DNA from: Rhodospirillales bacterium
Lineage (GTDB): Bacteria > Pseudomonadota > Alphaproteobacteria > BOG-932 > Roseiterribacteraceae
Direction: 5' to 3'
DNA length: 48,638 nucleotides
Assembly: GCA_028291365.1 (NCBI GenBank)
Contig: JAQGIE010000085.1
Location: 1 to 48,638 of the forward strand
The translations under genes and the position numbers were made by a program. Every line of letters starts with the position of its first letter. Within the stretch, counting starts at the first letter, position 1. This document shows, piece after piece, positions 1 through 48,638 of the stretch. A model generated the notes under the pieces. The model made no database searches. It was not told where the DNA came from and saw only the letters and a program-made list of their open reading frames with translations.

Positions 1-51
1 CATCAAGCTTTGGCTGAGCTGTTTCGAACACGCGCAAAGCAGCCGGTCTCA

Positions 52-483
52 TCACCGCGGCAGCACGACAGCCGTCCTGCGCGACACGTCTGCATCATCT
101 TTCTCTCGTAACAATCGCCGGACACGAACGTCCCGCGTCGCTGATACCGCGCCCACCTTTGTGTGCGCCCTGGCGATCGCGGCCAGGCGCCGGGTAAGCG
201 TCGGCGGCGCGAAGCCGTGACTCAGCTCGTCTTCCACAAAAGCGACGACCGTATCGATGGACGCCGGAAGACTCGGGCGCCCGCGACTTTCACACCAAGC
301 GGTGAACCTGCAGAAGTCAGCGGCGTAGTGGCGTTCAGTCGAAGGCGACACAGCCGCTCTAAGGGGCGAGCGAGTCATGTCCTCCATCGTAGGCTCCGTA
401 AGCTGATTGAATTCGCGCCGGCAAGCTCGCCAGCTTTGCGTCGACACGTCGAAGCCGGCCGCATCGAGCAAGGAACGCGGCAT
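52..483 (-). CDS. Truncated tyrosine recombinase, core-binding domain only
   Basis: The 143-residue product looks like the N-terminal SAM-like core-binding domain of phage-integrase/XerC-type recombinases. It has the STERHYAADFCRFTAWCESR helix, a segment placing the domain against DNA (SIDTVVAFVEDELSHG) and the PPTLTRRLAAIARAH helix that in the family precedes the catalytic domain. The protein stops right after this region, so the R..HxxR..H/W..Y catalytic half is missing. The 51 bases left of the stop, read in the other frames, show no obvious continuation. It lies 30 bases downstream of the TonB receptor gene on the same strand. Start is uncertain; Met33 or Met36 would also fit the family. 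It may be an integrase remnant, or the catalytic part may lie outside the window after a frameshift. Confidence 0.6.
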   Translation of the reverse strand: MPRSLLDAAGFDVSTQSWRACRREFNQLTEPTMEDMTRSPLRAAVSPSTERHYAADFCRFTAWCESRGRPSLPASIDTVVAFVEDELSHGFAPPTLTRRLAAIARAHTKVGAVSATRDVRVRRLLREKDDADVSRRTAVVLPR

Positions 484-513
484 TTGCGGTTCCTTGCTCG
501 ACGTCGGACCTGG

Positions 514-2715
514 TTACCAGTTGTAGCTCAGACGCGCGCCCAGCGTGCGCGGCCGGCCGAAGAACAAACCATCGAACCCGAGTTGCGGCTGCGTGAATCC
601 GCCGGTCCGGTACGCCACGTCCAACAGATTGCTGGCGAAGAAGCTCAAGCTGACATTGCGGTGGAGCGCATTCCACGAAATGTTGCTCCCGAGCAGAACG
701 TAGTTCTTCTGCTTGAGCGACTCTTCGTTCTCCGGCGTCAGGTAATGGCTGTCCATGTAGGTGCCGCTGACCTGCAGCGTCACGTTGCCGTTGAACAGCT
801 CGAGGTCAGGCGTGTACCGAAGCACACCGTTGGCCCGGAAGTTCGGCGACATCGCCTGGTGGTTGCCGTTATAGATCGGATTGGCGGAGATCAGCTTGCT
901 GTGCAGCACGCCGACGCCGAGGCTGCCTTCCAAACCCGGAGTCAACACGAAGGTCGCGTCTGCGTCCAAACCATAGATTTCAGCGTTACCGATATTGAGC
1001 AGGAACGAGCCCGGCGCGCCGTTGCGCGTGCCGACGCTCAGGATCTGCAGCTGCTTGTAGTCATTGTAAAAGACGCTCGCATTGAAGGCCAGGCGTCGCG
1101 GGATCAGCTCGGTCTTCAGCCCGAGCTCGTAGCTATACAGCGTCTCCTTGCCCGCACCCTTGCCTTCGCCGGGCAGCGCGAAGGTGGTTTTGAACGCGCC
1201 GCTCTTAAACCCTTTGGACGCGCTCGCGAAAATCAGCGTGCCATCGACCGGCTTGTAATTGAGGCTGCCGCGATAGGTGAAGACACCGTCGGACAGTTGC
1301 TCGTGATCGAGAAAGGTCGGCTTGGCAAAATTGTCGGCCAGCAGAAGGCTTTTCTGCTCATCGGTATAGCGGCCGCCGAGCGTGACCGACAGCTTGTCGG
1401 CCAGGTCGATTTCGCCTTGCCCATATAGCGCCCAGGACCGCGTCTGAACCGAGGCGTTGTTCTGCAGTCCCAGTCCATTGCCGGTCGCCGCGATCAGCTG
1501 CGGAACAGCAAAGTTGATGTCGTCCTTGTCGTCGTGGAAGTAGAAGGCGCCTGCGATCCACTTGAAGCCCGTCATCGTTCCCGAGACGCGAACTTCCTGC
1601 GAGAACTGCTTCGCCTTCACGCCTTGGTAGTTATAGAAGAGCGGCGCGACCGAGCCGTCCGCATCCTGCTCGTACAGGCGTTTCACATATTCGAAAGCCG
1701 AGATCGAAACCAGGTCGAGCTCCTCGCCCAGCCTGGCCTTGACGCGTGCAAAACCGCCGACCGCGTCGACATTCTGCGCCAGCCTGGCGATGTCGCTATA
1801 GACGTGCTTGGGGTCGGACACCGTCGTCGGCGTACGGAGTGCGGTGGTACAGGCCCCCGACCTCGCGCGCGCGTCCGAGCACAATTTTCCAGTCACCGGA
1901 TCGAGCAGTCCTTCGAGCACCACCGCGTTCGATTGTCCGCGGACTCGCGACCCGTGGACGTTCAGGAGCAGCTCTACGTCGTCACTGAGATCGATATCGA
2001 CATGCAGGCGGCCGGACAGGTTGTCGTCGGCAGAGAAGCGCGAGTCCCGCAGCGCGTTGTTCTTCTGCCAGCCGTCGTCCCGGATATATTTGAACGCCGC
2101 GCGCGCCCGCACTTTGTTCGACAGCGGCCCGCTGACCGCGCCCTCGCCCGAGACCTGGTTGTAGGAGCCGTACTGCAGCGCGCCGTAGCCTTCGAAGTCG
2201 CCGGTCGGCTTTTTGGTGATCCAGTGTGCAAGGCCGCCGGTGGTGTTGCGGCCGAACAACGTGCCCTGCGGCCCTTTCAGCACCTCGACCCGCTCGACGT
2301 CGAAAATGTCGCCGATATGGGCGGCCATCGTGCCGAGATAGACCTCGTCGACGTAATATCCGACCGGTGGTTCGTTGCCGCCGCCGAAATCATAGAGCTG
2401 CACGCCGCGGATGTTGAGCTGCGGAACGCCGCCATTCTCGCTGAACGCGACGTTCGGTATCTGCTGGAAGACGTCCTGCGGCCGGAGATAGCCCAGGCTT
2501 TGCATTGCGTCGCCGGTGACCGCCGCGATGGCGATCGGCACGTCTCTGAGCTTTTCCTCGCGTTTCTGCGCGGTGACGATGACCTCCTCCATCAGCGTGG
2601 ACTGCGCGCAAGCCGGCGCACCCGCCAACAGAACCGCCGTGCCGAGCAGCCCCGCCGAAGCGGATGCGAGCAGGTTCAGGCGACATCCCAGATCTGAGTT
2701 CGGTGAACTCCCCAT
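514..2715 (-). CDS. TonB-dependent outer-membrane receptor
   Basis: A 733-residue outer-membrane active transporter, normal length for the family. It has a signal peptide (hydrophobic run about residues 13-36 ending in ACAQ), then a TonB box (EEVIVTAQKREEKL) and a plug domain with the hallmark VERVEVLKGPQGTLFGRNTTGG. A beta-barrel follows, ending in FFGRPRTLGARLSYNW with a terminal aromatic residue. An AAGGGA ribosome-binding site precedes the ATG. It is the last gene of the leftward hyuB-hyuA unit, 74 bases after hyuA, so its ligand is probably a hydantoin or related cyclic ureide. The receptor class is typical of sphingomonads and caulobacters, which use such proteins for organic substrates as well as siderophores. 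The substrate is inferred from context only. Confidence 0.9.
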   Translation of the reverse strand: MGSSPNSDLGCRLNLLASASAGLLGTAVLLAGAPACAQSTLMEEVIVTAQKREEKLRDVPIAIAAVTGDAMQSLGYLRPQDVFQQIPNVAFSENGGVPQLNIRGVQLYDFGGGNEPPVGYYVDEVYLGTMAAHIGDIFDVERVEVLKGPQGTLFGRNTTGGLAHWITKKPTGDFEGYGALQYGSYNQVSGEGAVSGPLSNKVRARAAFKYIRDDGWQKNNALRDSRFSADDNLSGRLHVDIDLSDDVELLLNVHGSRVRGQSNAVVLEGLLDPVTGKLCSDARARSGACTTALRTPTTVSDPKHVYSDIARLAQNVDAVGGFARVKARLGEELDLVSISAFEYVKRLYEQDADGSVAPLFYNYQGVKAKQFSQEVRVSGTMTGFKWIAGAFYFHDDKDDINFAVPQLIAATGNGLGLQNNASVQTRSWALYGQGEIDLADKLSVTLGGRYTDEQKSLLLADNFAKPTFLDHEQLSDGVFTYRGSLNYKPVDGTLIFASASKGFKSGAFKTTFALPGEGKGAGKETLYSYELGLKTELIPRRLAFNASVFYNDYKQLQILSVGTRNGAPGSFLLNIGNAEIYGLDADATFVLTPGLEGSLGVGVLHSKLISANPIYNGNHQAMSPNFRANGVLRYTPDLELFNGNVTLQVSGTYMDSHYLTPENEESLKQKNYVLLGSNISWNALHRNVSLSFFASNLLDVAYRTGGFTQPQLGFDGLFFGRPRTLGARLSYNW

Positions 2716-2789
2716 TCCGAATTCCCTTCTTTTTGTGGTCGAGTGATCGTTTCGATGAACGGGTGCTCTTGGACGTTCCAGCCCCGTTT

Positions 2790-4874
2790 TCAGACGCTTG
2801 TATTCGCGTCGTTGATCCGAATGATGATCGCGCCGCTCTGCTGCACGACGAACGTGCAGTCGGGCGGGATGAGCGTCGTGGTGTCGGTTTGGACAATCAC
2901 CGCGGGGCCTGAAATCTGTTGCCCCACCGGCAGCTTGTCCTTGCGGTAGAATGCGGTCTGACGCTCTTCAAGACGACCATCGATCCGGAACGTCGTCGCG
3001 CTCATCCGCACGAGCGCTGCGTCGATGCTGCCGTCCGTGTGTGCGGCGGTTTGCTTGATCTGCGCCAATGGACCGATGCCGCGCACGCGCACATTCACCA
3101 GCTCGATCGGGCTATCGGTGAAAGCATGGCCGTATTCCTGGCGATGGGCGTCGTGGAACCGCGCCGCCGCAGCGGCGATCGCGACTTCATCGATCTCGCC
3201 GGAAGCCAGTGCGATGCGCAGCTCGTAGCCTTGCCCCACATAGCGCGCGTCGGCAAAGCGCTCGTAGCGGACTCCCGACGCAGCCACGCCGTCGCGCTCG
3301 AATTGGCGGCGAAGCACTGTCTCCATGTCCGTCAGGTCCGCGTTTAGCCGGATGTAATCCAGTGCAGCGACGGTCTGGAACTGCGTCCGCACCACGTCAT
3401 ACTTGATGTCGGTGGTGAGCAACCCGATAGCAGAATTGATGCCGGGGAAAGGCGGCACGATCACTTCCGTCATGCCGAGGGAGCGCGCGACCTCGACGCC
3501 GTGCAGCGGCCCTCCCCCGCCGGAGGCGACCAGCGCGAACTGGCGCGGATCGATGCCCTTCTGCACCGTCATGGTGCGGATGGCATTCGCCATATTGGCG
3601 TTCAAGATGTTGATCACGCCTTCTGCGGCGTCGAGCTTGGCGATGCCGAGCTCATCGGCGAGCTTTTGAATGGTGCTGTCGGCCGCCACCTCGTCGAGTT
3701 GCATGGCGGCACCGAGGAAATTGTCCTTGTCGAGCCGGCCCAGCACCACGTTGGCGTCAGTCACGGTGGGAAGCGTGCCGCCACGCGCATAGGCGGCCGG
3801 TCCCGGCACGGCGCCCGCGCTCATCGGTCCGACGCGGAAACTGCCCAGATCGACATGCGCGATCGAGCCACCGCCCGCCCCGATCGTGTGCAGGTCGATC
3901 ATCGGGATCACGACGGGGTAGCCCGACACCATCGTGTCACGCGCGCTTGCTTCGGCAAGCTGACCGTCGCGGACGACGCCGATATCTGCACTGGTCCCAC
4001 CGATATCGAGGCAGATCACGTTGCGCCGCCCGGTCAACGCCCCGACCCATGCGCCGCCGAGAATGCCGGCAGCGAGGCCCGACATCAGCGTCGAGGCCGG
4101 CAAGGTCGCAATCATGGAAGCGGTCGCCATGCCGCCGTTCGAGCTCATGATCCTGAGCTCGGCGCGCATACCGGCTTGCTTCAGGGCCGTGTCGAGACTG
4201 GCCACATAGTCGCGCACGAGCGGGCCGATATAGGCGTTCATCAGGGTCGTGGTGAACCGCTCGAACTCGCGGAACACCGGCGCGGTCTCGCTCGACGTGG
4301 TGACGAAGATATCGGGGCAGACTTCCTGGACGATCGCTTTGGCGCGGCGCTCGTGTTCAGGGTTGAGATACGAAAACAGAAAGCAGATCGCCACCGCCTG
4401 CACGCCTTCGGCTTTCAGTTCGGCAGCGGCGGCGCGCACCGCGGCTTCGTCGAGCGGCTTCAGCACCTCGCCACGCGGCGGCACGAGCCGTTCCGGGACC
4501 GTCTTGATATGGCGACGCTTCACCAGCGGCCGCGCCTGCCATGGAATATCCTGCTTGATGGAATAATGATGAGGGCGCTGGTGCCGCCCGATATAGACGA
4601 CGTCGCGAAAACCCTCGGTCGTGATCAGCCCGGTGCGGCAGCCCTTGTTCTCGATGACCGCATTAGTCGCCACGGTGGTGCCGTGGAACACGATTTCGAT
4701 CTCGTGTGGCGGAACCGCCTCGCGCTGGCAGATCTCGAGCACGCCGCGCATGACTGCGATCGACGGGTCGTGCGGCGTGCTCGGCACTTTGTGAATGCGC
4801 ACGCTGTCGTCGGCGGTGTTCGTGAGCACCACGTCGGTGAAGGTTCCACCGACATCTACGCCGATAAGTTTCAT
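2790..4874 (-). CDS. hyuA: Hydantoinase/oxoprolinase subunit A (N-methylhydantoinase A type)
   Basis: This 694-residue protein has the actin-like ATPase fold of the hydantoinase A/5-oxoprolinase family. The N-terminal phosphate-binding motif is IGVDVGGTFTDVVL, and the second nucleotide motif is CLDIGGTSADIGVV in the middle. A glycine-rich IGAGGGSIAHVD stretch and VASGGGGPLHG follow, with the C-terminal family domain near 500-690. With HyuB it forms an enzyme that opens hydantoin-type rings at the cost of ATP, in the cytoplasm. It lies 28 bases downstream of hyuB. The neighbouring carbamoylase and racemase favour 5-substituted hydantoins over 5-oxoproline, although sequence alone does not separate the two (acetone carboxylase subunits are also related). 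Confidence 0.92.
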   Translation of the reverse strand: MKLIGVDVGGTFTDVVLTNTADDSVRIHKVPSTPHDPSIAVMRGVLEICQREAVPPHEIEIVFHGTTVATNAVIENKGCRTGLITTEGFRDVVYIGRHQRPHHYSIKQDIPWQARPLVKRRHIKTVPERLVPPRGEVLKPLDEAAVRAAAAELKAEGVQAVAICFLFSYLNPEHERRAKAIVQEVCPDIFVTTSSETAPVFREFERFTTTLMNAYIGPLVRDYVASLDTALKQAGMRAELRIMSSNGGMATASMIATLPASTLMSGLAAGILGGAWVGALTGRRNVICLDIGGTSADIGVVRDGQLAEASARDTMVSGYPVVIPMIDLHTIGAGGGSIAHVDLGSFRVGPMSAGAVPGPAAYARGGTLPTVTDANVVLGRLDKDNFLGAAMQLDEVAADSTIQKLADELGIAKLDAAEGVINILNANMANAIRTMTVQKGIDPRQFALVASGGGGPLHGVEVARSLGMTEVIVPPFPGINSAIGLLTTDIKYDVVRTQFQTVAALDYIRLNADLTDMETVLRRQFERDGVAASGVRYERFADARYVGQGYELRIALASGEIDEVAIAAAAARFHDAHRQEYGHAFTDSPIELVNVRVRGIGPLAQIKQTAAHTDGSIDAALVRMSATTFRIDGRLEERQTAFYRKDKLPVGQQISGPAVIVQTDTTTLIPPDCTFVVQQSGAIIIRINDANTSV

Positions 4875-4902
4875 ATGCTTGCCGTCTGGTCCGATGTCGC
4901 TG

Positions 4903-6702
4903 TCACTCGCCGCGCGCTGGGGGCGCGTTGCGGAAAAGCCTGGTTCGTTCGAGGTCCACGCCCTGGTCGCCGATCACCACCGCATAGTCCTGCGCGGCCT
5001 GTTCGACGGTGATGAGGTCGTCGCAAACATCCTGGTAGACCTGCTGCGGATCGCGCGATTTGGGCGAGCCGTAGCCGCCGCCGGTGCCGCCGATGCATAC
5101 CAACCGGTCGCCGCGACTCACCTGGATGGTCGGCAGCATGGATGGCAGCTGGATGCGCTGGCCGTCCGCCGTGGCGAGGATCAGCTCGGAATTGTAGCCT
5201 TCCGCACCGCCGTCGAAGCCCCAGGCCGCAACCTTGTGGTTGTCGCTCTCGGCGCTGACGCTTCCGTCGCAGAGAAACTCGATTTCCTTGACCGAGTTGA
5301 CGCCGCCGCGCCACCTGCCCGCCGCGACCGCATGGTCGCGAAACTCGTAACGCACGACGCGCAGCGGAACGTGGCTCTCGATGTCCTCGATCGGGTTGTT
5401 GCGCGTGTTGGCATAGAGCGTATCGACGCTGTCCATGCCGTCCTTGCCGTAGCGGCCGCCATATGCGCCCTCGAAGATTTCGAGGTGCACCCATTGCTGC
5501 CCCTCCAGAAACCCCGAAAAGGCAACGCCGCGGAGACTTCCGGTCCCGGCCGAGACGGACTGCGGCACCGCCGGAGCGAGCGCACGCATCACCGTATCGG
5601 CGACGCGGTTGCCGCCGGTGGCCCGCGCGATGGTCGGCGCGGGCTCGATCGGATTGACGAGCGTACCGCGCGGCGCGGTGATGGTGATCGGACGGAAAAG
5701 GCCGTCATTCTGCGGCACGTTGAGGAATTCCGCCGAGTCCAGCAGGATGGTGCGCAGCATCAACCGCACCGCGACATCGACCGTGCCGACGAACGGCATG
5801 TTGATCGCGTGATGCTCCAGCTGCGGCGCGGTTCCGGTGAAGTCGACGGCGATATCATCGCCGCGTACCGTCACCGCCACCTCGATCGGCAGCATGCTGA
5901 GCGCCGGATCGGCGCTGTCGAGGAAGCCGTCGATGTGCCCGGTGGCGCGATACACCCCGTCCGGCACTTTGGCGATCTGGCTGCGCATCAGACGCTCGGA
6001 ATAATCGAGCAGATCTTCGACGGCGCCCCACAACGTTTCGGCGCCATAGCTGCGGTAGAGTTCGAGGAAGCGGTTGGCGCCAACCCGGCAGGCGGCGATC
6101 TGGGCTTCCATGTCGCCGAGAACGAGGTCTGACATGCGCACGTTGTCGGTGATCATCTGCCACGCAACGTCGTTCAGCTTGCCGGCATCGACGATCTTGA
6201 GCGCGCGGAAAATGACGCCCTCGGCATAGCGATCGACGCATTCGACCAGGCCCATGCTGCCCGGCTGTGCCGAACCGAGATCGAGATGGTGCGCCGTGGT
6301 CATCGAGAAGCCGATCAGCGTCTCGCCATCAAAGATCGGCATGCAGAATCCGACATCGGGGCTGTGCGACGCGCCGCGATACGGATCGTTGTGGATGATG
6401 ACGTCGCCGGGCGCGAATCGATGGCCGCGCTCTTCGAACAGCTTCTGGATGCCTTTGACGTAGCCGGGAATCGGACCGGACTGCAGCGGCGTGCTCTTGC
6501 TGCATTCGCAGAGTTGCCGGCCCACCGAGTCGCAGATCGCGGCGCCGAAATCTTCCGATTCTCGAATGATGCTCGAGTAGGACATCCGCATGAGCTTGAA
6601 GCCCATTTCGACCGCGATATTCTCGAGCGCGCCTTGAATGACGCTCGCCGTAACCGGGTCGATGCGAGGACCTGCGGTGCGTTGGGCAGCCGAGCCAACC
6701 AT
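4903..6702 (-). CDS. hyuB: Hydantoinase/oxoprolinase subunit B (N-methylhydantoinase B type)
   Basis: The 599-residue partner of HyuA and first gene of the leftward unit. Family landmarks are IDPVTASVIQGALENIAVEMG at the N-terminus, the SIIRESEDFGAAICD segment, GDVIIHNDPYRGASHSPD, and the C-terminal glycine-rich IGGTGGGYGSP. HyuB subunits carry the hydrolytic site that works on the substrate phosphorylated by HyuA; this is family knowledge. The length matches other HyuB proteins. The ATG is preceded by GGGA and lies 139 bases from the divergently transcribed oxidoreductase gene, so transcription probably starts in that gap. The alternative reading, 5-oxoprolinase subunit B, is less likely given the hyuC and hyuE neighbours. 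Confidence 0.92.
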   Translation of the reverse strand: MVGSAAQRTAGPRIDPVTASVIQGALENIAVEMGFKLMRMSYSSIIRESEDFGAAICDSVGRQLCECSKSTPLQSGPIPGYVKGIQKLFEERGHRFAPGDVIIHNDPYRGASHSPDVGFCMPIFDGETLIGFSMTTAHHLDLGSAQPGSMGLVECVDRYAEGVIFRALKIVDAGKLNDVAWQMITDNVRMSDLVLGDMEAQIAACRVGANRFLELYRSYGAETLWGAVEDLLDYSERLMRSQIAKVPDGVYRATGHIDGFLDSADPALSMLPIEVAVTVRGDDIAVDFTGTAPQLEHHAINMPFVGTVDVAVRLMLRTILLDSAEFLNVPQNDGLFRPITITAPRGTLVNPIEPAPTIARATGGNRVADTVMRALAPAVPQSVSAGTGSLRGVAFSGFLEGQQWVHLEIFEGAYGGRYGKDGMDSVDTLYANTRNNPIEDIESHVPLRVVRYEFRDHAVAAGRWRGGVNSVKEIEFLCDGSVSAESDNHKVAAWGFDGGAEGYNSELILATADGQRIQLPSMLPTIQVSRGDRLVCIGGTGGGYGSPKSRDPQQVYQDVCDDLITVEQAAQDYAVVIGDQGVDLERTRLFRNAPPARGE

Positions 6703-6774
6703 GATCGACGATCGTCCCTTTCAGCGTTCGCCAGACGCCCTTGCGACGCCGGCAGTGCGGCTACCTACCCAGGA

Positions 6775-6798
6775 AGTGACCTTGACGTCAACTCCACT
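6775..6798. promoter_or_regulatory. Palindromic operator candidate in the divergent hydantoin promoter
   Basis: The 139-bp gap between hyuB and the oxidoreductase gene holds a perfect 10-bp palindrome TTGACGTCAA (6782-6791). It is flanked symmetrically by AGTG (6775-6778) and CACT (6795-6798), each three bases away. Eighteen of 24 positions obey the dyad. The palindrome also supplies a TTGACG hexamer that could be a -35 element for the rightward operon, with TGAATT (6805-6810) 17 bases on as a weak -10. Size and placement suit the TetR protein encoded at the end of that operon. The regulator-site pairing is inferred. Confidence 0.5.
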
Positions 6799-6841
6799 AC
6801 GTGATGAATTTCGATCGGATCCGAAGCAGTTGCGAGGAGCG

Positions 6842-7819
6842 ATGCGCGCAATCACGATCGAACGAACCGGTTCGCCGGATGTCCTTCAGCTCTGCACCGT
6901 GCCCGATCCGCAACCGAGCGAACGTCAGGTCCTCGTCGACGTCGCCTATTGCGGGTGCAATTGGGCCGACACGCAGGTGCGCGCCGGCATCTATCCGCAT
7001 CCGATGAGCTATCCGCTGATTCTCGGATTCGAAGTGTCCGGCGTCATCTCGGCGGTCGGCCCGCAGGTGACCGGCTTCGCAGTCGGTGACCGTGTCTGCG
7101 CGATCGGCGGCGGTGGCGGCTATGCCGAACGCGTGGTGATCGATGTCGACGACCTGATCCCGCTACCTGACAATATCCCGCTCGATGTTGCGGCTGCGTT
7201 CCCGATCCAGGCGCTGACCGCGTATCACATGCTTCATACCGTCTATCGGCTGAGCGCAGGCGACACCGTCCTGTGCCACGCGATCGGCGGCGGTGTCGGG
7301 TCCTATGTGACCCAGCTGGCCGTGATGGCAGGCGCGCGGGTGATGGGTACGGTTGGCACGCCGGGCAAGGAAACCCTGCCGCTCAGCTACGGCGCTGAAC
7401 GTGTGGTCAACAGCCGTACCGAAGATTTCGTCGAGGTGGCGCGCCAGCTCACCAGCGGACGCGGCATCGACGTCGCCATCGACTCGCTCGGCGCCACCAC
7501 GCTGGACCGGACCTATGACGTGATGCGCAATCTCGGCCACGTCATCAGCATCGGTGAGGCCGAAGGCCAGCCGTTCAACAATATCCGCGAACGCATCTTG
7601 CCCAAGTCGCTGTCCTTCACGCGGTTCCACCTGAAGCATATCGATGCGACCTCGGCAGTTTGGCGGAACGGGTACGTGACGGTGCTGGAAGCCATCGCCC
7701 GCGGCGTCCTCAACGTGCCGATCGTCAAACGATACAAGCTGCCTGAGGCCGCCGAGATGCACCGCCAGCTCGAAGGCCGCAGCGTATCGGGCAAGCTGCT
7801 GCTGGCGATGCGGGACTGA
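6842..7819 (+). CDS. Zinc-independent quinone oxidoreductase (MDR/QOR family)
   Basis: A 325-residue medium-chain dehydrogenase/reductase. It has the GroES-like N-terminal half (GFEVSGVISAVGPQVTGFAVGDRV) and a Rossmann half whose NADPH loop reads HAIGGGVGSYVTQLA instead of the usual AAGGVG. The catalytic zinc ligands and the four-Cys structural zinc loop of alcohol dehydrogenases are absent, placing it with NADPH:quinone reductases and zeta-crystallins. The ATG at 6842 was chosen because GAGGAG lies five bases upstream and the family N-terminus (MRAITIERTGSPDVLQL) begins there. It leads the rightward hydantoin operon, 13 bases before hyuC. Its role in hydantoin metabolism is not known; it may reduce an unsaturated or carbonyl substrate. 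Confidence 0.85.
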   Translation: MRAITIERTGSPDVLQLCTVPDPQPSERQVLVDVAYCGCNWADTQVRAGIYPHPMSYPLILGFEVSGVISAVGPQVTGFAVGDRVCAIGGGGGYAERVVIDVDDLIPLPDNIPLDVAAAFPIQALTAYHMLHTVYRLSAGDTVLCHAIGGGVGSYVTQLAVMAGARVMGTVGTPGKETLPLSYGAERVVNSRTEDFVEVARQLTSGRGIDVAIDSLGATTLDRTYDVMRNLGHVISIGEAEGQPFNNIRERILPKSLSFTRFHLKHIDATSAVWRNGYVTVLEAIARGVLNVPIVKRYKLPEAAEMHRQLEGRSVSGKLLLAMRD

Positions 7820-7832
7820 GCCGAGGCCCGAC

Positions 7833-9077
7833 ATGACGAACTCGATGCGTGTGAACCAGGCGCGGCTGTGGGACAGCCTGATGCGCATGGCCGAGATTGG
7901 CGCACTGCCCGCGGGCGGCTGCTGTCGGCTGGCGCTGAGTCCGGAGGACGGCGCCGGCCGCGACCTTTTCGTGCAATGGTGTCGCGAAGCCGGTTGCGAG
8001 ATCGCGGTCGACCAGGTCGGAAATATCTATGCGCGCCGACCGGGTCGGGATCGCACCGCGCCGGCGGTCGCGATCGGAAGCCACCTCGACACCCAGCCGC
8101 ATGGAGGCAAGTTCGACGGTATCTATGGCGTGCTGGCCGGCCTCGAAGTCGTCCGCACGCTCAACGATCGCGGTGTCCAGACCGACGCGCCGATCGACGT
8201 GATCGTATGGACCAACGAGGAGGCGGCGCGCTTCACGCCGCCCCTCTCCGGCTCTTCGACTTTCATCGGCGCGCTCGCCCCTGAATTCGTGCACGCGGTG
8301 AAAACGATCGACGGCACGCTGGTGCACGACGACCTGGTTCGCATCGGCTATCTCGGGAACGAGGTGCCCGGTACACGCAAACTGGATTCGTTTTTCGAGC
8401 TGCATATCGAACAAGGCCCGATCCTCGAGGCCAAGGCGCTCACGATCGGTGTGGTGACGCAGATCCAGGGTCTGCGCTTCATGACCGTCACGGTCGAGGG
8501 CGAGGACGGGCACGCCGGCACCTTGCCGATGGATCTGCGCCGCGACGCGCTGACCGGCACCGCGCGCATGATCCTGTTTCTCAACGAGCTCGCTCGCACA
8601 ACCGACGACAAGGCCCGCATCACGGTCGGAATGCTGCAGCTCAGCCCCAACTCGGGCAGCACCGTGCCGGGGCGGGTTCGCTTCACCATCGACCTTCGGC
8701 ATCCCGATGCCGAGACGCTCGGCCGACTCCAGACCGCGATCCGTCACGGCCTCGCCGATCTCGCCGCACAATCGAATCTGGCGCTCGCAATCGTCGACGA
8801 CATGGCGAAGCAGCCTGTCCATTTCGATTCGCAGATCCAGACGCTGATCCAGGAGGCCGCCAACGTTCTCGGCCTGCCGAGCTCCCGCATGCTGAGCGGC
8901 GCCGGACACGACGCGATGAACCTCGCGCAGATCGTGCCGACCGGCATGATCTTCATTCCGTGCGCCGGCGGCATCAGCCATAACGAAGCGGAAAGCGCCG
9001 ATCCGGCCGACGTGGCCGCGGGGGCCAACGTGCTGCTGCATGCCGTGGCCGCGCGCGCCACTTGGAGACATGCATGA
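7833..9077 (+). CDS. hyuC: N-carbamoyl-L-amino-acid hydrolase (M20 family)
   Basis: A 414-residue two-metal amidohydrolase that removes the carbamoyl group from N-carbamoyl amino acids, giving the amino acid, CO2 and ammonia. The metal ligands are visible in order: His and Asp in GSHLDTQPHGGKFDG, the Glu pair in WTNEEAARF, His in ELHIEQGP, and the C-terminal His in CAGGISHNEAE. The small dimerisation domain (about 210-330) includes GHAGTLPMDLRRDAL. Length and motifs match HyuC/AmaB; allantoate amidohydrolases and beta-ureidopropionases are close relatives, but HyuA/B and a hydantoin racemase next door decide the call. Its TGA overlaps the ATG of the transporter gene (ATGA), suggesting coupled translation. 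Confidence 0.93.
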   Translation: MTNSMRVNQARLWDSLMRMAEIGALPAGGCCRLALSPEDGAGRDLFVQWCREAGCEIAVDQVGNIYARRPGRDRTAPAVAIGSHLDTQPHGGKFDGIYGVLAGLEVVRTLNDRGVQTDAPIDVIVWTNEEAARFTPPLSGSSTFIGALAPEFVHAVKTIDGTLVHDDLVRIGYLGNEVPGTRKLDSFFELHIEQGPILEAKALTIGVVTQIQGLRFMTVTVEGEDGHAGTLPMDLRRDALTGTARMILFLNELARTTDDKARITVGMLQLSPNSGSTVPGRVRFTIDLRHPDAETLGRLQTAIRHGLADLAAQSNLALAIVDDMAKQPVHFDSQIQTLIQEAANVLGLPSSRMLSGAGHDAMNLAQIVPTGMIFIPCAGGISHNEAESADPADVAAGANVLLHAVAARATWRHA

Positions 9078-10240
9078 CCTACGCGCAAGGTGGCCGCTAT
9101 TTCGGCGCCAACGCGGCCATAACGGCCTGCCTCGTTGCCGCCATTGCCAATATTCCGTTCAACGTGATGCCGATGATTCTCGGCGCCGCGGCGGATGCGT
9201 TCCAGCTCGTGCCGGCGCAGATCGGTCTGCTCGGCGGTTGCACGCTGATCGGCTGGGTGGCGGGAACCGCCCTCTCCTTCTTCATCGTGCACCGGCTGAA
9301 CTGGCGCTTCGTCGCGACCGTAGGAACGATCGTGGCCGTGCTCGGGCTGCAGCTCTCGCTTCACCTGCCCGGCGTCGCTGCGCTCGATCTTTGCTGGTTC
9401 ATTCTCGGGCTCGGTGCGTCGCTGCCGACTTGCATCGCGTTCGAGATTCTCGGCAAGACCGCGAATCAGGAACGCTATTTCGGCACGATGACGCTTGCGG
9501 TCGTGCTGATCAGCGCGGTCGTGCTTTGGCTGTTCCCGATCTTTCTGCTCTCGCGCTGGGGCTATACCGGCCTGGTGTTCGGTCTCTCGGCGCTGTTCCT
9601 AGTGCAGATCGCCTTCACTTTGATGGTCCCGGCCGGACCGCTGCATGCCGGCGAGCGCCGGACCGTCCCGCACCAAGCGGCGATCTCGCGTCCCGCGCAA
9701 CTGGCACTCGTCGCGTTCCTGATCTTCTTCACCGGCGAATCCGGTCTCTGGGCCTTTCTCGAACGTGCCGGGCGTGAGATTGCGATCGCTCCGGAAGAGA
9801 TCGGCACCATTCTCGCGGTGCTCAAAGTGGTCGGCGGCATCGCCACCGCGATGCCGATCCTCATCGCCAAACGGCTGGGCGACCGCTGGCCGTTCGTCGC
9901 GGGCTTCATCGGCACCGTGGTCGCGGTCGCTATCCTGCAACTCAGCTCTTCGTCGCTCTTCTATGCGATCGGCGGATGGATCTGGGAATTCTTCTTCACC
10001 GTGATGTTCTGCTACACGACCGCCGCGATCGGCCGGCTCGATCGCAGCGGCCGTATCGTCGTGCTAGTGCCGGGTGCGATCGGCCTCGGCGGCGCGATCG
10101 GGCCGACCGTTGCGGGCTTCCTAAAGGTCGGCACCGGCTATCTGCCGATCTATGGCTTCACCACCGCCTGCATATTTCTCAGCACGTGCATCATGCTCGC
10201 GCTGTTGCGCAGGCCGGCTCAACAAGAGGCGCTCGCATGA
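9074..10240 (+). CDS. MFS transporter, probable hydantoin or carbamoyl-amino-acid carrier
   Basis: A 388-residue integral membrane protein with about 12 hydrophobic segments, for example AITACLVAAIANIPFNVMPM, LSFFIVHRL, LALVAFLIFFTGESGLWAFLE and ISTCIMLALLRR-like terminal helices. The layout is a major-facilitator one with two halves joined by a basic loop near residues 190-205. The start at 9074 is the ATG overlapping the hyuC stop; GGAG lies seven bases upstream. An upstream in-frame TTG (9062) would add four residues. Its stop in turn overlaps the hyuE ATG. Known hydantoin importers (Mhp1/HyuP) belong to the NCS1 family, so this would be a different family in the same role. Substrate and direction are inferred from the operon. 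Confidence 0.85.
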   Translation: MTYAQGGRYFGANAAITACLVAAIANIPFNVMPMILGAAADAFQLVPAQIGLLGGCTLIGWVAGTALSFFIVHRLNWRFVATVGTIVAVLGLQLSLHLPGVAALDLCWFILGLGASLPTCIAFEILGKTANQERYFGTMTLAVVLISAVVLWLFPIFLLSRWGYTGLVFGLSALFLVQIAFTLMVPAGPLHAGERRTVPHQAAISRPAQLALVAFLIFFTGESGLWAFLERAGREIAIAPEEIGTILAVLKVVGGIATAMPILIAKRLGDRWPFVAGFIGTVVAVAILQLSSSSLFYAIGGWIWEFFFTVMFCYTTAAIGRLDRSGRIVVLVPGAIGLGGAIGPTVAGFLKVGTGYLPIYGFTTACIFLSTCIMLALLRRPAQQEALA

Positions 10241-10983
10241 TGCGCATCCTCGTCATCAATCCCAACACCAGCATCGAGATGACCGCCAGCATCGATGCGG
10301 TGGCGAAAAAATACGCCGCGGCGGATACGGTGCTCACCACCCTGTCGCCTGCGTACGGACCGCGCTCGATCGAATGCCATTACGAGGAACAGATCGCCGG
10401 GCTCGCCACGATCGAGACGGTGGCCCAACTCGAAGCCGAGTATGACGCGTTCGTGATCGCCTGCTACGGCGATCCCGCCGTCGATGCGTGCCGAGAGATC
10501 ACCAACAAGCCGGTGATCGGCATCGGCGAAGCGTCGATGCACATGGCGTGCCTGCTGGGCCACAAATTCTCAATCGTGACGGTGATCCCGCGGGCCGTGC
10601 CGATCATGGAGGACCTGGCGCGCAAGATCGGTCTCGAGAGCAGATGCGCCTCGATCCGCTCGACCAGCCTGACCGTGCTCGAGATCGAAGCTGATCCCGA
10701 TCGCGCCGTCATTGAAATGGTTGCTGAAGCCAAGGCTGCGATCGCGCAGGACGGGGCCGAGGTGATCTGCCTCGGCTGCGCCGGCATGGGGCCGCTCGAC
10801 GATCGCGTACAGGATGCGGTCGGCGTCCCGGTGCTGGACGGCACCGTCTGCGCAGTGCTGCTGGCGCAATCCGCCGTGGCTTATCGCAAATCGACGAGCA
10901 AAGCCGCTGCCTACGCGCCGCCCGGAAAGAAGGAACTGGTCGGCTGCTCACCCGTGCTCAACCGGATCAGCTTGAATGGTTGA
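10237..10983 (+). CDS. hyuE: Hydantoin racemase (Asp/Glu racemase superfamily)
   Basis: A 248-residue cofactor-independent racemase that interconverts D- and L-5-substituted hydantoins, so that an enantioselective pathway can use both. The family N-terminus RILVINPNTS is intact. The two catalytic cysteines sit at Cys76 (VIACYGDP) and Cys181 (ICLGCAGM), the same positions I recall for the characterised rhizobial hydantoin racemases. A third segment, KPVIGIGEASMHMA, is also typical. It begins with ATGATG; the first ATG overlaps the transporter stop. Allantoin racemase is the main alternative within the superfamily, but no other allantoin genes are present. Confidence 0.92.
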   Translation: MMRILVINPNTSIEMTASIDAVAKKYAAADTVLTTLSPAYGPRSIECHYEEQIAGLATIETVAQLEAEYDAFVIACYGDPAVDACREITNKPVIGIGEASMHMACLLGHKFSIVTVIPRAVPIMEDLARKIGLESRCASIRSTSLTVLEIEADPDRAVIEMVAEAKAAIAQDGAEVICLGCAGMGPLDDRVQDAVGVPVLDGTVCAVLLAQSAVAYRKSTSKAAAYAPPGKKELVGCSPVLNRISLNG

Positions 10984-11060
10984 GAAGGCTGGCCTGGATC
11001 CAATGCTGGGCCTATATCCAGATCGGCAAGGCAGGCAGTGATGATGCCAAGAAGAACCGC

Positions 11061-11723
11061 ATGAAAGAAAGCCAGCAGCCTGTGTCCGGCCTGGGCAACA
11101 AGGCGATCGCGACGCGGGAGAGTCTGAAGCAGGCTGCGGTCCGCCTGATCAACCTGCATGGGTTCAGCAGCGTTCGAGTAGAGGACATCACGATCGAGGC
11201 CGGGGTCGCCAAAGGCCTGTTCTACCGCTATTTCACAAGCATCAACGACATCACCCACGTCGTCTGCGAGGAGCTGTTCCAGAGCATCCTGCAGGAGTCG
11301 CTGACCAGGACCTACGATAGCAGCGTGCCGGCGTATGACTGGCTGTTCGACTATGTCTCGATCCCGGTGAGAAAGTTCGTACAGAATCGCGGCCTGCTCG
11401 CCTGCATGTTCGAGCTGCACGGTTCCTTCCCTGAGATCAGCAAGGCCTGGCAGACCACCGCGCATGAATGGAACCTGCACCTCGAAGAATTCGTCCACAA
11501 AGCCGGCGGGCACAACAAGCGCGAAGCGAAGGAATTCTGCTATATACTCGGCGCCGCGATGGAAGGGATCATCTACCAGTCGATCATCCGCAACACGCCG
11601 GACTTGAAGAAGATCGCCTCCAGCGCGGCATCGATCACCGAGATCATTACCAAGATGTGGTACAGGGTGATCTTCCTGGACAGTCCGGCGAAGCGATCCC
11701 CCGCGGCTAAGAAGACAGCCTGA
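11061..11723 (+). CDS. TetR-family transcriptional regulator
   Basis: A 220-residue repressor-like protein. The N-terminal helix-turn-helix reads HGFSSVRVEDITIEAGVAKGLFYRYFTSINDI, the standard TetR DNA-binding unit; residues 70-220 form the all-helical ligand and dimer domain. I chose Met at 11061 because it gives the normal family length, although its ribosome-binding site is weak (AAGAAG). The same frame is open from a TTG at 10980 that overlaps the hyuE stop as TTGA, so a longer coupled product is possible. As the last gene of the rightward hydantoin operon it is the obvious candidate to sense the substrate and bind the palindrome at 6775-6798. Confidence 0.88.
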   Translation: MKESQQPVSGLGNKAIATRESLKQAAVRLINLHGFSSVRVEDITIEAGVAKGLFYRYFTSINDITHVVCEELFQSILQESLTRTYDSSVPAYDWLFDYVSIPVRKFVQNRGLLACMFELHGSFPEISKAWQTTAHEWNLHLEEFVHKAGGHNKREAKEFCYILGAAMEGIIYQSIIRNTPDLKKIASSAASITEIITKMWYRVIFLDSPAKRSPAAKKTA

Positions 11724-11939
11724 ACGGAGGCAATCCGCCTCGGCGATCCGGATAGGTTTCGAGCTCGAATTTGAGACGGACCTGCCGAAGACACGCCACC
11801 TCTGCCGCATCCTCCTCGCGCTTCGGAGTGCAAACCCTCAGATCAGATCCGAAACGCACCCGCGCCACAGTCCTGATTGAGACCCGCGGATGGCGCGGGG
11901 ACAACAAACCGTCTTTTGCGTTGCTGCATGAAACTGCGT

Positions 11940-11959
11940 CTACGTCGCGCGGCGCGTAG
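11940..11959 (+). terminator. Possible stem-loop terminator upstream of the CocE gene
   Basis: CTACG (11940-11944) and CGTAG (11955-11959) pair around a GC-rich interior that adds a few more pairs, and TTTT follows at 11967-11970. It lies in the 271-bp gap between the TetR gene and the CocE-type gene, about 35 bases before the latter, so it could end the hydantoin operon. The stem is short and the T-run is offset, so this is weak. A smaller GAGGC/GCCTC hairpin sits just after the TetR stop near 11727-11741. I see nothing else in the gap. Confidence 0.25.
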
Positions 11960-11994
11960 CAGCTAGTTTTCTGCCGACACTCGGAGGCAGACGA

Positions 11995-13881
11995 ATGACG
12001 CGCACGGTTTTGATTTCGACGATGCTGGCTGGCTTGCTCGTTGCTGCCGCTGCGCATGCAGTCGAGCCCGCAGATAAGTTGAAGAGCGATATCGAAGCGA
12101 CCTGCGCCGCGTATGAAAAAACCGACGTGATGATCCCGATGCGGGATGGCGTCCGGCTGCACACCGAAATCTATCGCCGCAAGGACCAGACCGGGTCGAC
12201 CGCGATCCTGATGAATCGCACGCCGTATGGAATCGACAGCGCCACCTATCCCTGCACGCCGACACTGACCACCGGGCTGCAGCCGTTGCGCGACGACGGC
12301 TACATCGTCGTGTTCCAGGACATTCGCGGGCGCTTCAAATCCGAAGGCTCGTTCGAGATGCTGGGCCCGCTGCGTCATCTCACCGATCCGAAAGCGACCG
12401 ACGAAAGCACCGACGCCTGGGACACGGTCGACTGGCTGGTCAAGAACGTGCCCGACAACAACGGCAAAGTCGGCGTCACCGGCGTTTCGTATGGCGGCTG
12501 GACGTCGATGATGGCGGGCATCGACGCGCATCCCGCCGTCGCCGCCGTGTCGCCGCAAGCCTCGCCGATCGACACCTGGATCGGTGACGATTTCTGGCGC
12601 AACGGTGCCTTCCGCCTGAATTACGGCTTCGAGTACACCGGCGCGATGGAACTGTCGAAGACGATGGAGCCGTTCGCCTTCGACGAAACCGATTCCTACG
12701 CCTGGTATCTGAAACAGGGCGCGCTCAAGAATTTCGACACGCGCATCATCGGCGGCCGCAGCCGCTTCTGGTCCGAAATGATGCAGCACCAGACGCATGA
12801 CGGCTATTGGAGCGGCCGCAACTTCACGCGCGAACTGCGCAACGTGCGCGTGCCGGTGCTGAGCACCGCCGGCTGGTGGGACGCGGAAGATTTCTATGGC
12901 CCGCTACAGATCAGCAAAGGACTGGGATCGAACGGCACGCTGGTGGTCGGCCCATGGACGCACGGCAGCTGGAACAGCGCCTATGCCGAAAATAAACGTG
13001 GCATCGCGCCGCTCGATTTCGGCGCCGACACCGGCGCCTATTGGCGGCAGGAGATTCAGCGCTCGTTTCTGGCCCATTACCTGTTGGGCAAGCCGGCACC
13101 GGATCTGCCGCGTGCGCTGTCGTTCCGCACCGGCGTCAATCAATGGATGCGTTATGACGCCTGGCCACCCAAGCCCACGCAGGGCGTGCAATCGCTGGCG
13201 CTCGGCTGTGACGGCACGATCGCGCTCAACGCGCCGCCGGCGACCAAGCCGTGCCGTGCATCCTACGTGTCGGACCCGGCCAATCCGGTTCCGTACCTGT
13301 CGCGTCCGTTCGGTCCGTTCTATGGCGGGCGCGGGGTCGACAAGACATACCGGTCGCGCTGGCCGAGCTGGGAAGCGCAGGACCAGCGTTTCGCGGCCAA
13401 CCGTCCCGACACGCTGCTCTTCACCAGCCCGCCGCTGACGGAGCAATTCGTGCTGACCGGTGAGGCCGAACTGACTTTGCACGTCACCACGACGGGCACC
13501 GACGGCGATTTCATCGTCAAGCTGATCGACATCTATCCGCCGACCGATCCCGAACATTGGGAAATGGCGGGCTACCAGCTGATGCTCGACCATGTCGTGC
13601 AGCCGGGCCGCTATCTCGAAGGCAACGCGGCGCCCAAAAAGATGCAGCCTGGGCGCGTCTATGAAGTGAAGTTCCATTTCACCGGCAACGATCACGCTTT
13701 CCTGCCCGGCCACCGCATCGCATTGCAGGTGCAGAGCACGCTGTTCCCGGTCATCGCGCGCAATCCGCAGACCTATGTCGACAACATCTTCGAGGCCCGG
13801 GATTCGGATTTCCGGCCGGCGAAGATCGAGATCGTGTTCGGTCCCGGACAGGCGAACAGGCTGGCCTTGCCGCGCAACTGA
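11995..13881 (+). CDS. Secreted CocE/NonD-family alpha/beta hydrolase (S15-like)
   Basis: A 628-residue exported serine hydrolase. Residues 1-22 form a signal peptide ending AAAHA. The hydrolase domain carries the nucleophile Ser165 in GVTGVSYGGW. The likely acid is in AGWWDAEDFYG and the His in VGPWTHGSW, the triad arrangement known from cocaine esterase and X-Pro dipeptidyl peptidases. The C-terminal third (about 440-628) is the jelly-roll domain of the family (ELTLHVTTTGTDGDFIVKLID, then the HRIALQVQSTLFPVIARNPQT strand). GGAGG lies eight bases upstream of the ATG. Family members act as acylases, glutaryl-7-ACA acylases or esterases; the substrate here is unknown. It follows the hydantoin operon in the same direction but after a 271-base gap, so it is probably separately transcribed. 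Confidence 0.88.
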   Translation: MTRTVLISTMLAGLLVAAAAHAVEPADKLKSDIEATCAAYEKTDVMIPMRDGVRLHTEIYRRKDQTGSTAILMNRTPYGIDSATYPCTPTLTTGLQPLRDDGYIVVFQDIRGRFKSEGSFEMLGPLRHLTDPKATDESTDAWDTVDWLVKNVPDNNGKVGVTGVSYGGWTSMMAGIDAHPAVAAVSPQASPIDTWIGDDFWRNGAFRLNYGFEYTGAMELSKTMEPFAFDETDSYAWYLKQGALKNFDTRIIGGRSRFWSEMMQHQTHDGYWSGRNFTRELRNVRVPVLSTAGWWDAEDFYGPLQISKGLGSNGTLVVGPWTHGSWNSAYAENKRGIAPLDFGADTGAYWRQEIQRSFLAHYLLGKPAPDLPRALSFRTGVNQWMRYDAWPPKPTQGVQSLALGCDGTIALNAPPATKPCRASYVSDPANPVPYLSRPFGPFYGGRGVDKTYRSRWPSWEAQDQRFAANRPDTLLFTSPPLTEQFVLTGEAELTLHVTTTGTDGDFIVKLIDIYPPTDPEHWEMAGYQLMLDHVVQPGRYLEGNAAPKKMQPGRVYEVKFHFTGNDHAFLPGHRIALQVQSTLFPVIARNPQTYVDNIFEARDSDFRPAKIEIVFGPGQANRLALPRN

Positions 13882-14081
13882 CTGCGACACCCGACGGTCA
13901 GAGCTGTTCGGATTCATCGGCTTAGCCCGAGCCGGTCCGGTCGATCCATGCGCGCGGCACGACCCAAGCCGGCGAAATCGGCGTGTGCCCGGGCATGGCA
14001 GCGCGCCGATTGCACACTTACTTCGGTGGCAACGCGCCCGGCACAACGATCGGCTGGGCGTCCGTCATTCAGGAGATGCGC

Positions 14082-14255
14082 ATGCTCGCGCTCAAGTCAC
14101 AGGTCCGGCACGCGTTCCGGGAAGCTGAAATTGTCGGCCGCTGCCTGCCTGGCCGCTACGACCAGGAGTTCAAGTACGATCTTCGTTACGCCGACGGTAC
14201 GTTGCGCACCAACGTGCCCGAACACGAACTCGTGCGCGCCACCCTCACGCACTGA
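14082..14255 (+). CDS. Small conserved-looking protein, possible SH3/Tudor-like fold
   Basis: A 57-residue product beginning MLALKSQVRHAF. The ATG at 14082 has a good AGGAG six bases upstream (14071-14075); an ATG at 14076 abuts that site and is too close. The second half (PGRYDQEFKYDLRYADGTLR, then TNVPEHEL) has the strand pattern Y-D-x-x-Y-x-DG with a following V-P-E-x-x-L seen in small Tudor/SH3-like beta-barrels. That is an impression from pattern, not a recognised family. It lies between the CocE gene and the convergent PhyH gene, one base from the latter's end. No function can be given. Confidence 0.5.
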   Translation: MLALKSQVRHAFREAEIVGRCLPGRYDQEFKYDLRYADGTLRTNVPEHELVRATLTH

Positions 14256-14256
14256 A

Positions 14257-14988
14257 TCAGGCGTTCTCGTACTGGTTGCCGGCGAGGTTGCGGCCGCGTC
14301 CCAGCCAGACGCGGTGCGACTCGTTGGTGGCCGGCGCGATTTTCAGCGCCGTCGAGAAATAGCGCATCGTATACGCGGCGCGTCGGTCCGGACTGGGGTT
14401 GGGCCATGAGCCGTGCACGATGCGCGCGTCGTGCAGTGAATATTCGCCGCGCGCCATTTCGAGATCGACCGCCGCTTGCTCGTCGACCGCGGCGATCTCG
14501 ATCGGAAAGACGCGATGCTCGTTCGCGGCGGGTCGGTATTCAGAAAATCCGTTCGCCTGCGTGCCCGGGATGACGCGCATGCAGCCATTGCTGCGGGTGG
14601 CAGGATCCAGCGCCAGCCAGACCGTGACGATGCGGTCATGCGCATCGAAATGGGCCTGCCAATAGGCCGAATCTTCGTGCCACGGCGTGGCGCGGCCGGT
14701 CAGCGGCTCTTTGCCGACGAAGGCGCTCGCCCAAACGCCGACGTCGGGACCGATCAGCGGCTCGACCACGTCGAGCACCGTAGCGTCGAGCAGATAGTCG
14801 AGCAGGCGCGCATCCTCGAAATGCGGCGCGTCGAGTTCGTCGAGGCGACGGTCGCCGCGCTTGGCCACATGCTCGTCGAAGATCCCTTCGAGCGCGGCCA
14901 TGCGGGGCGCGGAGAATAGCTGGTGCTTTCGGACGATCGCGCCGTCGCGGCGAAAGGCGGAAATCTCGGCGGATGTCAGGGCGGTCAT
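14257..14988 (-). CDS. PhyH-family Fe(II)/2-oxoglutarate dioxygenase
   Basis: A 243-residue mononuclear iron oxygenase of the phytanoyl-CoA dioxygenase family. The iron ligands appear as HxD in ATPWHEDSAYW and the distal His in DARIVHGSWPNPS; the Arg in DRRAAYTMRYF would bind 2-oxoglutarate. Family landmarks FRRDGAIVRKHQLFS at the N-terminus and NGCMRVIPGTQ in the middle are present. Start at 14988 gives the normal family N-terminus (MTALTSAEISAFRRDGAIV). Members hydroxylate varied small molecules and lipids, so the substrate cannot be named. It is transcribed away from hsp20 across a 149-base gap. Confidence 0.88.
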   Translation of the reverse strand: MTALTSAEISAFRRDGAIVRKHQLFSAPRMAALEGIFDEHVAKRGDRRLDELDAPHFEDARLLDYLLDATVLDVVEPLIGPDVGVWASAFVGKEPLTGRATPWHEDSAYWQAHFDAHDRIVTVWLALDPATRSNGCMRVIPGTQANGFSEYRPAANEHRVFPIEIAAVDEQAAVDLEMARGEYSLHDARIVHGSWPNPSPDRRAAYTMRYFSTALKIAPATNESHRVWLGRGRNLAGNQYENA

Positions 14989-15060
14989 CGGGCGCGATCC
15001 TAGGCGAAGCCCCCGATTCGCAAAAATCGGGGCCCCTGCCTCGCCTGATCCCGGCGCCGG

Positions 15061-15076
15061 CTTGACCCCCGTCAAG
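15061..15076. promoter_or_regulatory. FNR/FixK-like inverted repeat upstream of hsp20
   Basis: CTTGACCCCCGTCAAG is a perfect 6-4-6 inverted repeat. Its inner 14 bases fit TTGA-N6-TCAA, the half-site arrangement of FNR/FixK boxes (consensus TTGAT-N4-ATCAA), with C/G replacing T/A at the fifth position. Its centre lies about 69 bases before the hsp20 ATG, and 80 bases before the divergent PhyH start. The CTTGA also resembles an alphaproteobacterial sigma-32 -35 element, but I see no matching -10. Confidence 0.5.
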
Positions 15077-15096
15077 GCGCGCCGGCCTCGGAACGC

Positions 15097-15122
15097 GGAA
15101 CATGGCGGCGAAGCCAACCGTC
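15097..15122 (+). promoter_or_regulatory. EcfG-like general-stress promoter candidate for hsp20
   Basis: GGAAC at 15097-15101, then 17 bases, then CGTC at 15119-15122. The alphaproteobacterial EcfG consensus is GGAAC-N16/17-CGTT, so this has one mismatch in the -10. A second GGAAC at 15090-15094 has no suitable partner. Transcription would begin only a few bases before the ribosome-binding site at 15128-15135, which is tight. Moderate to low confidence. Confidence 0.35.
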
Positions 15123-15137
15123 ACCCAGGAGGAGAAG

Positions 15138-15668
15138 ATGCGTTCCGTTTTCCTGCCCAGCCGCGTCAGCGCCGTCGAAACGCCGCTCGGCGCCCTGCAG
15201 CGTGAAGCCGACCGGCTGGTCGCCGATTTCGAACGGGCCCTGCCGCTGCCGCGCGCCGCTGCGCTGGTCCCGCGTGTCGACGTCGAAGTCACCGACCAGA
15301 ATGTTGTCGTCACCGCCGAACTTCCCGGGCTCGAGGCCAAGGATGTCGACATCAGGCTGCGCGACGACGTGCTGGTCATCCAAGGCGAGAAGCAGGAGAA
15401 GCGCGAGGACAAGGAAGGCAGCATGCAGCGGATCGAACGCCGCTACGGCACGTTCACACGCGTCATCGAGCTGCCCGTCGAAGTGTCGCCCGAGCAGGTT
15501 GAAGCGAGCTTCGAGAACGGCGTGCTGCGCATCGAACTGAAACGGGCGACCAAGGACGATGGCCGCACGCGCAAGATCGAAGTGAAATCGTCGAGCGGCA
15601 CCGCCGGCGGCAACGGCAAGACATCGAACGGCGGGTCGGCCGCGACCGAAAGAACCCAGGCCGCCTGA
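15138..15668 (+). CDS. Hsp20/alpha-crystallin small heat-shock protein
   Basis: A 176-residue ATP-independent holdase chaperone. The alpha-crystallin domain spans about 48-145: PRVDVEVTDQNVVVTAELPG, LEAKDVDIRLRDDVLVIQGE, and the end signature FENGVLRIELKRA. The C-terminal tail is Gly/Ser/Thr-rich and lacks a clear IxI motif. The start at 15138 is set by an AGGAGGAG ribosome-binding site two bases upstream of the spacer; an earlier in-frame ATG at 15102 has none. Upstream lie an FNR/FixK-like palindrome and an EcfG-like promoter, so stress or low-oxygen control is plausible. A strong terminator follows. Confidence 0.92.
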   Translation: MRSVFLPSRVSAVETPLGALQREADRLVADFERALPLPRAAALVPRVDVEVTDQNVVVTAELPGLEAKDVDIRLRDDVLVIQGEKQEKREDKEGSMQRIERRYGTFTRVIELPVEVSPEQVEASFENGVLRIELKRATKDDGRTRKIEVKSSSGTAGGNGKTSNGGSAATERTQAA

Positions 15669-15694
15669 TCGGCAGCGTCGACCCGGAATTTCGC

Positions 15695-15726
15695 GCCGAA
15701 CCGCTATGCGGGCGCGGTTCGGCTTT
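15695..15726 (+). terminator. Rho-independent terminator after hsp20
   Basis: GCCGAACCGC (15695-15704) and GCGGTTCGGC (15714-15723) form a perfect 10-bp stem with a 9-base loop, followed by TTT. It begins 26 bases after the hsp20 stop and ends 34 bases before the receiver gene. Confidence 0.75.
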
Positions 15727-15760
15727 GCGGATTCGCCCTGAATGAGTAAGTTCCGCCGCC

Positions 15761-16225
15761 ATGAATCATAGCGGCGTCGCGATCCTTATGCCCCGAGCTG
15801 GCGCACGGCCTCCGGGAAGCGGACCAGGCACACGAGGCGATCGAGGCGAACATCAAGGTAGCCTCGCCCGCCGCGTCCTGTTGATCGAAGATGACGGGCT
15901 CGTCGCCCTGTCGATCGAGGCCATGGCCGAAGAGGCCGGCCTGCTGCCGGTCGGCATCGCCCACAGCGCGCGGGCCGGGGTCGAAGCGGCGCGACGCCTT
16001 CGCCCCGACCTGCTCATCGTCGACGTCGATCTGGGCCAGGGCGTGCCGGACGGCATCGCCGCGGTGACCGAGATCCGGCGTGAGTTCACGATCCCGGTCC
16101 TGTTCGTAACGGCGCGCTCCGATCCCGAGACGGCGGCACGGATCGATGCGTTGGGTATCGGAGCGGTGGTCGTGTACAAACCGCTTCGGCAGGAGGAATT
16201 GGGGCGCGCCATCGGGCGTCTCTGA
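15761..16225 (+). CDS. Single-domain response regulator (receiver)
   Basis: A 154-residue protein made of a receiver domain (about residues 37-154) after a 35-residue Pro/Gly/Arg-rich lead. All active-site residues are present: the acidic pair in LIEDDG, the phospho-acceptor Asp88 in LLIVDVDLGQG, the Thr in LFVTARS and the Lys in VVYKPL. No output domain is attached, so it may act by protein contact or as a phosphate relay. The kinase gene downstream (16262) is 36 bases away on the same strand and is its likely partner. The ATG has no clear ribosome-binding site; a later start at Met10 is possible. Confidence 0.88.
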   Translation: MNHSGVAILMPRAGARPPGSGPGTRGDRGEHQGSLARRVLLIEDDGLVALSIEAMAEEAGLLPVGIAHSARAGVEAARRLRPDLLIVDVDLGQGVPDGIAAVTEIRREFTIPVLFVTARSDPETAARIDALGIGAVVVYKPLRQEELGRAIGRL

Positions 16226-16261
16226 CGGCATGCAATCGACGGCCAAAACGGCCAAGAGGGA

Positions 16262-17305
16262 ATGATGGGGCGAGACGCGATCGGCTCCGCGTGCTTCGCA
16301 TTCATCGCCGTCGCCGCCGCGACGGCGCTTCGTCTCGCCTTCGACGAGTCGGTCCATGGTGTCGGCTATCTCTTCTATTTTCCCGCCGTCGCCATTGCGA
16401 CCTGGTGGGGCGACTGGCGCACCGGACTGACCGCAACGCTGCTGTCGCTGATGGCAACGTTCTTTCTGCTGATGCCGCCCGATTCATCGACCGAATTGAG
16501 CTTGCCGCTGTTCGCGCTCGGCGCCGGCGCCATCATCCTGCCGCTGGAACGCTCGCGCGCGCTCGCCACCAAGCTCGCCGAAGAGAAGGCGCAGGTGGCC
16601 GAGCTGCTGCAGCGCGAGCAGACTCTCACGCAGGAACTCGACTGGTTGATGCGCGAGATGCGCCATCGCGTCGGCAACAACCTGCAGACCATCTCGGGCC
16701 TGCTGCTGCTGCAGAAGCGGCAGGTGCACGACAGCGCGACGCGCGCGCTGCTGAGCGAGTCCTTGCGCCGCGTCGAAGCCTTCATCGACGTCAACAACCA
16801 GATGCTGCATCCCGCCGGCGAGATTCAGTTCGGCGCGTATCTGGCGCGGATGTGCACCCAGCTCGTATCGGCGACACGCCCGATCGGCGTCGCCTGCGAC
16901 ATCGATTACGACCATTTCGACTTTCCGCCGCAGATCGCGGCGCCGGTGGCGCTGATTGCCAACGAGCTGGTGGTCAACGCGCTCGAACATGGTTTCGGCC
17001 GCGACCGCACCGGCACGTTGCGCGTGCGGCTGAAACGTGACGAGGACGGGCAGGTGCGGCTGGTCGTGGCCGATGACGGCGCCGGCATCGCGGGCGCCGC
17101 GACGCTCGACGGGCGCGACAATCTCGGGCTCGAGATCGTGCGCTCGCTGGTGCGCCAGCTCGGCGGCGAATTGACCACCAGGATCGGCGACGGCACCGAA
17201 GTCACCGTGCGCTTCGAAGATGACGGCGTCCCCGGTGCCCCGCCCACGGGCAGCGCCGATCGCGCCGCGCCCGGCGCCGGCGCGAAATTGCGCACCGCGA
17301 ACTGA
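16262..17305 (+). CDS. Membrane sensor histidine kinase, HisKA_2 type
   Basis: A 347-residue kinase. Residues about 8-95 hold three or four membrane segments with a DUF4118-like look (YLFYFPAVAIATWWGDWRTG, then LLSLMATFFLLMPP). A coiled linker about 98-125 precedes the HisKA_2 dimerisation domain with phospho-acceptor His135 in REMRHRVGNNLQTISGLLLL. The ATPase domain has the N box ALIANELVVNALEHGF, the G1 box VADDGAGI and NLGLEIVRSLV. There is no separate periplasmic sensor domain, so a membrane or intramembrane signal is likely. It begins ATGATG after GAGGG. HisKA_2 kinases are common in alphaproteobacterial light and general-stress signalling; that role is not shown here. Confidence 0.9.
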   Translation: MMGRDAIGSACFAFIAVAAATALRLAFDESVHGVGYLFYFPAVAIATWWGDWRTGLTATLLSLMATFFLLMPPDSSTELSLPLFALGAGAIILPLERSRALATKLAEEKAQVAELLQREQTLTQELDWLMREMRHRVGNNLQTISGLLLLQKRQVHDSATRALLSESLRRVEAFIDVNNQMLHPAGEIQFGAYLARMCTQLVSATRPIGVACDIDYDHFDFPPQIAAPVALIANELVVNALEHGFGRDRTGTLRVRLKRDEDGQVRLVVADDGAGIAGAATLDGRDNLGLEIVRSLVRQLGGELTTRIGDGTEVTVRFEDDGVPGAPPTGSADRAAPGAGAKLRTAN

Positions 17306-17370
17306 AGCCCCGCCCCTCAAGCGCCGCGGCGGCAAGACTCCATTAAGCATCGGGGAGCAAGCTGCGGGCC

Positions 17371-17688
17371 ATGATCAGCACCGTGCTCACCCAGTTCGGC
17401 GGGTTTCTCTGCCTGCTGTGCTGCGCCATCGCCGGCGCGCGCGTGACGCTGGAATTGTTTAACGGCGAGGGCTGGGTCCGGCTGCAGGCCCGGCTCGGTG
17501 GCGCCAGGGCGTATTGGCACCTGCTGGCCGACCTCGCTTTCTGCGCCGGCATCGCCGCGATCCGGCTGCACGTCACGCATGGCCAGCCGCGCTTCGCGCT
17601 CACCGCCATGCTCTATCTCGTCATCGCCATCGCCGCGCTGAGGATCGGCGCCGCTGCGCTGCCCGCCGAGGCGAGCAGCCAAGCCTAG
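17371..17688 (+). CDS. Small hydrophobic membrane protein, unknown
   Basis: A 105-residue protein with three likely membrane helices: VLTQFGGFLCLLCCAIAGA near residues 4-24, a Leu/Ala-rich segment about 47-65 (HLLADLAFCAGIAAIRL), and ALTAMLYLVIAIAALRIGAA about 76-97. I do not recognise a family. It sits 65 bases after one kinase gene and 43 bases before the next, on the same strand, with a hairpin between it and the second. A signalling accessory role is possible but only from position. Confidence 0.55.
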   Translation: MISTVLTQFGGFLCLLCCAIAGARVTLELFNGEGWVRLQARLGGARAYWHLLADLAFCAGIAAIRLHVTHGQPRFALTAMLYLVIAIAALRIGAAALPAEASSQA

Positions 17689-17691
17689 ACC

Positions 17692-17716
17692 TGAGCGCGC
17701 GACGGAAGCGCGCTCA
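17692..17716 (+). terminator. Strong hairpin between small membrane protein and kinase genes
   Basis: TGAGCGCGC (17692-17700) and GCGCGCTCA (17708-17716) form a perfect 9-bp stem with a 7-base loop. It starts four bases after the preceding stop. No uninterrupted T-run follows, so termination would be partial or factor-assisted; an attenuating or mRNA-stabilising hairpin is equally possible. Confidence 0.5.
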
Positions 17717-17731
17717 AATCGTTCTCTTCGT

Positions 17732-19393
17732 ATGCTGCATAGCCTTCGCGCGCGACTTTTCGGCCTGGTGCTGGTCACCAGCCTGCCCGCGATTGCGATT
17801 CAGGCATTCAATGAATTTGAACTGCGCCGCGAGCGCACCGCCGAACTGCACGCGCAGGCGCTGACCCAGGCACGGCTCGCCGCCAGCGATCTCGGCCGCG
17901 TGCTCGAAGGCGCGCGCCAGACGATGGTGGCGATCAGCAATTTCGACGCGGTACGGGCGCTCGAACCAGTCGCCTGCGGCAAGCAACTGCAGGAACTCCA
18001 GCCGCTCTACCCCGCCTATCTCGCGATCACCGTGTTCGATTTGCAGGACCGCATCGTGTGCAGCTCGTTTGGCCCGATCGCGGTGAACATCGCCATCGAT
18101 GACGCGACGCGCACCCTCGACGCCAATGCACGGCGGATGGGGTTCCAGGTCGGGTTCTATCGCCTCGGCATGATCACCGGCAAACGCGCGCTGCCGATGG
18201 CGTATCCGGTCGTTCAGGAGGGCCGCGTCGTCGGCAATCTGCAGGTGACTCTGGGGCTGGACTGGCTTGCCGACGAACTGCAGCGCATCACCCACGAGGC
18301 CGGCGTGTCGCTGTCCGTCAGCGATCGCAATTTCACCATCCTCGGCCGCGTGCCCGAAGTGCCCGGCGCCGCGGGCACCAAGCTCGGTTTTGACGCCGCT
18401 GCCAACGCAACGCGTGACGGCACGATCGACCGCATCGGTCTCGATGGGATTCGGCGCGTCTATGCCTTCGTGCCCAACGATCCGCGCCTGTACGGCCTCA
18501 CCGTCGTACTCGGCATCGAGCGGGATCCAGCGTTCGCGCAGATCGACCAGTCGACGTTGCGCGGCGTGTTGCTGATCCTGGCCGGACTTGCCAGCGCGCT
18601 GGGACTCGCCGCGCTGATCGCGCGGCGCCTGTTGACCGAGCCGATCGAACGGCTGGCCGCGACGGCGCGCGAATGGGGCGAAGGCGCGCTCGACCGGCGC
18701 GTCGAGTCGGCGGGTACCAGCGAGTTCGCCGACCTCGCGCGGGCCTTCAACCTGATGGCGGCGCGCGTCGAGGAAACCGTGCAGCGGCAGGACATGCTGC
18801 TGCGCGAAGTCGATCATCGCGTGATGAACAGTTTCCAGCTTTTGTCGAGCCTGCTCGCGCTGCAGCGGCGCAGCGCAAAAGATCCGGCCATCGTGCGCGA
18901 GCTCCGAATGGTCGAGCAGCGCGTACATGCGCTGGCGCTGGTGCATACGCGTCTGCACCGGTCGGGTGGATTCACCGACGTCGACGTCGGCCCCTATCTG
19001 ACCGAGCTGGCGCGCGATCTCGGCAGCAGCCTGTTGCCCCAGACCGCACAGAACCAACTCGTCGTGGATGCGATCCACGCGGTGCTGCCGGTGCAGTCGG
19101 CAACCGCGCTGGGCATGATCGCGGCCGAACTGATCACCAACGCCGCCAAACATGCCGGCATTCAGAATCCTGCGACCAAAATTCGGCTCACCTTCCAACG
19201 CACCGAGACGGGGAGGCTTCGACTCTCGGTGCACGACAATGGCGGCGGCCTGCCACCCGATTTCGATCCGGCGCTTTCGGGCGGGCTCGGCATGCGGCTG
19301 GTGCAGGTGCTGACCCGGCAGCTTGGCGCGCAGTTCACCTGGCGCAGCGACGAGTCGGGCACCGAATTCAACCTCGATCTCGGGCCCGGCTGA
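17732..19393 (+). CDS. Sensor histidine kinase with periplasmic domain, HAMP and HisKA_2
   Basis: A 553-residue membrane kinase. One membrane segment (about 8-25) leads into a roughly 250-residue periplasmic region with PAS/Cache-like texture (AYLAITVFDLQDRIVCSSFG, then MAYPVVQEGRVVGNLQVTLG). A second membrane helix spans about 278-297, followed by a HAMP linker (RRLLTEPIERLAATAREWGE). The HisKA_2 box has His362 in LREVDHRVMNSFQLLSSLLAL, and the ATPase domain has IAAELITNAAKHAG, VHDNGGGLPPD and GGLGMRLVQVLTRQLG. The architecture fits sensing of a small extracellular ligand. No dedicated regulator lies beside it; the receiver gene at 15761 is the nearest candidate on the same strand. Confidence 0.9.
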   Translation: MLHSLRARLFGLVLVTSLPAIAIQAFNEFELRRERTAELHAQALTQARLAASDLGRVLEGARQTMVAISNFDAVRALEPVACGKQLQELQPLYPAYLAITVFDLQDRIVCSSFGPIAVNIAIDDATRTLDANARRMGFQVGFYRLGMITGKRALPMAYPVVQEGRVVGNLQVTLGLDWLADELQRITHEAGVSLSVSDRNFTILGRVPEVPGAAGTKLGFDAAANATRDGTIDRIGLDGIRRVYAFVPNDPRLYGLTVVLGIERDPAFAQIDQSTLRGVLLILAGLASALGLAALIARRLLTEPIERLAATAREWGEGALDRRVESAGTSEFADLARAFNLMAARVEETVQRQDMLLREVDHRVMNSFQLLSSLLALQRRSAKDPAIVRELRMVEQRVHALALVHTRLHRSGGFTDVDVGPYLTELARDLGSSLLPQTAQNQLVVDAIHAVLPVQSATALGMIAAELITNAAKHAGIQNPATKIRLTFQRTETGRLRLSVHDNGGGLPPDFDPALSGGLGMRLVQVLTRQLGAQFTWRSDESGTEFNLDLGPG

Positions 19394-19421
19394 TCAGCAC
19401 GCTGCTTGGTCGGACAGGCGT

Positions 19422-19441
19422 GAAATGTTACATCATAGCGT
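19422..19441 (+). promoter_or_regulatory. Partial Zur-like box directly before the Fur-family gene
   Basis: GAAATGTTACATCATAGCG (19422-19440) begins with the exact half-site GAAATGTTA of the proteobacterial Zur box. The right half (ATAGCG) is degenerate. It abuts the ATG at 19442, as expected for autoregulation. Support is one good half-site plus the identity of the gene. Confidence 0.35.
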
Positions 19442-19882
19442 ATGGCCACGTCCCGCCCGCGGCGCACCCGCGCCGTCCGACCCTGCCCCGACTGCGATGA
19501 GCTGACCCCCAATCAGCGCATGGTGCTCGATGCGGTGACGCGCGCGGGCAAGCCGATCGGCGCCTATGGCGTGATCGCCGAACTCACCGCCGGCGGGCGT
19601 CGTGTGATGCCGCCGACCGTCTATCGCGCGCTCGACGGCCTGACGCGGCAGAAGCTGGTGCACCGGCTCGAAAGCCTGAACGCCTATGTGGTCTGCAGCG
19701 GCCACGACCACGCGCATGACAGCCTGTTCGTCATCTGCGAGGGCTGCGGCCATGCCGAGGAATTTTCCGACGACGAGTCGATCGCACGACTGACCGATCA
19801 CGCCCGTTCGCTGGGCTTCGAAATCGAATCGCGCATGATCGAATTGCGCGGACGCTGCGCCGACTGCAGGCGCAAGCAATAG
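19442..19882 (+). CDS. Fur-family metalloregulator, Zur-like
   Basis: A 146-residue protein with an N-terminal winged helix (LTPNQRMVLDAVTRAGKPIG, then VMPPTVYRALDGLTRQKLVHRLE) and a C-terminal dimerisation and metal-binding domain. The structural zinc site is visible as CEGC near residue 100 and CADC near the end. A HDHAHDSLFVI segment supplies regulatory-site histidines. A further CPDC pair at residues 15-18 precedes the winged helix, an uncommon addition. The spacing and the Zur-like half-site upstream favour zinc-responsive Zur over Fur, Mur or PerR, but no zinc-uptake gene is in the window to confirm it. Confidence 0.85.
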   Translation: MATSRPRRTRAVRPCPDCDELTPNQRMVLDAVTRAGKPIGAYGVIAELTAGGRRVMPPTVYRALDGLTRQKLVHRLESLNAYVVCSGHDHAHDSLFVICEGCGHAEEFSDDESIARLTDHARSLGFEIESRMIELRGRCADCRRKQ

Positions 19883-19915
19883 TCCCAACCGATCGCGCTC
19901 GGGCGAAAGTCACCT

Positions 19916-19937
19916 ATTCACGTTGAATTCACGGTGA
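19916..19937. repeat. Tandem 11-bp repeat before the 7TMR-type kinase gene
   Basis: ATTCACGTTGA (19916-19926) is followed immediately by ATTCACGGTGA (19927-19937), ten of eleven bases identical. The pair lies within outer inverted arms GTCACC (19909-19914) and GGTGAC (19933-19938). It is 43 bases before the kinase start and looks like a regulator binding site. The regulator is unknown. Confidence 0.4.
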
Positions 19938-19979
19938 CGACACCTGGCATCGTTGGGGCGGGTTTAGGATCGGCCTTGG

Positions 19980-21896
19980 ATGTTTCGCCTTCTCGCTGCC
20001 TCCCTCGCATTGCTGTTGCTGCTCGCCGTTCCGCAAGCGGCGCAGGCGCAGCGTGTCACCCCGACGCTGTCCGACCCGGTCGAGCTCGGCTCGGCGACAT
20101 GGGTGCTGCGCGATCCAGATGGCACGATCGACCTCGATGCGGCGCGCGAAGCGTGGCGCGCAGGCGGTTTCAAGGCGCCAGCGAGCGCCGTGCCGCGCCA
20201 CCATGCCGGTGACGGCGCGTCGTGGCTGCGGATCGAACTCGATCTGCGCAACGATCCCGGCCGCAAGGAACGCTGGCTCGAATTCGAAGCGGTCCGTCCG
20301 CGCCTGGTCGAGCTGTATGTGTTCGACGCGCAGGACGAGACGGTTCCACTGCTGGTCTATCGCGGTGGTCTTGAATTTCGTGACACTGCGCCGGATCGGC
20401 TGTACGCGTCGGCGATCGGAGACGTCGGCGCGACCGAGCTCGTCCTCTACGGACGCATGGTAGCCGACTTCGCACCCGAACTGCGCACGCGCCTCGTCAC
20501 CGAGCGTGACGCCTTCGCGCGCGAACGGCGACTCGAACGCTATCTCGGCCCGCTCGAAGGCGGTGTGGTCGGCCTCGTCGTTCTGCTGCTCGCTTTGTGG
20601 GTCGGTGCGCGCGACCGTCTGCTGCTTTGGGGTGCGGCGCTGGTCGCGACCTGCCTGGTCGTCGTGCATCTGCTGCTCGGCCAGGATCGCCGCCTGTGGC
20701 CGGACGTGCTGCAGGAACCGCGGGTCAATCAGTTCCTGTTCCTGGCCGCGTTCGGCCTTTTCATGGGCTGCGCGCTGCGCTTCGCGGATCGCTGGCTGAA
20801 TACGAGAAGCTACGCGCCGCGCCTGTCACGCGTGCTGCGGACGGTCAGCCTCGTGGTTCCGCTTCTGATCGTCTTGCTGCCGAGTCTGATGCCGCGTGCG
20901 GTGTTGCCGTTCCTCACGGTGCTGATGGCGATCGCAATCGCGACGATGTTCGCCGCGATCCTGCGCGCGGTGCTCGCGCGGGCACAGGGCACTTGGCTGT
21001 TGATCGCCTTCGCCGTGCCAATGATCGGCAGCGCCATGCTGCGTCTCGCCGCCGCCAACGGGTTGCTGCCCTGGGCCGAGGGCATGCCGTACATGTCGTT
21101 CATTGGCATGATCGCGCTGGCGCTGGGCATCACCATCGGTCTGGCCGACGCGTCGCGGCGGCGGCTGCAGGCGATGGTCGATCTGCGCACCCGCCAGCTC
21201 GAACGCGCCAATGCCGATCTTCATGCGCTGAGCGACGGGCGCAACCGCCTGCTCGGCGTCGTCGCGCACGACGTGCGCGCGCCGCTCGCCTCGATGGTCA
21301 CCGCCGCGGAATTGCTTCGCGCCAAGCAGATCGACGACAGCGACGCGCCGGCGCTGCTCGATCTCGTCGCCGCCAATGGTCGCGCCACGCTGGCAATGCT
21401 CGAGGATCTGCTCGACCTCTCGGCGATCGAAAGCGGTACGATCCCGGTCGCGTTGCGTCCGACCGATCTGCTCGCGGTGACGCAGGAGCGCGTGCGCCTG
21501 CTGCGGCCGCTGCTGGGGACGCGCACGGTTCACATCAACGGCGAACTCTGCAACGCGATGGCGGATCCGCTGCGGCTCGGTCAGGCGCTCGACAATCTGC
21601 TGTCGAACGCGGCCAAATTCTCGCCCGCCGCGGCGCCGATCGAACTGATCGTGCATCGCAATGGCAAGGACGCCATGCTCGACGTCGCCGATCGGGGCGC
21701 CGGCATGACCGATGTCGAAATGCAGCGTCTCTTCGCGCCCTTCTCGCCCGGCACACGGCGACCCTTGATCGGGCGCAGCACCGGCCTCGGCCTCGCCATC
21801 GTCAAACGCCTGGTCGAGTTGCAGAGCGGCCGCGTCGAAGCGCATCCGCGTGCCGACGGCGGTACGATCTTCCGGATTCTATTGCCGGTCTGCTAG
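19980..21896 (+). CDS. Sensor histidine kinase with 7TMR-DISM-like sensor
   Basis: A 638-residue kinase. After a signal peptide (about 1-24, ending QAAQAQ) comes an extracytoplasmic beta-rich domain (about 25-180). Seven hydrophobic segments follow between about 190 and 390, the layout of 7TMR-DISM receptors, then a short coiled region (LRTRQLERANADLHAL). The classical HisKA box has His430 in LLGVVAHDVRAPLASM, unlike the HisKA_2 kinases upstream. The ATPase domain has LDNLLSNAAKFS, VADRGAGM and STGLGLAIVKRLVE. 7TMR-DISM proteins generally bind carbohydrates or other small extracellular ligands. The receiver encoded on the opposite strand at 22393 has no phosphorylatable Asp, so it is not an ordinary partner. 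Confidence 0.88.
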   Translation: MFRLLAASLALLLLLAVPQAAQAQRVTPTLSDPVELGSATWVLRDPDGTIDLDAAREAWRAGGFKAPASAVPRHHAGDGASWLRIELDLRNDPGRKERWLEFEAVRPRLVELYVFDAQDETVPLLVYRGGLEFRDTAPDRLYASAIGDVGATELVLYGRMVADFAPELRTRLVTERDAFARERRLERYLGPLEGGVVGLVVLLLALWVGARDRLLLWGAALVATCLVVVHLLLGQDRRLWPDVLQEPRVNQFLFLAAFGLFMGCALRFADRWLNTRSYAPRLSRVLRTVSLVVPLLIVLLPSLMPRAVLPFLTVLMAIAIATMFAAILRAVLARAQGTWLLIAFAVPMIGSAMLRLAAANGLLPWAEGMPYMSFIGMIALALGITIGLADASRRRLQAMVDLRTRQLERANADLHALSDGRNRLLGVVAHDVRAPLASMVTAAELLRAKQIDDSDAPALLDLVAANGRATLAMLEDLLDLSAIESGTIPVALRPTDLLAVTQERVRLLRPLLGTRTVHINGELCNAMADPLRLGQALDNLLSNAAKFSPAAAPIELIVHRNGKDAMLDVADRGAGMTDVEMQRLFAPFSPGTRRPLIGRSTGLGLAIVKRLVELQSGRVEAHPRADGGTIFRILLPVC

Positions 21897-21961
21897 CTCA
21901 CCACCGAGGGACGCACAGAGCCCAGAGGTGTCGCGCCGTACGGCCCGATACGGCGCCGCGA

Positions 21962-22396
21962 TCAGGCAGCGAGCGTTGCGAGCAGCTGGTCGATGTCGGT
22001 GCGGCTGGCCCGCGGGCCCTGGGCCAGCGCATGCGCGGTGGCCAGCGCATGGGCGCGGAACAGCTTCTTGCGCCGGGGCATGTCCGCGGCGGGATCACCC
22101 AAGGAAGCGGCCAGGTGATCGATGACTCGCGCCGCTGCTTCGTGGCGATAGAGCATCGCCTCGTCGCGCACCTGGGCCAGCGCGATCAGGTTGCGCGCCG
22201 CATCGCTTTCATTGGCGAGCTTGGCCTCAATGCCGGCGAGGCGGCCGACGGCCCAGGCCTCGAACGCGCCGCGGGATGCGGCCAGCGCCGCGTCCGCCTT
22301 GGCCACGGCCTCGGTTTCGGTGACGCCGCCGCCCGACAGCACCAGGCGCTGCAGGGTCGGATCGGGATCGTAGAGCAGCGTGGTGCCTTCGGTCAT
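21962..22396 (-). CDS. Helical protein of unknown function, coupled to a degenerate receiver
   Basis: A 144-residue protein starting MTEGTTLLYDPDPTLQRL. Apart from its first 25 residues it is predicted-looking all helical and Ala-rich (AVAKADAALAASRGAFEAWA, then RVIDHLAASLGDP), with no signal peptide, membrane helix or cysteine. Its ATG overlaps the stop of the receiver gene upstream as ATGA, so the two are translationally coupled and probably work together. I do not recognise the family. An effector or partner of the receiver is the natural guess, from gene order alone. Confidence 0.7.
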   Translation of the reverse strand: MTEGTTLLYDPDPTLQRLVLSGGGVTETEAVAKADAALAASRGAFEAWAVGRLAGIEAKLANESDAARNLIALAQVRDEAMLYRHEAAARVIDHLAASLGDPAADMPRRKKLFRAHALATAHALAQGPRASRTDIDQLLATLAA

Positions 22397-22935
22397 GCGA
22401 GGCTCAGCCCCTGGATCGAGCCGCCGTGCAACTGCGTGGCATAGCGCCGTTCCGGACCCGGATGGTTCTCGCCGATCTTGGTCCGGCGGCAGGGGCCGAC
22501 ATAGGCGTGATCGACCACGAACGGCCGAACGAACTCGACCACACGGCCGAGCTGGCGGAACAGGTCGGCGACGCCGAAGGGCTTTTTCATGAAATCGTTG
22601 GCGCCGGCATCGCGCGCCTCGCACACGGTCCGGGCGGTCGTCAGCGCTGACGAGGCGACGATCGGCGCGGCCCGCGAGGGAAAGGGCAATTCGCGGCGGA
22701 CGCGACGGATCCAGTCGAGACCGACCGGCCGGCGCTCTTCATCGAGCACTTCGACGAAGGCCAGATGCGGGCGCTCTTCGCCGAACCGCGCCAGCGCACC
22801 GTCCCAGTCGGGCACGGTCGAAACATGGCCGGTGCCAAACGCGGTCAGCGCATCGCGATAGACGCGATGGAGCCGAACATTGGGTTCGACGATTAGGACT
22901 GATGTCTGCGCCAAGTCTAGGCGACGCTCGGACAC
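22393..22935 (-). CDS. Receiver-domain protein with Glu in place of the phospho-acceptor Asp
   Basis: A 180-residue protein. Residues about 11-130 follow the receiver fold: SVLIVEPNVRLHRVYRDALT, then a third strand HLAFVEVLDEE where the phospho-accepting Asp is replaced by Glu62, the Ser in IVASSAL and the Lys in FMKKPF. The N-terminal acidic pair is reduced to EP. It therefore cannot be phosphorylated in the usual way, and Glu may mimic the active state. A tail of about 55 residues carries YVGPCRRTKI and HPGPERR, an Arg-rich GPxRR pattern I recall from other alphaproteobacterial receivers. The GTG at 22935 has GAGGG six bases upstream; a TTG at 22962 would add nine residues. Confidence 0.8.
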   Translation of the reverse strand: MSERRLDLAQTSVLIVEPNVRLHRVYRDALTAFGTGHVSTVPDWDGALARFGEERPHLAFVEVLDEERRPVGLDWIRRVRRELPFPSRAAPIVASSALTTARTVCEARDAGANDFMKKPFGVADLFRQLGRVVEFVRPFVVDHAYVGPCRRTKIGENHPGPERRYATQLHGGSIQGLSLA

Positions 22936-22979
22936 GGGAAACCCTCGGTGATTCGCGTACAAAACTAGCCGAGAATGAA

Positions 22980-23027
22980 GACTCCGTCAGGAGTCGCCGA
23001 AGGCCGGCATCCAGGATTGATGCCGGC
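22980..23027 (-). terminator. Two stem-loops downstream of the debranching-enzyme gene
   Basis: GCCGGCATC (23003-23011) and GATGCCGGC (23019-23027) form a perfect 9-bp stem with a 7-base loop. GACTCC/GGAGTC (22980-22985, 22990-22995) form a 6-bp stem with a 4-base loop. Read leftward they follow the stop of the gene at 23149 by about 120 bases and precede the receiver gene, so they probably end the glycosyltransferase/debranching transcript. T-runs are short. The rest of the 213-bp gap shows nothing clear. Confidence 0.5.
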
Positions 23028-23148
23028 TTGCCCGCTGGGAGGTGAATCCGCCGACGCGCCGTCCGCAGAAAGCGAGCAGAAATCACCGCCTTGTCTTCAA
23101 AATCCTGCACCCTGCCGGCACGCGAATGCGGCGGCCGGCCGGTACCGC

Positions 23149-25338
23149 TCAGGCGGTCATCACGATCTCGAGATCCTCGCTGCGGGACAGCGAGGTCAGC
23201 GACACCGCCTCGCCGTGGCGCCGCAGCAGCACGTCGGCGCGCGCTTCGCCCAGCCGCAGATTTTCGATCAGCAGCTCGTCCATCCAGGGCGGCAGCGCCG
23301 GGCGCGTAAAGCGGATCTGCCGCCCCGACGGATCGAAGCTTACGCCCAGCATCGCACCCAGGATCGCGAACACGCTCGCCGCCGCCCAGGCTTGCGGGAT
23401 GCACGCGACCGGGTACGCGGTGGGACCGGCGCCGGGGCGACGCTCGAAGCCGCAGAACAATTCAGGCAACCGGGTCAGGTCCATCTGCATGGCGCTGTCG
23501 AACATGCCGGTCAGCAAGCGGGTCAGTTGGCGCTGCTTGCCGTACCGCGCCAGCCCCATCGCGATCAGCCCGTTATCGTGCGGCCACACCGAACCATTGT
23601 GATAGCTCATCGGATTGTAGCGCGCCGCGCCGGTCGCGATGGTGCGGATCCCCCATTCCGAGAAGAAGTCGGGCGCCAGCAGCGCGCGCGCGACACGATC
23701 GGCGCGCTCCGGCGACGCGATGCCGCCGAACAGCGCATGGCCCGCGTTCGACGAGCGCACGCGACAGGGGCGCTTGTCGCCGTCGAGCGCCAGCACGTAC
23801 AGGCCAAGCTCCTCGTCCCAGAATTCATTCTCGAACGCGACGCGAAGATTCTCCGCCTTGGCTGCGAGCGCGCTCGCCTGGCCGCGTTCGCCGAGCAGAT
23901 GCGCAAGCCGTGCCGCCTCACGCCACGCGGCGAATGCGTAGGCCTGCACTTCGGCGAGCGCGATCGGCGCTTCGGCGAGACGCCCGTCGGCGTGAAACAC
24001 CGAGTCGGCCGAATCCTTCCAGCCCTGGTTGATCAGCCCGTTTACCGACTTGCGGTCGTATTCGAGCAGCTGGTCGCCATCGAGATCGCCATAGCGCTCC
24101 ATCCAGCCCAGCGCTTCCTGGATGCTGGGCCACAGCTCGCGCACCAGCTCGAGGTCGCCGGTGCGCTGCTCGTAGGCGCCGGCGAGGACGACGAACAACG
24201 GCGTCGAGTCGACGCTGCCGTAATAGTGACCGAACGGCACTTCGCCGAGCTCGGCCATCTCGCCGCCGCGCGTCTCGTGCAGGATCTTGCCCGGTTCGGC
24301 GTCCTTGGAGGGATCGAGCACGTGCGCCTGCGTCGCGGCGAGGTAGCGCAGCGTGCCGGCAGCAAGATCGGGATCGAGCCACAGCGTTTCGAGCGCGGTG
24401 ATGATGCCGTCGCGGCCGAACGGGCACGAGAACCAGGGGATGCCGGCATAGGGATAGCGGCCGCAGCTGGTCTCGGTGATCAGCATGTCGAGATCGGCGC
24501 GGCTGCGATGCAGCCAGTCGTTGAACAGCGCATTGCCGCTGATCAGCCGCACCCGGCTTTTCGCTTCTTCCGCGATGCGCTCCTTGGTCTCGGCAAGCAC
24601 GCTTACGAAACCGCGCCGCCGCACAAGCGCGCGGTCGCTCCCGCACAATATTTCAACGTCGATCGTGCGTGCTTCGCCCGGCGCCAGGATCCAGTCCCAG
24701 CGCATGCGCCTTGTCACCCAGGAATCGGGCGCGGGATCGACGATGATGCGGGTCGAGCGCATCACATTGTCGAGCCCTTCATAGGCAAGCACGACGGTAT
24801 TGCCGACACGTTCGTCGCGGCGCTGGCGGCCGCGCTGCGCGCGCACCATGCCGCGCACCTCGAAGATGTCGGCAAAATCGGCGGCGTAGCCCATCTCGAT
24901 CCGGATCTTGGCCGGCGCGACGCCGAAATTGTGCAGGTTGAGCCGTTCGTAGAGCGCACCGTGATCGAGCACCTTGGTGCGCAGCACGTGTACCGTGTCG
25001 CGTGGCTGCACGACACGCTCGCCGTCGAGCAGATCCGGATTGGTCAGATCGACCGCGATGGTCGCGTTCTCGGAGGTGACGCTCGACGACAGCAGCAGCG
25101 GACGCTGACCTTCGATCGTCAGCGTCAGTTGCGACAGATGCCGCGTGTCGCGATGAAACAGGCCTTCGGCCGCGGGACCGGTCGCCTGCGCATCGCCGAA
25201 CGGGTCGAGCACCACGAACGTGTCGCCCTGCTTGAGCACACGTGGCCGATAGCTGGTCGTCGCCGCATTAGCGGGAATGTAGAACGGGCCGACCTCGGCT
25301 TCGTCGTGAAGCGTCTCGACCGCCGAAGGACGTGTCAT
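23149..25338 (-). CDS. Amylo-alpha-1,6-glucosidase-type glycogen-debranching protein
   Basis: A 729-residue cytoplasmic protein. The N-terminal 200 residues match the GDE_N_bis type of debranching-enzyme domain (DTFVVLDPFGDAQATGPAAE, then GLFHRDTRHLSQLTLTIEG). The remainder is an (alpha/alpha)6 barrel with landmark stretches GIPWFSCPFGRDGIITALE, GHYYGSVDSTPLFVVL and YHNGSVWPHDNGLIAMGL. Acidic residues in these stretches are candidates for catalysis. GGAGGAG precedes the ATG. It lies 22 bases downstream of a GT4 glycosyltransferase gene. Such enzymes trim alpha-1,6-linked glucose, but some members act on other glycans. No glgA/B/C/P gene is in the window, so the exact substrate stays open. Confidence 0.88.
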   Translation of the reverse strand: MTRPSAVETLHDEAEVGPFYIPANAATTSYRPRVLKQGDTFVVLDPFGDAQATGPAAEGLFHRDTRHLSQLTLTIEGQRPLLLSSSVTSENATIAVDLTNPDLLDGERVVQPRDTVHVLRTKVLDHGALYERLNLHNFGVAPAKIRIEMGYAADFADIFEVRGMVRAQRGRQRRDERVGNTVVLAYEGLDNVMRSTRIIVDPAPDSWVTRRMRWDWILAPGEARTIDVEILCGSDRALVRRRGFVSVLAETKERIAEEAKSRVRLISGNALFNDWLHRSRADLDMLITETSCGRYPYAGIPWFSCPFGRDGIITALETLWLDPDLAAGTLRYLAATQAHVLDPSKDAEPGKILHETRGGEMAELGEVPFGHYYGSVDSTPLFVVLAGAYEQRTGDLELVRELWPSIQEALGWMERYGDLDGDQLLEYDRKSVNGLINQGWKDSADSVFHADGRLAEAPIALAEVQAYAFAAWREAARLAHLLGERGQASALAAKAENLRVAFENEFWDEELGLYVLALDGDKRPCRVRSSNAGHALFGGIASPERADRVARALLAPDFFSEWGIRTIATGAARYNPMSYHNGSVWPHDNGLIAMGLARYGKQRQLTRLLTGMFDSAMQMDLTRLPELFCGFERRPGAGPTAYPVACIPQAWAAASVFAILGAMLGVSFDPSGRQIRFTRPALPPWMDELLIENLRLGEARADVLLRRHGEAVSLTSLSRSEDLEIVMTA

Positions 25339-25360
25339 GACTCCTCCAAACGCCGCGCGC

Positions 25361-26476
25361 TCAGGAAGATCGCACCACGACCAGCGGCCGGTCGGTTCGT
25401 GTCCGCGCTACCAGGTCCGGGCCGTGCACGGCGCGGCCGCGGGTGCCGTGATCGGCAGCGATGCCGGCGTAGAGTTGAAGATAATCCTCGGCCATGCGCG
25501 CGGCGGTGAAACGGGTCATGAAATCGGCCCGCACCGCGACCCGATCGAGCAGCTTCAACCTCGCCACCGCTGCGACCGCGCCGACTTCGTCCTCGACCAC
25601 GAAGCCAGATACGCCGTCCTGCACGACTTCGGGAACCGAGCCGCGATTGAACGCGATGACGGGGCAGCCGCAGGCCATCGCTTCGATCATCACCAGGCCG
25701 AATGGCTCGGGCCAGCAAATTGGGAACAGAAGCGCGGCCGCATTGCCGAGGAACGCGGCCTTCTCGTGCTCGGCGATTTCACCGATCCATTCGACATGCG
25801 GCTCGGCCAGCATCGGCTCGACCACGTCTTCAAACCAGGGACGGTCGGTGCGATCGACCTTGGCCGCGATCTTCAACGTCATACCCGCATCGCGCGCGAT
25901 GCGGATGGCGGCGTCCGGCCCTTTCTCGGGGCTGATGCGGCCGAGAAAAGCGAGATAGTCGAGCGACGGCGCGGGCGGCGGCACCAGCAGGTCGACCGGC
26001 AGGCCGTGCTGCACCGTGCCGATCCAGCCCGCTTGCGGCAGCGCCCTGCGCTGCGCATCCGAGATCGAGATCACCGGCACGTCGGCGAACTCGTCGAACA
26101 CGGGCTTCAACTCCTCGGTATCGAGACGGCCATGCAAGGTGGTGACGAACGGCAGGCCGAGCCTGCGATAGAGCGAGAATGGATAATAGTCCAGATGGCA
26201 ATGCACGACGTCGAACCGATGTGCCTGCTGCGCTACGCGTTCGAGCATCAGCAATTGCGGCGCGATCGGATCGCGCACGCCCTTGTCGAGCCGCAGCGCG
26301 CGCGGCGACATCGGGACGAGTTCGGCCGAGGTCACGCTGTCAGCCGACGCGAACAGTGTCACCTCGTGACCGTGCGCCACCAGTTCTTCGGTGAGATACG
26401 AAACAATTCGTTCGGTTCCGCCATAGAGTTTGGGTGGCACCGCCTCCACCAGCGGTGCAATCTGGGCGATGCGCAT
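25361..26476 (-). CDS. GT4-family glycosyltransferase (copy 1)
   Basis: A 371-residue GT-B fold transferase. The N-terminal Rossmann domain starts MRIAQIAPLVEAVPPKLYGG with TERIVSYL. The C-terminal donor domain carries LGRISPEKGPDAAIRIAR and the nucleotide-sugar signature WPEPFGLVMIEAMACGCPVI, with the family E-x7-E pair. It has no membrane helix. The start at 26476 matches the family N-terminus and has GAGGGA upstream. It is the first gene of a pair with the debranching enzyme. A clear paralogue lies at 40682-41758. Donor and acceptor sugars cannot be read from the sequence; a link to alpha-glucan or trehalose-type metabolism is inferred from the neighbour. Confidence 0.9.
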   Translation of the reverse strand: MRIAQIAPLVEAVPPKLYGGTERIVSYLTEELVAHGHEVTLFASADSVTSAELVPMSPRALRLDKGVRDPIAPQLLMLERVAQQAHRFDVVHCHLDYYPFSLYRRLGLPFVTTLHGRLDTEELKPVFDEFADVPVISISDAQRRALPQAGWIGTVQHGLPVDLLVPPPAPSLDYLAFLGRISPEKGPDAAIRIARDAGMTLKIAAKVDRTDRPWFEDVVEPMLAEPHVEWIGEIAEHEKAAFLGNAAALLFPICWPEPFGLVMIEAMACGCPVIAFNRGSVPEVVQDGVSGFVVEDEVGAVAAVARLKLLDRVAVRADFMTRFTAARMAEDYLQLYAGIAADHGTRGRAVHGPDLVARTRTDRPLVVVRSS

Positions 26477-26534
26477 TTTCTTGGGTCCCTCTGCCGGTGA
26501 GCAGTGAACCGGAGAATGTCCCAGGAAGTTCCGC

Positions 26535-27173
26535 TTACGGCGGTGGTGCGTCCGGCTGGCGTTCCGGTGCCGCGTCGATGAATGGCTGTTGCCTCGCCGC
26601 TTCTTCGTCAATGGCGAGTAGTTTCGGGTACGGCGTCAAATCTACACTGAAACGCCGCGCGTTGTAGAGCTGCGGCACGATGCAGATGTCGGCGAGGCTG
26701 GCGCGATTGCCGACCGCAAATCTCGTGCTGCCTTCGATCATGGCCTCGACCGCCGCGAGTCCGGTGGTGATCCATTTGTGCAGCCACGCGGTCATTCGCG
26801 CATCGTCCTGCCCCATCTCGGCGCGCAGATAGGCCTGCACGCGCGTATTTCCGAGCGGGTGTACGTCGCACGCGATGAGCTGCGCGATGGCGCGCGTACG
26901 CGCCCGGTCATATTCATTGTCGGGCAGCAGGTTCGGTCCCGACACGGTCTCGTCCAGCCACTCGCAGATGGCGAGCGACTGCAGCAGCACGCGCCCGTCA
27001 TCGGTGACCAGGGCCGGCACCACGCCCGATGGACTCAAGGCGAGATAGTCGGGCGAGAACTGCTCCTGCTTCACCAGGTGCACCGGCACCTGTTCATAGG
27101 CGGCGCGCTTGAGGTTGAGCGCGATACGCACACGATAGCTGGCGGATGAGCGCCAATAGCCGTAAAGTTTCAT
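26535..27173 (-). CDS. maiA: Maleylacetoacetate isomerase (zeta-class glutathione transferase)
   Basis: A 212-residue GST-fold enzyme that uses glutathione to isomerise maleylacetoacetate to fumarylacetoacetate in tyrosine breakdown. The zeta-class signature SSASYRVRIALNLK, with the catalytic Ser-Ser, is at residues 9-22. The conserved SPSGVVPALVTDDG loop (cis-Pro) and QSLAICEWLDE glutathione-binding helix follow. The C-terminal helical domain holds GNRASLADICIVPQLYNARRF. 4-Hydroxyphenylpyruvate dioxygenase, an earlier step of the same pathway, is encoded at 30012-31085, but homogentisate dioxygenase and fumarylacetoacetase are not in the window. The last 12 residues are Pro-rich. Confidence 0.92.
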   Translation of the reverse strand: MKLYGYWRSSASYRVRIALNLKRAAYEQVPVHLVKQEQFSPDYLALSPSGVVPALVTDDGRVLLQSLAICEWLDETVSGPNLLPDNEYDRARTRAIAQLIACDVHPLGNTRVQAYLRAEMGQDDARMTAWLHKWITTGLAAVEAMIEGSTRFAVGNRASLADICIVPQLYNARRFSVDLTPYPKLLAIDEEAARQQPFIDAAPERQPDAPPP

Positions 27174-27185
27174 CCTGCCGGTGTA

Positions 27186-27233
27186 GCGCGTTTTCCCGCG
27201 AAGTGGCTACCGGTTCGCGGAGAGAAAACGCGC
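27186..27233. repeat. Long interrupted palindrome, Rhizobiales-type dispersed repeat
   Basis: Two nested inverted pairs: GCGCGTTTTC (27186-27195) with GAAAACGCGC (27224-27233), and CCGCGAA (27196-27202) with TTCGCGG (27214-27220). A 3-base bulge (AGA) and an 11-base loop make a 17-bp stem. From memory, close variants (GAAGTGGATACCGGTTCGCG flanked by AAAACGCG) occur many times between genes in Bradyrhizobium-like genomes. Only one copy is seen here. It also lies where a terminator for the leftward cupredoxin operon would be. Confidence 0.7.
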
Positions 27234-27295
27234 CAAATCAAAAAGTTAGAAAGCGCGGCGCAGCGTGCACCTGCAAGCGCGCCGCGAAGATCTGG

Positions 27296-27613
27296 TCAGG
27301 CAACCACGCGAATCCGGCCCGTCATGTGCGGATGCAGCGAGCAATAATATTCAACCGTGCCGGCTTCGGTGAAGACGCGCCGCCACGTCTCGCCGGTATC
27401 GAGGATGGGCGAGCGAAACGCCTTTGTGTTCTCGGTGACGTTGTGTTCGTCGCTGTCGCGATTGATCCATTCGATTTCCGTGCCGACTTTGACTTCGAGT
27501 TCGGCCGGCATGAACGTGGCCCGGTCGATCGTGACGACCGGCTTGTTTTCATCCGCCAAGGCGGCGCCCGCGAACAGCGCGGCGCCGCCCAGCAACAAAA
27601 TCCGTCGCTTCAC
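27296..27613 (-). CDS. Cupredoxin (plastocyanin/pseudoazurin-like blue copper protein)
   Basis: A 105-residue periplasmic electron carrier with a signal peptide (VKRRILLLGGAALFAGAALA, residues 1-20). The copper ligands are visible as His57 in DSDEHNVT and Cys91, His94 and Met97 in YYCSLHPHM, the type-1 arrangement with a short ligand loop. The GTG start overlaps the stop of the metallophosphoesterase gene as GTGA, so the two are coupled. Both lie in a unit led by an ECF-type promoter at 28612-28638, divergent from the sigma and anti-sigma genes. Its redox partner is unknown; a role under oxidative or metal stress is inferred from the sigma factor. Confidence 0.9.
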   Translation of the reverse strand: MKRRILLLGGAALFAGAALADENKPVVTIDRATFMPAELEVKVGTEIEWINRDSDEHNVTENTKAFRSPILDTGETWRRVFTEAGTVEYYCSLHPHMTGRIRVVA

Positions 27614-28572
27614 GTCGACGAGGCCAGCGGATGATCGACGATGGCGAGCGGGCCCTTGTTGGGCACGAAGTTCACTTGCGTGACTCCGAGCACCTGTTTC
27701 AGCCGGTCGGCCGGCACCACCATTGGACCGGGCGCCGGCGCGCTGCCCGGCGCGGGCTGCGGAAATGCGGTCGAAGCCGCGGTGTGGAAGGCGACGTTGC
27801 CTTCGATCTTCTGCAGCGTCTGATGAATGTGCCCGTTGAGCACGGTGACCGACCCGAACCGCTTGAGCAGCGTCATGGCGCGTTCGGAATCGCCGGTGGC
27901 CCAACCCCATTCGGGATAGACCGACCATAGCGGGACGTGCGCGAACACGACGATCGGCGTGCTGGCACTGAGTCCGGCGAGGTCTTTCTCCAACCATTCC
28001 AGCTGTTCGCCGCCCAGCGCACCGAGCTTGCCGCTTCGTTCGCTGACATTGTTGAGCCCGACGAAATGCACGCCGGCCTGGTCGAAACTGACCCAGCCTT
28101 TCGCCCCAGTCTGCCGTCCCCACAGATCCTTCCAGCGCGCATAGCCGTCATTGGCGAGATCATGCTCGCCCGGCACCGCAAGCAGCCGATCGGTCTTGAG
28201 CGTGCCCAGCACGTCGGCCGCGATCTCGTGCGAGCCCGGTTGCGACAGGTGCGTGACGTCGCCCGTATGCAATACGAAAGCGGGACGCTCCTTGAGCGCG
28301 TTCACCTTGGCGATCGCTTCGCGCAGCGTGCCGGTGACGTCGGGATTGGCCTCCTTGTTGAAACCGACATGCGAGTCGCTCATCTGCACGAAGCTGAACC
28401 CGGCTCCGGTCGCCTGAATGGGCGCCGCCCGCGCTTCGCCGACCCCGAGCAGGCGCGAGCTCGGAATGCCGCCCGTCACGGTCCAGACGAGGCCGCCTGC
28501 CGCCCAGGCCATGCATTCCAGCGCGCCGCGCCGGCCGACTTGGCCGGTTCCTTTGTCGTCGTCCTTCGACAT
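27610..28572 (-). CDS. Exported calcineurin-like metallophosphoesterase
   Basis: A 320-residue two-metal phosphoesterase. The N-terminus has a twin-arginine-like stretch (GRRGALECMAWAAGGLVW), suggesting export, probably by Tat. The metal motifs run in order: DSH in QMSDSHVG, GD in LHTGDVTH, GEHD in VPGEHDLA (the family usually has GNHD), AH in VFAHVPLW and GHIH in LNGHIHQ. GGGAG precedes the ATG at 28572; a longer frame upstream was rejected because it runs through the promoter palindrome. The natural substrate is unknown. The gene is the first of a two-gene unit with the cupredoxin and is predicted to be transcribed by the neighbouring ECF sigma factor. Confidence 0.88.
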   Translation of the reverse strand: MSKDDDKGTGQVGRRGALECMAWAAGGLVWTVTGGIPSSRLLGVGEARAAPIQATGAGFSFVQMSDSHVGFNKEANPDVTGTLREAIAKVNALKERPAFVLHTGDVTHLSQPGSHEIAADVLGTLKTDRLLAVPGEHDLANDGYARWKDLWGRQTGAKGWVSFDQAGVHFVGLNNVSERSGKLGALGGEQLEWLEKDLAGLSASTPIVVFAHVPLWSVYPEWGWATGDSERAMTLLKRFGSVTVLNGHIHQTLQKIEGNVAFHTAASTAFPQPAPGSAPAPGPMVVPADRLKQVLGVTQVNFVPNKGPLAIVDHPLASST

Positions 28573-28611
28573 CGCACACTCTCCCGCTACGGTTGGTTGG
28601 TCTGCTCCAGG

Positions 28612-28638
28612 GACCGGCGGGCCTTCGGCTTTATTCCC
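28612..28638 (-). promoter_or_regulatory. Predicted ECF-sigma promoter for metallophosphoesterase-cupredoxin
   Basis: On the minus strand, GGGAATAAA (28638-28630) is the left arm of the shared perfect palindrome. After exactly 15 bases comes GTC (28614-28612). The spacing and elements are identical to those of the opposite promoter. Transcription would begin about 30 bases before the ATG at 28572. The assignment to the adjacent sigma factor is inferred. Confidence 0.65.
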
Positions 28639-28665
28639 GGGAATAAAACCCGGCGTGGCCCGGTC
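28639..28665 (+). promoter_or_regulatory. Predicted autoregulated ECF-sigma promoter
   Basis: GGGAATAAA (28639-28647) is the right arm of the 18-bp palindrome at 28630-28647. GTC follows at 28663-28665 after exactly 15 bases. A start a few bases on leaves a short leader containing the GGAGG ribosome-binding site (28675-28679) of the sigma gene. ECF sigma factors usually drive their own genes. Confidence 0.65.
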
Positions 28666-28686
28666 GGGCAGAATGGAGGTTCCCGC

Positions 28687-29208
28687 GTGCGCGATTTCGA
28701 CCGTTCCCGGCGATTCGATGCGGCCGTGCTGCCGCATCTCGAACGCGGCTACGCGCTGGCGCGCTGGCTCGTGCGCGACGCGTCCGAGGCGGAAGACGTC
28801 GTGCAGGACGCGTGCATTCGCGCCTTGCGCTACATCGAAGGCTGGACCGGTGACGGCAATCGCGCCTGGTTTCTCGCGATCGTGCGCAACGCCGCCTACG
28901 ACAGGATGGCCAAGCGCGGGGCGCGGGCCGAAATGCCGCTCGACGATTCCGATCTCGGCGTCGTCGATGCAACGCCCGAGACGGCTTTGCTCGCGGCTGC
29001 CGACCGCACGCTGCTCAACCGGCTGGTCGAAGAATTACCGCCGCTATTCCGGGAGGTGATCGTGCTGCGCGAAGTTGAAGAACTGGCCTATCGCGACATC
29101 GCCACCGTCACCGGCGTGCCGGTCGGCACGGTGATGTCGCGCCTCGCGCGCGCTCGCGGCCGGCTGCTGGTGGCGTGGCGCGCCGCAACGATGTCGGAGC
29201 GTGCGTGA
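28687..29208 (+). CDS. ECF-type RNA polymerase sigma factor
   Basis: A 173-residue two-domain sigma factor. Region 2 is at about 10-75 (RGYALARWLVRDASEAEDVV with QDACIRALRYIEGW) and region 4 at about 115-165 (LPPLFREVIVLREVEELAYR with DIATVTGVPVGTVMSRLARAR). The GTG start at 28687 has GGAGG seven bases upstream. The stop overlaps the anti-sigma ATG as TGATG, so the pair is coupled. The promoter in front matches, at the same spacing, the promoter of the divergent metallophosphoesterase gene, which makes that operon its probable target. The inducing signal is unknown; the zinc-type anti-sigma partner suggests a redox or metal cue. Confidence 0.93.
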   Translation: MRDFDRSRRFDAAVLPHLERGYALARWLVRDASEAEDVVQDACIRALRYIEGWTGDGNRAWFLAIVRNAAYDRMAKRGARAEMPLDDSDLGVVDATPETALLAAADRTLLNRLVEELPPLFREVIVLREVEELAYRDIATVTGVPVGTVMSRLARARGRLLVAWRAATMSERA

Positions 29209-29945
29209 TGCGCTGTGAAGATGCCCACGTCCAGCTTTCGGCCGCCGCCGACGGCGAACTCGACCCCGCGCGTGCGGTCATGGTGCACGACCATCTCGAG
29301 ACCTGCCCCGCCTGCCGCGCCTATGACGAGCAGCAGCGCGTGCTGTCGCGCGCGCTGCGCGGTTCGCTGACCAGCCCCGAGATGCCGCCAGGCTTCGCCG
29401 CGCGCATGCGGGCCGGCGCGCTGGCCACGCCGGTGCCTGTGCGGCGATGGATGCCGCGTGCGGCGAAGTTCACCGCGCTCGCGGCAAGCTGGGTGGTGGC
29501 GGCGTGGTTGGGCATGTGGATGGCGCAGCCGCACGAAGGAATCGACCAACAGATCGTCGCCGCGCATGTGCGCTCGCTGCAGCTCGACCATCTGGTCGAC
29601 GTGCCGTCCTCCGATCGCCACACGGTAAAGCCGTGGTTCGCCGGCAAGCTCAGCATCACGCCGCCGGTGATTGAGGTCGACGGCTACGAGCTGCTCGGCG
29701 GACGGCTGGACTGGATCGCCGGCAAACCGGCGGCGTCGATCGTCTATCGCCGCCGCGCCCACACGATCAACCTGTTCGCGTCTGCCTCGGTGCCGGGCGA
29801 CGACACGGTGCACGTGTCGCACACGGGCGGCTGGACGCTGGTGCGCTGGCGCGCCGACGGCGTCGGGCTGACGCTGGTGTCGGACCTCAATGCCAACGAG
29901 CTGGTCGATTTCGCGCACGCGCTCGGGGCGCACGAAAGATCATAA
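29208..29945 (+). CDS. Zinc-binding transmembrane anti-sigma factor
   Basis: A 245-residue protein. The cytoplasmic N-terminal 45 residues form a zf-HC2 anti-sigma domain with HLETCPAC (H-x3-C-x2-C), and an upstream Cys (RCED) near the start. One membrane helix spans about 89-107 (FTALAASWVVAAWLGMWMA). The periplasmic part of about 135 residues (VKPWFAGKLSITPPVIEVDG, then LGGRLDWIAGKPAASIVYRR) follows the pattern of membrane anti-sigma factors with a conserved C-terminal sensor domain. ATG at 29208 overlaps the sigma stop. It should hold the sigma factor inactive until the periplasmic domain or zinc site senses stress. Confidence 0.9.
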   Translation: MRCEDAHVQLSAAADGELDPARAVMVHDHLETCPACRAYDEQQRVLSRALRGSLTSPEMPPGFAARMRAGALATPVPVRRWMPRAAKFTALAASWVVAAWLGMWMAQPHEGIDQQIVAAHVRSLQLDHLVDVPSSDRHTVKPWFAGKLSITPPVIEVDGYELLGGRLDWIAGKPAASIVYRRRAHTINLFASASVPGDDTVHVSHTGGWTLVRWRADGVGLTLVSDLNANELVDFAHALGAHERS

Positions 29946-29974
29946 AGCGTACCCGACCGTCATCCCCGCCGCAC

Positions 29975-30002
29975 CGTCGTCCCCGCGTACACGGGAATGA
30001 CG
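29975..30002. repeat. Imperfect palindrome between convergent genes, REP-like
   Basis: CGTCGTCCCCG (29975-29985) pairs imperfectly with CGGGAATGACG (29992-30002) around a 6-base loop, and a partial copy of the left arm (GTCATCCCCGCC) stands at 29959-29970. The wording resembles the GTCATTCCCGC family of intergenic palindromes common in proteobacteria. It fills the 66-base gap between the convergent anti-sigma and HPPD genes and may act as a two-way terminator. Confidence 0.5.
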
Positions 30003-30011
30003 AGGTAGGGC

Positions 30012-31085
30012 TCAGGCCACGTCCTGCAGCACGCCGCGCTTGATCTGGTCGCGTTCGATCGACTCGAACAACGCCTTGAAGTTGCCTTCGCCGAATCCGT
30101 CATCGCCTTTGCGCTGGATGATCTCGAAGAAGATCGGACCGACCACCGTCTCGCTGAAGATCTGCAGCAGGAGCTTGTTCTGGCCTTCGGTGGTGCCGTC
30201 CATCAGCAATGAGTTTTGCTTGAGCGCGGCAACGTCCTCGCCATGGCCCGGCAGGCGCTCGTCGAGCATCTCGTAGTAGGTGTCGGGCGGCGCATCCATG
30301 AAGCCGAGCCCCTGCGCGCGCAGGTCCTTCACCGTGCCGAAGATGTCGCTGGTCGCCATGGCGATGTGCTGGATGCCTTCGCCGTTATACTGCTCGATGA
30401 ATTCCTGGATCTGATCCTTGCGCTCGCCGCCGGCGCTCTCGTTGAGCGGGATCTTGATCTTGCCGCACGGGCTGGTCAGCGCGCGCGAGCGCAGCGCCGT
30501 CAGCTTGCCTTCGATGTCGAAAAAGCGGATCTCGCGGAAGTTGAACAGCTTGTTGTAGAAGCCGTACCAGGTGTCCATCTCGCCCTGGCGCAGATTGTGC
30601 GTCAGGTGGTCGATCACGTTGAGGCCGACGCCTGGCACGTTGGGGTCGGCGAAGAATTCGAAATCGACGTCGTAGATCGTGCGATCGCCGTAGCGATCGA
30701 CGAAATAGAGCGCCGAGCCGCCGATCCCTTCGATCGCCGGAATGTTCAACTCCGTCGCGCCGACTTTGCCGACGAACGGTTTGGCACCGAGTGACAGCGC
30801 GCGCTGATAGGCATGGGCCGCGTCCTTGACGCGAAACGCCATCGCGTTGGCGCTGGGCCCGTGCGCGGCGGCGAACTTCGCGGCTTCGCTGCCGGGCTCG
30901 GCGTTGACGATGAAATTGATGTCACCCTGACGCCACAGCACGACCTGCTTGCTGCGATGCCTGGCGACGGGCGCGAAACCGAGGCGCTTCAGCACGCCTT
31001 CCAGCAGGGCCGGATCGGGCGCGGTGAATTCGACGAACTCGAAGCCGTCGGTGCCCATCGGGTTCTGCTCGGTGATCTCGGCCAT
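30012..31085 (-). CDS. hpd: 4-Hydroxyphenylpyruvate dioxygenase
   Basis: A 357-residue vicinal-oxygen-chelate enzyme that converts 4-hydroxyphenylpyruvate to homogentisate with Fe(II) and O2. The iron ligands are the His in VIDHLTHNL, the His in [14 protein letters not shown] and the Glu in [11 protein letters not shown]. The C-terminal helix segment [20 protein letters not shown] is highly characteristic and closes the active site. ATG at 31085 has AGGAGG six bases upstream. An Lrp/AsnC-type regulator is divergently transcribed 122 bases away and probably controls it in response to tyrosine or a derivative. maiA, a later step, lies 3 kb away. Confidence 0.95.
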
Positions 31086-31172
31086 GCACGCCTCCTGTGG
31101 TTGGCCGCAGAATAGCTCCGAAGCCAGGACAGGTCCTTGCCTTCTGGGTCGAAGATCGTGCAGATCACGGCA

Positions 31173-31188
31173 CTTCATGCCAATGAAG
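31173..31188. promoter_or_regulatory. Inverted repeat in the hpd-lrp intergenic region
   Basis: CTTCAT (31173-31178) and ATGAAG (31183-31188) are perfect inverted arms around GCCA. The site is 19 bases before the Lrp-type GTG start and about 90 before hpd. Lrp/AsnC proteins often bind such sites in divergent promoters; the match to this regulator is inferred. Confidence 0.4.
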
Positions 31189-31207
31189 CCAAGATTTGGA
31201 GCAGATC

Positions 31208-31684
31208 GTGCCAGAAACACGCCTCAGCCCGGCAGACCGGAAGATCCTGGAGACGCTCCAGAACGACGGCAGGATCGCCAATGTCGAGCTCGCCGACCGG
31301 ATCGGCCTGTCGCCCAGCCCCTGCCTGCGGCGGGTCCGGCAGCTCGAAGAGCAAGGCATGATCGGCGGCTATGTCGCCCTGCTCGATCGTAAGAAGCTCG
31401 GGCTCGACGTGGTCGCCTTCGTCGAGGTCCAGGTCGAACGTCATTCCGACGCGCTCGCCGACGCGTTTCGCGACGCGGCGGCGGCGGAGCCCGAAGTCGT
31501 CGCGGTGCACATGATGACCGGCGCGTTCGACTATCTGCTCAAAGTCGTCGTGCCGACGCTCGACGATTACGCGCAGTTCGCGCGGCAGAAGCTGCTCAAG
31601 ATGCCGGGCGTGAAGGACGTGCGCTCGAGTTTCGTGCTCGAGACCTACAAGGATTCGACGGCCCTGCCGCTGGCGCATCTCTAG
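31208..31684 (+). CDS. Lrp/AsnC-family transcriptional regulator
   Basis: A 158-residue regulator. The N-terminal helix-turn-helix reads [20 protein letters not shown] with [20 protein letters not shown], and the C-terminal RAM (ferredoxin-like) domain spans about 65-150 with the amino-acid-binding loop [17 protein letters not shown] at 31208 has GGAG eight bases upstream; a TTG four codons earlier would overlap that site. It is divergent from hpd, and homologues in this position commonly activate aromatic-amino-acid breakdown. Ligand not determined. Confidence 0.92.
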
Positions 31685-31793
31685 CGAGGCGCAATTGGCG
31701 GAAAGCGGCCAGCGGCAGATCATCGCGGGGGCCAGCGCCGGCGCACGCCGCGCCTAGTTCATTGCCGCATCTTCCGCCGCTCCTTCGCATGAA

Positions 31794-33770
31794 ATGGCAC
31801 TCATGAACTGGCTTGTCGCGCGCTTCGCCGTCGGATTCGGCCTCGTGGCGATTGCGTTGGCCGTCGCGCCCGCGCCTGCCGCCGCGCAAGCGGGATGCGG
31901 ACCGGTGCCGGGCGCGCTCGAAAACCCACCCGAAGTGGCACGGGTTGCGGGCGGGATTCAGTCGCTTGATCTCGAAGTCCGCCAGGATGGAAACCGGCTC
32001 TGCTTCGTCGATCGCAACAGCAAGGACCGGCCCGGCATCGCGCCGACGATCCGGGTTCGTCCCGGCGAAACGCTGCGCGTGCGCCTGTTCAATCGCATCC
32101 ACGATGTCGCTCCGCTGCGCGCCCTGAGCACGCCCGGCCACCCGACCGACATCGGCGGGATTCCCGATACGCAAGGCGATTTCGAAGTCCGCCCCGGCGC
32201 CTATCATCCGCCGACCGGAAACACGAACCTGCATTTCCACGGGCTGGAAGTGAGGCCAGTGCCGTGCGGTCCCGGCACGTCGCCGGGCGACGACGTCGTT
32301 CGCACCTATTTCGCGCCCGAGGGCACCAAACCGGTGCCGCCGGATGCATGTCAGAGCGCCTACGAGATCCAGATCCCGAAAACGCAGCCAGCGGGACTCT
32401 ATTGGTACCACACGCATCTGCACGGCGAGAGCGAGGCCCAGACATTGCTTGGATTGTCCGGCGCGCTCGTGGTCGAGAACGAGGTCGACGATTCCCGGCG
32501 CCAGCAAGGAATCCCCGACCGACTCCTGATCGTGCGCGACCAGCCGATTCCGGAACCGCCCGAGGCGGCGGCACCGGCGCCGAACGCTTCGGCAGCGGCA
32601 CCTGCAAACACCATGGTTGCAAAGGCTGCGCCGGCCGCGAAGCAAGCGGGCGGAACCGCATCGGCGCTGCCGCAATGCGCGTTCGGCAAATGCATCAACA
32701 CGGCGGCGCAAACCCAATGCTCCGCACCCGATGAGCGCGAGCAGGAAACCATCCTGAGCGTCAACGGGATCTCGATCCGCGATACGCACAACCCGACGGG
32801 AACCGTGCCGGAGATTACGGTTCGCACCGGCAAAGAAGAGCACTGGCGTCTCGTCAATGCCGCGGCGAGTACCTATGTACGCGTGCACCTGGTCGACATC
32901 GACGAGTCCGGCAAGGTTCGGAACGTCCCGTTCGACGTCGCGGCGCTCGACGGTGTTCCGCTCACCGATGCAACCGGCCGGCCGCAGGCGGAGACGCATG
33001 CCGAGCCGATCATGGTGCCCACCGGCGCACGGCTCGAATTCAAGGTCAAACTCGATGCGCCCGCCGCGCAGCATCGCATTGTCCTGCGCACCGAAGCGGT
33101 GGACACGGGTTGCGGCGGCGACCTGATGCCCGCCCGGGATCTGGTTTCGATTCGAACCGAACCCGGGGCGGCCGATGGTTCACCTGCAGCTGCAAGCGCG
33201 CGAGCTCCGGGTCCGGCTGGAGCGGTACAGCGCAGCGACGACGCGCCGTCCGACGGCAAGCCCGTGCGCCAGCGCATTTTCGCCTTCACCGAGTATCCGC
33301 GGCCGAACAGCAGCAAGACGGATTTCACCATCACGGAAGTGTCGCGGCCGGACGCGGTCATCGAACCCTATCCGATGGACCGCATGCCGTCCTCGGTCGT
33401 CGAGGTTCAGCCGGACAGCGTCGAGGACTGGACCATCCTCAACTTCACGCACGAGGTCCACGACTTCCATATCCACCAGCTCCACTTCCGTGTGCTGGAG
33501 AGCCCGGACAAGTTCCTCGAGGGACGCGTCCTGGACACGATCAACCTGCCTGCGGCCTCGCCCGATGCAAACTGGTCAGCAGGCGACGCGGTGACACCCA
33601 GCGTGGCGCGGCTGCGCATGCGCTTCCACCGCAACATCTCGGGCACCTTCGTCTTTCACTGCCATCTTCTCGGGCACGAGGACAAAGGGATGATGGGGCT
33701 CATTCGTGTCGCCGAGCCGGGCGTCGCCCGCCCGTCGATGTCGGACCAAATCCCACCGCATCATCACTGA
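31794..33770 (+). CDS. Multicopper oxidase with a Cys-containing insert
   Basis: A 658-residue exported copper oxidase. A signal peptide occupies about 1-32 (LAVAPAPAAAQA). All four copper motifs are present: NLHFHG, YWYHTHLHGES, HDFHIHQLHF and FHCHLLGHEDKGM. So type 1 and the type 2/3 centre are complete, and the axial ligand is Met. Between the first and second cupredoxin domains (about residues 257-320) lies an Ala/Pro-rich stretch followed by CAFGKCINTAAQTQC, which ordinary oxidases of this group lack. Another Ala/Pro-rich linker is near 465-485. The end is His-rich (PPHHH). Substrate may be a phenol, a metal ion or bilirubin-like. The start may be nine bases later (Met4); no ribosome-binding site is clear. 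Confidence 0.9.
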   Translation: MALMNWLVARFAVGFGLVAIALAVAPAPAAAQAGCGPVPGALENPPEVARVAGGIQSLDLEVRQDGNRLCFVDRNSKDRPGIAPTIRVRPGETLRVRLFNRIHDVAPLRALSTPGHPTDIGGIPDTQGDFEVRPGAYHPPTGNTNLHFHGLEVRPVPCGPGTSPGDDVVRTYFAPEGTKPVPPDACQSAYEIQIPKTQPAGLYWYHTHLHGESEAQTLLGLSGALVVENEVDDSRRQQGIPDRLLIVRDQPIPEPPEAAAPAPNASAAAPANTMVAKAAPAAKQAGGTASALPQCAFGKCINTAAQTQCSAPDEREQETILSVNGISIRDTHNPTGTVPEITVRTGKEEHWRLVNAAASTYVRVHLVDIDESGKVRNVPFDVAALDGVPLTDATGRPQAETHAEPIMVPTGARLEFKVKLDAPAAQHRIVLRTEAVDTGCGGDLMPARDLVSIRTEPGAADGSPAAASARAPGPAGAVQRSDDAPSDGKPVRQRIFAFTEYPRPNSSKTDFTITEVSRPDAVIEPYPMDRMPSSVVEVQPDSVEDWTILNFTHEVHDFHIHQLHFRVLESPDKFLEGRVLDTINLPAASPDANWSAGDAVTPSVARLRMRFHRNISGTFVFHCHLLGHEDKGMMGLIRVAEPGVARPSMSDQIPPHHH

Positions 33771-33894
33771 CGCGCAGATCGGCTGCACGAGCTCGACGCT
33801 TCGCCGCTTCCTCGGCATCCGCCACAAGTTTTTCGGCAACTTTTCCGCCGCGGGGAGTTTGCGACAGCGCCGGGTCTGTTCAAGGAAGCTGAGC

Positions 33895-34665
33895 ATGCAC
33901 GCCCCCTCTGAGGCCGAAACGGCGGAGACTGCACGTGCGTGGTGGCACGGAGCGCACGGGCAACACAGCGACGATGCGGCCGATATCGACCGAGAACTAC
34001 AGCGCGTGTTTGCAGGAGGCTGCCGCGGCCAGGGCCGCCGCCCCTGCATCGCCGACCGAGGCAGCGAAATCATCTCGGCCGGCATGCCGAGCCGCCGGCT
34101 GTGCCGGTTGAATTCGGGTCTGGCCGCTCGGGTTCGCAAGCTTCCGCAAGGACGGCAGGTCATTCTCGACATCTATCGGCCGGGCGATTTCCTGGGGTTG
34201 GATACGCTGTTCTTCGAGCCGGCGCTCGACACCAGCGTGGCACTGACGACGGTCGGCTACGGGTCGATCGAGTCCGCCGCGCTGTGTGAACTGCTGCAGC
34301 AGCCCGCGATCGTGCTGCGGTTGATGGAGCAGCTGGTCGAGGAGAAGCGCCGCATCGACGCGCTCGCAATCTTGCTCGGGCAAGCCAAGGCGCGAGAGCG
34401 TACCGCCGCGCTGCTGCTCGTTCTGTGGCGTCGGCTGCGATTTTCGTCGGGTGATGCCACCGACGGTATACCGCGCACCAGCGCACGCCTGCCGCTCACG
34501 CAGAAACAGATGGCGGACTATCTCGGCGTAAACGTCGTTCATCTGAACCGCACGCTGGCCGATCTGCGCGCCTGCGGGATGGTGCGCTTTCAGGACGGCG
34601 TGATCACCGTCCTGGACCAGTGTGGCCTGGAGCAAATCGCGAACCGGGCCGCTTCACCGGTCTGA
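33895..34665 (+). CDS. Crp/Fnr-family transcriptional regulator
   Basis: A 256-residue protein with a cyclic-nucleotide-binding-like beta-roll (about 50-150, including RKLPQGRQVILDIYRPGDFLG), a long dimer helix, and a C-terminal winged helix PLTQKQMADYLGVNVVHLNR. The recognition helix VVHLNRTLADLR lacks the Glu and Ser of the FNR/FixK E-x-x-S-R signature, so its DNA site is likely to differ from TTGA-N6-TCAA. The FNR-type iron-sulphur Cys cluster is absent. AAGGAAG lies upstream of the ATG at 33895. It follows the multicopper oxidase gene by 124 bases; a functional link is possible but not shown. Confidence 0.9.
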   Translation: MHAPSEAETAETARAWWHGAHGQHSDDAADIDRELQRVFAGGCRGQGRRPCIADRGSEIISAGMPSRRLCRLNSGLAARVRKLPQGRQVILDIYRPGDFLGLDTLFFEPALDTSVALTTVGYGSIESAALCELLQQPAIVLRLMEQLVEEKRRIDALAILLGQAKARERTAALLLVLWRRLRFSSGDATDGIPRTSARLPLTQKQMADYLGVNVVHLNRTLADLRACGMVRFQDGVITVLDQCGLEQIANRAASPV

Positions 34666-34760
34666 TCGACCGACCGGTCGTTCGAAAGACGATTGCCCAC
34701 GCCATCGCGCCTTGCTTTCGCGATCGCGAACCGTTCAGATCCGCGCGGTTCGCGTCCGAG

Positions 34761-35963
34761 GTGCAATTGTCCCGTCCGATATCGATCCCGGCCGCGTCGG
34801 ATCAGCCGTCACGCCTCGAAGCATTGGACGGGTTACGCGGGCTCGCCGCGCTGTGCGTCGTGCTCGGGCACACGATTGCGGTTGCGTTTCCGATCCTGGG
34901 CTGGGGCCCGATTCCGGTCGGCTCGTTCCCCGGCCTGCAGGCGGCGGTATGGAATTCGCCGCTGCAGATCTTCTGCAATGGCGGGCCGTGGGTCTGCGTG
35001 TTCTTCCTGCTGTCGGGATTCGTGCTGTCGCGCGCCGCCGAATTCAGCCGGGCCGATCTCATCACCTTGTCGTTGCGCCGCTATGCGCGCCTCACCGTGC
35101 CGTCTTTCTTCGCGTGCCTGTTCGCGCTCGCCTGCCTGTCGCTCTTTCCCACCTCGGCTGCGCAGATCGAGCGAGCGACCGGCCACACATTTCTCGCCGT
35201 GACCAACGGTGCCCTCGATACCGGCCTGCTGCAGTTCCTGCGCACGACGCTGGTCGAACTCTATCGCGGCAACGTGATCAAGCTCGACCCGCCGCTATGG
35301 ACGATGCGGGTCGAGCTGCTCGGGTCGATCGGCACCTATCTGCTGGTTCGCATGCTGCCGCGCCGCGTGCAGGTCGCAGCCGCTGCGCTCTGGCTGCTGT
35401 TGTGCCTGAAGATCGGCGGGCCGACCCTCTTCTACGCGATGTTCCCCATCGGCCTGATGTTCGAGCGCGCCTGGCGTGCGGGGCATCTGCGCACTCACTC
35501 CTGGATCTGGCTGGTGCCGCTTGCCATCGGCGTCGCGCTGGGCGGCCATCCATGGTTCGTGCCGATGCTGAAACCGTTCGCCGAGCGGTTCGGTGAAGCT
35601 ACCGTCACGAATTTCGTCGCCTCGATCAGCGCGACCGGCCTGTTCCTCACCGTGCTGATCGGCGCACCGGTGCAACGGATTCTGACCTCGGCACCGGCGC
35701 AGTTCGTGGGGCGCAATTCCTTCGCGCTCTATCTGCTGCACTTCCCGTTGCTGGCGGGACCTTTTGCCGCCGCGTGGGCGGCGGAAGCCGCTGCGGGAAA
35801 AATCATCGCCTGGTCGATCGCCGGCGCGTTCTTCGTCACCGTATTCGCCGGCGCCGCGCTGTTCACCCGCGCGATCGACGCGCCGCTGCTCGCGGCACTG
35901 CATCGCGTGGTGCTGTTCCGGCGGCGATCGCTCGTTGCACCGGCCGCTTCACAGCCGCTGTAG
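34761..35963 (+). CDS. Acyltransferase 3 family membrane protein
   Basis: A membrane O-acyltransferase of about 400 residues. The N-terminal signature LEALDGLRGLAALCVVLGHT carries the catalytic-type His and the DGLRG motif. About ten hydrophobic segments follow, such as GPWVCVFFLLSGFVLSRAAE and FALYLLHFPLLAGPFAAAWA, the latter being the family's late YLLHFP motif. The frame is open back to 34620, overlapping the Crp/Fnr gene by 46 bases. I prefer the GTG at 34761, which places the signature about 25 residues in, although its ribosome-binding site is weak. Such proteins acylate exopolysaccharide, lipid A, peptidoglycan or antibiotics; the acceptor is unknown. It converges on the RND gene with a 15-base gap. 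Confidence 0.88.
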   Translation: MQLSRPISIPAASDQPSRLEALDGLRGLAALCVVLGHTIAVAFPILGWGPIPVGSFPGLQAAVWNSPLQIFCNGGPWVCVFFLLSGFVLSRAAEFSRADLITLSLRRYARLTVPSFFACLFALACLSLFPTSAAQIERATGHTFLAVTNGALDTGLLQFLRTTLVELYRGNVIKLDPPLWTMRVELLGSIGTYLLVRMLPRRVQVAAAALWLLLCLKIGGPTLFYAMFPIGLMFERAWRAGHLRTHSWIWLVPLAIGVALGGHPWFVPMLKPFAERFGEATVTNFVASISATGLFLTVLIGAPVQRILTSAPAQFVGRNSFALYLLHFPLLAGPFAAAWAAEAAAGKIIAWSIAGAFFVTVFAGAALFTRAIDAPLLAALHRVVLFRRRSLVAPAASQPL

Positions 35964-35978
35964 CAGGTCTCGCGGCGA

Positions 35979-38900
35979 TCAGTCTCCGGCGCTTGAGACC
36001 TGGACCTGTGCGACGAGTCCGTCGCGCACCCGACGCACGGCCTGCCCGATCCGCCCCATGTACAGGTACACGATCGGCGTCGTGAACAAGGTCAGCACCT
36101 GACTGACCAGCAGCCCGCCGACCATCGCGTAGCCGAGCGGCTGACGGATCTCCGAGCCGGTACCGGTGCCGACCATGAGGGGAATACCACCCAGGACCGC
36201 GCACATCGTCGTCATCAAGATCGGCCGAAAGCGCGACAGGCAGGCCTCGTGCACGGCCTCGACCGGCGTCTTGCCCGCGCGCTCGGCCACCAGCGCGAAA
36301 TCGACCATCATGATGCCGTTCTTTTTTACGATGCCGATCAGCAGCACGATGCCGATGATGCCGATCACATCGAGCGACATGCCGGCCGCCATCAGCATCA
36401 GGAGAGCGCCGACGCCGGCCGACGGCAGCGTCGACAGAATCGTGATCGGATGAATGGCGCTCTCATAGAGCATGCCGAGGATGAGATAGACCGCGACGAG
36501 CGCAGCCGCGATCAGCGCCGGCTGACCGGCCAGCGCCGATTCGTAGGCACTCGCCGTGCCCTGGAAGGCGGCCTGTACGCTCAGCGGCATATGAAGCGCC
36601 GCCACGGCCTGCTGGACATCCGATACCGCGGTACCGATCGACGCGTGCGGCGCCAGATTGAAGGACACCGTCGCCGATGGGAACTGACCCTGGTGGTTGA
36701 CCAGCAACGGTGCCGTGGTCGGCACGGTGTGCGCGATCTGATTCAGCGGCACCGGTTGGCCGGCGGACGACCGCAGATAGATCGAGGCGAGCGCGTCCGG
36801 CCCGCTGCGGAAGGCCGGGTCGACCTCCATGATCACGTAATACTGGTTGAGCGTGGTGAAGACCTTGGTGACGACACGTTGGCCGAAGGCGTCGTCCAGC
36901 GCATTGTCGACGTCCTCGGGCGCGATGCCCAGACGCGACGCAGCATCGCGGTCGATCTCGATGGAGAATTGGAGACCGGCATTCTGCTGGTCGCTGGTCA
37001 CGGCGGTGATGGTGGAAAGCTTGGACAGCGCTGACACGACCTTCGGCGTCCAGGCGGCCAGTTCCCCTGCATTCACGTCGCTCAGCGTATACTGGTATTG
37101 CGTCTTGGAGACGCGCCCGCCGATCGTAATGTCCTGCGAAGCCTGCATGTAGAGGCTGATACCGGTGACCGCCTGCAAGTTCTTGTTCAGCCGCACGATG
37201 ACCTGGTCGGCTGACACGTTCGATCCGCGGCTGCCCTGCGGCTTCAAGGAGATGAACATCCGGCCCTGGTTCGGCGAAGGATTGGTACCGCCAGGCCCGA
37301 CATAGCTCGCCACCGTAGCAACCGCCGGATCCTTGAGAACGACATCCACGAGCTGCCGCTGCTTCGCGGCAAGGGCCGCGGATGAGATGTCCTGCGCCGC
37401 TTCGGTGACGCCGGCGATGAGGCCGGTGTCCTGCTGCGGGAAAAAGCCTTTCGGAATCGCCGTGTACAAATAGCCGGTCACCGCGATCGTGCCGAACATG
37501 ACAAGAAGCGTCAGGCGCTGGTGCCGGAGCACGCAGCTGAGTGCGCGATCATAAGCGCCGGCCAGCCGCTCGAAGCCCGCCTCCAGCAGCCGGTAGAGAA
37601 GCCCATGCCGCGCCTGGCCTTCGGGCACATGCTTGAGCAGATAGGCACACAGCATGGGCGTCAGGGTCAGGGAGACAAAAGCCGACACGCCGATCGCGAC
37701 GGCGACGGTCACGGCGAACTCCTGAAAGAGCTTGCCGACGACGCCGTGCATCAGCAGCAGCGGGATGAAGACGGCGATCAGCGACACCGAGATCGACAGG
37801 ATCGTGAATCCGATCTGGCCGGCGCCCTTGAGTGCGGCATCGAGCGGCTTCATGCCCTGCTCGAGGTGATGGACGATGATCTCGACCATCACGATCGCAT
37901 CGTCGACCACGAAGCCGACCGCGATCGAAAGTGCCATGAGCGAGAGATTGTCGAGCGAATAGCCGAGCACCGCCATGACTGCGAAGGTGCCGACGATCGA
38001 CAGCGGCACCGCGATCCCCGGAATGATGGTCGCCCAGAGATTGCGCAGAAAGACGAGGATCGTCATGACGACCAGCCCGACCGTCAGCATCAGCGTGAAC
38101 TGCACGTCGCTGACCGAGGCGCGGATCGTCGTGGTGCGGTCAGCCACAACCGACACCTTGATCGCTGACGGCAGCGATGCCTCGAGCTGCGGCAGCTGCT
38201 TGTTGATGCTGTCGACGGTCTGGATGACATTGGCGCCGGGCAGACGCTGCACGGCGAGAATGATTCCGGGTTGCCGGCCAAACCACGCTGCGAGCTGATC
38301 GTTCGCCGGACCGATCTCGGCCCGTCCAATGTCGCTGACCCGGATCGGTGCACCGTTCCGGAAACCCACGATGGCGTGATTGAAATCCGCGAGCTTCGTC
38401 AGCTGGTCGTTGGTCTTCAGCGCATAGGACTGCTGCTTGCCTTCGAGCGTTCCCTTGGGGTTGTCGACGGTGATCGTCGACAGGGACATTCTGATTTGGT
38501 CGAGCGTCAGTCCCTGCGCCGCGAGTTGCTGTGGATTGACCTCGACGCGCATGGCCGGCTGTTGCTGGCCGCCGATCGTCACCAGCCCGACGCCCTGCAC
38601 CTGCGAGAGCTTCTGCGCGAGAATGCTCTCGGCATAATCGTCGACCGTGGTCAGCGGCAGCGTGTCGGAGGTGAGCGCCAGGATCAGGATCGGCGTATCG
38701 GCTGGATTGGTCTTCCGGTAGATGGGCGGCGTCGGCATCGTCTTGGGCAGATCGCCCCCGGCCGCGTTGATGGCCGCCTGCACGTCGCCCGCAACCGAAT
38801 CCACCGAGCGTGACGAATCGAACTGCAGCGTCACCTGCGTGAATCCGAGGGCGCTGGCCGAGGTCATCTGCGTCAGACCGGCGATTTCGCCGAATTGCTT

Positions 38901-39128
38901 CTCGAGCGGCGTGGCGACGGACGATGCCATCGTCTGCGGGTCCGCCCCCGGCAGCTGCGCTGTTACCTGGATTGTCGGCAGGTTGACCGACGGCAACGAC
39001 GCGACAGGCAGCGTGCCGTAGGCGATGGTGCCCAGCAGCACGACGCCGACCATCAGCATGAGCGTGGCGATCGGGCGTCGAATGAACGCGTCCGACAGGC
39101 CGCCCTTCACAGCGCTATCCTGGCTCAC
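35979..39128 (-). CDS. RND efflux permease (HAE1/MdtB-C-like)
   Basis: A 1049-residue proton-driven inner-membrane pump, normal length for the family. The N-terminal segment (DAFIRRPIATLMLMVGVVLL) and the porter motif PSVNLPTIQVTAQLPGADPQ are typical of MdtB/MdtC-type drug exporters. Twelve membrane helices are arranged around two large periplasmic loops. The proton-relay Asp pair lies in GFVVDDAIVMVE of helix 4. Its ATG overlaps the stop of the adaptor gene (ATGA). No outer-membrane TolC/OprM gene is in the window, so an external one must serve. Substrates are unknown; several unrelated drugs and bile-salt-like compounds are usual for the class. Confidence 0.94.
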   Translation of the reverse strand: MSQDSAVKGGLSDAFIRRPIATLMLMVGVVLLGTIAYGTLPVASLPSVNLPTIQVTAQLPGADPQTMASSVATPLEKQFGEIAGLTQMTSASALGFTQVTLQFDSSRSVDSVAGDVQAAINAAGGDLPKTMPTPPIYRKTNPADTPILILALTSDTLPLTTVDDYAESILAQKLSQVQGVGLVTIGGQQQPAMRVEVNPQQLAAQGLTLDQIRMSLSTITVDNPKGTLEGKQQSYALKTNDQLTKLADFNHAIVGFRNGAPIRVSDIGRAEIGPANDQLAAWFGRQPGIILAVQRLPGANVIQTVDSINKQLPQLEASLPSAIKVSVVADRTTTIRASVSDVQFTLMLTVGLVVMTILVFLRNLWATIIPGIAVPLSIVGTFAVMAVLGYSLDNLSLMALSIAVGFVVDDAIVMVEIIVHHLEQGMKPLDAALKGAGQIGFTILSISVSLIAVFIPLLLMHGVVGKLFQEFAVTVAVAIGVSAFVSLTLTPMLCAYLLKHVPEGQARHGLLYRLLEAGFERLAGAYDRALSCVLRHQRLTLLVMFGTIAVTGYLYTAIPKGFFPQQDTGLIAGVTEAAQDISSAALAAKQRQLVDVVLKDPAVATVASYVGPGGTNPSPNQGRMFISLKPQGSRGSNVSADQVIVRLNKNLQAVTGISLYMQASQDITIGGRVSKTQYQYTLSDVNAGELAAWTPKVVSALSKLSTITAVTSDQQNAGLQFSIEIDRDAASRLGIAPEDVDNALDDAFGQRVVTKVFTTLNQYYVIMEVDPAFRSGPDALASIYLRSSAGQPVPLNQIAHTVPTTAPLLVNHQGQFPSATVSFNLAPHASIGTAVSDVQQAVAALHMPLSVQAAFQGTASAYESALAGQPALIAAALVAVYLILGMLYESAIHPITILSTLPSAGVGALLMLMAAGMSLDVIGIIGIVLLIGIVKKNGIMMVDFALVAERAGKTPVEAVHEACLSRFRPILMTTMCAVLGGIPLMVGTGTGSEIRQPLGYAMVGGLLVSQVLTLFTTPIVYLYMGRIGQAVRRVRDGLVAQVQVSSAGD

Positions 39129-40324
39129 GGCTGAATCCCCAACATGTTGGTCTGCGCGTTCTTGAGCACGGGCGTGTTGTTGGGGTCGGCTGGCTGTCCC
39201 GTCACGACATGATCACCGGCCTTCAGGCCGTATTGCCCATCGGTCACCACCGTCTCGCCTTCGGTGAGGCCGGTGTCGACGAGGGCCGTGCCGTGCATCA
39301 TCTGTTTCACCTGGACCGGCTGCGGCGTGGTGGTGCCATCCGGATGCACGACCCACACATAGGTCCCATCGGTGCCGTTGGCGCCGCGTTGGACCGCTGC
39401 CGCGGGCACGGTGAGCCCGTCATGCTGGGTTGCCAGGATCAATCTGATTTCGGCGAATTCACCCGGCCACAGCAGCTTCATTTGATTCGGAAAATCCGCT
39501 CGAAGCGTGATCGTACCGCTGGCCGCGTCGACTTGGTTGTTGACCGTCTCGAGCGTGCCGACATCGAGCCTGACCTTGCCGTCCTGCGACCAGGCCTCGA
39601 CGGTCAGGCCGGATTTTCCGGCAGCCGAGAGATGCGTCTGGACCTCCGGCAACGCCGCCTGCGGGAGGGTGAACAACGATGCAATCGGCTGGATCTGCGT
39701 AATGTTCACCAGGCCGGTCGCGTCGGTCGGATGCACGACGTTGCCCTCGTCGACGAGACGAAGACTCGCGACGCCGCTGATCGGCGCCGTGATCGTCGTG
39801 TAATCGACGAGGATCTGATCCTGGTCGATGGCCGCCTGATCGGCCTTCAGCGTCGCCTGGTCCTGGGCAACCATGGCCTGTTGCGTGTCGACCGACTGCA
39901 CGGTCGCGTAACCCTGGCGCGCCAGCGGCATATAGCGATTGAGGTTGGACACGGCATTCGCGAGATGCGCTTTGTCGCGCGCCAGGATCGCCTGGTCCTG
40001 CTCGAGCTTCGCCTGATACGGCCGAGGGTCGATCTTCACCAGAAGATCGCCTTTCCCCACGACCTCGCCCTGCTTGTAGGCGATGCGCTGGATCTGACCT
40101 TCGACCTGCGTGCGAACCAGAACCGCGTTGAACGCCTGGATGCGCCCAAGCCCATCTTGTTCGATCGGTACATCGCCCTTGGCGACCTTCGTCGTGGCGA
40201 CCGGCACTGAGGGATCGGCCGGCGGCGTTGCCGCCACTGACGTTTCCCGGTTGAACAGGAACGGACCTGCCATGCCGGCGGCGCCCACGACCAGGGCGAC
40301 GGCGATCAGAAGCCTAACGCGCAT
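39125..40324 (-). CDS. RND efflux periplasmic adaptor (MdtA-like)
   Basis: A 399-residue membrane-fusion protein. One membrane or signal segment at 3-25 (RLLIAVALVVGAAGMAGPFL) is followed by the lipoyl half (IQAFNAVLVRTQVEGQIQRI), a helical hairpin (about 100-165, LEQDQAILARDKAHLANAVS), the second lipoyl half and beta-barrel (TITAPISGVASLRLVDEGNV), and a membrane-proximal domain. The second ATG (40324) has GAGG six bases upstream; a first ATG four codons earlier has none. The gene precedes and overlaps the pump gene. A 15-bp palindrome 133 bases upstream may be the operon's operator. Confidence 0.92.
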   Translation of the reverse strand: MRVRLLIAVALVVGAAGMAGPFLFNRETSVAATPPADPSVPVATTKVAKGDVPIEQDGLGRIQAFNAVLVRTQVEGQIQRIAYKQGEVVGKGDLLVKIDPRPYQAKLEQDQAILARDKAHLANAVSNLNRYMPLARQGYATVQSVDTQQAMVAQDQATLKADQAAIDQDQILVDYTTITAPISGVASLRLVDEGNVVHPTDATGLVNITQIQPIASLFTLPQAALPEVQTHLSAAGKSGLTVEAWSQDGKVRLDVGTLETVNNQVDAASGTITLRADFPNQMKLLWPGEFAEIRLILATQHDGLTVPAAAVQRGANGTDGTYVWVVHPDGTTTPQPVQVKQMMHGTALVDTGLTEGETVVTDGQYGLKAGDHVVTGQPADPNNTPVLKNAQTNMLGIQP

Positions 40325-40681
40325 CCTCGACCTCATTCAGTGTGCGGCGTGCCGCCGCGTCACGTCGGCAGTCTTCCGCCGGCTTCAAGCGACGTCTCGA
40401 ATGCTGAAGATTGAGGAGGATCGGCGACTCATCCAATGCGCACTCGGCACGGCATCATGTCCGCCGGACATAATGGGCGACGTGCTGACCGCCGGAATTC
40501 ACGCGCGCCGCTCCAGAAGCAGGCGATCACACCGATCCGTGCGATGCCTGCTGCTGTAGCGCCTGAAGATCTGATCGCATAACGCAGCTACGCAGCTGCT
40601 CTCCACATTGCGCGGCGGTGGGGCGGCGACGCACAGAATCGCGTCGGGAAAATCCGCGCACCCGGTCCGCGATGCCGCCGG
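40325..40681. other. Intergenic region of 357 bases, no gene seen
   Basis: It separates the start of the efflux operon from the end of the GT4 gene at 40682, both on the minus strand. Besides the palindrome at 40457-40471 I see no convincing coding frame or terminator. Several short frames run through it but lack ribosome-binding sites and protein-like composition. Confidence 0.6.
40457..40471. promoter_or_regulatory. Perfect 15-bp palindrome upstream of the efflux operon
   Basis: ATGTCCGCCGGACAT has 7-bp perfect arms around one base. It lies 133 bases before the adaptor start, a usual position for a TetR- or MerR-type operator. No regulator gene is adjacent, so the partner is unknown. Confidence 0.4.
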
Positions 40682-41758
40682 TCAACCGTGCTGCGCGCCC
40701 GCCCGATGCGGTTCTTCGGTCGCGACCGTCTCAGACAGCAGCGCCTCGTAAAGCGCCACATAATCCCGCGCCATCCGATCAGCGCCGAATCGCGTCTGGA
40801 ACTCTGCCTGGATCGCTGCCGGATCGAGCAAATCGACGTCGCGCAGCGCGGCCACCGCTTCGTGCAGATCGTCGACCACGAAACCGGTGCAGCCATCGCG
40901 GACGATTTCGGGGACCGAACCGCCGCGAAAGGCGATCACCGGCGTTCCGCACGCCATCGCTTCGATCATCACCAGGCCGAACGGCTCGGGCCAGTCGATC
41001 GGAAACAACAGCGCATCGGCGCCGGCCAGAAATTGCAGCTTGTCGTGCTCGCCCAGCTCACCGACGAACTCGACATGCGACTGCGCCAGCAGCGGTTGGA
41101 TGGTTTCCGCAAAATAGGTTTCGTCCACCGCGTCGATCTTGGCGGCGATTTTCAAACGCCGTCCGGCGCGCCGTGCGATTTCGATGGCTCGATCCGGACG
41201 CTTCTCGGGCGAGATGCGACCGAGAAACGCGACATAGCCGTCGTCCGTCTTGCGCCTCGGCCGCTCGATCCGATCATAGGGCAGGCCGTGATAGACGTTG
41301 CCCACCCAATTGAGCGGCGGAATTGGACTGCGCTGATTGTAGGAGATCGAAGCCAGCGGAAATCCCGGCGTACGCCGAAGCCACGCCTTGGTCTCGGGCA
41401 GATCGAGTCGGCCATGCATGGTGGTGAGGCATTTGCCCCGCAACCTGTTGAACAGCGGAAACTCGAACCAGCCGGTGTGAAAGTGCAGCAGGTCGAACTC
41501 GTCGGCCTCCGCCAGCACGCGACGCATCATCCGTTGATGCACGACCAGCGCTTCCTCGGCCGCATGATCGTTTCGCAACGAACGCGGGCAGCAGCTGCGC
41601 AGGCTGGCGCGCGTATCGGAATCGCCTGACGCGTAGAGAACCACCTCGTGCCCCAGCGCAACCAGCGCATCGCAAAGATAACCGACGATTCGTTCCGTAC
41701 CGCCATAGGTCTGCGGCGGCACGCTTTCCGAAAGCGGTGCAATCTGGGCGATGCGCAT
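40682..41758 (-). CDS. GT4-family glycosyltransferase (copy 2)
   Basis: A 358-residue GT-B transferase, paralogous to the one at 25361-26476. It opens MRIAQIAPLSESVPPQTYGG with TERIVGYL and carries LGRISPEKRPDRAIEIARRA and the donor signature WPEPFGLVMIEAMACGTPVI. No membrane helix or signal peptide. ATG at 41758 matches the family N-terminus. It lies 52 bases downstream of an ABC exporter gene on the same strand, so the two may share a transcript. Unlike copy 1 it has no debranching enzyme next to it. Sugar donor and acceptor are unknown. Confidence 0.9.
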   Translation of the reverse strand: MRIAQIAPLSESVPPQTYGGTERIVGYLCDALVALGHEVVLYASGDSDTRASLRSCCPRSLRNDHAAEEALVVHQRMMRRVLAEADEFDLLHFHTGWFEFPLFNRLRGKCLTTMHGRLDLPETKAWLRRTPGFPLASISYNQRSPIPPLNWVGNVYHGLPYDRIERPRRKTDDGYVAFLGRISPEKRPDRAIEIARRAGRRLKIAAKIDAVDETYFAETIQPLLAQSHVEFVGELGEHDKLQFLAGADALLFPIDWPEPFGLVMIEAMACGTPVIAFRGGSVPEIVRDGCTGFVVDDLHEAVAALRDVDLLDPAAIQAEFQTRFGADRMARDYVALYEALLSETVATEEPHRAGAQHG

Positions 41759-41810
41759 ACGGAACCTCTCTGTTGTTGCTGCTTGGTCGGTGGCGGCGAA
41801 ACACTTGCCT

Positions 41811-43637
41811 TTACGAACGGCGACTAAACGCCATCGGCGGCAGCGCGGCAGCGCCACCCCAGTTCGGCCGCGGCGACCGCTGCGCCGCGGGCTCGGCGCC
41901 CGCCTGCAACTGCCAGAGACGCGCGAAAGCGCCCTCTCCCTTCAGCAGCGCCTGCGGTGAGCCGTCTTCGACGATGTGCCCCTGATCCAGCACGAGGATG
42001 CGGTCGAAATCGATCAGCATCGACAGCCGGTGCGCGATGGCGAGCACCGTTCGTCCCTGCATCAGGGCCGCCAGTGCGTGCTGGATTGCACGCTCGGATT
42101 CGGAATCGAGCGCCGATGTTGCTTCATCGAGCAGCACGATCGGCGCATCCGCGAGAATCGCGCGCGCGATTCCGATCCGCTGGCGCTGGCCACCGGACAG
42201 GCGAATGCCGCGTTCGCCGACCGGCGTGGCATAGGCGTTCGGCATGCGCTGCACGAATTCATCGCAGCGGGCGGCGCGCGCCGCTGCGAGCACCTCCGCC
42301 TCGTCCGCCGTCGGCCGCGCATAGCGGATGTTCTCGAGGATCGAGCGATGGAACAGCCATGTTTCCTGCGGCACGATCGCGATGGCGCGGCGCAGGCTGT
42401 CCTGCGTGCAGGCAGCAATGTCCATGCCGTCGATTTCGATGCGTCCTGTATCCGGCACATAGAATCGCTGCAGCAGGGCGAGCAGGGTGCTCTTGCCGGC
42501 GCCCGACGGACCGACGATGCCGACCTTCTGGCCGGCTGGAATCGTCAGATCCAATTTGTGCAGGATCGGCTGCTCGCCCGCGTAGCCGAACGCGACTTCG
42601 CGGAAACCGAGCTCGCCGCGCGCGACGACAATCGGAGCGGCGCCGGGCCGATCGGGCAGATCGTGCGGCACCGTCACCTCGCGCAACGCGTCCGCGAGCC
42701 GTCCCCATTGATGGCCGGTCTCGACCAGCGCCACGGCCAGATCGCGTGACGCGCTCAGCATGCCGAGGCTCAAGCTTCCCACCACTACGACCTGTCCGGG
42801 CGTGATCACGCCATGCTGCCACAACAGGACGGCCCAGCCGAGCATGAGGCTCGACAGCACCCAGACGCCGACCGCATGGACCGCGCGCAGCGCTTCCATG
42901 TGGAACAGCGCGCGGCGATGCGCGTGCGCTTCGGCGTGCAGCCCGGCATTCAGGGCCGCATATTCGCGGTCCTCGGCCGCAAAGGCACGGACCGCACCAT
43001 GGTTCGAGACGACATCGACGATCGCGCCGCCGACATCAGCGGCGCGCCCGGCATAGATATGGTGCAACGGCCGTCCGCGCTGCGCCGCGACCGAGAGACC
43101 GCTGGCCAGCACCAGCACGACCGCGCTCAAGGCGGCGGCGAGCTGCCAATGCACCGCGGTCAGGGCGACCAGCGCGCCGATGATTGCGACCGTCGGCGGA
43201 ATGATGTTGAAGGCGAGCGTGTTCTCGACCGTGAACATCGCTTGCGCAGCGGTGGTGACGCGGTTGGCAAGCCCGCCGGCCAGCCGCTGGCCGAAATAGC
43301 CGGCCGAATGGCGCAGCAAGTGCCCGAACAGCTCGAGGCGCAGATCGACACCGACATTCGGGAAGGTGCGCGCTGCGCACCAACCGACCACGCGCCATAG
43401 AAGATTGTCGCCGCCGACCAGGAACGTGAAGATCGCGACCGCATACCAGATGCGGTTGCCGCCGTCGGGACCAGCCGCCACGGCATCGACGACATTGCCG
43501 ATCGATACTTGCGAACCGAGCGAGCAGGCGACGGCGCCGAAGACGGCGACCAGCAACAAAGCGTGGCGCCACCGATAGCGCCACGCGTAGCGCGCGAGGA
43601 TTCGAAGCGGCGTCAGCGACGCTTTCGATTCGATCAT
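41811..43637 (-). CDS. ABC exporter, fused membrane and ATPase domains (type IV half-transporter)
   Basis: A 608-residue exporter. About 320 residues of membrane domain with six helices (HALLLVAVFGAVACSLG, then IIPPTVAIIGALVALTAV) precede the ATPase. The ATPase has Walker A GPSGAGKST, the Q loop IVPQETWLFHRSILENIRYA, the signature LSGGQRQR, Walker B IVLLDEATSALD and the switch His in AIAHRLS. It should work as a homodimer. The frame extends far upstream but the family N-terminus and a GGGAG site point to the ATG at 43637. Substrate could be a lipid, drug or polysaccharide precursor; the following glycosyltransferase gene hints at a glycan, as inference. The upstream region is rich in inverted repeats. 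Confidence 0.92.
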   Translation of the reverse strand: MIESKASLTPLRILARYAWRYRWRHALLLVAVFGAVACSLGSQVSIGNVVDAVAAGPDGGNRIWYAVAIFTFLVGGDNLLWRVVGWCAARTFPNVGVDLRLELFGHLLRHSAGYFGQRLAGGLANRVTTAAQAMFTVENTLAFNIIPPTVAIIGALVALTAVHWQLAAALSAVVLVLASGLSVAAQRGRPLHHIYAGRAADVGGAIVDVVSNHGAVRAFAAEDREYAALNAGLHAEAHAHRRALFHMEALRAVHAVGVWVLSSLMLGWAVLLWQHGVITPGQVVVVGSLSLGMLSASRDLAVALVETGHQWGRLADALREVTVPHDLPDRPGAAPIVVARGELGFREVAFGYAGEQPILHKLDLTIPAGQKVGIVGPSGAGKSTLLALLQRFYVPDTGRIEIDGMDIAACTQDSLRRAIAIVPQETWLFHRSILENIRYARPTADEAEVLAAARAARCDEFVQRMPNAYATPVGERGIRLSGGQRQRIGIARAILADAPIVLLDEATSALDSESERAIQHALAALMQGRTVLAIAHRLSMLIDFDRILVLDQGHIVEDGSPQALLKGEGAFARLWQLQAGAEPAAQRSPRPNWGGAAALPPMAFSRRS

Positions 43638-43743
43638 TCCGGCGACTCCCAATTTGGCGGCCTTTGCGGCTCGCCTGCAGCGCAGGTCCATTGCTGCGTT
43701 GCAACGGATCAAAAATGGAGAAGGATCCTGCCAAAACAGGTCC

Positions 43744-43815
43744 TGCGTTCGAATAACGCACGCGTCGCGCAGATCTGCATCGCAGATCTGCATCGATGTT
43801 GTGCAGACATGCACA
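43744..43815. repeat. Cluster of inverted and tandem repeats upstream of the ABC exporter
   Basis: The 338-bp gap 43638-43975 has no convincing gene. It holds three repeat units in 72 bases: TGCGTT/AACGCA arms (43744-43749, 43755-43760); a perfect tandem duplication of GCAGATCTGCATC (43769-43781, 43782-43794), each with the palindrome GCAGATCTGC; and TGTGCA/TGCACA arms (43800-43805, 43810-43815). It lies about 110-180 bases before the exporter start. Multiple operators for one or more regulators are likely; the paoC-like gene ends just beyond. Confidence 0.55.
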
Positions 43816-43975
43816 GAAAGCGGCAGATGCGCCGGTTCTTCTTTGTCATTGCCGACGCTTCGACGTCTCGACGTCGAAAGGTCGCGCCACATCAGACAGA
43901 GGGAAGACGGATTGACGCGCCAGCCGGTCGTGTCGCTGCTGTCACATCCTCGCGTCGAGCTGACGCTGGTGCGCC

Positions 43976-46198
43976 TCAGAGCCCCGGCAACAACTTGTCG
44001 ATGGTGATCGGCAGCTCGCGCACGCGCACGCCGGTGGCGTGATGTACCGCATTGGCGATCGCCGCGGCCGTGCCGACGACGCCGATCTCGCCAACCCCCT
44101 TCACGCCCAGCGGATTCAAATGGTCTTCCTGCTCGGGCACGAACACGATGTCGATCGCATGTATGTCGGCGTGGGCGGGAATGTGATATTCGCCGAGATT
44201 GCGGTTCATGAAGCGGCCGAAGCGATGGTCGAGCATCGACTCTTCGTGCAGCGCCATGCCGAGCCCGAACACCGCGCCGCCCAGCAATTGGCTGCGTGCG
44301 GTCTTGGGATTGAGAATCTTGCCGGCCGCCACTGCGATCACGAGGCGGGTGACGCGGACCACTCCAAGTTCCGCGTCGACCTTCACTTCGGCAAACACCG
44401 CTGAATGCGTGTTGGCGGTGAATTTCTCGGCGACGGATTGATCGGGCTTGGCCGAACCTTCGGCGTCGATGTGGTCGAGGCCGCCGGCGCGCAACGCGTC
44501 GCCCAAGGTCACGAATTTTGCGGGATCGCCGCGCAGCTGCAACCGGCCGGCGGCGAGAACGACGTCGTCGCGCCCGGCCGCCCCGAGCGGCGAGTCGTTC
44601 AGCCGTCGCGCCTGCTCGAGCAGCTTGCCGATCAGCTCGCTGCACGCGATGTGCACCGCCGTTCCGGCCGACGCCGCGGTCCACGAGCCGCCTTCGACGG
44701 GCGCCGTCGGCAATTTCGAGTCGCCGAGACAGACCGTGACGTCTTCCATCGGCAGTCCCAGCGCATCGGCAGCGATCTGCGTCAGGATCGTGTAGGTGCC
44801 GGTGCCGATATCGGATGCGGCGCAAGCGATCGTCGCCTTACCGTCTGCCGTCAGCGTGGCGCGCGCAGTATGCGGCACGTAAAGCGCCTCCCACACGCCC
44901 GTCGCCATGCCCCAGCCGACCAGCTCGTGCCCGTCGCGCATCGAGCGCGGCGCGGGATTGCGCTCGCCCCAGCCGAATTTCTCGGCACCGAGCCGATAAG
45001 CGGCACGCAGCTCCTTGCTGGTGAACGGCTTGTCCTCGGCCGGGTCGCGATCGGCATAGTTGCGCAGGCGCAGTTCGACCGGATCGATGCCGGCTTCACT
45101 GGCCAGCTCGTCCATCGCGCATTCGAGCGCGAAGACGCCGCTGGCTGCCCCCGGCGCACGCATGTCGTTCGGCGTCACCAGGTCGAGCTTGCCGAGCTTG
45201 TAGCCGAGGCTCGTCGTGGCGGCGGGATAGAGCAGCCCCGACCAGTTGACGATGTTTTCCTGCTGGTCCTCGTACCGGGAGGTCGATCCGACCGCGTCAT
45301 GCTCGATCGACTGCAGCTTGCCGTCGGGGCCAGCGCCGAGACGCACATGCTGGATCGTCGCCGGGCGGCCGCCGATCGACCACATCTGGTCGCGGGTCAG
45401 CACGACGCGCACGGGGCGTTCGAGCGCGCGCGCGGCCATGGCCGACAGGAACAGGCTGTATTGCGGCCGCAGCCCGGCCCCGAACGCGCCGCCGACGTAA
45501 TGCGACACCACCCGCACATGATCGGGCTTCAACCCGAAGATCTTGGCGAGCTGGTTCTGGCCGTTCTGCACGCCCTGCGTCTTGTCGTAGACGGTGAGCT
45601 TGTCGTCGCCGTCCCACACCGCCGTCGCCGCGAACAGCTCCATCGGATTTTGGTACTCGAACGGGGTGCGGAATTCGCCCTCGACGCGAAGCGGCGCATC
45701 GCCGGCCTTGCCGCGCCGCGCCGGCGGCGGCGCGATGCCGTTGCGCGCTTTCGGCGGCGTGTAATGCGCGACGGTTTGCAGATCGGTTTCTGGCGTCGCG
45801 GCCTGGTAGGTCGCCTTGACCAGCGTGGCGGCATGGCGGGCGATGCCGAACTCCTCGGCGACGACGAGCGCGATCGGCTGGCCGCTGAAATGGACCACGT
45901 CGTCATAAAGCGCGCGGAACGGCTGGCCCGGCGGGGCGACGTCGTCGCTGAAATCATGCTTGTACCAGTCGCTCTCGGGTCGCCTCCGGTGGGTGAAGAT
46001 CTGCACGACGCCGGGCACGGCGAGCGCCGCGTCGAGATCAATCGCGGTGATCCGGCCGCGCGCGATCGAACTCGTCACGATGACGCCGTAGAGAAGACCG
46101 TCGACGGGAAATTCGGCAGCATATCTGGCGTGGCCGGTGACCTTGGCGGGGCCATCGACACGGTCACGCTCGGCGCCGACATGCTGGGTTTGCGGCAT
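43976..46198 (-). CDS. Molybdopterin-binding catalytic subunit, PaoC-like aldehyde oxidoreductase
   Basis: A 740-residue xanthine-oxidase-family large subunit. The N-terminal DRVDGPAKVTGHARYAAEF is the usual entry to the molybdenum subunit, and GGAFGAGLRPQYSLFLSAMA and EGGSWTAASAGTAVH bind the cofactor. The catalytic Glu is in VKGVGEIGVVG at about residue 704. It oxidises an aldehyde or N-heterocycle with water as oxygen source and passes electrons to the iron-sulphur subunits. Start is either ATG 46198 or a GTG at 46210 overlapping the preceding stop as GTGA; both lack a clear ribosome-binding site. It is the third gene of a three-gene unit. The substrate cannot be read from sequence. Confidence 0.9.
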   Translation of the reverse strand: MPQTQHVGAERDRVDGPAKVTGHARYAAEFPVDGLLYGVIVTSSIARGRITAIDLDAALAVPGVVQIFTHRRRPESDWYKHDFSDDVAPPGQPFRALYDDVVHFSGQPIALVVAEEFGIARHAATLVKATYQAATPETDLQTVAHYTPPKARNGIAPPPARRGKAGDAPLRVEGEFRTPFEYQNPMELFAATAVWDGDDKLTVYDKTQGVQNGQNQLAKIFGLKPDHVRVVSHYVGGAFGAGLRPQYSLFLSAMAARALERPVRVVLTRDQMWSIGGRPATIQHVRLGAGPDGKLQSIEHDAVGSTSRYEDQQENIVNWSGLLYPAATTSLGYKLGKLDLVTPNDMRAPGAASGVFALECAMDELASEAGIDPVELRLRNYADRDPAEDKPFTSKELRAAYRLGAEKFGWGERNPAPRSMRDGHELVGWGMATGVWEALYVPHTARATLTADGKATIACAASDIGTGTYTILTQIAADALGLPMEDVTVCLGDSKLPTAPVEGGSWTAASAGTAVHIACSELIGKLLEQARRLNDSPLGAAGRDDVVLAAGRLQLRGDPAKFVTLGDALRAGGLDHIDAEGSAKPDQSVAEKFTANTHSAVFAEVKVDAELGVVRVTRLVIAVAAGKILNPKTARSQLLGGAVFGLGMALHEESMLDHRFGRFMNRNLGEYHIPAHADIHAIDIVFVPEQEDHLNPLGVKGVGEIGVVGTAAAIANAVHHATGVRVRELPITIDKLLPGL

Positions 46199-46206
46199 GG
46201 TGGGGC

Positions 46207-47226
46207 TCACGGTTCGAGACGCTTGTGGCTTTGCGACTGCGGCTTTCCCGCCGCTGCCTGGCCCAGCGCCCGTATGATCGCGCGCCGGGCGAGATCGATC
46301 TTGAAGTCGTTGTCGCCCTGCCCGCGTGCGCCGGCGAGCAGCTCGGCAGCGGCGCGCTCGAATGCGGCGCGACCGGGCTTCTCGCCCGTGAGCGACGCTT
46401 CGACGTCGGGCTTCCGCCACGGACGATGCGCGACGCCGCCCAGCGCCAGGCGCGCCTCGGCGATGGCGCCGTTCTCGAGCCTGAGGGCCGCCGCCACCGA
46501 CACCAGCGCGAAGGCATAGGACAGCCGGTCGCGCAGTTTGATGTAGGTGTGATGCGGTCCGAACCGATCGGGCGGCAGGTCGACCGAAAGAATGATCTCG
46601 CCTTGTTCCAGGTTGTTGTCCCGCTCGGGCGCGTCGCCGGGCAGGCGATGGAATTCGCCGAACGGAATCGCGCGCTCGCCGTCGCGACCGGCGACGCGAA
46701 CCGTCGCGTCCAGGGCCGCCAGCGCCACGCACATGTCGGACGGATGCGTCGCGATACAGGCGTCGCTGGCGCCGAGAATGGCGTGGATGCGCGTGCGGCC
46801 GCCGATCGCCGAGCAGCCGCTGCCGGGCTCGCGTTTGTTGCACGGCGTCGCCACGTCGTAAAAATAATAGCAGCGCGTCCGCTGCAGCAGGTTGCCGCCG
46901 GTGGTCGCGGCATTGCGCAGCTGCTGCGAGGCGCCGGCGAGGATGGCGCTCGACAGCAGCGGATAGCGCTCGCGCACGCGCGCATCGAAGGCGACTTCGC
47001 TGTTGCCCGCCAGCGCGCCCAGCCGCAGCCCACCGTCACTGGTTTCTTCGATGCCGCGCAGCGGCAGCTGCGTGATGTCGACCAGCAGGCTCGGCCGCTC
47101 GACGCCGTATTTCATCAGGTCGACGAGGTTGGTGCCGCCGGCGATGTAGCGCGCGGCGGGATCGCCGGCAGCAGCGCGGATGGCGGCGTCGACGCTGTCG
47201 GCCCGGACATAGTCGAAGCGGTTCAC
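46207..47226 (-). CDS. FAD-binding subunit with extra 4Fe-4S loop, PaoB-like
   Basis: A 339-residue electron-transfer subunit. The FAD domain shows ARYIAGGTNLVDLMKYGVER and NAATTGGNLLQRTRC. An inserted loop carries Cys119, Cys129, Cys138 and a further Cys157 (RCYYFYDVATPCNKREPGSG, then CSA). This is the loop that in E. coli PaoB and 4-hydroxybenzoyl-CoA reductase binds a 4Fe-4S cluster; CoxM-type subunits lack it. The loop places the complex with PaoABC rather than CO dehydrogenase or xanthine dehydrogenase. Its ATG overlaps the stop of the 2Fe-2S gene by four bases. Confidence 0.92.
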   Translation of the reverse strand: MNRFDYVRADSVDAAIRAAAGDPAARYIAGGTNLVDLMKYGVERPSLLVDITQLPLRGIEETSDGGLRLGALAGNSEVAFDARVRERYPLLSSAILAGASQQLRNAATTGGNLLQRTRCYYFYDVATPCNKREPGSGCSAIGGRTRIHAILGASDACIATHPSDMCVALAALDATVRVAGRDGERAIPFGEFHRLPGDAPERDNNLEQGEIILSVDLPPDRFGPHHTYIKLRDRLSYAFALVSVAAALRLENGAIAEARLALGGVAHRPWRKPDVEASLTGEKPGRAAFERAAAELLAGARGQGDNDFKIDLARRAIIRALGQAAAGKPQSQSHKRLEP

Positions 47227-47765
47227 CGCGCCGTCCTCTCGTCCGGACGAGAGGCGCCTCTGGCGCCGCCCTTCGCCTGTTCGCCCATCACCTGTTCGAT
47301 CGCGTCGATGATGTTGGCGTAGGCGCCGCAGCGGCAGAGATTGCCGCTCATCATCTCGCGGATCTCTTCACGGGTGCCGGCGTGACCCTCGGCGATCAGC
47401 GCGACGGCGGAACAGATCTGGCCCGGCGTGCAGTACCCGCACTGGAAGGCGTCGTGGGTAATGAAGGCGCGCTGGATCGGGTGCAGCTCGCCGTCCTTGG
47501 CGAGGCCTTCGACCGTGGTGACTTCGGCGCCGTCTTTCATCACCGCCAGGGCGAGGCAGGAATTGATCCGGGCTCCGTCGACCAGGACGGTGCAGGCGCC
47601 GCACTGGCCCTGGTCGCAGCCTTTCTTGGTGCCGGTGAGGTCGAGCGTGTCGCGCAGCACGTCGAGCAGCGTGTCCCACGGCCTCACCGAAAGACGGTGC
47701 CGCCTTCCGTTGACGGAGAGGCTGATCTCGATCGTCGCCGGCAGGTCTGTCGAACTGGCGCGCAC
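47223..47765 (-). CDS. 2Fe-2S subunit, PaoA-like, without export leader
   Basis: A 180-residue ferredoxin-type subunit with two 2Fe-2S clusters: Cys50, 55, 58 and 70 in the plant-type N-terminal domain, and Cys109, 112, 144 and 146 in the helical domain (FQCGYCTPGQ, NLCRCGAY). E. coli PaoA starts with a long twin-arginine leader; here the GTG start (GAGGGAG six bases upstream) leads straight into the ferredoxin domain, and the frame upstream has no start and no twin Arg leader. The complex is therefore predicted to be cytoplasmic. It heads the three-gene unit. A maturation chaperone (PaoD) gene is not seen here. Confidence 0.92.
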   Translation of the reverse strand: MRASSTDLPATIEISLSVNGRRHRLSVRPWDTLLDVLRDTLDLTGTKKGCDQGQCGACTVLVDGARINSCLALAVMKDGAEVTTVEGLAKDGELHPIQRAFITHDAFQCGYCTPGQICSAVALIAEGHAGTREEIREMMSGNLCRCGAYANIIDAIEQVMGEQAKGGARGASRPDERTAR

Positions 47766-47811
47766 GTGGAGCTCCCTCGGAATGGAGGATGCCCCGTGAA
47801 CGGGCGGAAGC

Positions 47812-47830
47812 GGCGACCGTTCCGGTCGCC
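47812..47830 (-). terminator. Hairpin between the TRAP permease and the PaoA-like gene
   Basis: GGCGACCG (47812-47819) and CGGTCGCC (47823-47830) make a perfect 8-bp stem with a 3-base loop, 17 bases after the permease stop. No T-run follows on the minus strand, so termination would be weak. The 81-base gap also holds the ribosome-binding site of the next gene. Confidence 0.45.
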
Positions 47831-47846
47831 TCCGCGGGAAAACGCG

Positions 47847-48638
47847 CTACCGCCCGTAGATCTCCGTCGGGAACCAGGTCGCGATACCAGGCGCGAAGCA
47901 CAGCAGCAGCACCGCCACCATCATCAGGGCGACGAAGGGCAGCACGCCCCAGATCACTTCGCCGAGCGGGATGTCCGGGGCGATGTTCTTGATCACGAAC
48001 AGATTGAGCCCGACCGGCGGGTGGATCAGCCCCATCTCCATGACGATCGTCATGATGATGCCGAACCAGATGAGGTCGAAGCCGGCGGCACGCAGCGGCG
48101 GCAGGATGATCGGGGCGGTCATCAGGATGATCGAGACCGGCGGCAGGAAGAAGCCGAGCGCGATCACCAGAATCAGGATGGCGAGCAGCAGCAGCCAGCG
48201 CGATAAATGCTGCGCCACGATCCACTCGGCCGCGCTCTGGCTGATATGGAGATAGCTCATGACGTAGGAATAGAGCAGCGACATGCCGATGATCATCATG
48301 ATCATCGACGCTTCCATCAGCGTGCTCTGGAAGATCGGCTTGAGATCGGCGATGCGCCAGGCGCCGTAGATTCCGGCGATCAGCAGCAAAGCCAGCACCG
48401 CGCCGAGCCCGGCCGTCTCGGCCGGCGTCGCGAAGCCGCCATAGAGCGCCAGCATGACGCCGAGCAGCAGGATGATGAAGGGCAGGATGCGCGGCAGTGC
48501 CTGCATGCGCTCGCGCAGGGTAAAGCTGTCCTCGTGCAAAATGTCCGAGCGCACCCCGCCGGCGGCGTGGGTTGCCAGCGCCATGCGGTGCTCGTGCCCG
48601 TAGCGATAGACCGAGTAGCCGGCGAACAGCGTGACGAG
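47847..48638 (-). CDS. TRAP transporter large permease (DctM), partial
   Basis: The C-terminal 263 residues of a TRAP-type large membrane subunit; the reading frame is open to the right edge and the start lies outside. Membrane helices such as ILPFIILLLGVMLALYGGFA and WLLLLAILILVIALGFFLPP are clear. The family signature MEMGLIHPPVGLNLFVIKNI is intact, followed by the standard LLCFAPGIATWFP ending. TRAP transporters import organic acids with a sodium gradient and a periplasmic binding protein; DctP and DctQ genes would be expected beyond the edge. It precedes the aldehyde-oxidoreductase genes on the same strand, separated by a hairpin, so a shared substrate pathway is possible. Confidence 0.92.
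   Translation of the reverse strand, partial: LVTLFAGYSVYRYGHEHRMALATHAAGGVRSDILHEDSFTLRERMQALPRILPFIILLLGVMLALYGGFATPAETAGLGAVLALLLIAGIYGAWRIADLKPIFQSTLMEASMIMMIIGMSLLYSYVMSYLHISQSAAEWIVAQHLSRWLLLLAILILVIALGFFLPPVSIILMTAPIILPPLRAAGFDLIWFGIIMTIVMEMGLIHPPVGLNLFVIKNIAPDIPLGEVIWGVLPFVALMMVAVLLLCFAPGIATWFPTEIYGR

Follow-up and report, generated by a model that had tools for sequence, protein, structure and literature searches.

The window, a stretch of 48,638 nucleotides from a Rhodospirillales bacterium, encodes HyuA, HyuB, HyuC and HyuE together with a TonB-dependent receptor, an MDR oxidoreductase, an MFS-type carrier and a TetR-family regulator. The enzymes are of an ordinary, known kind, while their assembly is unusual: receptor, inner-membrane carrier and a recurring oxidoreductase lie outside the textbook hyu set. 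An enzymatic route from hydantoin to amino acid is likely. A catabolic function of the locus, directed at a 5-substituted hydantoin or a similar cyclic ureide, is favoured with some reserve. The extra component that recurs in related loci is the oxidoreductase and not the receptor, a point that the preliminary description of this DNA had missed.

Gene cluster

The preliminary description had listed eight genes in two divergent arms, including the full HyuA/HyuB/HyuC/HyuE set. Both statements were borne out: the eight genes lie, intact, at the positions given (open reading frames, Pfam, NCBIfam), and the four enzymes are encoded together.

514..2715, minus strand: TonB-dependent outer-membrane receptor (Pfam PF00593, 124 bits; PF07715, 60 bits)
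2790..4874, minus strand: HyuA, ATP-binding subunit of an ATP-dependent hydantoinase (Pfam, solved-protein matches, tree)
4903..6702, minus strand: HyuB, metal-binding hydrolytic subunit (Pfam, solved-protein matches, aligned metal ligands)
6703..6841, no strand: divergent intergenic region, with the palindrome TTGACGTCAA at 6782-6791
6842..7819, plus strand: MDR oxidoreductase, quinone oxidoreductase / enoyl-reductase type (Pfam, NCBIfam, 12-row clade)
7833..9077, plus strand: HyuC, M20 amidase of the carbamoylase/allantoate amidohydrolase family (Pfam, NCBIfam, intact motifs)
9074..10240, plus strand: MFS-type carrier, very divergent (Pfam just under cut-off, hydropathy)
10237..10983, plus strand: HyuE, two-cysteine Asp/Glu/hydantoin racemase (Pfam; C75 and C180 numbered from the ATG at 10240)
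11061..11723, plus strand: TetR-family regulator, start uncertain (open frame back to 10980)
11995..13881, plus strand: CocE/NonD-type hydrolase with an apparent signal peptide, adjoining the cluster, membership uncertain

Pfam scores of 476 bits for HyuB, 298 bits for HyuA and 196 bits for HyuE are far above chance. In the left arm on the minus strand, 28 bases separate hyuB from hyuA and 74 bases hyuA from the receptor gene; a terminator scan found no terminator-like site in the latter gap. In the right arm on the plus strand, the gap between the oxidoreductase gene and hyuC is 13 bases. ATGA overlaps join hyuC to the MFS gene (open reading frame coordinates) and the MFS gene to hyuE (read from the sequence), which suggests translational coupling at both junctions. 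The arms diverge across 139 bases. Promoter and terminator scans gave a yield no higher than that of shuffled sequence. The palindrome TTGACGTCAA was rejected as a TetR operator. It occurs nowhere else in the window as an exact copy, and with one mismatch allowed 2 matches stand against 0.99 expected, which is not above chance.

HyuA and HyuB

Hydant_A_N, Hydantoinase_A and Hydantoinase_B domains above the Pfam cut-offs place the two subunits in the ATP-dependent hydantoinase/oxoprolinase (lactamase) family. For caprolactamase, the phosphate-site aspartates CapA D11 and D295 and the metal ligands CapB D41, H99, D102 and H124 have been described (PMC8453981). HyuA D7 and D290 align with the former, HyuB D51, H113, D116 and H138 with the latter. 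The top solved match of both subunits is the N-methylhydantoinase 7hk5 (650 and 439 bits), followed by the caprolactamase 6yra (411 bits for HyuA, 185 bits for HyuB). 7hk5 differs as a single fused chain, and in the HyuA tree it belongs to a 20-row sister clade (support 93) outside the 32-row clade of the window (support 100). Plain 5-oxoprolinase was rejected on model cut-offs, clade and linkage.

The genomic context of HyuA was compared over 89 distinct loci, comprising the best 80 of 568 relatives from a GTDB scan, 8 loci from the first search for relatives and L146 and L176, minus one duplicate (L065 duplicates L041, and the pair was entered once). Genomes throughout were drawn samples rather than a census. 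Linkage thresholds of 100 bits for HyuC, 150 bits for HyuE, 120 bits for a C-N hydrolase and 250 bits for the oxidoreductase were set by hand after a first inspection of the loci.

At a HyuA identity of at least 50%, 26 of the 32 loci in this set carry HyuC (10), HyuE (10) or a C-N hydrolase (12) within 10 kb; the C-N hydrolase queries were drawn from the clade's own loci, which favours their detection there. The fraction is 5/15 between 45 and 50% identity, all via the C-N hydrolase, and 0/42 below 45%; some counted loci have short flanks (e.g. L063, L073), where absences mean little. Within the 32-row clade, a carbamoylase, C-N hydrolase or hydantoin racemase homologue lies within 10 kb in 26 of the 31 other members. 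The case for a hydantoin-type substrate rests mainly on this linkage.

Members of the clade include Bacillota, Actinomycetota and Chloroflexota. Collinear genes are common in relatives, Agrobacterium MWF001 and Peribacillus CK6 among them, and the carriers there are of the ABC or NCS1 kind. Three receptor-rich orders were searched for the clade. Two gave no match at E up to 1e-170 (0/279 genomes in the order of G356, 0/10 in the order of G042). In the order of G177, HyuA matches at E up to 1e-150 occur in 7/82 genomes, one with 59% identity, the others with 41-44%.

HyuC and HyuE

HyuC retains the motifs GSHLDTQ, KFDGI, NEE, HIEQG and SHNE. It belongs to the M20 carbamoylase family, scoring 439 bits against a cut-off of 204 bits for TIGR01879 (hydantoinase/carbamoylase family amidase). 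Its identity to the HyuC proteins of the HyuA clade is 33-47% and does not track that clade, and plasmid matches reach 51.5% identity, in Azospirillum. HyuE is a two-cysteine racemase. C75 and C180 align with positions occupied by Ser in 3qvk, which otherwise resembles 3qvj; the serines are, in our reading, active-site mutations.

MDR oxidoreductase

Matches to the oxidoreductase at E up to 1e-80 are present in 9/385 class genomes, the window's own included. Of 72,556 plasmid records, no more than two matched at 1e-60, those of Sulfitobacter SK012 and Paracoccus yeei. The proteins from window, class genomes and plasmids form a 12-row clade (100/99). The gene adjoins hyuAB in L042, L146 and Sulfitobacter SK012 and lies between HyuE and an M20 amidase in Paracoccus yeei, where a PuuE-like gene (412 of 424.6 bits) is also near. 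In L145 and L148 a HyuA gene from a different clade lies at a distance of about 5 to 7 kb; L149 has a creatininase above the cut-off (297 of 235 bits) nearby, and L150 a biuret-hydrolase-like gene below the cut-off. L143, L144 and the short contig L147 show no such neighbours. The tally of the 11 other clade members is thus 4 adjacent, 4 with related genes near and 3 without, a raw count without matched control oxidoreductases. For the nearest oxidoreductases, in G358 (62% identity) and G281 (61%), no HyuA-type gene lies closer than about 10 kb. A partial copy (50%) at the edge of L061 was left out of the tree.

The oxidoreductase is probably a true member of the pathway and a previously unrecognised candidate. 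Its top solved match, a 2-haloacrylate reductase (176 bits), suggests that a polarised C=C bond is reduced. In publications on quinone oxidoreductases with hydantoinase, title and beginning of the abstract describe no such locus.

Substrate of the ring-opening enzymes

A nitrogen-scavenging ureide locus for allantoin, or for N-methylhydantoin derived from creatinine, is an unlikely reading. HyuE is equally near allantoin and hydantoin racemases, with an allantoin racemase as top solved match (191 bits), and this together with the creatininase and the PuuE-like gene beside oxidoreductase relatives speaks for ureides. HyuC also exceeds the cut-off of the NCBIfam subfamily named allantoate amidohydrolase (553 of 452 bits), but an AllC-type allantoate amidohydrolase was rejected at 266.6 of 597.75 bits for the equivalog TIGR03176, and the protein is nearer the L-carbamoylase 8apz (369 bits) than AllC 1z2l (215 bits). 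The sister-clade position of 7hk5 argues against N-methylhydantoin, and the two cysteines of HyuE contrast with 5lfd, which has Gly at the first position.

It is still far less probable that HyuAB opens another cyclic amide, such as 5-oxoproline, caprolactam or a cyclic imide, with neighbours that serve different pathways. Such a reading draws on a fold and motifs common to the whole hydantoinase/oxoprolinase family, whose activities are diverse (PMC8453981). Against it stand the clade-wide linkage to carbamoylase and racemase genes and a separate fused HyuA-HyuB protein of 1202 aa, oxoprolinase-like, on contig C215 of the same genome. Caprolactamase was rejected, the models NF050156 and NF050157 reaching 569 of 1000 and 245 of 1000 bits; clade and linkage also disagree with it.

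TonB receptor and inner-membrane carrier

Plug and barrel domains above the Pfam cut-offs identify the TonB-dependent receptor, in which a signal peptide and the TonB-box-like EEVIVTAQKR are recognizable by eye. TonB-dependent uptake of the substrate of the cluster is plausible. The specific role of the receptor as importer of a hydantoin-type substrate, judged from gene context, is given slightly less than an even chance.

The genome of the window harbors 54 TonB receptors (barrel matches) and 8 HyuA-type genes. A receptor lies within about 9 kb of 6/8 HyuA-type genes, on contigs C46 (focal), C69, C31, C34, C60 and C234; the two without, C215 and C87, are short contigs. In three of the eight (focal locus, C69, C31) the receptor is adjacent and codirectional. 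Under even scatter, 5 of the 7 non-focal loci with a receptor within 9 kb correspond to P of about 0.007, and 2 of the 7 within 2 kb to P of about 0.09, a weak value. Receptors may lie near catabolic genes in general. The order on C31 is receptor, short HyuA-type protein, S-Me-THD-family protein and NCS1 carrier. A different HyuA clade (Sphingomonadales, Niveispirillum) has a receptor near in 8/10 rows; the left flank of L122, one of the remaining two, is just 146 bases long.

Conserved linkage of the receptor to hyuA and hyuB in relatives, whose lack the preliminary description had named as refuting its reading, failed to appear: none of the 32 HyuA-clade loci with at least 50% HyuA identity (drawn from the best 80 of 568 relatives and others) has a receptor nearby. 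By that criterion the result speaks against a conserved unit of receptor and hydantoinase. This is a weak test, because receptor candidates number just 0 to 6 in each of the four hosts examined and some other members are Bacillota, Chloroflexota or Actinomycetota. A first look at these four nearest clade hosts gave 0 (G084), 3 (G032), 1 (G068) and 6 (G005) receptor candidates. Five plasmid hyu loci have no annotated receptor either, and no match above 35% identity to the receptor was found in 385 class genomes (2 to 11 candidates scored per genome).

Quite possibly, at clearly less than even chances, the receptor is a bystander, one of the 54, placed beside hyuBA by chance or serving another substrate, e.g. 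a siderophore. Hydantoins are small enough for passage through porins. The lack of linkage within the HyuA clade and of a receptor orthologue in the class genomes fits a bystander, as does the best whole-protein NCBIfam match, a siderophore-receptor subfamily under its cut-off (186 of 223.5 bits). The short codirectional gap to hyuA without a terminator-like site and the adjacent codirectional receptors on C69 and C31 count against chance placement. On plasmids, the receptor's two closest relatives have carriers, aldolases, dehydrogenases and other genes of this catabolic type as neighbours, and the annotation within 6 kb includes no gene for siderophore synthesis, which also disfavours the bystander.

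Should the receptor import hydantoins, TonB-dependent uptake would extend to small cyclic ureides, a new transport function. No such locus is described in titles and opening abstract lines of publications on TonB with hydantoin, hyuA, hydantoinase or N-methylhydantoin. Neither hydantoin nor ureide is mentioned in the main text, as far as accessible, of a review on TonB transporters (PMC11658791). In the available part of another study, TonB receptor and hydantoinase families are named only as separate clusters linked to halotolerance (PMC10040529).

With 33.3 bits, the MFS-type carrier falls marginally short of the Pfam cut-off of 33.4 that would secure its name; its hydropathy profile contains numerous hydrophobic segments. 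One match was obtained in 385 class genomes (30% identity) and one on plasmids (28%). An NCS1 carrier (PF02133) is not part of the cluster; the genome has just two PF02133 matches, one on C31 and one on C34, each close to a HyuA-type gene. The suggestion that the MFS protein replaces an NCS1 carrier holds for its position, where the clusters L177, L178 and L180 of the clade carry NCS1 or ABC transporters. As a hydantoin carrier it is a candidate without a close relative.

Proposed pathway

The ring compound would cross the outer membrane via the TonB receptor and the inner membrane via the MFS carrier. HyuE would interconvert the enantiomers. After ATP-driven activation of the ring by HyuA, HyuB would open it to an N-carbamoyl amino acid. 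HyuC is predicted to release the carbamoyl group as ammonia and CO2, yielding the L-amino acid. Perhaps the MDR oxidoreductase reduces an unsaturated side chain or the ylidene bond of the ring compound; this chemistry is the weakest step of the scheme and, as specified, improbable. The TetR-family regulator may control both arms via the 139-base region.

A wider proposal is doubtful: receptor-rich bacteria of the lineage might organize hydantoin-family ring openers as transport-plus-enzyme units of TonB receptor, MFS or NCS1 carrier and HyuA-type protein. The focal locus and C31 would be two such units, and the oxidoreductase a new enzyme of cyclic-ureide breakdown, reducing an unsaturated ring compound ahead of HyuE and HyuAB. 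Of the new leads, the oxidoreductase is the most useful, as a specific candidate for an unassigned step of hydantoin or ureide breakdown. Uses would lie in enzymatic amino acid production and in the reading of many unannotated HyuA/HyuB clusters. The hydantoinase process is covered in PMC10952681 and PMC7431475.

Comparison with known systems

The L-hydantoin system of Pseudomonas sp. NS671 consists of HyuA, HyuB, HyuC and HyuE. Compared by description, not by sequence, it shares these four enzyme kinds with the cluster. The cluster differs in its split into two divergent arms and in the addition of TonB receptor, MDR oxidoreductase, MFS carrier and TetR regulator.

A plasmid of Peribacillus frigoritolerans CK6 carries hyuA, hyuB, a Zn hydrolase, NCS1, a racemase and NCS1 in this order. 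Identities are 54% for HyuA, 58% for HyuB, 33% for HyuC and 44% for HyuE, but the genes occupy one strand, with NCS1 carriers and a sigma-54-type regulator, and neither a receptor (the host is Gram-positive) nor the oxidoreductase is present. On the Agrobacterium MWF001 plasmid, ABC, hyuA, hyuB, racemase and Zn hydrolase genes are grouped together. An island reported as transferable, which carries a racemase along with putative hydantoinases (PMC12595487), indicates that hydantoinase operons can move.

Paracoccus yeei has HyuE (45%), the oxidoreductase (51%) and an M20 amidase (38%) consecutively on a plasmid. This stretch contains a PuuE-like ring opener instead of HyuAB and an ABC carrier, without a receptor. 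The plasmid of Sulfitobacter sp. SK012 encodes an N-carbamoyl-D-amino-acid hydrolase, a dihydropyrimidinase and an ABC carrier, again without a receptor. Its oxidoreductase gene (49%) is divergent to hyuA-hyuB (58 and 60%), so that the divergent arrangement is not unique to the window.

Other HyuA-type genes of the window's own genome (G000) lie on its contigs C31 and C34. C31 (L162:4830-11021) carries in a row a receptor, a short HyuA-type protein, an S-Me-THD-family protein and an NCS1 carrier, possibly a second receptor-carrier-enzyme unit of this genome. The arrangement on C34 is similar (locus L163, contig positions 23261-33355): an NCS1 carrier and a HyuA-type gene are found there, with a TonB receptor about 6 kb further.

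A distinct HyuA/HyuB clade from Sphingomonadales and Niveispirillum (L118, L123-L127, L130, L131) has a TonB receptor nearby. Putative HMG-CoA-lyase-like genes were recognized by eye in these loci, and Pfam identified an isochorismatase-family hydrolase in L123 and an Asp/Glu racemase in L126. In locus L160 (6618-11323), a BKACE enzyme, HyuA and HyuB are consecutive, and a TonB receptor is located on each side of the enclosing cluster. A distant MDR oxidoreductase (29-30% identity) immediately precedes HyuA in two actinobacterial loci (L080:3457-4428 and L081:8265-9284).

In the window, a possible tyrosine recombinase fragment adjoins the receptor gene at the contig edge (52-483); its integrase SAM-like domain scored 20.2 bits, below the cut-off of 22.3. 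Immediately 3' of tetR, a CocE/NonD-type hydrolase with an apparent signal peptide is encoded (11995-13881); this enzyme may act in the periplasm as a partner to the TonB receptor. Inspection by eye also indicated a putative RND efflux pair (35979-40336) and putative molybdenum-hydroxylase-like subunits (43976-47226).

Follow-up and report, generated by a model that had tools for sequence, protein, structure and literature searches.

The described systems that most resemble the locus reported here are those of the ECF26 sigma factors, namely RpoE1, RpoE4 and RpoE6 of S. meliloti and SigE of Starkeya, whose promoter consensus, supported by start-site mapping and reporter assays, is a -35 GGAATA with a -10 GT, or GGAAT/CGTC (PMC6180224, PMC6527743, PMC3511301). 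In these systems the sigma gene is followed by the gene of an anti-sigma factor with one membrane segment, the operon is autoregulated and the regulons are mostly small; RpoE1 and RpoE4, both with small regulons, respond to sulfite-generating compounds, divergently transcribed targets occur (rpoE6/SMa0142), and an azurin-type gene is found among the targets of RpoE4 (sorT-sorU-azu2) (PMC6180224, PMC6527743, PMC3511301).

The locus analysed in this work lies in a window of 48,638 nucleotides from a Rhodospirillales bacterium. It is similar in its promoter type, in the order of its sigma and anti-sigma genes and in having a divergent target, and probably in its autoregulation. The motif GGGAATAAA-N15-GTC, which stands in front of two divergent operons at 28612-28665, fits the ECF26 promoter (-35 GGAATA, -10 GT(C)), and the sigma factor is a candidate member of this group. 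The locus differs, however, in that the targets are a metallophosphoesterase and a cupredoxin and that the two promoters abut. RpoE6, the single ECF26 reference that we placed, falls outside this sigma family in a quick tree, where it lies on a long branch together with other ECF paralogues. That the present system responds to sulfite or to a redox signal is only a lead. Two candidate parallels were rejected: in the vicinity of S. meliloti rpoE6 the divergent-side motif alone was found, hence this is not a second back-to-back case, and Bradyrhizobium EcfQ and EcfF, considered as the closest studied case, belong to ECF33 and ECF16 and have different promoters.

Ordinary divergent autoregulated ECF operons, such as RpoE7 with SMb20527-20530 (PMC6180224), likewise have one sigma factor that controls both the operon encoding it and a divergent one, as we propose for the present locus; the zero spacing between the -35 elements and the likely preference of the family for whole helical turns set the present case apart. 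Warman, Grainger et al. (PMC12825309) described bidirectional promoters in E. coli that consist, like the present locus, of pseudo-symmetric DNA on which polymerase can face either way but not both ways at once, a behaviour that we predict here too; competition and effects on noise are expected when such promoters are strongly active. The E. coli promoters have overlapping -10 elements, starts about 10-23 bp apart and sigma-70 as their factor, whereas in the window the -35 elements abut, the predicted starts are separated by about 65-71 bp and the factor would be an ECF sigma. With its symmetry point between the -35 elements and its GTC elements 48 bp apart, the locus does not belong to the E. 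coli type. Neither GGGAATAAA nor the gene pair in combination with ECF gave a relevant hit in text searches of the literature.

Results

The features of the locus are collected in Table 1. The sigma factor consists of sigma regions 2 and 4 only, it is short and its gene adjoins that of a zf-HC2 anti-sigma factor, which places it among the ECF (group 4) factors. A GGAGG at 28675-28679 precedes its GTG start, its stop codon overlaps the start of the anti-sigma gene, and a transcript starting 5-10 bases past the GTC would have a short leader. Hydropathy along the anti-sigma factor peaks at 1.52, slightly below the usual 1.6 threshold, and the C-terminal domain is presumed to be periplasmic. The metallophosphoesterase is probably exported.

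Table 1. Features of the divergent locus (positions of the window)
Feature	Positions	Strand	Description
Small cupredoxin (Copper-bind/amicyanin-like)	27296-27613	-	N-terminal signal-like segment
Calcineurin-like metallophosphoesterase	27610-28572	-	Twin-arginine-like N-terminus (GRRGALECMA)
Inferred start site, metallophosphoesterase/cupredoxin operon	about 28603-28606	-	
Predicted ECF promoter, metallophosphoesterase/cupredoxin operon	28612-28638	-	-35 28630-28638, N15, -10 GTC 28612-28614
Perfect 18-bp palindrome TTTATTCCCGGGAATAAA	28630-28647		Head-to-head pair of GGGAATAAA -35 elements with a gap of 0 bp
Predicted ECF promoter, sigma/anti-sigma operon	28639-28665	+	-35 GGGAATAAA 28639-28647, N15, -10 GTC 28663-28665
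Inferred start site, sigma/anti-sigma operon	about 28671-28674	+	
ECF sigma factor	28687-29208	+	Sigma70_r2 (PF04542) and Sigma70_r4_2 (PF08281), 173 residues, GTG start
Anti-sigma factor	29208-29945	+	zf-HC2 at residues 3-37; candidate membrane segment near residue 88

A preliminary description of this DNA had reported the palindrome and, outward of each of its arms, 15 bases followed by GTC on both strands; both were recovered exactly, in sequence and in position. It had also described the two -35 elements as back to back and sharing one sequence. They are indeed back to back, but they abut and have no base in common. The genome scan that it had proposed was carried out as a pattern search of the whole 4.37-Mb genome, in which GGGAATAAA-N15-GTC has two exact matches, those of the present pair; dinucleotide shuffles of the window did not contain the pattern.

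The idea that the palindrome is remarkable per se was rejected, as the window has four perfect palindromes of at least 18 bp against 0.9 expected from a first-order Markov model; the other three (18-20 bp) are located at 25885-25904, 42155-42172 and 47235-47254. The feature that exceeds chance is the promoter pair, not the palindrome alone. The palindrome is there because two identical -35 elements abut with nothing between them, and we regard it as a probable by-product without a separate function, the zero gap being the tightest packing that leaves both 9-bp -35 elements intact. The promoter motif pair is real and appears to be functional.

For comparison we used a relative of the same genus (G001; the genome of the window is G000) and distant relatives in the Alphaproteobacteria, Betaproteobacteria, Gammaproteobacteria, Gemmatimonadota and Acidobacteriota, and scored the motif as a -35 GGGAATAAA, a spacer of 14-16 and a -10 GTC or GTA. 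A motif pair on both strands was found upstream of the orthologous sigma gene at 76 of 151 loci, compared to 0.03% of shuffled upstream regions; the loci without such a pair, about half of the total, are mainly those with collinear operons. The metallophosphoesterase homologues adjoin the sigma gene in most loci, and the cassette occurs in three layouts: divergent, sigma/anti-sigma followed by metallophosphoesterase/cupredoxin, and the reverse order. In the last of these, seen in Alphaproteobacteria, the motif precedes the metallophosphoesterase gene and is absent before the sigma gene, while in the collinear layout that begins with sigma it precedes both sigma and metallophosphoesterase. Since the motif tracks these two genes through the rearrangements, it would mark the operon starts of the regulon of this sigma factor. 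The same motif before the sigma operon and before a divergent target, kept in relatives, is consistent with a divergent autoregulated ECF pair.

The sigma factor of G001 is 86% identical to that of the window over its full length. G001 lacks one base at the very centre of the palindrome (TTATT-CCGGGAATAAA), with the result that the -35 elements overlap by one base (spacing -1) and that the divergent -35 begins with C, its promoter being CGGAATAAT-N15-GTC. Both -35 and both GTC elements are kept and the spacers have diverged. Both promoters are retained, and it is not the palindrome that is conserved. Zero spacing is also found in Gemmatimonadota (L041/L043 and L192), where a large set of loci has 2 bp, so tight packing recurs in the genus of the window and in this phylum. 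Across the family the gap from one -35 element to the other (d, in bases) ranges from -1 to >200 bp and clusters at -1 to 3, 10-14, 18-26 and 29-35; most relatives have 10-35 bp or more.

These results bear differently on the two halves of the claim, made in the preliminary description, that the palindrome hard-wires joint or mutually exclusive expression of the sigma/anti-sigma and metallophosphoesterase/cupredoxin operons. Joint control is supported by a motif that follows both operons across phyla, rearranged loci included. Mutual exclusion as a general principle has to be given up in view of the lost symmetry in G001 and the wider gaps of most relatives. That description had itself named loss of the symmetry with regulation retained as the outcome that would speak against it, and as far as sequence can tell this is the state of G001, whose promoters are kept. 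Mutual exclusion is possible at the window locus, but it is not a property of the family.

The clustering of d was analysed for phasing modulo 10.5 bp, after collapsing the observations by sigma protein identity (at 60% in the discovery set). The discovery set gave R=0.42 at 10.5 bp (n=14, p=0.08), and a second set of later loci, which counts for less having already been seen when the phasing hypothesis was written down, gave R=0.41 (n=27, p=0.009). In a fresh set, fetched after the hypothesis had been recorded, V was 0.49 (n=13, p=0.0054) and the phase 1.08 bp, compared to 1.0 bp predicted; the helix face to which such a phase corresponds depends on the reference point chosen within the -35 element. 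All collapsed data together (n=55) yielded R=0.39 at 10.5 bp with a p of about 0.0002. The p-values of the separate tests are moderate, and the spacing classes are clustered on the sigma protein tree. Phasing is confined to short distances: R=0.56 (p=0.0035) for d<=16, and R=0.08, that is no phasing, for d>=28. The signal rests in part on one strong mode at 20-24 bp, yet it persisted when the 17-27 mode was removed (p=0.0045 for V, 0.03 for R). The promoter-to-gene distance, used as a control, showed no phasing (R=0.11, p=0.51). There are 16 sister pairs with non-overlapping tree paths and a spacing change of at least 3, and in 11 of them the change amounts to 8-13 bp; p is 0.006 by jitter and 0.03 when pairs drawn at random from this pool serve as the null. 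On the harshest collapse of the loci, to 7 points, the phasing signal vanished. Below about 27 bp the gap thus likely prefers whole helical turns (about 1, 11.5 and 22 bp), which is not an established rule, and the palindrome of the window would be the zero-turn member of this spacing series. Our literature search found no report of helical phasing among divergent ECF promoters.

Discussion

We propose with considerable confidence that 28612-28665 holds two divergent promoters recognised by a single autoregulated ECF sigma factor, the product of the gene at 28687-29208, and that the palindrome is a by-product of packing; short gaps likely prefer whole turns. The motif pair, its conservation, its tracking of the operons and the spacing statistics are observations on the sequences; the identity of the sigma factor at the promoters we infer. 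As known ECF biology would suggest, the zf-HC2 anti-sigma factor would release the sigma factor, whose complex with RNA polymerase would read GGGAATAAA-N15-GTC rightward to give more sigma and anti-sigma (autoactivation), and leftward to give the exported metallophosphoesterase and the cupredoxin (joint induction). Judging from the size of the polymerase, two of them could probably not occupy both sites at zero gap, and the two operons, sharing one activator, would then initiate one at a time. Given the usual geometry of RNA polymerase, such steric exclusion at a gap of 0 bp is plausible.

What the spacing does in the family is less certain. We tentatively consider that it may be under selection for helical phase, with bound polymerases, or their alpha C-terminal domains, meeting on the intervening DNA; the abutting form of the window would be the limiting case, a two-way promoter that admits a single sigma-RNA polymerase at any moment, for one operon or the other. 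The best surviving alternative, doubtful in our judgement but a serious one, is that the promoters are independent, that their close packing merely follows from the shortness of the intergenic region, and that the spacing is without function, the phasing being an effect of chance or of the tree. The wide variation of the spacing in the family, the moderate p-values, the sister-pair result of p=0.03 against one of the nulls and the disappearance of the signal on the harshest clustering are all in keeping with it. It is at odds with the fresh set, which gave p=0.0054 at the phase predicted beforehand, with the flat control distance, and with the restriction of the phasing to short range, which is the behaviour expected of a physical effect.

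It is customary to treat ECF promoters as parts that work in one direction and independently of each other. What is new here is that divergent ECF promoters prefer to be spaced by whole helical turns, which is likely though not established. If spacing does evolve by whole turns, adjacent promoters that share a sigma factor communicate by way of the intervening DNA, and phasing would matter both for the interpretation of ECF regulons and for the design of ECF switches.

A strong form of the exclusion proposed in the preliminary description is that zero spacing was selected as a mutual-exclusion switch, polymerase competition setting the ratio of sigma/anti-sigma to phosphoesterase/cupredoxin. 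From the general footprint of polymerase, two of them would not fit on -35 elements that abut, a d of -1 to 3 is found repeatedly, in the genus of the window and in Gemmatimonadota, and competition has been documented at highly active bidirectional promoters of E. coli (PMC12825309). We nevertheless consider such a switch unlikely, because the same gene pair has 10-35 bp or more between the elements in most relatives and because the E. coli promoters do not compete at basal activity (PMC12825309). As competition matters there solely under strong transcription and is negligible at the basal level, any effect at the window locus is expected under full induction only.

In addition to the cassette, the regulon may extend to further genes within the genus. 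A one-mismatch promoter, CGGAATAAACC...TGTC, precedes the gene of a secreted tetratricopeptide protein both in the genome of the window (G000 C89:3334-3360, L128) and in its relative (G001 C1:1802268-1802294, L132), and this protein is a probable further member, as far as its promoter indicates. A second conserved site, GGGAATAGA-N15-GTC, lies before an ECF sigma paralogue (G000 C27:33468-33494, L123; G001 C1:2339713-2339739), which is PhyR_sigma2-like and groups with S. meliloti RpoE6; it suggests cross-talk or a sister autoregulated system. Since these one-mismatch sites are conserved between the two genomes, two more genes may belong to the regulon, or a cross-talking sigma factor may be involved. 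It is very improbable, however, that the motif at 28612-28665 is used by a second ECF sigma factor of the genome instead of the one encoded beside it. The genome does have other ECF genes, the promoter of the C27 paralogue is near-identical and conserved in G001, and ECF26 factors of S. meliloti cross-activate, but across phyla the motif accompanies this particular sigma/anti-sigma pair and moves with its operons.

That the palindrome is instead the operator of a dimeric transcription factor repressing or activating the divergent operons, with promoters elsewhere, is scarcely credible: a perfect palindrome of 18 bp between divergent genes does look like a typical operator, but in relatives its half-sites, far from keeping a fixed spacing, drift apart from -1 to >40 bp, each retaining its own N15-GTC partner, while collinear operons are preceded by a single half-site with GTC, and half-site plus GTC fits the published ECF consensus.

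With the locus read as a divergent ECF promoter pair, the comparison yields a clear regulon prediction for a widespread and little-studied sigma/anti-sigma/metallophosphoesterase/cupredoxin cassette. The divergent gene is a different one in some lineages and encodes another exported protein, namely a cupredoxin-domain protein (Gemmatimonadota), a YncE-type propeller, a DsrE protein or a metallo-beta-lactamase-fold protein. In the Gemmatimonadota loci with 0-2 bp spacing (L003, L041, L044 and L192) it codes not for a metallophosphoesterase but for a long, exported protein whose N-terminal part is a cupredoxin domain and whose C-terminal domain is unassigned. In the order around Caballeronia (L217, L219 and L224) sigma factors of this type have as their divergent targets exported proteins that are DsrE-like or 5'-nucleotidase/SoxB-like, possibly a hint of a signal related to sulfur.

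Two minor observations concern the vicinity of the cassette and its promoter. Beyond the anti-sigma gene, some 1.8 kb downstream, 31794-33770 of the window encodes a large protein whose translation has multicopper-oxidase-like HxH motifs, and its surroundings are possibly a copper/redox neighbourhood. Upstream of the metallophosphoesterase gene in Bradyrhizobium and relatives (L061-L081) the -35 is kept and the -10 is GATC or GCTC in place of GGTC/GTC, a change that may correspond to a shift in the specificity of sigma region 2 in this clade.
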